DNA of 64,000 nucleotides from Sipunculus nudus (lineage: Eukaryota; Annelida; Sipuncula; Golfingiida; Sipunculidae): contig CM049306.1 of assembly GCA_026874595.1 (NCBI GenBank), forward strand, positions 84,098,142-84,162,141, in the 5' to 3' direction. Under the pieces are notes generated by a model. That model was given only the letters and a program-made list of their open reading frames with translations, was not told the DNA's origin and did no database searches. Made by a program: the position numbers and the translations under genes. This document shows positions 1-64,000 of this stretch, piece by piece. How positions within the stretch are numbered: the stretch's first letter is position 1; each line of letters opens with the position of its first letter.

Positions 1-1314
1 CTCATTACTGACGTATCATCTCACGCTTAAATACAAATCTCTGTCAATGGGGAGTAATGCTCATATATATATATAAACCACGCCGTTAGCTTCATTCTAA
101 CCGCATTCACCTGATGATCGGGTCGCATCCCGTGAAACAGACTCTTATGAATTTTCAGTGTGTTTTATCTCTAGTGTCATACCGCTCTGGCGAGAGAGAG
201 AGAGAGAGAGATGTGGTGCATGCCGACGTTTCTGCGGGGAAAAACTGAAAATGCATCATTAACTAAGAGAAGATTACACGCAATCCATGTGCATGCATTC
301 ATTACATTACACTTCCCAGCATATATTTAAACTATACGACATATGATATATCATTTGATAATTCAGTCCTTAATGTTTTACCTGAAAACATATTTTGGTT
401 TAAGATCATATGATTCGTTTATATGCACTTGATATTTCTCTTCTTTTCTGAAATTTGAGTCTTTGTGTACTTGTCGCAAGGTCCACTTCTCCTACCTAGG
501 CCTAAATGGGACAACACAATTATTCTTTTTGTCACTTTTTCTATTGTCACCTTTTCATTCTCAACCAAAACGGATCTTACGTATCCCCTTGGATAAAAAT
601 GCGTTTTATATTGCAGCTTTATTTCCATTGAGAGTTATTCGTAATAAAGGACAAATATACCTAGTCTTAATTTCCTTAGCAGACATGAATGTCCAATCAA
701 ACATTTTTTAAGGATTTCTCCATCTTATACGGTTAACACTTCCTAACGAATGGGGTTGGGTTTTGGGTTCACGTTTCCAAAATATGAACCATTCAACCTT
801 GGAAATGTCCAAAGGTCATATCTAGTCCTTAACACATCGTATCAAATTCCACGATGGTTGTGATGAGAATTCGTTTTTTTTTTGTGTTTTTTTTTTTCAG
901 AGCTTAAACCACTACAAATACAGCTCCTGTGAAAGTATAGGCCTCCTACCAAAGCTCTGATCATTATCTTATTTCTTCTTGCTCTGTTGACTTTTTAATT
1001 GCTTCATTCACCTTGCACAATTCTCCCATGCCTACCACGCATTACTCAGTTCTATCCTTTGGGTGGATCTTTAGGCCAATGAAGAAACAGGTCAATGGGG
1101 TATACAGTGACATCACCGACTATAGTAACGTTATACATCACATGATGCTTGTCGATTTCATTCGGGGTTTCGCATCACTGAGTACATTTAGGGCAAGGCT
1201 GATATGAGCTCACAGTATTAAATAAGTGTGCAAGCCATATCGCCAACAGGCATTGATATGAACCTTGCATAACGTGTCGTAACACGTATGCCGGGGCTTC
1301 TATATCTGTTTATA
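1..1314. other. Gene-free stretch
   Basis: I see no exon with matching splice signals on either strand. It contains short microsatellites (a TA run near 65-76 and a GA run near 194-212) and a long T run near 874-898. The small open frames here have no recognisable protein character. Confidence 0.6.
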
Positions 1315-2416
1315 CAGAGTTGGGTCCAAAAGTAATTGTAATTGAAGTAATTGTAATTACAATTACTTTTTCAACTAATTGTAGGCTACTTGTAATCGAT
1401 TACTTTTTGAAATCCTGAAAAGTAATTGTACTTGTAATCGATTACTTTTGAAAGGTAATTGTTTGAACAATTACTTTTCAATTACTTTCAAGTTCTGTGT
1501 AAAATGTGAGAGTAATCTACAATAACAGCATTCAAAGTGACGGTATTTTTAAATATAAAAAAAAATCTTTTATCGTTTCAAAGTACACAAAGCACAATGC
1601 TTATATTACTATAGAACTATTACTTCACATGCCCTGCTAGGTGGCCAGATAATGCAGGTGTGGTTTGTTGTCGGCCAGTTATCAACTGGTCTACAACCGA
1701 CTGTGAGGACAAAAGTTTGCCAGCTGTAAGATACCAGGGATCTAGTGCATGGTGCTAATTAATTAACTGAATAGATCAGTTCACATACAGAGATTACCAA
1801 CAGTCTGGCCTTTGATCACTAAGATGGTCTTAATTAGTGATTGTCCAATGCACAGTGGTGCTCATCATGCAGCCAAGCTTTACTCTGTTATTATGAGGCT
1901 CAGTTTAATGGGCAAACATGAGGTAATAGTAGTAAGTAAGAGTAACAGACAGATTTTTTTTCATGTTATAGAAATAAAACTAAATATATGAGCTGAAATA
2001 GTAATAATAATCGCAACAGAAGGCAAATTTATATTTAGATTAATACATGTACACTTATTTTCCATTCCCTGTTAGGTCATTAAGAAGATGAGCAAATAAT
2101 TTTTAACAGGCTTTTATCTGTTCGAGTGATCGCCTATATGATGTACAGATTGTTAAGGCAAGTTAATATAAAAATGATAACCACTGGTGCAAATTGCATA
2201 AGAGTACTGGAACGCAGGATTCAACACAAGCTTCCTAATTAACTCTATCTGGCTCTTGATGACTAAACCATCCATGAAAATAGGGCTAGATAGAGAAAGT
2301 ATATTATTATTTTGACACGAACATCATATATTACAAATTTACAACAATGAATCCATATCTATTTTGAAAAAAAGAGGGTAGAGAGAAATATTTCATTTAA
2401 CATAAAGTAACTCTCT

Positions 2417-2473
<57 letters not shown>

Positions 2474-3332
2474 ACAACATATAATTTGTTTTTGTCAGGA
2501 GACTTGTGTTTGTATAGTATTAATTATCCAGGCTTTGATTGATTTTTCCACAACACTCAATATAACAACTTAACGTTTTAACAATAGATTATATTGCTCG
2601 AATTCATTCTAGACAGTGATGAGAATAGAGAACCATATTTACATAAAAGTCATATAAACAATCATATTTATGGGAAGGTTGTTAATTTAGTTGACAATTC
2701 AATTGTTTGATAATTAATGCTTAATTTTATTAACTTAAAATACCTTGCACCACTATTTGACAGATAGTATTAATATGTAACATTTTTTGTAATAATTAAG
2801 TAAATTGAAAAAGTCTCATTCAAAATTAGTTTGTTATTAAGTTAAGTAATAAAGTAAAGTCCCTTAAATGTAATAGATGAGAAACTGTGGCAATAGTAAA
2901 TTAGTAATAGCAATAGTAAAATAATAAAATAAAACTAAAAGTAATGTTTACATTATTTCATTACAGTTGATAACCGGCCGACAACAAACCACACCTGCAT
3001 TATCTGGCCACCTAGCAGGGCATGTGAAGTAATAGTTCTATAGTAATATGAGCATTGTGCTTTGTGTACTTTGAAACGATAAAAGATTTTTTTTTATATT
3101 TAATAATACCGTCACTTTGAATGCTGTAATTGTATATTACTCTCACATTTTACACAGAACTTGAAAGTAATTGAAAAGTTAATGTTCAAACAATTACTTT
3201 TCAAAAGTAATCGATTACAAGTACAATTACTTTTCAGGATTTCAAAAAGTAATCGATTACAAGTACAATTAGTTGAAAAAGTAATTGTAATTACAATTAC
3301 TTCAATTACAATTACTTTTGGACCCAACTCTG
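1315..3332. mobile_element. Non-autonomous DNA transposon with long terminal inverted repeats
   Basis: The left end starts CAGAGTTGGGTCC and the right end is its exact reverse complement. The two arms (about 1,315-1,690 and 2,968-3,332) stay complementary over roughly 370 bases. Each arm is filled with direct and inverted copies of AGTAATTGTAATTG and TAATCGATTACTTTT. The ~1.3 kb interior is AT-rich, carries a TA microsatellite and has no transposase frame, so the element is non-autonomous. The CAGAG termini suggest a hAT-like element, but the flanking 8 bases (TGTTTATA and GTGGCAGC) do not match, so a target-site duplication is not supported and the superfamily is uncertain. Confidence 0.8.
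2419..2471. repeat. TA microsatellite
   Basis: This is an uninterrupted TA dinucleotide run of about 26 units inside the interior of the long-TIR element. Confidence 0.95.
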
Positions 3333-4896
3333 GTGGCAGCTCTTCTGACAGTACGCCTTGATTTTCTGACTCGCACCTCTCTCCCAACGATGACTGGTTC
3401 CTTCTTCTATCCGGGGGCGGAATGTCCCCTACGGCTGACATGGTCTGCAGGTAGTCTTCCATTAACTCCGATCACGACAGAGGTTGCCCCGTACTCTCCT
3501 GTCTGACCAGGCAGGTGCAATGTGTGTAAGTAACTCGAGACCCTGTCAACCATTCTTCAAAATTCTGATTTTACCTGAATATAAAAAAATAAAGTTTTCC
3601 GTGTTAAATAAAAACGACACGCATGAAAAGGCACGTCTTGTATCATGACGTTATGTCAGTTGTTATTTTTATAGTTCATATTGAAATGCGCAGTGTATTT
3701 TCCATCTATAGTTAGGCCGCCGGAGTATATCCTGGTTTAATTTATATAGCTGAAAGGAGGATATACAGCCATAATGAGTACAACAAGGTTATTGACGCCA
3801 TCTCCCGAAAACGCCCTGAAAATTTCATGAGATTCCGTTCTTGAGTGAGTTATGTTTTGAACAAACATACAAACACACACACAAACAAGCACATGAACGG
3901 GGGTGAACGCATACCTCCCTAGAGGAGGTTATACCTGACGTAAGTTTGTACATGTATATCCTTACATATATCCCTCGATTATCAAGGTCTTCAGGGTATA
4001 TTTTTCTATGTAAGCAGCATCTGTTTGGCAATATGAAATATGATGGACCTGTAATAGACCTGAAAAATAACCAAGATAAAATGACAAATACCTGACTAAT
4101 GTAATTTTGTTTTATTGCCCTAAGGGACAACAATGAAATATGAAGATTCTCCCCTTGCTTTAAGCCGGAAATCTGAAGTAATATGAGGAGCTTCCTACTT
4201 GGTTTTTTTTCTGCACGCCTCAGGGTTTTCTTTAATATTCTATATGGTTAACAATGAATGGTGCAACAAGCAGAAGTAAATAACTACTAACAATAGATTT
4301 TTTTATGTCAAACAATTAAGTGCCTAGCTTTAATACAACAAACTTTAATTAGATTTTTTTTCCAGCTCTTGACAATGTATAGGCATGCAAACATATTTAA
4401 TTGGAATATAAGTATTATAATATTTCCCTGCTGAACGTTTTAATGGTCAACACGTGGGTTTACTATTTGAAAATAACGTGTATTAATATAATCCCACCTG
4501 ACCAACTGCTTTTGACGAGGGTCAGAAGAACTTACATATGTGTGTCAACTGAACAAGGTTTACGTGTAGGTAGGATGGAGTCTAGACAATCACATACAGG
4601 GAAAGGTCAGATTTCTTAAGTTTCTTCAGATGAACAACAAATTTATACCTGTTCATCTTTCACATTCCTAGTATGGCCACTGAAGTAATCTTGTCGTTCT
4701 AATAAAACTACTTTCACTTCTCTCTTCTCATCCAGTGGGCTCATCTGTTCATCAGAATCGTTAATTGTTCTTGCAATAAATATCTCGATCAATACGTAAA
4801 AGAAGCCTAAAGCGATACAAGAAGCTTTTAACAAGTATATTAGTTGTTCTGTTATCATCATGTTTGCAATCGCCAAGCGATAATTGGAGCCCTGCG
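3333..4896. other. Gene-free stretch with a possible transposon tail
   Basis: No exon is recognisable. The segment 3,770-3,935 has the look of a transposon 3' tail common in invertebrates: AACAAACATACAAACACACA followed by a short hairpin around CCTCCCTAGAGGAGG. A reverse-oriented relative may sit near 13,925-14,010 (GTTTGTTCACAACATAAC). This is a weak, pattern-based call. Confidence 0.35.
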
Positions 4897-5150
4897 CCCC
4901 CCCCCCCCCCCAACTGGGCGAGAAAATGGAATCAGCTGTAGAGTGTACGACACTGGGAATAAGGTCAAGTTAATAATTGATATATGGAACACATTTATGT
5001 GTATGACTTATATTGGGGAAAAAAGGTCAGTTTATGAAAAAAAAATCAGGGAAATTTTGGATAGAGCACAAACACGGCTTAAGAGAAAAACATTAAAGTA
5101 ATCGATAGGGTGGGGGGTGCGGGAAGGGGGAGGGGGCGGGGGCGGGGGCG
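4897..5150. repeat. C-run and G-rich tract
   Basis: A 15-base C run (4,897-4,911) is followed after about 200 bases by a G-rich tract (5,108-5,150) with at least five runs of four or more G in 40 bases. The second tract could fold as a G-quadruplex on the plus strand. No gene is adjacent. Confidence 0.7.
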
Positions 5151-5984
5151 ATTGCTTAATAGCATGGCTGCGTGAGTTTTCATTAGACATTTGTATGCAA
5201 AGCTTTATTTCTGTTTCAGCACATTGTGACGTTCGCCTATTACATACAAATAGTCCGGAGACTCTTCAACAATAGACGCTGCTAAAATACGCTCTATTGT
5301 AGGATAACCTTACATGATTTCGCAATATTCTGTGAAATGAAATTATATATCAGTCACTTGTGCTTATTTTGCTTACCATGGTACATACTTTGACAAGTTA
5401 TTTTGTTATTAAATCTAATTAGCAAACGATTCTTCACTGATTTTGTTGAAGAATTTGTGGGCGGATAAAGCGTGTCCTTAAATTCAATGTAAGCTATTTT
5501 TGCCCTGAAAAAGCCTCACTACACGTTAATCTTGAAGATTTTTAAAGCGTCAGTGTATCTTTATAAAAAATTTTACGGCTGCTCTCTTTTGAGACTACCT
5601 TTGTTTGTAGGTCTGTTGAACCAAAAATTGGCAAAACTGTGTATTTTATGAATAAAACATGACATTTTCAGAAGTAAGGTGTCACATTATAATATATAAC
5701 AATTTAGATGAGAAGCAATTTTGTAATGATCTTGAATGACTCATCCACATTTATGATATAATTAAAAGGACTTTTAATGAATAATGAGACTTATTTACAT
5801 ATACAGGAAAATACATTCTGTACATATAAACGGTCAAATTTGACCTCTTTGATCTTTGACCTCACAATCATTATGAATATTAAAGTTTTAAGGCCTGGGC
5901 GCAAATTGTCACGAATTGTTATGAAAAAACATGGATATGTTCCAAAGTTATACATTTTCGCAAATGTATACTCTATAAGACTCT
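5151..5984. other. Gene-free stretch
   Basis: This is AT-rich sequence without recognisable exons or repeats. Confidence 0.5.
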
Positions 5985-6610
5985 TGGACAACTACACCCC
6001 CGGACAATTACCCCAGATAATTACCCAAAAGACCATTACCTCCCCCCCCCCCCCCCCCCCATACAATTACTCTCCAAAAACAGCTGATATTAAATATGAT
6101 TAAAAATCATATTTACAGACAGGAACTGTATGACCAAAGAAAAGCTATTACATTAAATGTTCATTATATTAGCTGTGGGCAAAGCCTCTAAAATAATCCA
6201 ATATATCCCTAAACTGAAGGCAATCTTTCTCTAGGTATCTTACATTATATAGCACGAATTAGACTCGCTATTAAGTCTCTTTATATACAAGCGTCATCAC
6301 AATAGCAAATAATCATGATAACATGAAACATTATTTAATTCCATTTTTACTTTAAACCTTTTTTTTATTATGTCTTATCATTTTATAAATTTAACAGAAC
6401 TTTATTTTTTATTAAATGTATATACATTAAACAGTATAAATGCTAAGCTATACCAGGGGGAAATTGTCGCGGAGGGTAATTGACCGGCGGGTAATTGTCG
6501 GGAGGGGTAGTTGTCCGGGGGGGGGGGGGGAGTTGTCTAGGGGGTAATTTTCAGGGGGGGGGGGGTTATTGTCGGGGGAGGGTAACTGTCTGGGTGATAG
6601 TTGTCCTGTT
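5985..6610. mobile_element. Foldback element with C-rich/G-rich minisatellite ends
   Basis: The left end (5,985-6,072) repeats a unit resembling CCCCGGACAATTACC. The right end (about 6,455-6,610) carries the reverse complement, GGGTAATTGTCGGGGG, in about eight degenerate copies of 16-20 bases. About 380 bases of AT-rich sequence lie between. The inverted arrangement suggests a foldback or non-autonomous DNA element with tandem-repeat termini. No coding capacity is visible. Confidence 0.65.
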
Positions 6611-7078
6611 GCAACTCTATTAACACTGATAAAGCTGGATCTCAAACAGAAGAACGGGTGCATTCAAACATGCCTGTAAGTTATTATCCTCAGGTGCATT
6701 GTTTATATGGGTATAGGTTTGTATACGCCATTTATGTTTAGAGATATAATTGCGCATATGTTAATAAAACGAGCTTGATCTGAAAAATTTTTACTAAATG
6801 ACGACCTGAATACGTTTTTGGAAAGGAAAAAGAAAAATTCAGCAAGGTCAATTTACCATGTATATATGATAATTCTAATACCGCATCTACAGAATAAACC
6901 AGAACACAAAAAATACCCATGCATATATGTGCCCTTGGATACGCTATATGACTGTGTGACGGCTGGAACCGTATTAAGAATAAGAAAATATAGAATGGTA
7001 TTCATGTAATCATGATTCGCAAAAAAAACTGGTTCAAGTAATGTTTCTTGTCATATTGCGGTATACTGCGGTCATGTG
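6611..7078. other. Gene-free stretch
   Basis: No exon or repeat structure that I can support. Confidence 0.5.
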
Positions 7079-7346
7079 CAGGGGCGTCAATATAGGGGGA
7101 TGGTGGCATATATATCCCCCACTTTTTAACAAGGTTATCATTCCACTGCGATACAGAGAATGATATTTATATATTTTAAAATTAATATATTAATAAATAG
7201 AATTATACACTTTGGTTCCATTTAGGGTTTACTATGAAATATTATATATCTAAACCTAGTTTAGAATTAACCATTACTGGAAATTAAATACCTTATTTTT
7301 CAAAACCTCATACTTTGTGTCATACAAACACTAAAAATTGAATATT

Positions 7347-7379
<33 letters not shown>

Positions 7380-7463
7380 TAATAAAAATGTTGTCCCAAC
7401 TTTAATTACCCTCCAACGTCTGCGAGTCTTCCCCCAACCCTTGAAGATAAATTGACGCCACTG
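7079..7463. mobile_element. MITE, hAT-like, with probable 8-bp target duplication
   Basis: The left end reads CAGGGGCGTCAATATAG and the right end TTGAAGATAAATTGACGCCACTG, an imperfect inverted pair. Flanking octamers GTCATGTG and TTCATGTT share six internal bases, consistent with an aged 8-bp target-site duplication. The 385-base body has a TA/TG microsatellite and no open frame. A second, inverted copy is at 20,494-21,127, and a solo right end lies near 13,870-13,917. Confidence 0.75.
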
Positions 7464-7471
7464 TTCATGTT

Positions 7472-8653
7472 CCGAAGTCTTGCTTATGCCACCTGTTTTA
7501 AGATTGCATCGTACAAAATGTTTGTCCTGAAAATAAACAGGAAACTCCTTAATCAACACAAAATGTCTTAGCTGGTGTTCAGTTAATGGCAATCAGGTTG
7601 ATGATTACACCCTAGTCGTATACGGACATGATTGCGGAATCGGAAAAGGGAAGCTGGGAAAATCAACTTGACAGAATAGGTCTACAGAGGCACACCGAGT
7701 TCAACAACAAGCAAACTATTCCCAATGTGAACCGCTGGAATTGCTAACTATAGACTGAACTCACTGGGCTATTCTTTCTACTTGAACATTAAAGCATACG
7801 CTTCAAAGATTTAACCTCAAATGGGATGCATTATTAAATAGCTATTTCCGGTATAAAGTGGTCGAATCGATACGTCACGTAAGTCTCTCCGTGGGTTGAA
7901 TCGCTCAGTCACGTGATGTGGGCTAACCCAGACATGAGACAATAAGAGAGATAATCGGTTTTTGATTTCTTTGCATTAAGCTAAAGTCAATACGTTTTAT
8001 CGATAATACAAAGTAAATAAACTATATAAAGGCTTACTCGTTTTGGTTAAGTGGCTGAATAACAATGGGTAGACATTAGTTAACGACTCCAGCGTATACT
8101 GTGACCAGGTTAAAATGTGTGTGCTTTTATTTCATTCGATTCAGAATAAATTTTCCAGACAAAGCAACATTAATCATTGGCCCGACAACAGATACACTTT
8201 CGCACAGAATATAACAAAGGATTACAATCATCGTTATTCATTGTTTTTGCATTTATTATTGCTAGTTATCTACCTGACTCTTCTTTTATTTCTGGTCAGC
8301 CCCACATGGCCAACAGAGAGATAAGTATTAATTGTTCAGAATCTGTAACAGCATCTTAACAGATGATACCTTTTTTATTTATATTTGAAAGGAATCCATT
8401 TTTATCATCAATCATACTAAGAATTAAGACAATATTTCGTCGGCTCATTAATTCGTGGTATTGTATTGAAAGCCATTTCAGAGATCCGTCGATTTCGTTT
8501 TTTTTTCGCATGGATTATAGACCGCAACAAAGAGGAATGTGGAAGCCAATTGTTCATCTACCATTTCTGTAGACTTTTTGTGTTTTATTGCTTATCCTGC
8601 GTACATATATCAATCACCCTTTAGGTAATTCTTTTAAAGAAAAGTACATAAAA
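7472..8653. other. Gene-free stretch
   Basis: Several short open frames occur, but none has splice context or a recognisable domain. Confidence 0.5.
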
Positions 8654-8945
8654 GGCCAACAAAAGGTATGGTTCCCAGGCACTTTATTTAAAAATCAGTG
8701 CGGGCGGGCGATTTTTTGTTTACATTTTTTTGTATGTTTCGATAAAAATATCATATGATAAGGGAAAAGCATGATAATAACAGAATTGTTTTGCTAATCA
8801 GGTAAAAGCACTACATAACAAAGGAATTCTCATCAAACTTGTATTATTTTATCTTCTTGAAGGATGAAAACCAAAATCAAAATGTTTTATGCAGGGGGTT
8901 AAAATTGACACGGCCGGTGCCTGAAGCCATACCTTTTTTTGTCTA
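8654..8945. mobile_element. Short inverted-repeat element (MITE-like)
   Basis: AAAAGGTATGGTTCCCAGGCAC at the left is mirrored by GTGCCTGAAGCCATACCTTTTTT at the right, giving arms of about 25-30 bases around a non-coding body of about 290 bases. The superfamily cannot be assigned. Confidence 0.65.
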
Positions 8946-9539
8946 ATGGCTCGTATGAGCTTTTTTACCTTGAAGGGTTTAGTGAAAAAAAGTTACAATC
9001 GCAAATTTTGACAAACAGAAAAACACGTGACTTTTGGTGGTAGGCTGCATATATGAGTGAAAGCTGACAGGTCTAGTCACAAAAAGCCCTTCGCAAAACT
9101 CTAGTTTGTCTGATTTCTTTGTTCATCCAAGTGTTTATAATTTTTGCGGCCCCCACGTCATAAAACCGAGTATCTAAACAAAATATACAGCTTTAGCAAC
9201 TCTTGCCCAGCTGATATGCCAAGGTGCCCCATCCCCCCAGACTTCTCTAAATCCTGGCTGCGCCAATGCTGTGACTATTTTAAAATGTAACATATTGGCC
9301 AAATCAAGGTTCGTTACATACATACGTAACTATTTTATAGTATAGAAGATTCATGCATGCATATCTATTCAGGAAAAAGAAAAGTTCAGATAAATGAACA
9401 GATGTTGCCAGTAGAGGACAACCCCACGTACAAGGGGTGACTTTGAACAAGAGACTGGCCACCTGGAGGCAGCAAATCGAGAGAGTTGAATCCAGAGCCA
9501 AGGTGCGCTCATAAAAAAAATGCTGGAACAACATAGGGT

Positions 9540-10830
9540 GCAAATACCAAAATCCTCATGGAAATGTACACTGGCAGAGTCAGGCCAGTTAAGGAGCAAG
9601 CTGCAAAGTTCAGAAAACTTCAAGGTCAGTAAACGAATGTCGCAAAAAAGAAGCGAAAGACTGTAAAGCGGAACTTTTTTTTCACAATGTATAGGATTCT
9701 CGAAAAAAGGCACCAAGACCTGTTGGATCAAAATACCACGTTCCCTTGAGAATCCTCACTGAGGGCCGTGAGCTCACCTCAGATCCAGCAATGTATTCCT
9801 AGTGTTGGCAAAAAGATGCCCAGGGTAGCACTAGAAAGAAGACATACTCCATGGAACACATCTGCAACAACTGCCCGCGAGGTAACTGGACCCATGCGCA
9901 CAGATGGCTCAGCTGAACCAGCAGTCAACCATTTTGGTAGAATGTATAAGATTGCTGGCTTACATTGGGTGCTGTATATGTCAAAGAACTGTAAGCAAGT
10001 CCTGTTAAGACAAGTTCTTGTAACGCTTCTGTGACTTGAGGATCGCAGAGACACCAAGCTTCTTGCCCAGGCTGTAAAGTTTAAAGATTTCCATATAATC
10101 CAATATAGGACACAATGTCGCAGCCAAGAAGAAGACTGATTAAAATGGAAAGCTTCATTAACCTTTATACGGGATTCCTGAAAAAAAGAGACATCTTTTA
10201 AATCAACTACAATAGAGATTTCCATGTTAGAAGGACGCGAGTATCTGAGATACTGCGTCGCAATGTCACTGTCGGCAAAACAAGACTCCAAGGGCAAGAC
10301 TGAAAAGAAGTTATACATCTCGAAGCACATCTGCAACAACCACTCGCAAGATAGCTCGATCCAAGTTTACACAAGTGGCACAGATTAACAGGCAGATGAA
10401 ATGGTGGTGTTGGAATAAACTTCCACAGTATATTATATATCCAGGAGGAGAAGAAGAAAGGTTCTTCCTCAAAACCGGCCGTTACTCCACCAATTTCAAG
10501 ACAGAAGCATTGGCCGTTATGACAGGGGCACTCCATGGGGAACATTGCATAAAATGTTCTTGACAGTTTTTTGCAGCGCAGTACGTAGGAGCACCAACAC
10601 TACAATAAAGCTTATTCTATTTGCTAATCAGCTAATTTGGCGCGCATCATCTTCGAATGGAAGAAGGCAAAATGCCTTTTAAGTTTCGGACTACTTGACA
10701 GGACCGTGGCAAACGCTTCCTATCACATATCACCCAGGTCCGATGTCTACCGCACCTGTCGGTTCTTGGTGTCTATAGATCCCCACTTATATGTCATTGG
10801 ACAAAGGGAGCCCCTAAATCGCACTTGTTG
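9540..10830 (+). pseudogene. Decayed non-LTR retrotransposon, RNase H region
   Basis: Plus-strand frames contain broken pieces of the C-terminal part of a LINE polyprotein. Around 9,898-9,930 the translation TDGSAEPAVN matches the RNase H DGS motif preceded by a typical linker (LERRHTPWNTSATTAR). At 10,430-10,540 a different frame reads YPGGEEERF, then TGRYSTNFKTEA, the usual second block of this RNase H type. A second degenerate copy of the linker and start (10,320-10,400) precedes that block, so the element contains an internal duplication or two nested fragments. Frameshifts and stops show it is dead. I see no reverse transcriptase part. Assignment to an I/Nimb-type clade is an inference from the RNase H style. 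Confidence 0.7.
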
Positions 10831-11370
10831 ATGAGTGATACAAGGGCATGCGGCAGATATAATACATGTATTTGGCAAGGCAGTAATTTCACAATGTTAT
10901 GTTTACTCATTATAAATGTGAAAGATGTTTCACGCTTATTAATCAATGAGGTTCTTTATATATTTGATAAAATTCCCATAAAAAGACTGAAGAACTTATT
11001 TTATTTTCTATATCAGGCAGTGATATATGCATGTGTGTGCCGGTCTAATTACACATGTGTTTAACAGATAATTATGGACTACATCTGAAATAGTTTTACT
11101 AAAGAGGAAAAATAGAAATTTGGATTGACTACGGAGAGTTTATGCAGAAATATATTATATATAACATCTGTCACCAACAATGGTAAATTAAAATTCATGT
11201 ATTTTTTTACAGCCTGATATTTTAAAAAAATTCTATTCCGTGGTAGGATGTATATCTCCCTTTTTGCATCGATATTTGGGCCCCACCCATTCTAAAATCT
11301 TGTGTCCGTCCCTTCTCGTTTATTGTTATGATTTTACTTTGTGGGGGGGGGGGGGGGGGGGTTGGGGATC
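10831..11370. other. Gene-free stretch ending in a G run
   Basis: No exons are seen. A run of about 19 G lies at 11,342-11,361, just before the tandem array. Confidence 0.5.
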
Positions 11371-11912
11371 AGACATAGTATGTATGAAAGAGCATCATTT
11401 CGGGGGTACCGTCTTTTATTTCATTACTTATTGCTACTTTTATGATGAGAACTGGAAAAGAAATCTTCCTCCTAAATATTTTAATTTCTGTTAGTATTTA
11501 TTTATTATTAAAAAAAGTGCTTAAATGTGCAATGTTTTGTTTACTCCCGTGTAGTATATATGAAGGAGTATCATTTCGGGGGTACCGTCTCTCATTTTAT
11601 TACTTATTGCTACTTTTATGATGAGAACTGGAAAAGAAATCTTCCTCCTAAACATTTTTATTTCTGTTAGTATTTATTTATTATTAAAAAAAAGTGCTTT
11701 AATGTGCAATGTTTTATTTACTCCCGTGTAGTATGTATGAAAGAGCATCATTTCGGGGGTACTGTCTCTTATTTCATTACTTATTGCTACTTTTATGATG
11801 AGAACTGGAAAAGAAATCTTCCTCCTAAACATTTTAATTTCTTTTAGTATTTATTTATTATTAAAAAACAGTGCTTAAATGTGCAATGTTTTGTTTACTC
11901 CCGTGTAGTAAA
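11371..11912. repeat. Tandem repeat, ~177-bp unit, three copies
   Basis: The marker ATCATTTCGGGGGTACCGTC recurs with starts near 11,391, 11,567 and 11,744 (176- and 177-base spacing). Copies are nearly identical and end in TTACTCCCGTGTAGTA. No coding role is apparent. Confidence 0.9.
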
Positions 11913-14180
11913 CATATATGATGAAGCCGTTTGCAAAACATACGACACGTACGGTGTATAAACAAGAAAGACTTTTTCAGGTGGTATGTTTGGTACCAAC
12001 TCAAACTCGAATAGTGATTTTTCAGTAATTTTTTTTATATCAGAACTACATTATTCTGGAAACATATAATGTTAAATACACAAGGGGTTTATCTCTGATA
12101 CCATTTGAATCAAGATATACAACAACATCAAAATATTGATAAAAATACTTGCATCGTTTTGTACACAGGTCCTGTTAACATGTAAAGGATCTGTGAAATT
12201 CAAAATTATATCTAGGCAAATAAAAAGAATCGAATATTTGGGTTCTTCTTAAATCATCTTGACCACACAGTGAGATTTAATATAATTTGTATCGACTAAC
12301 TGTGAACATATCGAAATTATACAGGTATAGTTACATTGAGGCTAGTCAGAGTGGTTCCCTTTACTGAGTGAGTCACGAACGGTAGTCACGGTTATTGTCC
12401 TTACTTTGATTATACATTGATGGACGGAGACATCGGTTAGATAATTATATTCTGTCTGTGTTTGGAAACGCAGTTGGGCGGAAAATGAGTGGTAATGTAC
12501 AAAACGTGCTCCATATTCCAATTATATGAATAACAGACAATGCTTATACAGGTTTCCATACACATAATCATCTTATGATTTTGGGTCACAAAGCTGACGA
12601 TTGCATATACATGTATATCGCGTTAAATACAAAAATGCTGGAAACGTTTTCCTTCAGGTGATCTGCTGATAGTGTCAAAGTTGTCACAGTTTATAATCTG
12701 TCTGACGACGTCATCACTCTGTGCCTTTCATTCTTGTCTTTTCCAAAACGTCTTTCCTGTAGATACATGCAGATAATCAGTGTTTTTGTAAACAAATAAT
12801 TATAATTTATTCTTAAAACAATCCTAACATTACAATACACAATTCAGTACAATTACACAGTATAACAATTCAAATGTACAGTACCAGAGTGTCCGGATCC
12901 TAGGCTTTGATCCTGGATACCACGACTGTCAAAGCTCAACACGAGTAGTTTAAAACCAATGATCCACGTAGTAGTACTAATCCAAAGGCAAACTGGAGAC
13001 AGTCCGTATTAAATCTGTATTAAGTCCGTTAAATATCTGACACCACTGCAATTATCGGTAAGGTCCCAAAACTGATGAGAAGGTAACACACAAGTGCTCG
13101 CTGGTTTTTCCTTTTCTCTCTCTCTCTCGGCTCTAAACACAGCCCCTAATTTAAAGCTTCTCACCCAAAACTACAAGAAACTGAAAATTCCCAAAGAACA
13201 ATACACAAACACATAAACAGACCTGAAACATCTAGAACAAAGAACGCTGCGTTTCTACGCTTCAGACCCCACACGTGAGCCAGCGCCAAAACAAGCGAGG
13301 TTCCCATAGCAACGAACTATGCCTGCGCTACACACACCAGAATATCAACAGACACATGTAACACTCCTGCGCACAACAAAACAGACACCTGTAACAACAT
13401 TCATGGATAGCAACATGGATCATCCATGGTTGGAAGATGCCGGTCTCAATACGGAGCTCCCAGTATACACGGAGACTCCCGGATGTATGCGGTGGCTACA
13501 CGGAGGTACACGGTGCCAACAAGGAGTGATACGGACCGTTATAAATCCGTGTACTCCGGGAAGAAAAATTGCGCAGGTTTAATTTTTTTCTCAGAACATG
13601 CCGATGCAAAAAGGATCGTCCCCGGATGCCAACACGGTAATGCCGGAGTTAACACGGATGTTGCCGGAGTTGCCTACCCGTGAATGTGTGAAAGGGGCTT
13701 AAACCTGGTTTAGAAGTAACCTATGGGGAAACATAATACCTTATTTTTAAAACTGGATGCTTTTTTGTAATGTTTTTGAAATATGTCACACAGACAATAA
13801 AAGGGATTATATATATAAATATATATGTATTAATATATTAATATGTTTATATATATATGTTTATAAATAAGTTGTCCTAACTATGATTACCCTTGAAGAT
13901 GAATTGACGCCACTGCTCCACCAGGAGTGTATGCTTTCATCCCCAATCATGTGCGTGTTTATGTGCCAGTGTATGTATGTTTGTTCACAACATAACACAA
14001 GGGAACATGAAACGAATTTCGTGATATATTTTCATTACTAGTAGTATTTGGAGTCGATGCGGCACATGATCAGAATAAAGGAACGTCTTCAAGGAATATT
14101 CACAAAGGTACAGTCATTTATGCATTAACCTGGTAAATGGGGCCGAAAAAGTAAATGCAGTCACGGTTTTGGAAGCATCC
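11913..14180. other. Gene-free stretch with repeat debris
   Basis: No splice-supported exon is seen. 13,420-13,700 is more GC-rich and internally repetitive (recurring CGGATG, CACGG and TGCCGGAGTT) and ends with GTGTGAAAGGGGCTTA, which resembles a DNA-transposon terminus, but I could not find its partner arm. 13,800-13,917 is a TA-rich stretch ending AAGATGAATTGACGCCACTG, a solo end of the 7,079-type MITE. Confidence 0.45.
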
Positions 14181-14786
14181 CAGAATATATCCCCACATGG
14201 CGGAGGTTAAGGAATGGAGATTTCTATAGTTCTTTATTGAATATTTAAGACAACCATGACTCACCACAATTAATCATTTTTTTTCTCAGAATTACATCTG
14301 CCCACAATAGTTCATTCAGGGGTTTTATACTGGGTTTATTTCCCATTACAGCAATATATGAAAATTCTAGGAAGCGTTTCCTTCAAGTATGAGCAATTAG
14401 TCATAATGGGTAAGATATATATATATATAACGTTTTGTTTGCATTTTGTGTTAACGGTCCAGTCCAAAACTGTAGACCGGACTGGTCTAAGCGGTACCTA
14501 AACTCTTGTTAGTTTACATAAGCGTACGTAAGCGGTTCAATAGGAAAACAAATGAACCAGGGAACGACTGGAATTGTACTGAAAAGAATTTCTCTGGCCC
14601 ACAACAAACTGCCTAAGTTTTATTGTGTATAATAATGTACATCTATGAATTCCTGGTTATTGGGGATGGAGTTTCTTTCCAAACAAAAAGTTTATTGTGG
14701 TGATCGAGTCAAGGTTTTCTTGGATATTCAATAAAGAACCAGAAATCTGCATTCCTAAACCTCCGCCATGTGGGGGTATATTCCGG
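14181..14786. mobile_element. Foldback element with ~95-bp arms
   Basis: The left arm (about 14,181-14,270; CCCCACATGGCGGAGGTT, then TTCTTTATTGAATATT) is the imperfect reverse complement of the right arm (about 14,691-14,786; AATATTCAATAAAGAACC, then AACCTCCGCCATGTGGGGG with small differences). The middle of about 420 bases is non-coding. The arms differ enough to indicate an old copy. Confidence 0.8.
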
Positions 14787-17112
14787 TCCGGGCCTCCAGC
14801 GCTGTGAACTCACTGAAATTGATATTTTCATCTTAACTGTTTGCGCATTGTGTAAAAGAAAATACTTATCCAGTGAAACTTCGGTTTACAAACACTGTTT
14901 GGCGATAAAGCGCCACCATCTGTCTATGAAGGGAACTAGAAAGCTGTTTTGACTCAACTCCATGCATGGGCAAGATCGATTGGGTCAAATGATAAGCCCC
15001 TGCCGATATTCATGCAATCTGTCTGGCAGTTTCCCACGCAGGGTGAATTTCTATTGTGTTATAAAAATAAACTCTGCAGATTATAATTGAATTAAGCGTG
15101 CTTGGCCTGAATAAGTGACCGAATAAGCACTGTCATATTGCTATGTGATCTCTTGACCCTCTTTTGCTATGACAGAAAACTATACGGGATAAGCCCCCCC
15201 CCCCCCCCCCCCCCCCCCCCCACCCTAATTCTTTTCAGTCAGGTGATCGTATTGTATAACATAGAACTGGTCATAGCATGATCACATTGCATATTCATAA
15301 ATCTTCAACAATTCTGGTCACAGATTTTTCACGGAGTATCACTAAGAGAACACGTGCAGGGCGTATCTCTAATACATAATTTCGATAATAATTAAAATGA
15401 ATGTTGTCGGTGCATGCTCTATGTTTGCTCCATTTCCCTAATCTTTGTAATTTATACTGTCCAGGTGAAAAAAAAGCGAAAAAAGATATTTCAGCGTACA
15501 AGCGGGCTTTACGGTTGAATGTCTGCAGAGGTTTACCTTTGACGTTCATCAAAAAACCCTTTGTGAGGAGAAGGGTTTTTCAGTGACTTTATTCTCCGGG
15601 GCTCCTTCTCTAAATTACAAAAAAGAAAAAAAAAATCAGCCCGTTAAACATTTACAGAGATGCCTGTTAAGGCTGATATACTTTTACATACACGATCACT
15701 GTTGGGCTTATTTGGTGGAAAGGGAAAATTATTTACTGAACAGTGAGCTGGCAAATCTACAAATCCCCTTAAAAGAGGATTTACGTGTCAGTTGAACGGG
15801 TCCAGGTTAGACGGACTTGGCAGCTAGTAATATGTTATATTAACACGTTCAACTTGTTCTGTCACATGTATACACTTGTGCACTGGCGTTAAAATATTAA
15901 TAGTTGCATATTAATTAATTCTCAGTAAATACGCAATTTAGTATATCATTTGAAGTATACTATCCATATCATTATTAGTCAATCTGAAAAAATAACATTT
16001 CGTAAAGTCTGCAAACTCATCTCTACAAAAATAGTTATTAACAAAACTTGCAAGGTCACGTGGCGCATCCAGTTGGTACACTAGCGTTTATCCAAACAGC
16101 GTCCATCTGAGGTATCCCCATATGGACATGTATCGCTTCACCAAATACTAATTTCGCCGAAACAAAGAAGAAACCGGCTCGTTCATTTTGTGAATGTCTT
16201 TGACCCTGACTTATGCATTTGTCATATTATGAAGAAGGTAAATTTGCAACATTTTTTTTCAAACAACGAAAGGTTCCCGACAGGCAGACACGACCAACTG
16301 ATGTATCGATGTATCTTTGATTATCAGTCGATGCAAGACTGATACGTTTGTGGTGACTGCGCGGGAGAATCGACACCCTTCCACCAGATGTCGTTTCTAC
16401 TCAAAACGAACCTCATCCTGTAGGCAGTGTGGGACGGCTGGGACTACTTGTATCTTTACTCTCAAACTTTAAAATCTTAATTTGTGAAATTTCAAGCAAA
16501 CAGCTTCTGGTTACATTTCAGATGTAAACTTGTGTTTAAAAATTATTATTTATTCCGTGAAGTCATTACCACACAACACCCATATATATCCATGTATATT
16601 GCATTGAAAACATTCTTAGCCAGCAAACTTGAACGGACTTCATTACCCTCTTAACTACAATAATACCTATGCCGCTGGTGTATTTAGAAGCCCCGGTGCA
16701 TTGTGGGTGGCAGATTTTGACGCCCATAAACCCTTACCAACACAGTCTGATTCTGCGCAGTGTGGAGAATCGGTACGACAATATACTGTTCAACTCCTTA
16801 ATATTCTGTTAAATTAAATTAAGGCAAATATAAAAGGATGAAATATCTAGCCTTTCTGGTGTCTTTCTTAAGATAGTTTAAACGGTTACTAGCAGCAGCT
16901 GGAAACTAATTTCATCCGACAGTACTGAGCAAAAGTAATTTTGACTGTCAAATTGTCCTAATTCATAAGCTTTAACCATAGACTGACCGAAGAGATACGT
17001 CTGGAAGATGGTGTAATACTGGATTCTTCCAGACAATGGGCTTTAATTGTTGATGGGTGGGGCCTTGTCCTGACCAAGACTGAAGTGACATACGTCAAGG
17101 CCCCTGACATTT
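14787..17112. other. Gene-free stretch with a 28-base C run
   Basis: No gene is recognised. A homopolymer of 28 C occupies 15,194-15,221, where the true length is likely uncertain in an assembly. Small open frames here are not supported by splice sites or similarity. Confidence 0.5.
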
Positions 17113-18452
17113 AGGCGTAAAAAAATTCTTTGTTTCCGGTTACCCGACCGACCCTAGATTTACTGTGCGACCCTAAAATTTTTATTTGGATTCTGATTGC
17201 AAAACCAGTAAAAGTCGAGGTTTGCGCGTGGAATTTTTAGGTGAAGTACGACTTAATGTCGACAACTTTAATCTGTCATACAGATACAAATTACGATACT
17301 CTGAGATCGTCGCTGACAGTTCAAATATACCCGCGAAAACGGCGTGTGGACGGTCATAAGTGGGTTCGTCAGCTTAGAACGTAGTTCTGCGCAACAACTT
17401 TTTTTAATTTATAGGAAGCAGATAAATATCAAAAGTGTTCCACTGGAGAAATGAGCAGCTTCTTTCAAGCTATGAACGTGGCCTCCTCCGCGAATGTCTG
17501 ATAGCCGTGACCGTCTGAGAACTGATTCGAGATCGTTCAAATTTGCCCTAAGCCCCGAAAATTTTCATCTTCCGTAGTCATCTTCCGTAAGGCCTCATTA
17601 ATGGCCCGCTTGTATGCACGGTCGCTAGTCGGCAATTTTCGGAAGTGAGTGCCATCTTCGGCTATGCAAATGAGTTGAAATGAACCAATGACATTACGTT
17701 TCGTCACTGCATGTAACCGTGGTTACCTATTCGGGTACATATGTACCCGTATTTGTTCTGTCAATGATCACCTGAACCTGCGCTTGGGCGCTGGCAGGAG
17801 TAAAAACGAACGATTTAATGAACGTTGGCCGGCCATTTAACGAAAAGTCAAACGCAAATTTGGCGGTAACACATGGTGATCATTCATTTTCGGCGATATT
17901 TTTATATAACGGCGAAAAATGATAAGAGCATATCCATAACTGCGAAGTCAAATTTGACACCGGCGGATTGCCGATGTACATTTCTTATTTTAAACAAATA
18001 TACCGATGTTATGATCACTTTAAATTTATTTCCCCTCAACTTAATGCGTGCGTACTACATCATGGTTCAACAGTGTCATTTCGCAATTTCTGAGGGCGAA
18101 TGAATGGCCGGCCGCTCATGTTAGCCTAAGAAAGTAAACCTGCCTGATCGCCAACTTTAATTATTTGTCAGCGACCAGCTAATCATTCCTTAAAGTTACT
18201 TCGCTTCACTTCTTATAAGAGATTGAACAAACACCTATTTCTCCAAGAGAAAATGGTTCTAATGGGTCAATATTTGACCATACTGTACACGGATTGGCAC
18301 AGATATGCATGAACATAATTCTATTTACCATTTTATTCTGAAAATATGTCGCATAAATTGAATAAAAGAATTAAAAAAAAAAAATTCCCCGACCTACCTT
18401 CCCTATTTTTCTCTGACATGTAATCGGAAACAAAGACCTTTTTTTTTAGGCC
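17113..18452. mobile_element. DNA transposon remnant with inverted ends, ~1.34 kb
   Basis: The left end reads TTAGGCGTAAAAAAATTC, then TTTGTTTCCGGTTACC. The right end is the inverted counterpart, AATCGGAAACAAAGACC then TTTTTTTTAGGCCC. The interior contains a second inverted pair around GGCCGGCC (near 17,828 and 18,105), pointing to nested or composite structure. No transposase frame is visible, so it is non-autonomous or gutted. Confidence 0.65.
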
Positions 18453-20493
18453 CAAGGCGGGGCCCATGGGGGCTTGCGTTCCCGTTGAGTCAACCGCGAT
18501 AAGTTCCTGTGATGCGTGTAAACATGGGAGTGGTTTGACAGGGGGGGGGGGGGGGGGGATTTAACAGAGCTCTTGAATACGAACTTTCCAAATCCTGATG
18601 TTTGTCTTGTACATGCGGTTAACCTTCAAGAAAGACCAAAATTGAGAAAAAAAGCTATCTTGACTTCCAATACTTCCATTTTTTTCTGGTCACAACGCTG
18701 CATCCATTCTCAGCCATACGGATAGGTATCCACATATAAGTTATCACAACAACAGATTAAACTTTTACAAGTTTATTTCTTTTCCAAAGATGGGATTCTG
18801 CAGATGAAAATGCATCCTGGGAAGGCCAAGTAGAGGCCAAAATCCGTCACTCCGCAGTTCAAGAACAGTTGTAACAAAGATTGTAACACTAAACGCAGAA
18901 TAAATGACTAACATGCATAACTTCATTATCACAGCAGATGAGGGAAATTGCATACAATATTCTAATTATATTATAATATGTGATTTGTGCTCACAGACGC
19001 GGCGTTTCAAGGAACACGTAACGAGGTGACACAAGTGACCTCTTGTGGCGGAAAACTCTAGTGCTGTCATCTTGTGGCACGGATATAAACAACATGAAGA
19101 GCTTATTTTGTGACGTCTGTGATTTGTTTTAAACATTTATGATTGACAGCAGATATCTCAAGTATCACAATTAAAACATCCACATGGAGCAAATGTTTAA
19201 ACCCGCATAAAAGAAACATACCGTGTTGGCCATGTATGCACTGGAGTAGCAACTTCTGTTGAAATAGGCCTACCTATCTAGATCAAGCATGGTAAATGTT
19301 CCAAGAAATGTGATTTTTATATTTTCATTGTTTCGTCAGGGTTCATTTTTTGTGATTTAAGTTTGCAGTAATCTACACAGACTATATATCCTTCAGTTTT
19401 ATGGATTTTTTTAATATTTGCTCAAAACAATTTTAAAGATATCATGATATTTAAAATATCAATCTGTGATTTACGGTAACATAAATGATGTTATTATTTA
19501 ACTAGATCAATATTTTGCCTTGCAACCCTTAAGGTATTGTACATGAATTGTCGTCATAGGCAACAGTATATATGAATGTTAATCTGTGCACATGAGGTGT
19601 CTCATTTGTGATGGTTTAATTTTTGCATTAATTCCTTTCAATTGCGAATTTGAAACCCTCGTGAACATAGAGAAACCACATTATCCCTATCATGAATATA
19701 GTATTATACAGTATTACTAAACATGTTTGCATAGGTAACTGTCCCTACATCACATCTTTTCTGCATAACCAAATATAGGATTATAAATGAATTGAACAGA
19801 GGGAACTTCAGTTTCTTATGAAATCCAAAATCTGACAACTAACATTTAGATTATTTATTTAAAGCAGATTTGAAATGAATAATTTTCAATCCAGACTAAT
19901 TCACAAAGAAATATTATAAAAGTATAGTGCATATTTGTTTATAACCTTGTGAAATTACTTTGAGCCTTGTCAGCTAGGTGAGCCCTCCAGAGGTTAAACA
20001 AGTGCCAACAGTTGCCACTCACGGTGAAATAAATGTCTTGAACCTGTGCTTCCATATATACAGTATATGTATCCAAGGTTTAAGGACATGGTTTTTTAAG
20101 CAAACATACAATCAGAAGTACAACAAATAACAATGTAACATATTCTTAGTTTGTGTCAGAATAATTCCTGGTGCACAATATCACAGGCAACAACACAATA
20201 CAGATTGAGAATATCCTAACATGACTGTACAATACATGATCTCACAGCAGACCTTGCAAATAAAAATAAATCCAAACCAGTTCTTCAATTTGTACTTTGC
20301 TTATCTGGTATTCTACATATCATAAAATCAAATCAACATTTATAAGCAAAAGTCAGGACAGAGGTGACAAAGCTTGAACACTGTCTAAAGCTTTACACAA
20401 ACATCTTCCTGGGAACCAGGTCTCAAGCTATGTTGGATACAGACCTGGCTTCATGCAGCTCCAAGCATGCTGTTTCATGATTTATTACACAAG
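18453..20493. other. Gene-free stretch with a G run
   Basis: A run of about 18 G lies at 18,541-18,558. The remainder is AT-rich without recognisable exons. Confidence 0.5.
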
Positions 20494-21127
20494 CAGTGGC
20501 GTCAATTTATCTTCCAGGGTGGGGGGATGACCCGCACACACATACATACACACAGATATATATATATATAAATAATTTATTAAGGTATGTGCTGGATCCG
20601 AGTCACTACCATTAGTTTTTGCTGATGTCATTTGATATGCCGATCAGGTGAAAACAGCAGTTGTGACTCAGATCCATCTCATCCCTTAATAAAATTATCA
20701 TGCACATAGAGCGATATTTGGAAAGACTGCATTCTCCAAGTTTATTATTACATGTATATATATATACACACACACTTTATAGCATCTGTAGGACACATTT
20801 CAAATATATTAGCTTCTGTGACACATTTTTAATATATATACTTTATCACTTAAATATATATACTTTTTCAATTATATTACAATACAGTACAGGTTTTGGA
20901 AAATAAAGAATTATGTTTCCAGTATAAGTTAATTCTAAACCAGGTTTAGATATAATATTTCATAGTAAACTCATAAATGGAAAAAGTTTACAATTCTATT
21001 TATTTATATATTTCATTTGCAATATATAAATATCATTCCCTGAATAGGGGGGGGGATGATTACATTGACCTTTCCCCTCTTGCCAAAAAGTGGGGGGATA
21101 TATACCCCCCCCCCCAAATCCAGTACT
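20494..21127. mobile_element. MITE, inverted copy of the 7,079-type, with a nested insert
   Basis: It starts CAGTGGCGTCAATTTATCTTCC, the reverse complement of the right end of the 7,079 copy. Near 21,040-21,120 it holds the inverted form of that copy's left body (CTTGCCAAAAAGTGGGGGGATATATA). The outer right terminus is eroded. It is about 250 bases longer than the other copy, partly because a small foldback element sits inside it. Confidence 0.65.
20577..20692. mobile_element. Tiny foldback MITE nested in a larger MITE
   Basis: TTATTAAGGTATGTGCTGGA at the left is mirrored by the right end, CCATCTCATCCCTTAATAA, and GATCCGAGTCAC by GTGACTCAGATC. This gives arms of about 30 bases in a 116-base element. 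A TTAA lies at each end, which may be the target site. Confidence 0.7.
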
Positions 21128-22691
21128 GCAAGTCTTATAAACCTATCCCAGCTCCTTCAGTACTTAATAATGTATTCTTTAGGTTTGTGAGAGGATACTC
21201 TCTTTATGACAATCACGAAGCACCATTAGACATAAACACAATCTCTCAAAAAACAATACCACTGCACAGGTTAACACAGCATTAATTCCTTACTTGTACT
21301 CATCCTGTCTAACTCCAGATAGGTCCATTATCATCATCATTGTCACCTTTATACTGCTACACTGTGTGCACCATATCATATTATGCACCAAATGACTAGA
21401 TCAGCACATAAGAACAGCTGAAACAAAGCATTCTAACAAAGACAATGTTTAAACGTTTAAAGATGGCAGTGAAGTGAACGAGCAAGGTTTGCTCAAATTT
21501 GGCTACGGAGCAAAATAGTGGTTTATTTTGTTTATTGATTAATTGAGAACTTTTAAACAATATATATTGCAATTAAGAAGTAAAACTTGTGTTGTATTTT
21601 ACATGATTGTAAAGAGCCTATGTGGCCAAACATAATGGAATATCAAAAATAGATAAGTTGTGTTCAGTTTCTATTGTATAAGCTCTATGCAAAGTATCTT
21701 TTGTATATAAATAAATTCAAAGCAGGGCAAAGATGCCTTTGAGTAAGAAAACGCATAAATCTTTTTAGGAAGATAACAGACAATTCTGTCTCATTCAAAA
21801 GTTGGATCTTTTAAACCTCAACATCATATGTTTTCGGCATACATTTTGATAAAGCCAGAAGCAGATAACATTCAGAGTAAGTGTTATACTTTTAGAATAC
21901 TCAAAATACTTGTATATTTTAGTGCCACAAAACTCATGCAGCAATGCAACTTGAAGTGTGACCTGAGGAGGCACATTATAGCTTTCTGTGCCTTAAAGTA
22001 TGTGGTGTTCATATTAAAACTTAACTTCCCTTATCAATTAAATTTTAAGCAATACAGGTACAGTCACTTGTAGTAGACATCTCTTTTCCATCCTCTTACA
22101 GATTTCAGCCATCAATTTTTCTGGTGAATGTCTCTGATGTTTGATTTTGGCCTTGTGGGTGCAGGTCTATGACTTGAAACTGGCCTCAAATCTACCAATT
22201 TTTCCAGCCGATTTTTTACCAGCAATTAAAATCAGTAGGATTGGTAAATGTGCCACCAACCCAATTTTCATTTAAAATATAACAGGAAAAATTGGTTCTG
22301 TAATGTTTGACAATGTCATTAGACGTGACCCAAGCCAAATGTAAAAAAATATTTTAAGGTCAGCCCATTTTTTTAACAAGGTAGTCCTAACATTTTCATT
22401 CATTATAAAAATAGCAATCCAGAAGAGGGAACAAGAAGTGACCAAAATGGCTGGAATATTCTGGTAGTGTGCAAGTTAGAGTCAGGCATGAGTGAAGACC
22501 GGAGAGAAATTTCCTGAAAATTGTCGGAGGATTCAATTGTTATATATGTAAGAATTAAGTGAAAGAAGTGAAACTTCCTGAAATGGAAATTCCTAAATTT
22601 CCTTAAATCAGGAAATTTCCTTTAATTTCTCATGCCTGGCCCTTGTGCAGGCATATGCTGGCTTGTAAGACTTAAAAGGTAACTACTATCA
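21128..22691. other. Gene-free stretch downstream of the armadillo gene
   Basis: AT-rich with no exon seen. Part of it could be extended 3' UTR of the minus-strand gene, since other AATAAA-type signals occur, for example near 21,524 on the minus strand. Confidence 0.4.
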
Positions 22692-22697
22692 TTTATT
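22692..22697 (-). terminator. Poly(A) signal candidate of the armadillo transcript
   Basis: AATAAA on the minus strand, about 190 bases beyond the TAG stop. It is the first canonical hexamer I see downstream. The actual cleavage site is unknown. Confidence 0.5.
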
Positions 22698-22888
22698 TCT
22701 GACCAATAAATAAATCAAATTTCATTGGCCGGCAAAATAAGTAATAATTGGGAGGCCAGCTCAAGAATGAGATCAACACTCCCTCTCCATGTCACAGGTA
22801 AGTGCTCAACAGATGAGATCCAAGGTGACTCAGTATGTCACAGGTAAAACTATTTGTTGTCACAGATCTCTCACTAGGGTATCCTTAT

Positions 22889-23170
22889 CTATAGGGAACT
22901 GTAGACCCGAGCAGCATGGTAACGTATATCCTCATTCTCGTGTTTACTCAACACGAAAACCTTGCTGCGCACATGCATGCTTTCTTTCATCCCATATAGG
23001 GCGCTGTACATTGTCTCTGGAGATGGAGCCTTATAGTCTGTCGGAAGTGATGCATAGGTGATACCTTGTTCCTTGGCAGTGTGCATTATGTTACCTAGCA
23101 ACGTCAGCCATCGAAGCAACAGATCAGTACTTGTGTCTGGTACAAGTAGTTCCAATACACAGCTGGGAGC
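22889..23170 (-). CDS. ARMC10: Armadillo gene exon 5 (terminal coding)
   Basis: Residues 515-607. It begins after TTTCCAG with APSCVLELLVP and ends ARVYSSL then TAG. The block LLLRWLTLLGNIMHTAK matches the last armadillo helices of the ARMC10 family (LLRVLTLFQNIKNCLK in human), followed by the conserved charged C-terminal helix (KHENEDIRYHAARV). Phase 0 start fits the preceding exon. Confidence 0.9.
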   Translation of the reverse strand, partial: APSCVLELLVPDTSTDLLLRWLTLLGNIMHTAKEQGITYASLPTDYKAPSPETMYSALYGMKESMHVRSKVFVLSKHENEDIRYHAARVYSSL

Positions 23171-26100
23171 CTGGAAACACATCAGAAAAATTAATTATTA
23201 AGGAATTACACATTGCAAGAGGTTGCTATTTGATTAATTATAATCCAGAATATTCTAGACCAATACAGAATATGTGAAAGTCCTTTGACAATGTGTCCTA
23301 CTGAATATTCTACCTGGTTGGGTATCTATAAACATCCAATAAATTCAGTGGTATAAATAACAAATTGCATATATACTGTATTGTCACCACATTTGAACTA
23401 TTTTTTTTCTTGCAAGGGTCACCTTGATATTCTATAGGCAGGGCTAGAGGGAATTAGATACAACAGCCTACTTATGGAAAAATACAGCTTCCTGAACTAT
23501 TATGAAAATGTGACAGTTCCTTCTACATTGATGAAATATCTCATATTGGTTACTTTTTATTATATCTTTATGTTAATTCTCTCACAAAAATACAGAACTC
23601 TGTTTTTAAACTTTTTTAATTATAAGAAGCACAGAAAAAGAAAATTATTTGTGTCAGAATAACAACATCAACCAAAGCATATGTTTCAGTGGATGGCAAA
23701 GGCAAAACACACAGCACCCATTATATGTAACTTGTGATTTGACAAGTTTTAATGACATCACTCCTTAATGTGTACACAAGAAACTTAAGTTAATCAATAA
23801 CTGAGCCTACATTGGTGATCTAAAGACAATTAAAAACTTCTTTCTACATGGGAAGGACTATGGATACCCATATGAGGACATGTTCTATTACCTCCTAGTA
23901 AAGAAATCTCCAGTCAGTTCTGCTGGATCAAGTACTTACCCTTGCTGCCAGTAGATGGGGCACCATGTCAGCGTTGGTGGAGAGGTTGACGAGGACTTTA
24001 AGAGCCTGGAGCTGTACCTCAGAATGACGGGTATCCAGGTACTCATATAATGTCTGTACTAATTGTGTGTATGGCCCGTGGTACTCTGACATGACAGACA
24101 AATTGGTGAGGGCCTGCAGGGCACTCAGCTGTACTGGCTCTGGGCTTTTCTCTGATACTGCAAAGTCTATAAGTGTAGGGATGCAGTCCTGTAAATCAAA
24201 CAGATGCAAAGCATCACAAAAGACACAACAGAAAGTCTGGGTGCAGCTTGAACCCTTTACTGTTTACAGGTTCACTAAAGCTCACTTAAAATGGGCACCT
24301 AGATTGGCATCATATGGCTAGATTCTTTCAGGTCAAACATTTTGCATATTTATTTCTATGTTTCAGATTCACAATAACCTAAAGAAACCCTCTCAGGTAA
24401 GACCTTTTGAAAATTTGGTAAAGATACAACAAAAGCTGAAAAACATACTGCCTGTAATGTAAATATAGACAGTGTAAGAATTTGTCAGAAATCTATAATA
24501 AATGTGAAACAGGAAAAGTTAAAGAGACATGCAGCTTATAATGATGAATTCACAGCTCATACTTTTCATTTTTAGTGTCTTGAACTAGAGATATAATTAG
24601 AATGGACAATATATTATTTTTTACCAATTTTATCAATTTTCAAAGAATGAGTACATAGCACATTTTAAAATGACCATAACCTGACAGCATGATTAGAAAG
24701 AATAAACAAGGCCTACAGGCTCAATGACAACCTGTGCAATGAGATTACACCAGGTATAATGCTTCAATGCTGGACCATTCCTTTCAAGAACATGTGTAAC
24801 ATGTATATGAACAATGCAAGTACTAAACACTTAGAACAAGAAACAATTAAACAAACATCACTGCTGCAATTCTGGCATGGGTGCACACAACAAACAAGGG
24901 ACCTATGGGTCACGGCGCTCAGCTGTTATATATGATAAAAAATATGATTTAGAAATGAGGCACATGCTGGTTTTGTGTGGTAATAAGTATAAGCTGTATT
25001 ATGAGGTTGTTGTTAAGCTTATGTATGATTTTGATAGTACCTTTGGAGACAGAGAAGAGAATTGATTTCATTTATTTTATTAACAAATGGAGTACTATTG
25101 TCACACAGATTTTGACTTGGCCATATAAATTATAAGCAGAACATATAATATAAGAGTTTAACTATTTATTAAAAAAATGACAAATATTGTAAGAGAATCA
25201 TATGATTTTTAAAATGAAATATAACTGAAATGATTATTAAAATAATATTAAAGAATATATTCATGAATCCATTCATGAATACATTTGGAAAGTATTTGCA
25301 CTGGTATTCATATACTTTCATTTTTACCTGAATTCCCATTCTTTATGCAAGAAATTTTATAATGGAGTACATATTCATATTCGTATTTAAATACAATTGC
25401 AAAGTATTCCCACCATGTATGGTATTTATTCAGTTTTCACCAAACAATGGTGTTGAGAATCCAGAATGTACAAAATTCACACATTTAAATAATGATCATA
25501 AGTACCTGGTTTTATGGCTTTTATTTATATTAAAAAAAAATAAATGTGATATATTTATTTTGGACTAATTTCACATCAATGTACACACTAGACACAGTAG
25601 GAATGTAGATTAATATTATCAACTGCATCTTTGTCTATCATTAAATTTCCTTCATATGATCCCTAATGATTAGTAATGAATAATATGATTTACATTTTTA
25701 TTATTAAAATTGAACTGAAAAATGCCATAGGTGACTGCATGGTGTTATTTGGAATACGTGACATTCTATCCATCGATACAAGATTCTTATATCATCAGTA
25801 ACTGCAAGTTAATTCCCTATTATTATAAACTAACAAATTCCTTTTCTATTTTTCTTTAATTTGTTATTAAAAACCAATAAAAATTGATTAATTTATTGTT
25901 TATTGTTATGTTGTTGGTTAAAACTACTAGATGAGTTGGGTTGGACACCTGGATCAACTGTGGCTGGCCATAAGCTGCCTTGCTGCCCCAGTATATGCCT
26001 CGCCTCAAGCGTGCATAATTTTCTGAAAGTTCAACAAGGTCAACATACAGGTGACTCAAACAGTGGCTGGAGAGAGCCAAGGTCTGACATGGTCTCATAA

Positions 26101-29100
26101 AAACATTAATAAAAGCTACAATTTTTGGCAAATTTCTTTCAGCTTTCTAAACTAGAAAAGCTGAAATCCTTATGTGTGCATGATATGAAAATTATATAAA
26201 CAGAGTTCACATGAAACAAAAGTGAAATAGTCAAAGTTGGGCAAAATTTAAGGTACTAATTTTATATTTATACTAATAACTTATAAAATTTAAAAAAATC
26301 AGAACTAATTTTGGGTATTCAATTGAATCTTGATTAAATAATGTAAATCCCTAGCTTCAGCAAGCCCCTTGTTAAGGGAGTAAATATATTTCTTGATTTT
26401 TGACAAAGTGCATTATGTTTGGGCCAATTACTTAAAACAATTACGCAATACTGACATCATTTCTGGCATGTGCACAGAGAATGTATAGAAAAACATGTAT
26501 ATTATATATGATTAAAGTCAGATCAGAGGTTTTGATATTAGGCAGTACTGAAGTGTAACAATGGGTTTTTAATTGAAAAATGAAGTTTTTCATTAATATC
26601 TCAAAGGTATTAACTCCTAGTGACCAAATTCTTGGCATGGTAGGGGATTTTGGAGACATCTAATTGTATGCCAAATTTTAGGAACTGAGAGCTTAAGCTG
26701 GGGAGCTGAGCTCTTGCAAACTGCATAACACTAGCCTGATGTAAACAATATGTTACATGGTGCTTGAAAACTTGAATAAAACCTACAGTTTTTTATCAAC
26801 TGGTTTCAAATTTTTGGTGTTAACAGACAAAATGCTAACAAAAACATGTTGAGAAAATAAAATCCACAGTACTTACAGGAAAAAAACGTGCCATGGTCAA
26901 AGTTAGGCAAAATTTAAGGTACCAATTTTTTATTTTTATTAATATTTTAAAAAATTTAAAAGATTTTGATCTAATTTTGGGTATACAATTTAATTTTGAT
27001 TAATAAAAGTTAAATTACTTGAAAAGAAGTCCACAGCTTTAACAAGTTTTGTGTTAAGTGATCAAATATCTTTCCTGATTTTTTACAAAATGCATTATGT
27101 TCTGGCCCATAACTTTCTTAAATTATATAATACAGACATAATTTCAGGCATGTACATAGGAACTATATAGAGGAATATTTATGGTAAATATGAGGAAAAA
27201 CAGATGAGTGGTTTTAATATTAGGCAGCCCTGAAGTGTGAAAATAGGTTTTTAATAAAAAATTGAGGTTTTTCCTTAATTTCTCAAAGGAACAAAGTCAC
27301 AAAGACCCAGTTTTCGGCTTAGTAGGAGATCTTGGGGACATCTAACACTATGCCAAATTTTGGATTCCTAGGTCTTACGGTTTCAAAATGTGCCAAATCT
27401 ATGGACAGACGGACGGACGACGGACAATGGACCATGATTATAGCTCAGATGACTTATAGTCAGCTGAGCTAAAAAACTAGAATATGGATAGTCAACAAGG
27501 GACTACATGTATCCGCCAAAATCAGAGTAGGAAGGGTGAAGTGAGGCATGGATTGAGTGGCAAGGGTAAATTGAGTGAGGTGTGTTGCATAATAGCCTGG
27601 ATGTCTGCAGCCGAAATGTGTATGTAGGTTGCACCACCTACCACAAAATCCAGAAAGCTGTCCAAGATGTATAAACATGCAAAATTTTAGGCAGATAAGT
27701 CAAACCACTACTGAGATATGAGTGATTTTAGCCCATGGCAGAGAAACAGACGGACGCTGTGCAAAATTGGTGGCAGGTGGCGCCACCAATTTTGTGTATG
27801 ATTAAGAGATATGTGAGATCTATACACACGCAAAATTTCAGGGGGATATGTCAAACCAATCCTGATATATAAGCCTGAATGTCTGCGGCATATACATAAA
27901 TATATAAAATGGTGGCAGGTGGCGCCACCATTTTTAGTGTATGTTATAAAGCTATCCAAGGGCTACATTTGTGCAAAACTTTAGCCTTATCGGTCAAACA
28001 GTTCCTGAGATATGTGGGTTTGTGTGTGGAAACAGACGCACAAATGTACGCTGGGCAGGGAGGAAGGGTCAGAGGTCAACCAAAATGAGGGCGCATCAGT
28101 TCACATGTGACTGATCATAATTCTGAATTTTAAAAAATTCTGCCCAGTGGTTATGGAGGAGTTCTCCGGAAACTTATGCGGCGATGGCGGCAGCGTCTGC
28201 ATCCGACTGAAAACATAGTATCCGCAAAACGCTGTTTTTGTGGATACAATGATCGTAGCTGGCACCACCAGTCTTATATACAACAAAGAGATATATACAT
28301 ATGCACAATGTCAGACTGATATGTCAAACCCCTCCTGTGAAATAAGCAGGGACATACACTGTGCAAAAATTACTGTAGGTGGCACCATCAGTCTTGTACA
28401 CTATAAAGCTACCCGATATGTATTAACATGCCCAATTTTAGGCTGATGTATCAAATTCCTCTGTAGAAATAAGCAGGCGCATACAATGCAAAAGTCAGGT
28501 GGCACCACCCCTCTTGTGAATGAGAATACCATCAAAGATGCATAGACAGGTCAAAATATAAGTCCAATACATCAAACTTCCCAACAGTTTGATGCACTGG
28601 GCTGACAAGGCTTAGGTGAGTAAGGCAGTTGCCCCCGAGTGACCTGTGACAAATTGCTGCCTCAAGCTACTGCACTGAGTGAACTCTTGACCTGCACCTG
28701 GCTAGACTGAGTGAACTTTTGACCTGTACCTGGATGCACTGAGTGAACTCTTGACCTGTTGCATAATCTGACGCAGTTGGCAGTCTGCCAAAGCTATAAA
28801 TAGATACAGGCTGAACTTTGTTGCCAAATATGATGCAGTGAGCAGTCTGCCAAAGCTATGAATAGAATGCAGCTACTGCACTGAGTAAACTCTTGACCTA
28901 TACCTGGCTGCACTTCTTCCGATCCTGGCACTGTGCTAAAACTATTTATAGAACTGACATCATCTTGGCTAATGGCCAACATCAAGGCACTGGCAATCTG
29001 CCAATGGTAAATCAAGTGCTGGCATCTGTACACAAAAGTGGTCCCTACTTGAAATAACTTTGAAATTTATTTTCCCAATACAAAATGCTTTTCAGCTGAC

Positions 29101-32100
29101 TTTTTATAAAAAAAAAAGAAATCAGGAATATATGTAAAATTATTAGGGATGCATACTGAATGCAAAATTAAAATACAGATATGTCTCACTGATGGCAAAT
29201 TCTTGAATTAAGTTGAGTACTGATACCAATGATTTATAATCCATGTACAGTTGTCTTTATATAGCCAAAGAGAGCTGAATATCCATGATGGTAACATTGT
29301 CTGGTATGATGAATAACTTAAATCATAAATCTAAATTTTTTAAAAGCTTTTAAAAAAACTTTCTTGTCAATACTAACCAAAGATAACCTGAAATCTAAAT
29401 GTCTAGTGGCACGATGTAATAGATGCTGATAAACTGGTGCCAGGCTAGATGTAACAGCTTTAACCAGCTAACATATATGGTAAAATGACTCAATCTCCAT
29501 AATTCAGCAAAAAATCATTCATGTGGAACCATTAATGACAATTCTTGTAAAATATTTAACAAACTGGCTTCAGTGGCACCAGTCGAAAAACGATTAGCAG
29601 GTTTATAACTCATATGGGAAGATACAGCAAACTGGCTAAGTTCAGCTTCCCGTAACTCAGCCAAAAAGCACTGAACCAAAACCATTTGAACAAACTTGAA
29701 TTATCAACATCTGAGGATAATTAATGTGTGAGATTTAAGAATTTGGCCCAGTGGTTTTTGAGAAGAAGATCTTTGTAGCCACTGAGCTAAAATGGGCTGT
29801 TATGGCATATGACTAAATTCAGCTTCCCTTAACTTAGCCAAAAGTCACTGAAAAGAGACCATTTGAACAAATTTAAGAAAGCACTACCCTAGGATCATTT
29901 CTGTGCGATATTAAACATTTTGGCCATATGGTTTCAGAGAAGAAGATTTTTGTAACCCTCAGTGTGATACAGGCACTGATGACCCCGTACAAAAAAGGCC
30001 GATGCAGGTGGCGCCACCAATACCTCAATTTCAGATAAAACCTATGTGACCAAAGTTGGCATAAAATTTGGTGATGATAGCTCCAGCTGTTTCTGAGATT
30101 TAAATTTTAATATGCTTTTTTGCACCGTTAACAAAGTTGTAACTTGTAACTTGGCCAAAAATCTCCGAACCGGAACCATTTGAACAAACTTGAGAAAGAT
30201 TGTTCCAGGGATCATTTCTGTGAAATATTGGACAATTTGGCTGGACAGTTTCGGAGAAGAAGATTTTAAAAGCTTTTTAAGCTTTTTCCCTATAAAATCT
30301 AAGAAAATGTAGCTAGACAAAAAATAAACAAAATCCAATATAGTTTTTTTGGATGACTGATTATTTGCAAAAAAATTTGTGATGCTAGCTCCTGCCATTT
30401 TTGAGATAGCTATGGTTAACCTACAGATGACGCACGACATACGACGCACGACACACGACGCAAGACAGACGCCGCCGCACCATCGCATAAGCTCACAGGT
30501 TCGCTAATAAAAATTAGAATATGGGTAGTCGACAAGCGACTATGTATATCCGCCAAAATCAGGTGAAGTGAGGCATGGATTGAGTAACAAGGGGAATTAA
30601 AGTTAGGGGAGTTGCATATTAGCATGGATGTCTGCAGCTGATATGTGTATGTAGGTTGTGCCACCTACCACAAAATCCAGAAAGCTATCAAAGTTGTAAA
30701 CAAATGCAAAAAGTTAAACCACTGCCGAGATATGAGTGATTTTATCACACGGCCGACAAACAGATGGACGCTGTGCAAAAATGGTTGGAGGTGGCGCCAC
30801 CAGTTTTGTGTATGATAAGGAGCTATGTGAGATCTATACATATGCAAAATTTTGGCCCAATCGGTCAAACGGTTCCTGAGATATAAGCCTTGATGTCTGC
30901 AGCGTAAACATAAATGTAGGTGGCGCCATCTGCCACAAAATCCAGAGAGCTATCCAAGATTTATAAACCTGCAAAATTTTAGGCAGATATGTCAAACCAC
31001 TGCAGAACTATGAGTGATTTTAATCTATGGCAGACAAACAGACAGACGCTGTGCAAAAATGGTTGGAGGTGGCGCCACCAGTTTTGTGTATGATAAAGAA
31101 CTATGTGAGATCTATACACAGGCAAAATATTGGCCCAATCAGTCAAACGGTACCTGAGATATACGCCTGGATGTCTGCAGCATAAACATAAATGGAGGTT
31201 GCACCATCTGCCACAAAATCCAGAGAGCTATCCAAGATGTATAAACCTGCAAAATTTTAGGCATATAAGTCAAACCAGTGCAGAGGTAGGAGTGATTTTA
31301 TCCCATGGCAGACAAACAGACGGACGCTGTGCAAAAATGGTTGCAGGTGGCGCCACCAGTTTTGTGTATGATAAAGAGCTATGTGAGGTCTATACACAGG
31401 CAAAATATTGGCCCAATCAGTCAAACGGTTCCTGAGAAATACGCCTGGATGTCTGCAGCATAAACATAAATGGAGGTTGCACCATCTGCCACAAAATCCA
31501 GAGAGCTATCCAAGATGTATAAACCTGCAAAATTTTAGGCATATAAGTCAAACCAGTGCAGAGGTAGGAGTGATTTTATCCCATGGCAGACAAACAGACG
31601 GACGCTGTGCAAAAATGGTTGCAGGTGGCGCCACCAGTGTTGCAAAAAGATGGAAAGATGAAAATTTCCAAGTATTATGATCCCTGATATTTAATTCATC
31701 AACCATCTTTAAATCTCATAACATTTGTCATTTGTGTCTTTGAAATGTCAGAATGCTTTAACTCCTTCCCCAAAACCCTAGCAGCAGTTGGCTTATAACA
31801 CATTGTTATATTCTGAAGAAGTCCCAGGTTTCATGGCTACTGAACCTAATCAGTATAGATTAAGATTTTGCCTGTCTTTTTAAAGTTATCTTTTGCATAC
31901 CAAAACATTTCTTGTCCACACATATTTTGATTCTGATATACAGCACTAAGCCATTTAAGGAAATCTAGTAGTCATAACAGAATCTGTTCTTTTTTCTGCT
32001 GTTCATGTTTAAAATAACTGCCTTCTTTTGTCTTCAAATTTAGAAATGTAATGTGACTTTCTTAATATATTTGTACATTGTAGCCACACTTCCTCTTCAA

Positions 32101-35100
32101 TGTTGCTGGTATTAAACTTGATACAAAGCTATCTAGCTATTAAATTCAACTGATAATATCTAATAAGCATTTCCAGACAATGAATTTATGAAAGTAAAAA
32201 TTTAAATTTCTATCAGCTGAGTCACATACCTTTAACTTTTCTGAAGAAGCCATTGCCATGCTGACTGTTTCGTTAAGCCATTAACACTAACAGCGCTACA
32301 GGCTCCTCATATCATAAAAAATAATTTTTTTGACAGTATTGCACGCAGTCCAAAGTACAAACATTGCATGCAATCAATATCTTAAAAAAGTCACAGGGAC
32401 CTAATTTTCTGTGACACTTGAAAAAATCTATGGCTATTATATTGCATCACCTAATATACACACTTTTTGTATAAAGCATAAAGTCAAATCATTTCCAAGG
32501 GGAAATTATTTTTAGTGACACCTGAGGGCGTGCCTGCATCTTTCACATTTTGGCTGTGAATAAAGTGACAGTAAACAAAGGACAGTTCTTATAACTGTCA
32601 GTTTCTTCCACAAGATCAATATACAACTCTCCACAGGGCTGAGGCAGACCTCCAAGCCAGGAATAAGATTCAATGGCTAGTTCTGTTCTTTTATATGACA
32701 ATTCTATAAACTGAATATTCAATCAACATACATTCATGATAATTACATCAATATACACACACCTCTCCCTGGAATGCAAATTATACCAGGATCATTTTGA
32801 ATTGTCAAAATAATATATAATATTACATAATTTTTCAACCATTATCAATAAATTCTTTTTTGTTCCCTAGTAACAATGTTTTTTTGGTTTAAGCTTTAAT
32901 TAAATTACAGTGAAATCTAGCTAACACAACCATCAGTGTGACCTGTCAAAGTGGTCATGTTAGCATTAGCAGGAAATGTTAATGATTTACATCATTTCAG
33001 ACAAAAAAAGTTGTTGTCTTAGGGGATGGTCCTGATGCCATAATTAAACCTTAAAATGTTTCAGTGAGTACTCATTTTTTAACCTTATATTTTATCATAT
33101 AGTTATTTTTAAAATTAATCAATAATTAATAGTTTGCAATATGAATGGGTTTGAAGACTTGAAAATTTATTTTGTTATAAAAATACAAAATTTATTAAAG
33201 TATTGAATAAAATAGGAAATTAAAAGATTTATCTTGTTTACTGAGCCTGTCATTTGGAAGGGGGTGGGTTTAGAGAGAGAGAGAGAGGAGAGGTTCTTTG
33301 TGGTGGTTACTGCAGGCTGCCTGGCTGTCTGGGCTGACCTGGAGTCAGCTAGCTGCCAAATGCGGTTACGTAACAAGCCCATCCTGGACATACCACCTGA
33401 TGTAAACAGATATTCATATGACATGTTCTTCTAAAACTTGAAGAAAAGCTGCAGTGTTTGATCTACTGCTTTTAAATTTCTGACATTTCCTGTTATAGCA
33501 GCCCTTAAAAGTTATTGCTGGGCCAAGCTAATTTTTTTTTTGCTTTTATAAAGATTACAAAAGCTTAACACCTATTCTGTCCATCATGTCAAAATCAAAT
33601 CAACATTGCTTACAGGGAAAAAATGTGCCATGGTCATAGAACTTTGGTCAAAATTGAAGGTAATAATTTTACAATATGCTAATAAACTAGAATACAAGCG
33701 ACAAGCGAATACGTGTATCCGCCAAAATCAGAGTAGGACGGGTGAAGTGAGGCATGGATTGAGTGGCAAGGGGAAATAGTTACATGTGTTACATATTAGA
33801 ATGGATGTCTGCCACGGAAACATGATTGTAGGTGGCGCCACCTGTTATTTGAACGAGAAACTATCCAAGATGTATACACATGCAAAATTTCAGGTGGAAA
33901 ACTCAAACCACCGCAGAGATATGAGTGACTTTATCCCACAGCAGACATACAGATGGATGCTGTGCAAAAATGGCTGCAGGTGGTGCCACCATTTTTGTGT
34001 ATGTTATAAAGCTATCAAAGGGCTACATTTGTGTAAAGTTTTTTTCCTAATTGGTCAAACGAGTCTAGAGATATAAGCATTAATGTCTGCAGCATGAAAG
34101 TGAATGTAGGTGGCGCCACCTGTCAAAAAATCAAGAAAGCTATGCGGGATGTATACGCATGCCGAATTTCAGGTAATTTTGTCAAACTACTGCAGAGATA
34201 TGAGTGATATTAACCCAAGGCAGACAAACAGATGGACGCTGTGCAAAAATGGCTGCAGGTGGCGCCACCATTTTTGTGTATGTTATAAAGCTATCCAAGG
34301 GCTACATATGTGTAAAATTTTTGTTCTGATTGGTCGAACAAGGCCTGAGATATAAGCATGGATGTCTACTGCATGAATGTGAATGTAGGTGGTGCCACCT
34401 GTCATAAAATCAAGAAAAGCTATGCGGGATGTATACGCATGCCGAATTTAAGGTAATTTGGTCAAACCACTGCAGAGATGTGAGTGGTTTTAACCCAAGG
34501 CAGATGAACAGATGGACACTGTGCAAACATGGTTGCAGGTGGCGCCACCATTTTTTGTGTATGTTATAAAGCTATCCAAGGGCTACATTTGTACAAATTT
34601 TTTTTCCTGATCAGTCGAACGGTTCCCGAGATATGTGGGTTTATGTGTGGAAACAGACGCACAAACGGACACTGGTCAGAGAGGAAAGGTCAGAGGTCAA
34701 GGCCAATTAGTTAGGCATCAGTTCACATGTGACCCGATAATTGGTGTAAGTTTAGGAAAAATCCGTCCAGTAGTCCCAGAGGAGTTCTCCGGAAACGAAT
34801 GTGGGGGCGGATACAATAAATTTGGCAGATACAATAAATTTCAAAATGCTTGTATAATATCTGGTTTTTATTTAAATTTTAATTAAATGCTTAAAAAAGG
34901 CTCTCTATTTATCATATTAAAGGACAAGTATCTCTCCTGATTTTTGGCAAAGTACATAAGTGTCATTATGTTAGGGCCTATAACTTCAACAAATTACGCA
35001 AAATTGACCTGATGAAACTATATGGAAACATAGTTAGCCCAAATATGAATGAAACAAAACCAGTGGCTTTCATGAATTGTAACAAGGCTTGTTGTAAAAA

Positions 35101-38100
35101 ATACTTGACTTGCATGGTCTTCCAAACTTGAATATAAGCTACAATTTTTTAACAATTGCTTTCATATTTCAGATTATATAAACTTAAAACCTTACCTGTC
35201 CATCATGTGATAATAAAATCAAATGTACTTACAGGGAAAAAATGTGCCAGAGTCATAAGCATATAGCTAAAATTTATAAATTACTTCTGACTTATTAATA
35301 CCAAGATACTGTGAATCTTTAAACCATACCTTGAGTTCTTTTTGATTTGCTGTGTTCATGGCCAGGTTATTGATGGTAGTAGCGACCCCTGACACCACTG
35401 CCGGGTAGCTGACACTTTGACCCATCCTGATTGCCATGCTGTGGGCCCTCAGGAGATGATGCAGCTTCTTGAGGCAGCCAGCGTCACTAAGTGTCTTCTG
35501 AAAAACACAAAAATATGTGTAACAGCAAGCGTCACTAAGTGTCTTCTGTAAAATACAAAAATATGTGTAACAGCCAGCGTCACTGTCTTCTGTAAAATAC
35601 AAAAATATGTGTAACAGCCAGCCTCACTAAGTGTCTTCTGTAAAACACAAAAATATGTGTAACAGCAAGCTTCACTGTCTTCTGTAAAACACAAAAATGT
35701 GTAACAGCCAGCGTCACTAAGTGTCTTCTGTAAAATACAAAAATATGTGTAAAAGCCAGCGTCACTAAGTGTCTTCAGTAAAACACAAAAATATGTGTAA
35801 CATCAAGCGTCACTAAGTGTCTTCTGTAAAACACAAAAATATGTGTAACAGCCAGCATCACTGTCTTCTGTAAAATACAAAAATATGTGTAACAGCCAGC
35901 GTCACTAAGTGTCTTCTGTAAAACACAAAAATATGTGTAACAGCCAGCATCAATAAGGGTCTTCTGTAAAACTCTTGGGTGAGGAGGGCATACCTTTGTG
36001 GTTAAGACCTTGATAAAGGGAATTTAGCTAAAGATTGTTCTAAACAGGACTTGAACAGGACATTTGCTCATGCCATGTGATAGATAAACATACAGGTAGC
36101 TGCATATTTTTGCTATGGCTCAACAGGAATGGTTGATGTGATTACCTACAAACCTGGCATGTATCAACAAGTACAGAAAGACACTATTATGCATATTTTT
36201 TTCATATTAAAATGGCCTAAGTGATAAAATGGAAATGAAACAACTATATTCTATGGTACTGCTTCTATAATGTGTATTTAAATAGATAAAACACTACTAC
36301 TGTATGGCACCCTCCTATGTTATATGTTGTCCTGACATGGCCACTGGGACGTAAACATAAACAGTATCTCATGAAGTGTAATGAGATGTTGCAAAGATAG
36401 CTATTTAACAAACTGAATACCACAGTATAGACTAAAAGATGAGATAAGACAGCACTAAGATTACTCAGGTAAAAGTTCACCAGGGCTATGAAATCCCTGC
36501 AGTTTGGATACTGGTCAGCCAGCTAACAATCCCATTATTTATTCAAGGTTTTAATCAAATTGGAGTCTGGCAAGCTTTAACTCTATTGTTTAACCACAAC
36601 AACTGTTTAATACATTAAACTGCAGTATGTGTTTCATTACCTTGCATATTCGCAGCTACAGGTAACCAGTATGAACTTGAGTATTGTATCCTTGTTAAAC
36701 CTGGCTGTGAACACATGAATATGAGCGGTTGTTTTCCTGTGTAAATCCCACAGTTAAAGAAGTATTGATTGTAACACTTTTCCTGTCATACATCAACACA
36801 TGTTCAGGCTGAATACCACCTGACAGGGCTTATTGATCTCACCTCCGTGCTTATGCAACGTCACTGATACAGGACGGGCAGGTAAGGTCGGCAACAGGCG
36901 GCCACGTTCTGTCGTCACAGTCAATACTGTTCGGCCTGCAGGTCGATTCAATTAAAGCCATGGATTTACAGGGTAATACTGTCCCAGATTTTTTTTGCTT
37001 ATTAAGATATGCATTCAAAACATATTCTGTAGTCTGATACTTTATGGATAATACATGTAGTCTTTAAAGTAAATCAGTTATCTTTTAATCACAGATTTTA
37101 AATAAGCTTAACAATTATTAGCAAAATTTGGTTTAATTAACCCATCAATCCTCAGAGGCTCACTAAAGCGCACTTTAGGCTAAATTCTCTGTGGTCAAAC
37201 ATATTGTACATAAAAAAGATTTCTGTAGAAAATTTGGTAAAGATACTATAAATGCGGAGTAAGATACTGGGCCTGTATCTTAAATGTAACAATATAAACT
37301 GCAAAGGATCAAACCTAAAAATACTTGCTAAGTTCGTAATGTGATCCTATACCTCACCAAATATACATACTTTTATGACTGAATAATAAGGTAATAGGAT
37401 CATGTAAGGACCTGCAAATGATCACGGGAACCTACAAGGCTGTTAGTAATTATTTTTACAGCTAAAATATATAGAAAATAAATGTAATTATGTGGTTTGA
37501 CAGATGTAACTGAGTCTGAACTTCCCAACTGGCCAAAGACTAGCAGAGAAAGGGCAGAGATTTAGACCTTATTTTACTTAACCACCAGATGGCAGTGCTT
37601 GTTCTAGGCATTGCTATACAGCAAGACCAAAAGTGTACTGGCTTGATAGTGTAACTAGAATACTGCCAGGTCAGGAAGGGTCACACAAAAAAGCCAAAGA
37701 CTTCCAGAGATGGCTCAGTAATGCTTAAAAAAATAAAGGACCTGATTACTTGCAGAGACAGAGGGAATTGGCCCAAAACAGTATTTCAACATCTGAACTA
37801 AAATGTGATGGCTTGAATCAGTGACATTTGTGTATGAAGGAGTAGAAGTGGGGCCTCCCAAGCCAAAGAGGCATAATAACATCTGATGTAGGAAACTGTA
37901 AGCCTGGTCAGCATATAAATCAGTAGGATGGTCCTGTGACCTTGATTTTGAACTTGTGATGTCAAAATCAATGTTTTTTCTTCTGTTGTTAGGTAATCCA
38001 AAAGTGAAAGTTTTGGATAAAACATTTACAATGCCTCCATGATTTTTTTTAAAGATTTGGGTCCTGTGACCTTCACCTGTGACCTCAAAATTCATAGGGT

Positions 38101-41100
38101 TTTTACATTAGTGGTTAGCTATACATAAATCCATTTGTTAAATGAAACTGGAGTTATTATCCGGTAATGAATTTGTGGACAGATGGCTCCTGTAAGGAAG
38201 ACCTCTGATTTTGTGACCCAAAAATCGACAGGGATCTTTCCCTATTGGGAGTTCATCCACAAACAGTTTAAAGATGTGGAGTGACCTTGGCCTTTGACCT
38301 AATGACCCAAAAATCAATAGGGTACTTGCTTTACCCGGAAACTAATTTGTTGATGGACAGACAGGTGGATAGGGTGATAACTATAGGGGACCCATTTATT
38401 CAAGCAGGGCCCTAATGATCATGAACTAATAAAAAGTCCTAATAGAACACAGAGATAAGATTATGAAATCACATTAGAAATAAATTACGCAACTAACCCA
38501 GTGGTTACATGCAGTAATCCTTAACTGGGTTCAAGTTTAGGGACACAATGCAATGCCCCACTTTCATTGGTCAGAATATTCTTGGCCAGGTGCATGCAAC
38601 CAAGTAAACACTGCTATAGCAAGCAGTAGATTTAAATGGAAGGAATACAGAATAAATGCAGCTAGGAGCATACAACCACTGCATAAGTTGTTTTCTCTCT
38701 AATATCCTACAATATAAACAGATGTAGGACTGCTGGTGAAATGCCTATAAAACATTATTTCTGTGTAACACCATGCAACAAGTAGATACAATGACATAAG
38801 AGATTTATTTTTAGTTAACATGGTTCAGCAATTAAATAATTTACCACAAATTTAATGTTGCTGTCAACTCAAGTGTCATGAATTCCTGAAGTTGCATGTT
38901 GACTTATTTGTATAAATGAATACAAAACATATACAAATATATATCATTATAGGTATTTTAAGAGGTCTCACCATCTCTTCAGGATCCATTGTCAGGTATG
39001 TTTACTGTTCAGAATTATCCACTCAGTAAGTTTGCATAGTAAAACTGACTCTGACATAGGACACACCTGATAAACACTACAAAACTACAATGACTAATTA
39101 CAAATCCACTAACAGAACCCAACCAGTAAGCATTACTCACCTGGGAGAGCTAGCCATAGATATTCTGTGGAAAAAGTATTAATTATGCATGAAGTGAGAA
39201 AAATCCTCTCTCACCACTCTGACTCATACTGGCCACTGAAATATTGATAGTGATGTAATTGTGGATTGGCTGCGTGAACACATGATACCAAATCTGAATA
39301 AGCTTTCTCACCTGTGGAGCTGATTGGCTAAGATGTTGAACTCAAAGAACTTGATAATTTCTTTAAAATTATAACTTTTATATATGGTTCATGGTAAAAC
39401 ATCGCAGAATCCAATCTTTCTCTTCACCTGAAATCCAGGTAACTTAATAAATTCAGCTGCTAGCCCACATTGGGCCTGGTCTTGGGGAAATTCATTAATT
39501 ATGCACAGCCAGATCATGAAATCTACCACTGGTTGGCATGGGGTAGGCCATATAACCAACCAAGCTCCTTCAGGAACCTCGAGCCCTGCGTATTCCCACT
39601 AGGTCACTGTAATCATAGGACTTCATGGGTTTGCATATAATTGTCAGGGAAAGTGTGCCTTATTTAATGACTTACTCTTAGAGCTGATTGTAGCTTTAGG
39701 GTATATATGCATGCTTATATTATTATCATAATTGCACAGTGAGGAGATTGCAGAAAAGTTCACTGCAGGTAATTACTGAGAGTACTCTGTCTGAATCAAC
39801 TGTATGGTCCAAGCAATGGCTCATCAGTGATCACTGATGATTAATAAATGATTATTATGGTTTTCAAAAACAAAATCAAAAGTTGTAGATTGTACACTCG
39901 ACTAGCTGCATTAGGATGAAGATAATCATCCTATTGTGACTGATGCTTTCTATCAGCTTTCTTGTTTTTTTATGGGGAGATAAATAAGTTTTAATACTTG
40001 TTTGATAAATTAGAATCGTAGTCTGAACTTACACATGCCTCCCAAATTCTACACATAGAATTTGTATCACTGTTCACAAACCCCATGGTTGATCATGGCT
40101 AGGCCTCTAGAACAAAGGTGGCCCTAATAACTATGAATGACCTTGGCCCATAGCTGGGAAAATAATCATGGTGATCAAGATTACCTCAAACACTATATTC
40201 CACCTAAATCTGTACAAGACTTTTCAAGTAAAGCTCTTGAGAAACAGACAAACCAACAACCAAGGCAAAAACATTATACCTTACTACATACATATGCAGA
40301 GGTATAACAATAACTAGATTAAAGTTTGTATTCCCTGGCCTATTCAAGTGGACAAGGAGACATTTAGACTAGGACTTAAGAACATGATGGTTATCACCTA
40401 GGTAAGAATGTGTATTCATGCCATGACAACATCTTGCAAAAGAATATCTTAAAAGAGCAAAATATGCACCATTAAAATTTTTGAATTTTTCCCTGGTTTC
40501 ACCCCAATACTGTACATCTGCATGAAGAAATAACAACATAACAAAAAGGTGATGAGACAGTACTGTATACAGCATTGCCTAAAGTGACTAAACACTTACA
40601 AATGTCCAATTTATAAAAAATATGCTTTGAACATCATAATCTCAAGAAAACATTCTAATTCACAATTTAAACAATTAAAAAAAATCAAAACCAAATATTA
40701 AATGTTAAATCAGAGCAATACTGGTATACAGACATGAATGAAGCAAAATACAGCATCAACACTTTTTTTTGGATGAAAATGATAAGGTGTACTCCTGTTT
40801 CTTTTTCACTCCTCTTCATTTCAACTGTGCTAAAGTATTTGGAAAATACTTGACCATTTTGTATGTATATGTGTTTCAAGGATAGGTTCTTGGCCCAGAG
40901 ATGTCACCAAATTGAAAGAGGATGAAGAGAACCACATGTTATAGGGATCATATGTTATTTCTAAGCATTCAAGATTTCAAGTTTTACATGAACTGTACAA
41001 TAACTGGGTAACAAAGCCTTCAGAATGATTCTTTGAGATTCTACTGAATTTTCCCTTTACCTTTGAAGCACTGGGGGAAAATGGGCCACCATTTGCCATA

Positions 41101-44100
41101 ACTACAAAGCTATGCAATTCTCCAATCCCACATAAAAGAACTGGACTTTCTCACCTGACAGGATGTGAAGGCAGCAGCATTTTGTATTGTCTTGAGGACT
41201 TTCTCCAGAAGATCATAATCTCTGGTTGACAATAGGCTGACCAGCACCTGTGCCTCCCGTGGTCCTAACTCTCCAGGCCTCCTCTGGACATTTTCTAAAC
41301 ACTCTGTGGCATCTTCCTCTGATACTCCTTCATCTTGCTCCTGTGGCTCTGCTTCAGCTTCCTCACCTGATGCCGATGATGAAGGCTCCACAGAGGCCTC
41401 TCTTTCTGTCGCAAAGATGTCAGCTTGGTTAGGCAAATCTTCTCTGTCATCAAATCCAAGCAATGGAGCTCTCTCTAAAACTTGTTCAGGCACTTTAGAA
41501 GGAGAAACTGAATCTCTTGAAGACTTGGCACTTTGTGGAACTTCTTTTGTTTCATCAGTTTCACCAGCAGGTGGCACTTCTGCAGTTTCACTGCACCCAA
41601 TAGCCTTCAGGGCTTCTTCAAAAGGTGTAGAACCAAAAGGATCTCTTGGGTCACCTGTTTGTTCGTCTTTTTCTACTTTAACCCAAGATGACGGCTCACT
41701 CTTCTCTGGGGACAAAGAAGAAGCACTTTGGAAGGAGCTATTCTCTTCAACATTAACCCAGCTTGATGGTTCACTATTAGTGTTCCCCTGTGACTCATTA
41801 TCTGCAGAATTTAAGGAATTTAATTTTTCCTCAACAAAAGCCACATCCTGGATTGAGGACAGATTATTCACTAAATTTCGGAAACTATCCTGTGTACTTG
41901 ATGGGGAGCTGAAGGCTTCACTGAGGCCATTTTCTGAGGTATTCCTCGTTGGAGGAGGAGCACTGGGAATGGGAATATCACCTGCGGCGGGAACCACAAT
42001 GTCACGTCGGTAGTCTCTGGACTGGTACTCTGTCTCATGATCCACATCTTCAATGCTGAATGTCAGGTGTGGGGAATTTCCTGTTTGCTCATCACTCACA
42101 GATTCTTCTTCCTCTCCTGATTCTTTTCCTTTTGCAGTTTTCCTTGCCTGGGATTCTGTAAAGAAACCAATAATGAAAATAATCCCTCTTTATTATACAA
42201 ATGATTTTCACACTGTACATTATCTAAAACAATATCAATTTCAAAACTACCATATTAATAATTTTACATTTATGTTATCTTAAATTTGAATGAAGATATA
42301 AGAAAAAAAAAACATGCATGAGTTTTTTTTCACTCAATCTTGATATCATTCTAGTCCTGTACATTTCACTTAAGACAATTCATAAATCTTATAGGTTTGT
42401 TAAACTGAAGTTTTTTTTGCTTTCTGTTACATGTTAAGATATGACAGAAAGTACTTATCTGGAGGAGGAAATATATGTTTGTTTAGAGGGGAGGTCAGAT
42501 ATTTTTTAAGTTTTTTAATTAACAAACTGTAATACTAAATATATAATGTTTGCTTTAAATACATAAAAAAAATTTACTTTGGCTTTATGTATCCCACACT
42601 GATGGTGTAAAAAACCTGGGTTAACAGTCACTAAGTAATACTTTATGGCTGAACAAACAACTGACCAATGGGTCATGATGCTCAGCTGACTGGGAAGAGA
42701 TTCGCAAAAGGAAATTTTATCATCAGAATGGTAGTATATACCCATTCAACTGAAGCATCAAACAGATTAACCAACAGGCCAAGATTTAGTCTGTATTTAT
42801 ATCTCAAAAATAGAGAAAAAATGTGTAAACTTTAAAAACCAGAATACAGGTAACTGACAAGTGACTACATGTATCCGCCAAAATCAGAGTGGAACGGGTG
42901 AAGTGAGGCATGGATTGAGTGGCAAGGAAAAAATAGAGTGAGGTATGTTGCATATTAGCATGGATGTCTGCAGCCTAAATGTGTATGTAGGTTGTGCCAC
43001 CTACCACAAATCCAGAAATCTGTCCAAGTTGTATGCATATGCAAAATTTTAGGCAGAAAAGTCAAACCACTACATGTATATGAGTGATTTTAGCCCACGG
43101 CAGACAAACAGACGGACGCTGTGCAAAATTGGTGGCAGGTGACCCCTCCAGTCTTGTGTATGATAAAGACCTATGTGAGATCTAAACACATGCACAATTT
43201 TGGCCCAATCAGTCAAAGGGTTCCTTAGATATGAGCTTGGATGTGTGCAGCATTAACTAGAATGTAGGTGGCGCCACCTGTCAAAAAATCAAGAAAGCTG
43301 TCCAGGATGTATAAACCTGCAAAATTTTAGGCAGTTATGTCGAACCACTACAGAGAAATGAGTGATTTTAGGCCACGGCAGACTAACAGAGAGACGCTGT
43401 GCAAAATGTGCAAAAATGGTTGCAGGTGGCCCCTCCAGTTTGATGTATGATAAAGACCTATGTGAGATCTATACACATGCAAAATTTTGGCCCAATTGTT
43501 CAAATGGTTCCCGAGATATGAGCTTGGATGTCTGCAGCATAAACTAGTATGTAGGTGGCGCCACCTGTCATAAAATCAAGAAAACTATCCAGGATGTATA
43601 AAACTGCAAAATTTTAGGCAGATATGTCAAACCACTGCCCAGATATGAGTGACATTATCCCACGGCAGACAAACAGACAGATGCTGTGCAAAAATGGTTG
43701 CAGGTGGCGCCACTATTTTTTGTGTATGTGATAGAGCTATCAAAGGGCTACATTTGTATCAATTTTATTTCCTGATCGGTCAAACGATTCCCGAGATATG
43801 AGCTTGGATGTCATCAGCGTGAATGTGAATGTAGGTGGCGCCCCCTGTCATAAAATCAAGAAAGCTATCCAGGATGTACATGCATGACGAATTTCAGGTG
43901 AATTAGTCAATTCACTGCAGAGATATTAGTGATTTTAACCCAAGGCAGATGAACAGATGGACACTGTGCAAACATGGTTACAGGTGGCACCACTATTTTT
44001 TGTGTATGTTATAGAGCTATCAAAGGGCTACATTTGTATCAATTTTATTTCCTGATCGGTCAAACGGTTCCCGAGATATTAGCTTGGATGTCATCAGAGT

Positions 44101-47100
44101 GAATGTGAATGTAGGTGGCGCCACCTGTCATAAAACAAGAAAGCTATCCAGGATGTATACGCATGACGAATTTCAGGTGAATTAGTCAATTCACTGCAGA
44201 GATATGAGTGATTTTAACCCAAGGCAGATGAACAGATGGACACTGTGCAAACATGGTTACAAGTGGCACCACCATTTTTTGTGTATGTTATAAAGCAATC
44301 CAAGGGTTACATTTGTATAAATTTTATTTACTGATCGGTCAAACAGTTCCCGAGATATGAGCTTCGATGTCATCAGCGTGAAAGTGAATGTAGGTGGCGC
44401 CACCTGTCATAAAATCAAGAAAGCTATCCAGGATGTATACGCATGACGAATTTTAGGTGAATTAGTCAATTAACTGCAGAGATATGAGTGATTTAAACAC
44501 AAGGCAGATGAACAGATGGACACTGTGCAAACATGGTTACAGGTGGCGCCACCATTTTTTGTGTATGTTATAAAGCAATCCAAGGGCTACATTTGTATAA
44601 TTTTTATTTCCTGATCGGTCAAACGGTTCCCGAGATATGAGGGTTTATGTGTGGAAACAGACCCACAAATGGACGCTGGATAGAGAGGAAAGGTCAGAGG
44701 TCAACGCAAATTCGTTAGGCACCAGTTCACATGTGACCCGATAATTGGTGCAAGTTTCGGAAATTCGGTCCATTAGTATCAGAGGAGCTCTCTGGAAACG
44801 AACGCGGCAGCGGCGGAGAAACTCGGTCAAAAAACTTTGTTTTGGCGGATCTAAAAAACAGGTGGCTCCAACAGTCTGCAGAAACCAAAAAAAACACTTA
44901 ATGGTCAATATCCATGCAAAGAATCATGGTGATCTCTGCATTAGTTGTTCAGATACTTCAGCTTTTGTATCAAATTGTCCATTATTCTGAGGGATACTTC
45001 GGAGTCCTATAGCTTGAAGGATATGGGTAACAGAGACCTAATTTCAAGTTTCCACAGGCACTTTACATGGGCCTCCTTGCATGACAAGAATGAAGATTCT
45101 AGGTCCAGTTGTTGCGATTTCAAGTTGTACCCTGTTGACAGATAACCACATCTTTAAAGGTCTCAAAAAAAAGAGTAAAAAATTCGTAAAAATTTGAAAA
45201 AAAAATAGAGGTGGCGCACCCAGTCTGCAGAAACTGATGGAACAGCTCATGATCAATATGTATGCCGAAAATCATGACCATCAGTGTTGTAGTTATTGAG
45301 ATACTGCAGTTTTTGTATCAAATTTTCCATTATTCTGGGGGGTATTTTGGAGCCATACAGCTTAAAGAATATGGGTAACAGAGACCTAATTTCAGGTTTC
45401 CATGGAAACTTTTCATGGGTCTCCCTGTGTGTCAAGAATGAAGATTCTAGGTCCAGTTTTTATGATATGTGCCCTGTTAACAGATGTTCATATCTTTAAA
45501 GGTCTCAAAAATAGAAAAAAATTTCGTAAAAAAAACATGAACAAATACAGGGGTGCCACCAGTCTGCAGAAACTGATGAAACACTCCATGATCAATATCC
45601 ATGCAAAAAATTATGGTTATCTCTGCATTAGTTGTTCAGATACTTCAGCTTTTGTATCAAATTTTCCATTATTCTGAGCTGTACTTTGGAGTGCCATAGC
45701 TCAAAGGATATGGGTAACAGAGACCTAATATCAGGTTTCCATGGAGACTTATCATAGGTCTCCCTGTGTGTCAAGAATGAAGATTCTAGGTCCAGTCGTT
45801 ACGATTTGTACCCTGTTGACAGATAACTACATCCTTAAAGGTCTCAAAAATTGAGAAAACAATTCGTAAAAATTGAAAAATACAGGTGGCGCCACCAGTC
45901 TGCAGAAACTAATGAAACATCTCATGATCAATATGTATGCCAAAAATCATGACCACCAGTGATGTAGTTAATGAGATATTGAAGTTTTTGTATGAAATTT
46001 TTTACTATTCTGAGGGGTACTTTGGGGCCCTATAGCTCGAAGGATATGGGTAACAGAGACCTAATTTCTGGTTTCCAAGGAGATTTTTCATGGACCTCTC
46101 AGTGTGTCACGAATTAAGATTCTAGGTCTAGTCTTTACGATTTGTGCCCTGTTAACAGATGTTCACATTTTTAAAGGTCTCAAAAATAGAGAAAAAAATT
46201 CGTAAAAAATAGAACAATACAGGTGGCGCCACCAGTCTGCAGGAAGTGATGTATCATCTCATGATCAATATGTATGCCAAAAATCATGACCATCAGTCAA
46301 GCAGTTAATGAGATATTGAAGTTTTTGTATGAAATTTTTGACTTTTCTGGGGGGTACTTTGGTGCCCCATAGCTCAAAGGATATGGGTAACAGAGACCTA
46401 ATTTCTGGTTTCCAAGGAGATTTTTTATGGACCTCTCAGAATCCCAAGTTACAAGGTTCTAGGTCCAGTGGTTACGATTTGTGCCTGGTTAACGGACGGA
46501 CAGACGGACAGACAGACGGGCGAAGGACAAAGAGTGATCGCTATAGCTCAGATGACTTTCAGTAAGCTGAACTAAAAACCCAACATGCATTCCACAAAAA
46601 AAGATACTGTCATGATATTTCTGCTGCCTTAAAGATTAAGTGTTGTGGATATAATGGATGAGGGAACAGAAATATCAGTCCAATCAGTTGCAAACAAGAG
46701 TATTAAATTTGGATCTTGACATGGGAAAATAAATCACACTAAGCTGATTTTTTTTTATGTGAGGTTTAACATCATTTAAATATATACCTGGTTAAGGTTC
46801 CGAAGGTAAAGTGGGTTTCCTGAAATTCCCACACAAATTATGTTAAACCAGCCTTGTTTTCATAGGAAGCATTATTATGCAGTTTTTCAAATCATTTGGC
46901 ACAAACAGAACCTACCAAATACCTGTGTTCCCGAGAGCTCCAGGTTGAGCAAGCCAAACATAATGCTGGACAACAGGCTCTAGTTAGTCAACCTATGGAT
47001 TCTTTAAGGAAGCCTTCAGTGACCAGATGGCAGGCAAGATGGCTGAACCAACAAAAATGAGGAGCAAGTTACATTGTTTATATTTGATATCTATTTGTTG

Positions 47101-50100
47101 TATATCCATCTAGTAAATGAGGATCTGGATGATTCAATTATATAATTATAAAAATAATCTATGACCATACCAGCTACCCTTGATATAAACAGGGGATAAA
47201 ACCCCCCCATACCACTTCCAGAGTAATAGCCTTTGCTAGCTATATTGTGACAAAAAATATTTTGTGAAAACTTCTTGTAATAAAATTCTCTGATGTAGAT
47301 ATTTTTTTCAGCGAAAGGGCAATGCTACATGTTAAACCTTACCATATTTTGGCAAGCTGCTTGTACTGCGCCTGCCTGCACCTCAGCCACTGCTTGAAGG
47401 CATTGACCCACCCAGTCAGTACAATAGCTAAAATTAGTGAACCTACATCAGAACCAGCTGTGAATGTTGTTTGTACTTAGCTCTAAGCTGGCTGACTTAC
47501 ATCTCCAACAAATAAACAGTAGCATTCTTGTTATGTATATTTTGGCATAACAGTCATATCATCATCACTAGTATTTTTTTTAAAATCTTATATAAAAATC
47601 AAACTGAACATTTGCATAAGTGGCCTATACAAAACTTCATTTAAATAGGGCTCTAATTATTTTGTGGTTGCTGTTTAAGATCTTATTTTACATTACACCT
47701 GGGGATATGAGGAACTACAGGTGTGTTCAACGTTGCAAAGTTCTGGTCAGATAAGGAGCAACTGAAATGTGTGTACAACCTTACACATTTCCTTGAATAA
47801 AGTCATATATTATCAGTTTAGAACAGCCCAGATCATGAGACAATATAACGGGGCTGAACTGAGAGACACCATGTGTTTCCTTAGGGATGGTCCACATTGT
47901 AAATAATATGCTTGCATTTGAACACAATTCTGAGTCTAGAAATAACTGTTACTGTTAAAAGTTACAGGCCCTATATATAAACTCCCAGTTAGTTCTTCAT
48001 AATTAGACAAATTTAAATTAAAAGGCACAATACAATTTCAACAGACTTTTTAAGTATTACCTTTATATGGCAGTAAGTCTTATTATATCCAAAGTTTGCA
48101 GATTCCACAAATTTTTATCATGCAAGTACTAGAATTGCTTCCTGTTACAAGAACCACTCCATTCCCAGCTCTTTTCAAATGCCGTGTTTCCAGTCAAATT
48201 TAGTTTTTCTCACAGAGGCAAACACTCTTTTGTACCCATCTCTATCTGCAACAAGCTGTTCTGAAATTTGTGCTTTCTCTTTCTCTCTTCCGTTGTCAGC
48301 AAATAGCACAAGGTCTTCAAAGCTTGCCAGCAGCCAACTCTAAAAGAATTCCCTGACAATGCAAATATTTTCATGATTTCTGACAACACCCATGGCCTAT
48401 AGGTTCACTGTCATTTGACATAAAGCAGACTAATTGTTAACTGTTTCAGTATGCTTCCTAGCAACACCAAACATCAGCCAGGAAAGTTTCATTTTAACCC
48501 AGCATATCGGCAAACTCCTCCGCATGTTTGCAGGCATGGCTCGCACAGGCTTCTGGATGCAGCCAATTAACTTGTACAAGATACAGGAAATGACAAGTTA
48601 CCACTGAGACAGAGTTTCAGTTAAGGTTGTGAGTTCAGATGTATTCTCTTGTGTTAATTCACCATTTGTAGCCTAAAGTTAAGATTATGGGTTTTTTCCA
48701 CAATATGAATGCAACATGATGGAAGAACACAGCGATGCATTCCTCAATATTACTTCTATCACGACTCAACTGTTTGTACCAGCGAGCAGCCCAATAATCA
48801 TTGCCTACTGAGTCGGGTTTTCACGGCCAGTTTTATAGCTGACCTGAATCTACCACAAATGCAATTTGGTTGAAAACAATCCTGAACCTGAACTGAAAGG
48901 ACAATTAATATTAAATATGGACTGATTGAATGCTGGCTCTCAGAGTCACACCTCTTTTACCCAACTTTTTAGACCTCTGGCAACCCTGTCTTCCACGTGC
49001 CAGTAGCTTCTATCAAACAAAAACAGCATTTACTGTCATCAATCATCTGGTCTCTCTTACTCTCATCTTTCATGGTGTTTCCAGAACTTTCAGACACTAC
49101 TAAAAACTGGTTTTAATTTCCCTGACTTTGACAGACAAAACAAGATGTAAACGTAAACTTTTATCATGAGACATATCACTTGATGATAAACAAAGGTCAT
49201 CGACTTACTCATGCTGACATAAAACAAACATCAAACCACCAGCTATACATATGTGGAACACAAATACATTTTCTCTCGTGAAACACAGACAAAGTATGAA
49301 ACTTATGTTTTGTTTTAATTTTTAGTAACACTGCTTAATATTCAAACAACAATTGATAACACCAAATAAATAAATCAATAATTTAAGCATAGATAATCCA
49401 TTAAAAACCAATCAATAACAACAAGGCTGAATAAACACAAATTTTCCAGTTTCTTTTCATTTTCAAAATCACCACAGTCACAGCAACCTTACTGACCCCT
49501 ATCTAAAAGCAAACATCTGAGTGATATGTAAAGATGATAAAGTTCATTAGAAAATGGAAATGATAAATGTATAAAATTACAAATGATTTCTTATGAGCCC
49601 TGAATCATTAATAATTCACAAAGTTTTGTGTAGGAATCTTGTTCAAATAAACTTAGCGAAATATTTACTAAACATTCATAACAATCTAGGTATTATTCTT
49701 CCTGACCAATCATTGGATTATTCAGTGTTATACCCATGATATCATCATGAGATCTGTGATATGATGATATCCAATTTAGTGTGTATGCACAATGGCTGCC
49801 AATATGAGCAGTTTTGATAAACGGGGATAGATAAACCTGTCAGGGTTTGATAAGGGCACACGAATACCACACGAAAGCACTCCAAGGAAAGTGTCCAGCT
49901 GACAATCTATCTGTGTAGAGTTTTTGTTGGCCAGGGGATGTGTATCAGCAAAGTTAAGAGCACAAAAACGCTTTATTTTTACCATACCAAATTCCTCAAA
50001 TTATGGTAAGATAAAATGCCCTAAAAAATTTACTGAATGCCCAAAATACCTAAACTGGTCATGAGAAGTGAGAAAACTGAACACACATATGTAGCATGAG

Positions 50101-53100
50101 AGAAGAATGAATGTAGCACCTAAAATAGCCTTTGTATACAAAATTTGAAATATCCAGTTTGGTTGTAATTGTATCCTCTAGGAATACCTCATTCCTGGGG
50201 GTGGATTATGGAGGGTGCAAGGAGGCTTCCCATCCCCTTCATTTGACCAGAATATATTTGTGGGACAACATTTCAAACATTTGGGGCCCAGAGAGATTTA
50301 TTACTTCTTCAGGGATGTCAACTTCCAAAAGTTTTATCGAGGTACAATGAGTGGGTTTGAACAACAAGCTTAAATTTGCAACATTTAATACACTTTGATT
50401 CATTTCATATTTTTGCATCATTTACATCACTCTTTTGAAAAAGAGAAGGAAAGGATAACCCTGTTCTTAGATTCTGAATTCCTGCATCTATATAAATATA
50501 AATAGAGAATAATGAGTCTAAGCTTTTCAGATCTGTGCACTTTTGGACAGGCACTGTAATATGATATACAAATATTCCTGACCTACATGCAAAGTGATTA
50601 ATTCACAGTGAAAGGGGGTTCCACATTATCAGATGACCTCATTTACATCAGATGACCTCATTTACATTTAAATGTTTGAATATGTACTGCAGCACTGCCT
50701 ACATCTCTGGTCTAAACACTGACTTGAAAATTATGTTATTTACTACATTCACAGGAAATGTCTAAAGGCTTTATCAGATTTTTTGTATTAAAAGAATTAA
50801 GACCTGGTCAATAAGGAAAAAATTTCAAACACTAATACTACATTAAACCAGAATACCAAACCAAAGCAAATTAACGGTGCACTGGGTTCATATAGTCAAT
50901 ATATTATGAATTTGGCCCTACATAATGAACAAGGAACTACTCCTCCACCACTTTGAGGATAGTTTCACATTCAACAGAGCCAAAGTCATTAGTAGCCAGT
51001 ACTTTATATGTCCCACTCATCTCTAGCTCAGCACTCTGGATCACTAGAGAACATTTTTTGTTTCCTGCTAGGAACTGATATACAGAGGTGTCCCAGATTT
51101 GCTCTTCATCCTTGAACCAGGTTACCAGGGGGACGGGGTCTCCAAAGAATTCAACCATCATCTCACACGAGTCACCTTTTTTAATAGTGAATGGCTGTAA
51201 CTTTGATGTGAATTCCGGAGCTTGACCAACTGCAATGAGAAAATAAAGGTAGATTTTACAATAAATCCTACATGTTTTGCATCATCATTCAGTGTGGCTT
51301 TGATAAATTGGGAACAAATTTATAAAGGTATAAGAGCCCATATATTATGGATAAAATGATCATAATGTAGTAAACCCTTTTTTATGCAGGTAACTGACAG
51401 AATATCATTCCTTGAACCAGTCCTACCTTTCTCTACAGTCAGCTGAGCCTGACTCACAACTGATCCAGCTTCGTTCTCAGCCTTGGCTTTGTAAGCTCCA
51501 CCCATATCTGGGCTTGCACTGTCAATCAAGAGAGTGAACCTCTTTCCATCAGTGATAAACTTATAATTTACAATGTCTAGAATCTGGTCTCCATCTTTGA
51601 ACCATGTGACCTTAGGTACTGGATCACCCTCAACTTCAACCTCCAGTCTGCATGTCTCCTTTTCCTTAACAGTTAGTGGTTTGAGTTCCTTGCTAAATGA
51701 TGGTGCAATGGCAGCTGTAACAGAATGTTTATATTACGTTTTAAAGCAATATTAAAAAAAAATGTTAAAATTATGGTGACCTTCATATATTATGCTAAGA
51801 AATTATGAAAACCAGAGTAAAGACACATTTGCAGACATGTTCAGCTTTAATGCTCGCAGGCACTAATACCATCTTGATCTATTCAATAAACAATATTCTA
51901 CATATATTCTATATATGTATATTTTTTTATATACTTATTCCGATTACTCCTCTGACTTTGAAATGTCAGTGTTCATCTTAAGGTGAATCAGTAAGTAAAC
52001 TGTAATCACCTTTCTCTACAGTCAGCTTTGCCTGGCATTCTTTAGATCCAGCCTCATTTTCTGCCCTTACTTTGTAAACTCCGCCCATATTGAGGCTTAC
52101 GCTGTCAATCGCAAGGGCAAACTTCTTGCCATTGGCCATAAATGCTGCTGTGTCTAGGATTTGGTCCCCATCCTTGAACCACGTGACCTTTGGCATTGGT
52201 TCCCCCTCAACTTCAACCTCCAATCTACAGGACTCATTTTCTTTGATAGTCAGTGGTTTGAGCTCTCGGGTGAAAGAAGGGATCTTGGCAGCTGTGACAG
52301 AAATGATCAAAATTTTTCTTAAAACATGGCTTAACTGACAAACATTATATAGTACACACTTTAAGTTCACTCACACAGAGTTACAGCAGCTGAACATTGG
52401 TATAACTCTTGAGCCGGCCTAACATACCGGTAATATCTTCATGCAAGATCATAATCATAACCATTTTAAAAGGGAACAGATGCAGGGATTCCAGTTACAC
52501 TGGACAACTACACAGCAAGCAATTTTAAAAGCAGCAAACACTTGGCCCTCTGCATAGTGAGAGTTAACCAAAGGTTCAAATATCTCTGCACTGACTTTTG
52601 ATTTTGAACCTTTTTGACTGTCAAAAAGTTTCCATACAACAGACCAAAAAGCTTTATAAATTGTTTTTTCTATAAGTTATAACATATTTTATGGAAATGT
52701 TTATAGTATTTACTAAATCATTTCATGTATCAATTTTTCTCTTTCCTTTTTAACAGGTGACCTTTTAAGAGAGTATGGAATAATTATCTGCATTGTACAT
52801 GATGTATTTAAGATAAACTGTGTCATATGACCAACCTTTCTGTATTGTCAAATCTGTGTTGCACTCCACCTCTCCATGCTCATTGGTTGCTTTAACAACA
52901 TAAGCTCCGCCTATATCCACCTCTGCCCTCTCAATCACAAGGATTGCCTTGTCTTCTTCCTGCACAAACTTATACAATGAGGATTCCACTATCTCCTGGT
53001 TGTCCTTGAACCATGTCACTGTGGGTGCAGGGTAACCAGAAACCACAACTTCCATGCTGCATTTCTCTCCCTCCTTCACTTTCAGTGGTTTGAATGACAG

Positions 53101-56100
53101 CTTGGACTCAAATACTGGTGGCTTTCCAGCTGTAAAATAATAAGCAAGAAGCAACTTTAAAAGATAATTTTATTATGAGAGATTTAATATCTAAACATTA
53201 CTTGACTTCAGATTCTAAGTTGATATTTAGCATTTATTCATCTAAACATTAGTCACTCAAGCAGGCACAGACACAGGATATAATAGACAACTAATTACAA
53301 ATTTCTAATGGTATACCCATGTGCCATCCAGTTTTTAGTGTATATACAAACTGACAGTGATTTGAGGAACTGGGAGAAATATACCTGTCAAGGTTCAAAG
53401 AGATTGTTAAGATGCAACACAAAAATACTCTGAGGACAGCTTTCAGAATCTATCTGCGGAGGGAGTTTGGTGGCAAGGGGATGTGCATCAGCAACGTTTA
53501 GAACAGAATAATGCTTTTACTGGACCACACCCATATACTCATATTACAACAGGATTAATGTGAAATCAATATGTCCAGACAACTTTCATGTATCGCTTTT
53601 CAAGTATTTCATGTATTACTTTCATGTAATTTTCTCTTTGACATTATGCTTGAAGTTAACAATAAAAGAATTGGTTAATTTTTATAGAGAGGGACAGCTG
53701 TAAACTATAATATATATGGAGAAACCCATATGGGTGTGGGGGATACCTGATATGTAAATGAGTGGACTGTCCAAATGAAGATGAACAAAGTTGATTAAAA
53801 GATTAGCCAAAAATAAATACCTTTCTTGACAGAGAGTAGACTGCTGCATTCCTCAGAGCCTGCTTTATTTGTTGCCTTGACAACGTAAGCTCCACCCATT
53901 GACACATCAGCCTTGTCAATCACCAACATAGACTTGTTCCCTTTTGTAATGATCTTGTATTCAAAGCATTCAGTGATCTCCTGGTTGTCTTTGAACCATT
54001 GGATTGTGGGAGCAGGGTCACCAGTCACCTCCACCTCTAGCAGACAATGTTCTCCTTCAAGAACACCTACTGACTCTGGCTTAGTCTCAAATGCTGGGGG
54101 GACACCTCCTATAAAACAACAGGTTGTAAGGGTCATTTTACAGAAAGTTTATGTAAACAATATGATGAAATAAAAGCACTGCAAGGTACACAATATACAT
54201 GTCCTAATACATTTAATTCCTGCTGATATATATGGGTAAAACCAAAGAGAACTCTGGAAAATGACCTCTGGCCTCATTAAATATGCAACATTTTGTCACA
54301 TATTTAAATCCGGTGAGATACTTTGATGGTAAACATTTGGAAAGTTTCTTGAAAATCCATCAAAATCCTGGTAAGTAATTTTGGTGACACTGAAAGGTTA
54401 ATGGGGGACAGCAGTATGAGATGGGCATATGAAAACACTAAATTAAAGTGTGGTAGAATATTGTACTTATATGTATGCTAATTATTATGTAAACAAAACC
54501 AAATTTGGTAGCTGAATATGTGATTTAAGCACCAAGCACCAGCAAGCATCAAGCAAAACAAATCTTTTTTATCAGTTTACTTCCATTATGAGAATATTAC
54601 AGAGAATCTGACCAGTCCAGTACACATTACTTGCTTATATGACATGTGGAAAATGTTGACATATTTGTACTTTCATAGCTATGTTTGATTTAAATGACTG
54701 ATGCGATTTCAGCCCCATCACAGTTAAGCTTATTCATAATACATAATACAGCTGCCAGCCTTTAAGGGCAGGGCTGCCCTTTGGAGCATGGTCTATTCAC
54801 AATTGAGTGATAGCCTCGTTTACAGGTATGGCTTGCGTCCTCATAATTACAAGCTTTTAAATTACCTGATTAGTCTGCCTATCATGCAATTTTTTAAGGT
54901 TGATTCCCTTTAAAAAATTAGAAGAAAAATTCAAGTTTATATAGGTTAGACTGTAATCATCTATCCTGGATTTGTGTATGATGTCTTGTGATTGCATCAG
55001 GATTTGAAGTTCTTAACATGTATCTGACTGACAAACTTTTATTTTTTTTTAAAACCAAGCATATTTGACCTCAGCCCCATGAGAGAAACCACTAAATAAA
55101 CAACTTATCTCCATCTGAGGTGATTTTCTGAGTTCAGTATGAATTATGAACTTCAGTATGAACTCTATGTGATTATTTGGAATCGGTAAGCACCACACAA
55201 AAGCACTGGTAAGCATACCAAAATGGAAGGGTAAAATACAGTTTCTGGTTTGAGTTTGTGATTCAAGACCATCAAATATTTTCAAAACTTAATCTAAATA
55301 TTCACAGTTATGATTACAAATTTTTACATGATTTACATGAAAACGCATGCATAAAATTCACCTTTGTCAACATAAACTTTGGTGCTTGCCTTGGCAACTC
55401 CAAAGGCATTTGCAGCTTTGATGGTGTACTTTCCGGCCATTCCAGTCTCCATATTTTGACAACAAAGGATAGATTTGTTATCTTCCCTGGTGATCTTGAA
55501 GATTGAAGACTCTTTGATTTCTCTTCCATCTCGGAACCAGACAGCTTTGGGATCAGGATCTCCAGTTAGTTCCGCTTCCAGCTGACAGGTGTCTCCTTCT
55601 ACCACTATCACTGAGTCTTCCTGCAGAAGCTTTACATCTGCGGGAATGCCATCTGTGATTGACAAAAAACAAAAATAACATTATGAGGGCACTTAGAATT
55701 TTAAAAATTATGCAGTGTTAATATACACGTAAGCATACAGTTTGTAATTTACAAAGTTGTTTTGTTTATTACTTCATCTTGTTTCATTCATGATAAAGGT
55801 TTCTTTTTTAAAAATATTTTAGAGAATTTGACCTCTTGACAACTTAAGATCAAGTTATTTGTATCTTCATTAGATAGTTAAACATATTAAAATATGTGCA
55901 ACTTTACATGAAGACTCACTATTGCCTGGGAGTGTAATTCTGAGGGATTTTAAATAAATACATAACACCTTCTGAGCAGTGAAATAAATAACTGAGCTTG
56001 ATCAATATAATCAATATTAGCAAACTTCAGTTTTATGTGTGTGAACTTGCATTATATTATAAAGCTATTAAAAATGTTATACCTTATGAAGCCAATTCCT

Positions 56101-59100
56101 TGGATCCAACATGCAGGATTTGTTGTACAAACGTCTCATTAAAAATGAGGTGAAAAACATGCACACGCCTAAAAAATCAGGTCTCTCTGTTGCCATGCCT
56201 GTCCAGGATAAAAAAAAGCTTGCTGTTAAACATAAAAGTTTTATTTACATAGTTAAAAGTTTTCCACAGTGAATTTAAATATCCTGGTTATGGAATCTGG
56301 GCAGATAACCATCAGTGGGGCTATAAACAACAAAATTAAGTTCAACATTCTGAAATATGGGTCATCAACACATATAATTAAACCAGAAAATACAACTCAA
56401 AGATAATATTTTAATACAATAATAATTCCTTTAATTTAGCAAATCATTTATGTCTCATGAGGCCGGTTTTACAGAGTTTTGCACTCACAGATGTAACAGC
56501 TACTTCCCAAATTTGATGCTATTCAATTATATATAAGTAACAAAAGTTGTCGATATTAAGGCAAATTTCTTTCTAAATTTACTGTTGTGCTTTTAAAAAT
56601 AATAGATTTATTGTAAAATCTACTAATTTAAACAAGAAGCTGTGATTTGGTATGCTTTGGGATAACCATATTCTTTAATTAAATGGATTTTGAAAAACCT
56701 TCATGATTTTCTTCTCTTTTAAATATTTCACAAAGGGTTTTTTAATTGCTTCTATTGTATCTAATTTCTAATGAGGTTTGGTATTTTAGTTGTTTATTAC
56801 AAATAAGGGTGACAGCAGTACAGAAAACAAAAGCAATGCTGTCAAATTTACAGGAACAAACAACAATACAATGCACAAACACTCTTTATTCAGAATAAGC
56901 TGTTATACAAAGGATTACATGCTGCTAAAACTGCTCACAGCCATACATACCTAACTAGTAAACTAACTACCAGTACACATGTGTTCAGGTGTAAACCACC
57001 CTCTCCAAGTAACTTAGGTGCAGTTGCAGTGGTCCTCAGAATATGTATGATGTCCCATTTCTCAATATGTTAGCTATCAAATCAGAGGGCATCTACGGCG
57101 ACTATAATAATAACATTTGGGTCCAGAGGAGAGATAAATTACCAGTATTTGAAGTGATATTGCTTCCTAATTCTTATCAATTTACAGCTGTAATACAGAA
57201 CTATGATGTAAGCCATTATTTGCTGCCATCATTATAACAATGATATATCTGCCTCACATTCATCTATCACAAAAAAGTTCTCATTGCCAAATATCAGGAA
57301 ATTGCAATATCCTTTAATCGAAGAAAGACAAGAAATCATATTCCTCTCTCTAATGGACATTTGGTTTGACACAGAAAGAATTATTAATAGTCACATAAAA
57401 TGACAACTATCTAAACCTATTGTTATCTCTAGTTTTATATGTCAGTAGAATAAAATAAAATTATAGACAGCCTGACAGGTCAGTCACTAAAGGTACCTGA
57501 TGGACCGACAGTGACCCTACGATCAAGAGGCAAGCAACTTCATTTACTCAGCAACCAAAAAACAAAACTATATCATACCTTATGCTATTACCTATGGTAT
57601 TACACAAATCATATACTGAAAATAACCCAGACTGTACCAAAAACTTTCAACTGGACTCTTTTCGTAACACTTTCACTTTCTGCAGTTGAATCTTTGTTAT
57701 ATAAATCATTTACTTATGTCTGCCAATGATAAATACTCATTACTGATTGCTGAAATGAAAACAAGAAAAGACAAAATGTCTGATGGGTTAAGTTTTACAA
57801 ATGTAGTGAGTCCACAAACTAACAAATAATATATATTCTCAGGAGTCAGAAAACAATTAAAAGGATACACCCATACCTATAGGTATCATTTATGGGAGAG
57901 ACGAAACACTGAATGACTGACTTTGTCTGAGTCATGACAGACACATCAGTGAAATGGTTATAAAACTTAAGTCAGCCCTCATATGACCTCAAGATGATGG
58001 GATTTATTTGCAGTGGTTTAAATATTTAAAAAATAATTTCAAAAATATCTTTACTAAGATGAAAGATGTATTGATCAATAATGTTTTGGATACCAATGAG
58101 TTTTAATATTTGAGGTATATATGGCTGTGAGCTCATGCACAATAATGTTACCAGAAGCATGCATAACGCTAATATAAACCATCTTGAAATCACAAATACA
58201 TATTTAAGGAAATCTATATTATTAAATACATCCTGACAAATACACAATCTATACTAGCCATTCATCTAATTATGTTTGGATAATTTTTTCAAGACTTTCT
58301 TAGATTTTTTTTAGTTTTGGGAAAAAAAGCAAATTTCCACAATTTGAATTTTACAGACACAGGCCAACATTAGCAAATGTCTTGACTCTTGTTGTCAGTA
58401 AAACCTCATTTAATTTGTTGGTGGGAAAATATCATGAAAAAAATGGCAGTCCATTTACAAAACAATATTATTTAGTTAATGTGCTAAATAATTGTGGATA
58501 ACAGTACCTCTCTCTGATTTGCAGATATATATCACTTAAATACTGATATGAACAGAAATGTCTGCATGAACATATATCATTCAGATGTATCCATATAATA
58601 ATACTTTCAATGTTTTCCTGTGAGCATGGCATAATTATGTATTAGTATGCAGCTGGTATGCCCCGGGTTTAAATTGTAGGACTGTTAATGCAAATAAAAA
58701 TCAATGATTTGGTCAAATAAAATTAAAATAAGGTGAGAGGTCTATATTTTGCTATCTTAATATTGCAAGAAATAAATAAAGAACCTCTAAAATAGTGTAT
58801 GTATTAATATGAAGGGAAATATTGCAATGGAAATAATATGTTACAAATGTAAACAAATAATTGAAGACTGGGTTATGCTTCATATGTAATCACAACCACT
58901 GGGATACATAACCAGAGAACATGGTTATAGATGATTTTGATTCTTTGAAGCCATCAGGGGATTGAAGATGTAATCCCTTGGTAACACCTGACCACACTAC
59001 CAATCAGTTTATATCATTAGCAGATATTGAACACTTTCACTTATGTAATGTAGTAATAAGTAATGTTATAGTAATATTTGTATTAAAAAACAGTACCACA

Positions 59101-59477
59101 CAGATTTGTTTCATATCGAATCCTAAATAAAAACACCTTGGAAAGCACAGATATAAGTTAATTAATCTCCAACAACAGGAGGGACGGGGGGTACCAAATG
59201 ACATCTGGAATTTGCAATTTGTGGAATGACAGTGATAACTGACGTTCTAAGTAAGGAAGTTGGGATCAAGATCTCACTCCTCAGGATTTTGACATGACAT
59301 ATCTATACACATTTAACTACTTTTTGTTGATTGTCATTTAAATATTTTCTTACCAGCCCCCTCTTCTTCTCTTTTTCGTTTTCTCAGAAGTAGGTAGTTG
59401 TAGCCAGCAAACATAATACCGGCTACAACCGCTACGAAAACGGCCGCAAGGCCTCCTCGCATGCTTTTCCCCGCCAT
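22889..59477 (-). CDS. ARMC10: ARMC10/ARMCX-like membrane-anchored armadillo protein (five exons)
   Basis: The model joins exons 59,477-59,354, 42,155-41,155, 35,497-35,330, 24,188-23,940 and 23,170-22,889. All borders are GT/AG, phases agree (1, 0, 0, 0), and the total is 607 residues. Residues 1-41 form a hydrophobic anchor (GLAAVFVAVVAGIMFAGY) followed by RKRKREEE, so the C-terminal body should face the cytosol. Residues 42 to about 330 are acidic and low-complexity. From about 335 to the end is an armadillo domain of the ARMC10/ARMCX type, with NNLAMNTANQKELK, LQALTNLSV and LKVLVNLSTNADMV aligning with the corresponding helices of vertebrate ARMC10 as I know it. Family members are tail- or signal-anchored on the mitochondrial outer membrane and act in mitochondrial dynamics; that role is inferred here. 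The protein is longer than vertebrate ARMC10 (about 340 residues) because of the acidic linker. The 17-kb first intron contains a complete Ig-domain exon set that shares exon 1. Confidence 0.85.
23171..23939 (-). other. Intron 4 of the armadillo gene
   Basis: GT/AG intron of 769 bases. Nothing else is recognised in it. Confidence 0.8.
23940..24188 (-). CDS. ARMC10: Armadillo gene exon 4
   Basis: 83 codons, phase 0 on both sides, residues 432-514. It starts DCIPTLIDFAVSEK after TTTACAG and ends HLLAAR before GTAAGT. It contains two armadillo repeats with the family motif LxALxNLS (LQALTNLSV and LKVLVNLST). Confidence 0.92.
24705..24885. repeat. Solo left part of the family-B tandem-cored element
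   Basis: AGGCCTACAGGCTCAATGA and later GTGCAATGAGATTACACCAG, ACATGTGTAACATGTATATG and AAGTACTAAACA line up with 62,525-62,700, where the same left end is followed by an array of repeats. Here the array is missing, so this is a truncated copy. Confidence 0.65.
26190..27475. repeat. Tandem-cored element, ~670-bp unit, two copies (family E)
   Basis: A block beginning GTCAAAGTTGGGCAAAATTTAAGG (26,235) recurs at about 26,900. Both copies share TTTTTGACAAAGTGCATTATGTT-like text and a segment ending near TTGGGGACATCTAACACTATG. The second copy ends in ACGGACGGACGACGG, then the hairpin TAGCTCAGATGACTTATAG/TCAGCTGAGCTA and AAAAAACTAG. Hairpin followed by CTAG resembles the 3' end of a Helitron-type element. 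Partial copies flank another element at 33,600-33,686 and 34,848-35,270. Confidence 0.65.
27479..28253. mobile_element. HINE/pearl-like tandem-cored element, family A copy 1
   Basis: The left end has AGAATATGGATAGTCAACAAG and CATGTATCCGCCAAAATCAG. The core has alternating half-units with GGTGGCGCCACC. The right end has GGAAACAGACGCACAAA, GGTCAGAGGTCAA, TTCTCCGGAAAC and a GTATCCGC / GTGGATAC hairpin that inverts the left TATCCGCC. The same ends appear in copies 3 and 4, which defines this as a discrete mobile unit. No coding capacity. Confidence 0.7.
28256..28660. repeat. Family-B tandem repeats, right-end type
   Basis: Units of about 115-130 bases carry GGTGGCACCA(C/T)CAGTCTTGTA. They are followed by the same right end found at 63,270-63,350 (GCACTGGGCTGAC, GGCAGTTGCCC, ACAAATTGC). 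This is a mate of the element at 62,517-63,350. Confidence 0.6.
28664..28912. repeat. Degenerate ~35-bp minisatellite
   Basis: ACTGAGTGAACTCTTGACCTG(C/T)ACCTGG-like units occur three times from 28,670 to 28,765, with another near 28,878. A longer AGTCTGCCAAAGCTATRAATAGA motif is interleaved. Confidence 0.65.
29440..30507. mobile_element. Tandem-cored element, ~190-bp unit (family C)
   Basis: Three related blocks share AACCATTTGAACAAACTTGA, AGGATCATTTCTGTG and GAGAAGAAGAT. One GGTGGCGCCACC lies at about 30,008. The right end is a run of ACGACGCACGAC-type triplets leading to GCCGCCGCACCATCGCATAAGCTCAC, a typical terminal structure of invertebrate tandem-cored elements. It abuts the next family-A copy. 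Confidence 0.6.
30513..31640. mobile_element. Family-A element copy 2, 278-bp higher-order array
   Basis: It starts AGAATATGGGTAGTCGACAAGCG. The marker GACGCTGTGCAAAAATGG recurs at 30,767, 31,045, 31,323 and 31,601, exactly 278 bases apart each time. Each 278-base unit is two diverged half-units (about 125 and 153 bases), each with GGTGGCGCCACC or a close variant. The last two copies are almost identical, indicating recent amplification or conversion. The usual right end is missing. Confidence 0.8.
31641..33599 (-). other. Intron 3 sequence without recognised repeats
   Basis: Mostly ordinary AT-rich intron. 32,230-32,259 on the minus strand holds a short ATG frame (MAMASSEKLK) ending in phase 0 at a GTATGT donor, a possible alternative first exon. 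33,270-33,435 is a more GC-rich patch with a GA run that I could not assign. Confidence 0.4.
33687..34845. mobile_element. Family-A element copy 3, inserted into a family-E copy
   Basis: It has the full left end (ACTAGAATACAAGCGACAAG, then GTGTATCCGCCAAAATCAG), about seven half-units with the GGTGGCGCCACC core or variants, and the right end (GTGTGGAAACAGACGCACAAA, then CAGAGGTCAA, then GGGGGCGGATACAATAAA). GGCGGATAC at the right inverts GTATCCGCC at the left. Family-E sequence resumes after the element, so it landed inside that repeat. Confidence 0.75.
35330..35497 (-). CDS. ARMC10: Armadillo gene exon 3
   Basis: 56 codons, phase 0 on both sides, residues 376-431: KTLSDAGCLKKLHHLLRAHS through NTANQKELK, before donor GTATGG. 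It holds one and a half armadillo repeats (VVSGVATTINNLAMN matches ALNALNNLSVN of human ARMC10). Its acceptor, TTTTTCAG/AAGACACTTAG, is the innermost member of a tandem array of near-identical acceptors just upstream. Confidence 0.9.
35484..35970 (-). repeat. Minisatellite made of exon 3 acceptor plus exon start, 11 copies
   Basis: The unit is 48 or 44 bases and reads, on the minus strand, TTTTACAG/AAGACACTTAGTGACG, then CTGGCTGTTACACATATTTT. Acceptor-equivalent positions are 35,497, 35,545, 35,589, 35,637, 35,681, 35,727, 35,775, 35,823, 35,867, 35,915 and 35,963. The 44-base units lack the CTTA of the exon part. Only the copy at 35,775 has lost its AG. The array therefore repeats both the polypyrimidine-AG of the splice site and the first ~20 bases of the coding exon. 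Confidence 0.92.
35971..41154 (-). other. Intron 2 of the armadillo gene
   Basis: No further conserved exon is seen. 37,700-38,400 looks like decayed interspersed repeat, with several TGTGACCTT(C/G)A(C/T)-type phrases and TTGATGGACAGACAGGTGGA. 38,972-38,989 on the minus strand (MDPEEM, then GTGAGA donor, phase 0) is a candidate alternative start exon. Confidence 0.5.
38972..38989 (-). CDS. Candidate alternative first coding exon of the armadillo gene
   Basis: ATG in the context GACAATGG opens six codons (MDPEEM) that end exactly at ATG/GTGAGA, a good donor, in phase 0. That is the phase needed by exon 3. A transcript starting here would make an armadillo protein without anchor or acidic linker. 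Such short frames arise easily by chance, so this is only a candidate. Confidence 0.2.
41155..42155 (-). CDS. ARMC10: Armadillo gene exon 2 (acidic linker and first repeat)
   Basis: The 1,001-base exon begins phase 1 after TTTACAG (completing GAA with the G of exon 1) and ends phase 0 before GTGAGA; residues 42-375. Residues 42-60 are charged (KTAKGKESGEEEE). Most of the rest is acidic, Ser/Pro-rich and probably disordered. It has a near-repeat EPSSWVNVEE (W174) and EPSSWVKVEK (W199), which resemble LC3-interacting WxxV motifs of mitophagy receptors. The last ~40 residues (REAQVLVSLLSTRDYDLLEKVL and QNAAAFTSCQ) start the armadillo domain, matching LLESTEDPVIIERAL and NNAAFSVNQ in human ARMC10. 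Confidence 0.9.
42156..42837 (-). other. Part of intron 1, nothing recognised
   Basis: AT-rich intron with no repeats or exons I can support. Confidence 0.5.
42838..44850. mobile_element. Family-A element copy 4 (longest), ~280-bp higher-order array
   Basis: Left end AGAATACAGGTAACTGACAAG, then GTATCCGCCAAAATCAG. The core holds about twelve half-units; GTAGGTGGCGCCACC-type starts at 43,831, 44,111 and 44,390 give a 279-280-base period in the right half. Right end GTGTGGAAACAGACCCACAAA, GGTCAGAGGTCAA, CTCTGGAAACGAACG, then GGCGGATCT. The left and right halves of the array belong to different subtypes (GCCCACGGCAGACAAACAG versus CCCAAGGCAGATGAACAG), so at least two expansion events occurred. 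Confidence 0.8.
44858..46575. repeat. Tandem array, ~337-bp unit, five copies (family D)
   Basis: CAGTCTGCAGAAAC-type starts lie at 44,872, 45,221, 45,560, 45,896 and 46,233. Each unit starts with AGGTGGCGCCACC(A) or a variant and contains ATGGGTAACAGAGACCTAAT and AGATTCTAGGTCCAGT. The array ends with GGACGGACAGACGGACAG and a TATAGCTCAGATGACTTTCAG hairpin close to the one ending family E at 27,475. It starts directly after family-A copy 4. Confidence 0.88.
46576..49729 (-). other. Part of intron 1, nothing recognised
   Basis: About 3.1 kb of AT-rich sequence. I found no exon with matching phase and no clear repeat. Confidence 0.45.
49730..49985. repeat. Dispersed repeat, copy 1
   Basis: GACAATCTATCTGTGTAGAG and GGCCAGGGGATGTGTATCAG correspond to diverged counterparts at about 53,445-53,500 (AGAATCTATCTGCGGAGGG and GGCAAGGGGATGTGCATCAG). 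A shorter third match (ACCACACAAAAGCACTGG) lies near 55,190. Family unknown. Confidence 0.5.
50297..50302 (-). terminator. Poly(A) signal candidate of the Ig isoform
   Basis: AATAAA on the minus strand, about 640 bases beyond the TAG that ends the sixth Ig exon. It supports the Ig exon set having its own 3' end rather than splicing on to the armadillo exons. A second possible signal is at 49,972-49,977. Confidence 0.4.
50937..51229 (-). CDS. Ig exon 6 (terminal, I-set domain)
   Basis: Residues 523-619 of the Ig model. It starts VGQAPEFTSKLQPF after ATTGCAG, with VTWFKDEEQIWD in the C strand and GTYKVLATNDFGS in the F-G region. The frame closes with TAG where the other Ig exons have a G/GT donor. 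No in-phase donor is seen, so this is a genuine terminal exon. Confidence 0.85.
50937..59477 (-). CDS. Membrane-anchored protein with six I-set Ig domains (seven exons)
   Basis: Exons 59,477-59,354, 55,652-55,362, 54,108-53,821, 53,129-52,836, 52,291-52,010, 51,714-51,427 and 51,229-50,937 join in phase 1 throughout and give 619 residues. Exon 1 supplies the anchor and RKRKR. Each later exon is one I-set domain with the WF(K/R)D signature, and the last ends LKVVEE then TAG. All six domains lack the usual B- and F-strand cysteines, as in cytosolic Ig domains of titin/twitchin-type muscle proteins, so the array probably lies in the cytosol. I know no named family with this layout. Sharing exon 1 with the armadillo gene is inferred from phase and from the absence of any other upstream exon; the Ig exons could instead have an unrecognised start exon of their own. 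Confidence 0.65.
51427..51714 (-). CDS. Ig exon 5 (I-set domain)
   Basis: 96 codons, phase 1 on both sides, residues 427-522. Begins AAIAPSFSKELKPLTVKE; contains VTWFKDGDQILD and GAYKAKAENEAGS; ends LTVEK before GTAGGA. It is the closest relative of Ig exon 4 (same PKVTWFKDGDQILD and AENEAGS), so the two are a recent tandem duplication. Confidence 0.9.
52010..52291 (-). CDS. Ig exon 4 (I-set domain)
   Basis: 94 codons, phase 1 on both sides, residues 333-426. Begins AAKIPSFTRELKPLTIKE; contains CRLEVEVEGEPMPKVTWFKD and GGVYKVRAENEAGS; ends LTVEK before GTGATT. Two residues shorter than exon 5, otherwise nearly collinear. Confidence 0.9.
52836..53129 (-). CDS. Ig exon 3 (I-set domain)
   Basis: 98 codons, phase 1 on both sides, residues 235-332. 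Begins AGKPPVFESKLSFKPLKV; contains PTVTWFKDNQEIVESS and GGAYVVKATNEHGE; ends LTIQK before GTTGGT. Most similar to Ig exon 2 (WFKDNQEI, GGAYVVKATN). Confidence 0.9.
53310..53525. repeat. Dispersed repeat, copy 2
   Basis: Diverged counterpart of 49,730-49,985, in the intron between Ig exons 2 and 3. Shared text includes AATCTATCTG and GGGGATGTG(C/T)ATCAGCAA. Confidence 0.45.
53821..54108 (-). CDS. Ig exon 2 (I-set domain)
   Basis: 96 codons, phase 1 on both sides, residues 139-234. Begins GGVPPAFETKPESVGVLEG; contains PTIQWFKDNQEITECF and GGAYVVKATNKAGSEE; ends LSVKK before GTATTT. Confidence 0.9.
54109..55361 (-). other. Intron between Ig exons 1 and 2
   Basis: 1.25 kb. A fragment near 55,180-55,215 resembles the dispersed repeat at 49,860. 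No other structure recognised. Confidence 0.5.
55362..55652 (-). CDS. Ig exon 1 (I-set domain)
   Basis: 97 codons, phase 1 on both sides, residues 42-138. After AATCACAG the exon opens with AT, which completes GAT with the single G left by the anchor exon (D, then GIPADVKLLQEDSVIVVEG). Contains KAVWFRDGREIKESS and GKYTIKAANAFGVAK; ends VYVDK before GTGAAT. The I at the usual F-strand Cys position and A at the B-strand position show the missing disulfide. Confidence 0.88.
55653..59353 (-). other. Intron after the anchor exon
   Basis: 3.7 kb of AT-rich intron. I looked for another coding exon between the anchor and the first Ig domain and found none. Confidence 0.5.
59354..59477 (-). CDS. Anchor exon (exon 1), shared by the armadillo and Ig isoforms
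   Basis: ATG in the context ACAATGGCG opens 41 codons plus one base, ending GGGGCTG/GTAAGA. The product has a short N-terminus (MAGKSMR), about 20 hydrophobic residues (GLAAVFVAVVAGIMFAGYNY) and a strongly basic flank (RKRKR). This signal-anchor layout is that of ARMC10/ARMCX proteins on the mitochondrial outer membrane. The leftover G joins in frame to GAT (Ig exon 1) or GAA (armadillo exon 2). Confidence 0.88.
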
Positions 59478-59764
59478 TGTACCCTTGGTCTTAGCCTTGA
59501 AGGGTGTCGCAAAAGAAAATGTATTGCAAAGTGGAGTTTTTATCGCGCAATAAAATTTTACAGCAAATATAAGGAACTGTTACAGTTTTTATTCATTTTA
59601 AATATGAACTGGTATATTGATTAATAAAACAGATACATCTTATTTATTTTTTTGTAATCCCTGGTGCGTGGTTGCATGATGTCGCTCACTCACGGACCGT
59701 TTTCTGTTAACGTTCCTATTTATGGTACAAAGTACAACACAACATTTGTTACGGATACGGACAA

Positions 59765-59822
59765 TTCTCTCTCTCTCTCTCTCTCTCTCGGGGGGGGGGG
59801 GGGGGGAAGGGGGGGGGGGGGG
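59765..59822. repeat. CT microsatellite joined to long G runs
   Basis: About 12 CT units run straight into 17 G, then AA, then 13 G. This could form triplex or G-quadruplex DNA. It lies about 290 bases upstream of the anchor-exon ATG. Confidence 0.95.
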
Positions 59823-60158
59823 AGTTGGAGGGATGACTTAATAAGTAAATCTTATAAATGATTAATTTTTTATACATTTGTTTCTATTTTTATTTCGGCC
59901 AGTTATATATGAAAGATTGTTTATGTAATTTATGAAACTTTTCGGCAATCAACTTTCATTCATGATGGATTTATTATTTAAAAATTAATTAATTAAAAGC
60001 TTAAGTACAATCTGCAAAATAATTTATCAGACACACCCACATGTCAATTCAAATGCCATCTGCAATCACTAATGATTTAAAGAAAACAGTAAATATTTTA
60101 GTTCCCACCATCTCCCTGATTAAAAATCAAAACAATAATATATTATGCAATATGTACG

Positions 60159-60162
<4 letters not shown>

Positions 60163-60215
<53 letters not shown>

Positions 60216-60217
60216 TA

Positions 60218-60257
<40 letters not shown>
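60163..60257. repeat. TA microsatellite
   Basis: About 95 bases of TA with one interruption (TACTAGTA near 60,213), 410 bases upstream of the MRPS25 ATG. Length is probably polymorphic. Confidence 0.95.
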
Positions 60258-60262
<5 letters not shown>

Positions 60263-60671
60263 GCCCACTTAGATTTTAATTAACAGAAGTAACAAAGGAA
60301 ATTAAAAATAAATATATGAGATATAAATATTATATAAAAATACTATTTCTGTGAAGATAACAGATATATTAAACTCAATCATTTATTTTCAAAGGCTTTT
60401 AAATACAAAAGTTCCGCGCGCGGATTCTTCTTTTTTTTTGGCTTTCCCCTCCAGGTGATGGACAAAATTTTACAAATCCAGGGGAACCCCACGTGTTTTC
60501 ACGGACACTGTGCTCCAAGGTTCATTCCGTGTTCCTGACTAAATCCGTGTTTTATATTGTAATCTGTTCATGGTGAATGTCAAGGGCAGGCGAACGTGCA
60601 TGATGATATTGTTTACATATTTCTAAAAATATTGGCAGTGGTTGAATAAATATAAATAAAATATAATAAAA

Positions 60672-60814
60672 ATGCCTTTTATGGTAGGAAGAGGTGCCAT
60701 GAGGCGCACCGTGGACTGGTTACAAAAAGGAAAGCTTATACTTAAAGATGACGTAAGGATTATGACATTTTTCTTCAACTCCGGTGACAGCTTTCCACAC
60801 CACGAGGGTCTCAC
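60672..60814 (+). CDS. MRPS25: MRPS25 exon 1
   Basis: 47 codons plus two bases. Start ATG follows an AT-rich leader. The frame reads MPFMVGRGAMRRTVDWLQKG through HHEGLT and ends CTCAC/GTAAGT. The first ATG matches the length of the human N-terminus. Confidence 0.92.
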
Positions 60815-63715
60815 GTAAGTCAGTTCAGTCATTCTCCATCCAGCGGCAGCGGGTGTCTCATTATCAAGCTCAACTTTGTCACTGTAATTCCCCCATACAT
60901 CATAGTCACCCTGTTCTTTTTTATAAACTATGGAGATGATTAGCTTCACTGATTAATGATTATATATTTACATTGTTAGTCAAGCTATATAATTTATAAT
61001 TTATAAACTCATAATTATAAATTATCTTAGTCATAATTCGTATTGATAGTAACTTAAATGATGATAACAATAAATTATTAATAATAAATTTAATTTATTG
61101 TGTAGGCCATAATGTACCATTATCTGGTTTAGATCTGCAGTGTGTTTAAACTTCAATTTTTTGGAAGATAATTAAAAATATTTATTTCATATTGTTCATG
61201 TAGTTTTTTATATTAAAATAATTAATACGTCAACAAATATGAAATTCCTTTTAAAAAGTGCCACTGAAAATTATAGATTGCCCCTGACAATTTGTTAATA
61301 ATCTGCTTATATATAATTATGAGAATGGTCTATGGTATAGCAGGTGTACAGTGTGTTTTTATAAAATATTTTTCTTCAACAATCACACTGTTTTAATTTA
61401 CATTATAACCTGGTTTTTACAACCTGTGCATTCACCAGATTTGCATGCTGCCCAAAATAATTGTCTATTCACTTTATTTTACCTTGACTATTTTCCCCCC
61501 AACAAGCTTGTGTGGAGCCACTATAGGACGCGGGCTTCGCTTCTATTGATTTTATATAAATAAAACTGTCTCCTCTCTTTCCCTATTCTAACTTCTACTT
61601 TTCCCTGTAGATGTCCATACACTCAACTCTCTTACATTAACAACCACTAATCATCAGAAGTCGCCTGAATGGGGAATCGAACCTACGATCTCTAGACTAG
61701 GAGCCCTACACGCTACTAAGTGAGCCGTGAAGACAAGATACCATGAGGAGCGAGTTTTGTTCATTTATATTTGCGATTGAAGTGCCATCTATCGCGAAAA
61801 TGGGAAACCATATACTATTTGAACAGGAAAATAAAGCTTTAGGTGGGGGCTCCGCCCCCACACACCCGTTCAGACGGGGAACCCAGGTTCCCCGGACCCC
61901 TCCTCCTCTAATATAATAAACTCCAGTTATGAGCAAAATTAAAATCAGAATTCTCAGGAAAATAATATGTATCGGCCTTTTTCAGGAAACAATTTATTAT
62001 GCGACACCCGTTGTGAATAAGGTACCGGTGGTAGGCTGAAGCCCGGTTTCTATAGTTCTGCCGCTTGTGTGTATGTTGTTATTATCTAAATAAGGATCAT
62101 TATTTTGCAGCTGTAATAATATGCAGTGTACAAAGGCAAGGTGACACTACTTTAGTAAATTATCATATTTCCAATTTTATACTGTCAGTTAACTGCTATC
62201 CTTACTCATAGGCATGGTCTTGATGTGGTCTTGATGTTGGCTAGAGATTCTGGTTACACTGTTTCAGATTTAATTATTAATTTATATTCATCAGTGTTTT
62301 TTATGACCTTTGGATAATGATTTGTTTTTTATTGATTTTCAGGTCATTTGTATTTTGGCACCTGCCACAACTAAAATACAAAAACCCATGTCTTCAGGTG
62401 GTCACCTTCCAGCGGATGACTCCATCTCCCTTCATCAAGGCCTACCTAGGTTAGTAACATCTAGATGTTCAACAAGTGTGTGTGTATATATATATTTAAT
62501 AAGGATATCTTATTAAAATGGAATTAAGGCCAACAGGCCTAATGAGAACCAGTGCAATGGGATATACCATGCTGGACAATTACTTTTCACGTACACATGT
62601 GACATGTTTATGTAAAATCCAAGTAAGTAGTACTAAACATATTGAACCCGAATATCAGCACCATTTACTAAAGGTCAATCCTAAAATACTGGCATGGATA
62701 TTCACAACACAAAATTATTGTAGGTGGCACAACCAGTCTTGTATACAAGAAAGCAAAAGATGTATGGACATGCAAAATTTCAGGCAGATACTTCAAACTC
62801 TTGGGCTATGTGCACAGATGCATGAAACCCCGAAAAAATTGTAGGTGGCACCACAAGTCTTGGATACAACAAAAGTATCCGAGATGTCTTGCAATGCATA
62901 ATTTCAGACTATGTAAACCATTCCTGAGAAATAAGCAGGAGCATACACTGTGCAAAAATTAATTGTATGTGGTGTCACCAGTCTTGTATACATCAAAGCT
63001 ATCCAAGATGTATACATATGCCAAATTTCAGGCTGATATGTCAAATCACTCCTTAGGAATAAGCAGGAGCATACACTGTGCAAAAATTATTGTAGGTGGT
63101 GCCACCAGTCTTGTATATGATTCAGGCTGATATATTAAATCCCTTCTGAGAAAAAAGTAAGGACATACACTATGCAAAAATTATTGTAGGTGGCCCCACC
63201 AGTTTTATGTACAAGAAAGCCATCAAAGGTGTTTGGACAGGCCAAAATTACAGGCAGATACATCAAACTTCTCTTGGGTCAGGTGCACTGGGCTGACCAA
63301 GATCAGCTGATGCAGGCAGTTGCCCAAGTGAACTGGAACAAATTGCCAGTTCTATTATTACCCTATTTCTGTTACCTTCTAACTGTACTTATTTCAGGGC
63401 TGATGATGCTTCTAATATATCATCTTTAGAACTGAAGGCACGGATCAGGGTTTGGTCCATTTAACAATTTTAGCTGTGAAAAGCAAAAATCATGCATCTC
63501 TTTTACCAAGAGAAACATCTATGATTGGCAGCTGACAACACATGGCCCTCTTACTAATGTAGTTGGGGGACTTGCTACAATAAACATGCTTTCTGTGATG
63601 GTACACATTTCTTTGTATGTTTCACAGACTCAGAAGAAACCATCACCATCGACTGTGATAGCAGAAGCAGAATAGATATCCACGACCACATCCAGAAAGT
63701 ACTTGGAAAATCTGC
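60672..63715 (+). CDS. MRPS25: Mitochondrial ribosomal protein S25 (mS25), 5' three exons, partial
   Basis: Exons 60,672-60,814, 62,343-62,449 and 63,628-63,715 join with matching phases (2, 1, 2) and GT/AG borders to give 112 residues plus a partial codon. The protein opens MPFMVGRGAMRRTVDWLQKG and continues with VRIMTFFFN. It then has FVFWHLPQLKYKNP, the MTPSPFIKAYLDS block and IHDHIQKVLGKS. These align in order with human MRPS25 (FFNIPQIQYKNP, MTPSPFLRFYLDSGE, IMEHIRKILGKN), a small-subunit protein of the mitochondrial ribosome with a thioredoxin-like L51/S25/CI-B8 fold. The remaining ~60 residues lie beyond the right edge of the window. Confidence 0.93.
61650..61728 (-). repeat. tRNA-derived SINE head or tRNA pseudogene
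   Basis: On the minus strand GGTTCGATTCCCCA (reverse of 61,670-61,683) is a perfect B box, and GGCTCACTTAGTAGCG 30-45 bases before it is a degenerate A box. The predicted cloverleaf stems are poor, so this is a SINE head or decayed tRNA rather than a working tRNA gene. Confidence 0.6.
61843..61894. repeat. Two adjacent perfect GC-rich hairpins
   Basis: GTGGGGGCTCCGCCCCCAC (8-bp stem, 3-base loop) and CGGGGAACCCAGGTTCCCCG (9-bp stem, 2-base loop) lie 13 bases apart. They may mark the end of a transposable element related to the neighbouring SINE-like sequence. Confidence 0.85.
62343..62449 (+). CDS. MRPS25: MRPS25 exon 2
   Basis: After TTGATTTTCAG, one base completes ACG (T), followed by 35 codons, SFVFWHLPQLKYKNPCLQVV and TFQRMTPSPFIKAYL, and a final G before GTTAGT. 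This is the most conserved part of mS25. Confidence 0.94.
62517..63350. mobile_element. Family-B tandem-cored element in MRPS25 intron 2
   Basis: The left end (GGAATTAAGGCCAACAGGCC, then GTGCAATGGGATATACCATG) is shared with 24,705-24,885. It is followed by five degenerate units of about 105-130 bases with GTAGGTGGCACCACCAGTCT near 62,722, 62,842, 62,968, 63,093 and 63,187. The right end (GCACTGGGCTGACC, GGCAGTTGCCC) is shared with 28,598-28,655. Orientation matches the copies in the neighbouring gene. Confidence 0.7.
63628..63715 (+). CDS. MRPS25: MRPS25 exon 3
   Basis: Two bases complete GAC (D), then SEETITIDCDSRSRIDIHDH and IQKVLGKS follow, ending with GC before GTACGT. It matches [20 protein letters not shown] and IRKILGKN of human MRPS25. 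The intron after it runs out of the window. Confidence 0.93.
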
Positions 63716-64000
63716 GTACGTGTTTCAGCAATTTATATGAACATTTTCAGAAAAAAATACTATTTAAGCTTTACCTTACTGATCCAAAGATCCATGTCTG
63801 TGATACTATGGTCTTATTTAGGCAACCTTGTTACTGCCACAGAGAAGTTACTGCAGGGTAACTCCAAAAATAACCAACAGATTTCCTTGAAATTTTATGG
63901 GTGGGCAGATATGGCTCAAAGGAGGATGATTGTGGAAGATTGGATCATTACTCAACATGAGTTATCTTGACCTTGTATTTGTCCTCTTTTGATGAAATTT
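63716..64000 (+). other. Start of MRPS25 intron 3
   Basis: Intron sequence to the window edge, no further exon visible. Confidence 0.7.

Follow-up and report, generated by a model that had tools for sequence, protein, structure and literature searches.

A membrane-anchor exon possibly common to a six-immunoglobulin body and an ARMC10-like armadillo body in Sipunculus nudus

Can one short exon encoding a membrane anchor serve as the beginning of two unrelated proteins? The question is raised by a locus of Sipunculus nudus in which an exon of this kind precedes, on the same strand, six immunoglobulin (Ig) exons and the body of an armadillo (arm) gene. The locus lies in a stretch of 64,000 nucleotides (C1:84098142-84162141 of the 1.43-Gb assembly), hereafter the window, in whose coordinates the features of the locus are numbered. 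A preliminary description of this DNA had proposed that the anchor is joined either to the Ig set or to the armadillo exons. The layout itself, comprising the anchor exon, six Ig exons and arm exon 2 with compatible phases, is real, and we consider below which exons are likely to be joined and what such an arrangement might mean.

The anchor exon and the two sets of downstream exons

The first coding exon (59354..59477, minus strand, 124 nt) encodes the peptide MAGKSMRGGLAAVFVAVVAGIMFAGYNYLLLRKRKREEEGA and ends in phase 1 at the donor CTG/gtaaga. It specifies an N-terminal membrane anchor (best 19-residue hydropathy, 2.04), in which a short basic head is followed by a hydrophobic stretch and then by RKRKR. 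According to the positive-inside rule, such a charge pattern keeps the C-terminus in the cytosol, and the RKRKR motif behind the hydrophobic stretch thus predicts a cytosolic C-terminus for this anchor. A DNA search of the genome found no second anchor exon elsewhere, the sole match being the window locus itself, nor was there any processed copy with a spliced junction, a spliced 490-nt query having matched just its three separate exons. In the protein search, a weak match to the anchor and Ig1 (E = 0.026, 25% identity, one internal stop) was detected at C5:62257385-62257735 (+); it covers query residues 10-129, including most of the anchor, and further Ig matches lie nearby on C5. The remaining anchor coverage of note in that search corresponds to the window itself.

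An intron of 3.7 kb would separate the anchor from the first of six minus-strand Ig exons, all of which match the Pfam I-set family (6/6, E = 1e-17 to 5.7e-22) and were delimited by Pfam and splice sites. Ig exons 1 (55362..55652), 2 (53821..54108), 3 (52836..53129), 4 (52010..52291) and 5 (51427..51714) are of phase 1-1, whereas Ig exon 6 (50937..51229), for which the joined frame was also taken into account, is terminal and carries TAG in place of its sisters' donor, exactly as had been noticed before. The exons are 282-294 nt long, each of the six acceptors has AG, and the five internal donors read AAG/gt, that of Ig exon 5 being in frame with arm exon 2 as well. Joined together, the anchor and the six Ig exons yield 1860 nt, that is, 619 amino acids and a stop codon, without internal stops and with no content other than the anchor and six Igs. 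The AATAAA motif previously placed ~640 bases further on is indeed present, 635 nt beyond the Ig stop (50297..50302, minus strand), but it is weak evidence of a 3' end because such motifs are common here, with seven AATAAA and five ATTAAA on the minus strand between 41 and 51 kb.

If the anchor is taken as arm exon 1, all six Ig exons are contained, on the same strand, in the first intron of the arm transcript, which measures 17,198 nt from the anchor to arm exon 2. Arm exon 2 (41155..42155, minus strand; acceptor ttctttacag/AATCCC, probable donor TGTCAG/GTGAGA) encodes an acidic linker and the first arm repeat and, starting from 42155, reads in frame from the anchor. It is followed on the minus strand by arm exons 3 (matched part, 35327..35494) and 4 (matched part, 23934..24200), the ends of both being approximate, and by arm exon 5 (22889..23188), which consists of the matched part at 22892-23188 and the stop codon just after it; exons 4 and 5 were placed by sequence match. 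Together, these exons represent an Arm_2 domain (PF04826; E = 2.1e-26, 93.3 bits versus a curated cut-off of 20.4), and the N-terminal membrane segment of the Arm_2 family is also present, provided that the anchor is arm exon 1. The arm gene is single-copy, as a genome search with the four matched exons at E ≤ 0.01 found these alone (11 candidates, 11 scored). Thus, two structural claims of the preliminary description are borne out: the anchor is in frame with both Ig exon 1 and arm exon 2, in phase 1 and with open joined frames, and the coordinates and splice sites agree with six phase-1 Ig exons located on the same strand within a 17-kb arm intron. The acceptor end of arm exon 3 lies within, or adjacent to, a tandem repeat of 48 bp (10.7 copies, 35475-35972), the unit of which resembles the acceptor and first bases of this exon (pyrimidine tract, cag, AAGACACTTAGTGACGCTGGCTG); judging from this resemblance, the 3' splice site of arm exon 3 seems to have been multiplied beside the exon by the repeat.

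Constraint, type and origin of the Ig domains

The distribution of stops and substitutions indicates that the Ig exons are under purifying constraint and have long been maintained by selection, because frame 0 is free of stops across all six exons, as opposed to 16 to 46 stops in each of the five other frames, and because dN is lower than dS throughout. For Ig4 and Ig5, the Nei-Gojobori method gives a dN of 0.18 and a dS of 1.46, the latter itself near saturation; in the 15 Ig pairs overall, dS is saturated in seven and ranges from 1.43 to 2.34 in the other eight, all of these values being rough estimates. Exons under such prolonged selection would require a start exon.

The F-strand Cys, the second canonical cysteine, is absent from all six window Igs. 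Igs without the second disulphide cysteine are typical of titin-like cytosolic proteins, and in a PDB search titin topped the best 60 of the 177 matched sequences. Domains of this kind would be fitting for an anchor that faces the cytosol.

Outside the window, the best genome matches of Ig2 and Ig3 fall into contig C16 at ~34.91-34.93 Mb, the five best being 46-54% identical, followed by C16 at ~14.97 Mb; the array at 34.91-34.93 Mb is also the first match of Ig1, at 34-42% identity. This array (C16:34912716-34930503) includes at least 11 I-set exons, with 855 of its 17,788 bases missing from the tile, and the F-strand Cys is lacking in 11 of 11. RhoGEF and PH exons precede it, in L042. The order RhoGEF-PH followed by many Igs is that of UNC-89/obscurin, and from this domain order we infer the identity of the C16 gene with UNC-89/obscurin; against it stands that the solved structures best matching the RhoGEF-PH part are those of DBS, Trio and Kalirin. 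The window Igs resemble UNC-89/obscurin in being intracellular-type I-set domains encoded by phase-1 exons and devoid of the F-strand Cys, but differ in that there are only six of them and that a membrane anchor takes the place of a giant scaffold. By these comparisons, the window set is obscurin/UNC-89-like rather than generic, and it probably originated when obscurin-like exons were duplicated, long ago, into intron 1. Within the C16 array, three of the last I-set exons (C9-C11) are younger, mutual duplicates, with dS values of 0.51-0.75.

Start exons, CpG pattern and competing readings

A six-Ig profile was run against the stop-to-stop frames of 264 kb, that is, the window and 100 kb on each side, and recovered these six Ig exons alone of this type, with the reservation that more distant Ig types could escape such a profile. 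The one other Ig trace, a 30-aa tblastn match with an E-value of 0.18, lies downstream of the window gene and on the opposite, plus strand. An upstream Ig gene running through the anchor was considered and rejected, as this profile detected no further Ig exon in the two 100-kb flanks of the window. Start exons were sought as contiguous frames leading from an ATG to a phase-1 donor, the donors being scored with a small matrix built from 15 donors, all of Ig exons. On the minus strand of the 264 kb, the anchor donor, which can be reached from two ATGs within the same exon, is alone in pairing a membrane segment with a donor about equal to or better than its own score; the plus strand has three donors with a membrane segment and a comparable score. 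A phase match alone is expected by chance in 1 of 3 cases. Since the 264 kb contain no further Ig exon of this type and the scan gave no equally good start exon with a membrane segment on the minus strand, sharing of the anchor is the favoured reading: to one transcription unit, with a common first coding exon and two alternative bodies, we assign, from the sequence, a probability of roughly 0.68.

The CpG content bears on the extent of this unit. CpG depletion is a footprint of gene-body methylation. In the Pacific oyster, methylation has been found to be mostly intragenic, introns included, and to be predicted by the observed/expected (o/e) CpG ratio (PMC3840415). At the anchor, a CpG-rich block (59001..61000; o/e 0.63, 0.94, 0.85 and 0.74 in four 500-bp bins) forms a probable promoter; dispersed-repeat matches were found neither in 59.0-60.9 kb nor in 55.7-59.0 kb. 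In 2-kb bins, the ratio is 0.13-0.53 in the 19 bins of 20001-58000 and 0.63-1.12 in the ten bins of 1-20000, so that the low-CpG stretch extends from the anchor to ~20 kb and matches the arm unit, the last matched exon of which lies at 22892-23188. Seven 500-bp bins inside the unit (20-59 kb) reach an o/e of at least 0.55, all of them in repeat-dominated stretches, where the bases recurring elsewhere in the examined DNA amount to 1498/1501 (27.0-28.5 kb), 3237/4001 (28-32 kb), 1272/1501 (33.5-35.0 kb) and 3085/3201 (43.5-46.7 kb); one more inner bin, 36501-37000, has an o/e of 0.52 and lies outside the repeat-checked stretches. Such a pattern suggests germline transcription from the anchor to ~20 kb, through the Ig exons and without a second CpG-rich promoter. 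It reports on the unit as a whole and cannot tell which exons are joined, and a CpG-poor, tissue-specific Ig promoter would be invisible to it. The 264 kb around the window form a mosaic of CpG-poor and CpG-rich segments, in which the edges at ~20 kb and ~59 kb match the gene unit. On the upstream side, CpG depletion also continues past 62 kb, where the region includes a SEFIR exon of the same strand. This exon, a long IL-17-receptor-like open frame upstream of the anchor (77176-78543 in window coordinates, beyond the window end; minus strand), matches the SEFIR domain with a Pfam E-value of 3.4e-30; the IL-17-receptor-like gene is an unlikely donor of the Ig exons, its open frame running to a stop.

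The rival reading that fares best, and which we nevertheless regard as unlikely, is that of two nested genes, whereby the Ig set would be driven by a promoter of its own and begin with a small exon in intron 1, and the anchor would belong to the arm gene only. In its favour, six distinct phase-1 donors preceded by an ATG-initiated frame of 3 aa or more are available in the 3.7 kb between the anchor and Ig1, including those after MIPI (score of 8.2, stronger than the 7.67 of the anchor donor) and MCT (7.7, about equal), and tissue-specific promoters need not be CpG-rich. When the minimum for the start frame is raised to 5 aa, only three distinct usable donors are left, all scoring below the anchor donor and none following a membrane segment. 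Moreover, over the 3.5 kb ahead of Ig1 the o/e ratio is 0.08 to 0.28 (500-bp bins), with no CpG-rich block, and the Ig1 exon contains no Met ahead of mid-domain. The earlier statement that the Ig set has no other start exon thus holds for exons combining a membrane segment with an equal donor, but has to be relaxed for tiny candidates such as MIPI and MCT.

Distinctly improbable is a cassette arrangement, in which Ig1-Ig5 would be optional parts of the arm transcript, producing anchor-Igs-Arm proteins, with Ig6 as an alternative terminal exon. Since phase 1 applies to the Ig5 donor as well as to the acceptor of arm exon 2 and the frame of the anchor-Ig1-5-Arm fusion is open, the exon phases could allow this third form; the normal acceptor and clean stop of Ig6, by contrast, favour a terminal body. 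Very improbable, in our estimate, is the converse of nesting, namely that the anchor is part of the Ig gene alone, with the first exon of the arm gene situated elsewhere, at 42.2-50.9 kb. That interval offers nine distinct phase-1 donors after start frames of at least 5 aa, and three candidate exons with donors as strong as that of the anchor or stronger, but none of the nine follows a membrane segment, whereas human ARMC10 is anchored by residues 5-27 (PMC6328551); in addition, the bins of high CpG at 43.5-46.7 kb consist of dispersed repeats, and the CpG-poor stretch begins at the anchor. Finally, the notion of the Ig set as an untranscribed copy of obscurin-like exons in decay, invited by its resemblance to a gene on another contig, is scarcely credible in view of the lack of stops, the splice sites intact in 6/6 exons and dN lower than dS.

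The central proposal of the preliminary description, one anchor for two bodies, is partly supported, as the preferred reading, by the phases, the failure of the scan to give a better start exon for either body, the CpG-rich block at the anchor with none ahead of Ig1, the intracellular-type Igs and the single-copy Arm_2 gene, but is to be amended in two respects, in that the Ig set appears to be obscurin/UNC-89-like and that anchor-Ig1-5-Arm is allowed as a third form.

Architecture, possible function and neighbouring genes

If the anchor exon is common to both bodies, transcription would start in the CpG-rich block at ~59.5 kb. In one outcome, the anchor donor would be spliced to the near Ig1 acceptor and the RNA would end after Ig6, resulting in a 619-aa protein composed of the anchor and six obscurin/titin-like cytosolic Igs; in the other, both the acceptor of Ig1 and the polyadenylation site of the Ig set would be bypassed and the same donor spliced to arm exon 2, resulting in an ARMC10-like protein. 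Both transcripts presumably exist, and the choice between them would be regulated.

The layout appears to be a variant of the architecture of the unc-60 and ChAT/VAChT loci, recognised here from the compatibility of phases and frames. The common exon of the cholinergic locus is untranslated, whereas that of the window would contribute 41 residues to each of the two proteins. The likeness to this locus lies in the VAChT exon(s) being placed within the first ChAT intron and in the common first exon (PMC3469465). In unc-60 (UNC-60A/UNC-60B) of C. elegans, a common first exon likewise precedes a complete exon series and then a second series, which is used when the first is skipped, and the switch is tissue-specific: in muscle, repression of the intron 1A 3' splice site by ASD-2 and SUP-12 causes exon 1 to skip to the second series (PMC3469465). 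Both unc-60 bodies, however, are ADF/cofilins, whereas here a membrane-anchor exon would be combined with unrelated folds (I-set Ig versus armadillo). By analogy with unc-60, splicing to the near Ig1 acceptor would occur by default, and the arm form would be made possible by a repressor or by weakness of the polyadenylation site of the Ig set.

Human ARMC10 is held in the mitochondrial outer membrane via residues 5-27 and is mostly cytosolic, its splice variants differing just after S45 (PMC6328551). The arm gene described here resembles it in the Arm_2 domain, the N-terminal membrane segment and the single copy, but differs in the long acidic linker encoded by arm exon 2. In keeping with the preliminary description, which knew of no Ig alternative in ARMC10 genes, none is named in the titles and abstract starts of the literature matches listed; the ARMC10 literature drawn on includes PMC8666550, PMC6328551 and PMC4776218. 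Nor does the name ARMC10 occur among the matches listed for molluscs, and the literature search returned no Ig-domain mitochondrial anchors. As in human ARMC10 (PMC6328551), the window anchor would probably insert into the mitochondrial outer membrane and leave its C-terminus on the cytosolic side, and because of the charge pattern of the anchor and the topology of the human protein, either body would face the cytosol.

Proteins of the obscurin family have been reported to influence mitochondrial shape in worms and mice: UNC-89 is required for the organisation of the sarcoplasmic reticulum, inactivation of its second kinase leads to fragmented mitochondria, and loss of Obsl1, which reportedly binds Chchd3, is associated with mitochondrial fragmentation (PMC12812942). 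Because the obscurin family thus seems to have membrane ties, we tentatively suggest, while considering it rather doubtful, that a mitochondrial outer-membrane anchor is common, by alternative splicing, to an ARMC10 body acting in mitochondrial transport and fission and to an obscurin-like six-Ig myofibril tether, and that the choice of splice site would turn motile mitochondria into sarcomere-bound ones. Under the preferred reading of a common anchor, the Ig rod would tie the mitochondrial outer membrane to the contractile cytoskeleton, probably that of muscle. Should this be the case, the common exon of an unc-60-like locus would carry a targeting signal, a single splice choice would deliver two unrelated folds to the same membrane, and mitochondria would be connected to a sarcomere-type Ig scaffold by a direct protein link.

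Two further open frames lie in the flanking DNA, on the side of the lower coordinates. A plus-strand frame of 413 codons (-71597 to -70359 in window coordinates) encodes a LEM domain (Pfam E = 4.2e-13) and has a hydrophobic stretch near its end, as in emerin/LEM-like proteins. On the minus strand, an uninterrupted frame of 1471 codons (-54104 to -49692) belongs perhaps, at a guess, to a mobile element.
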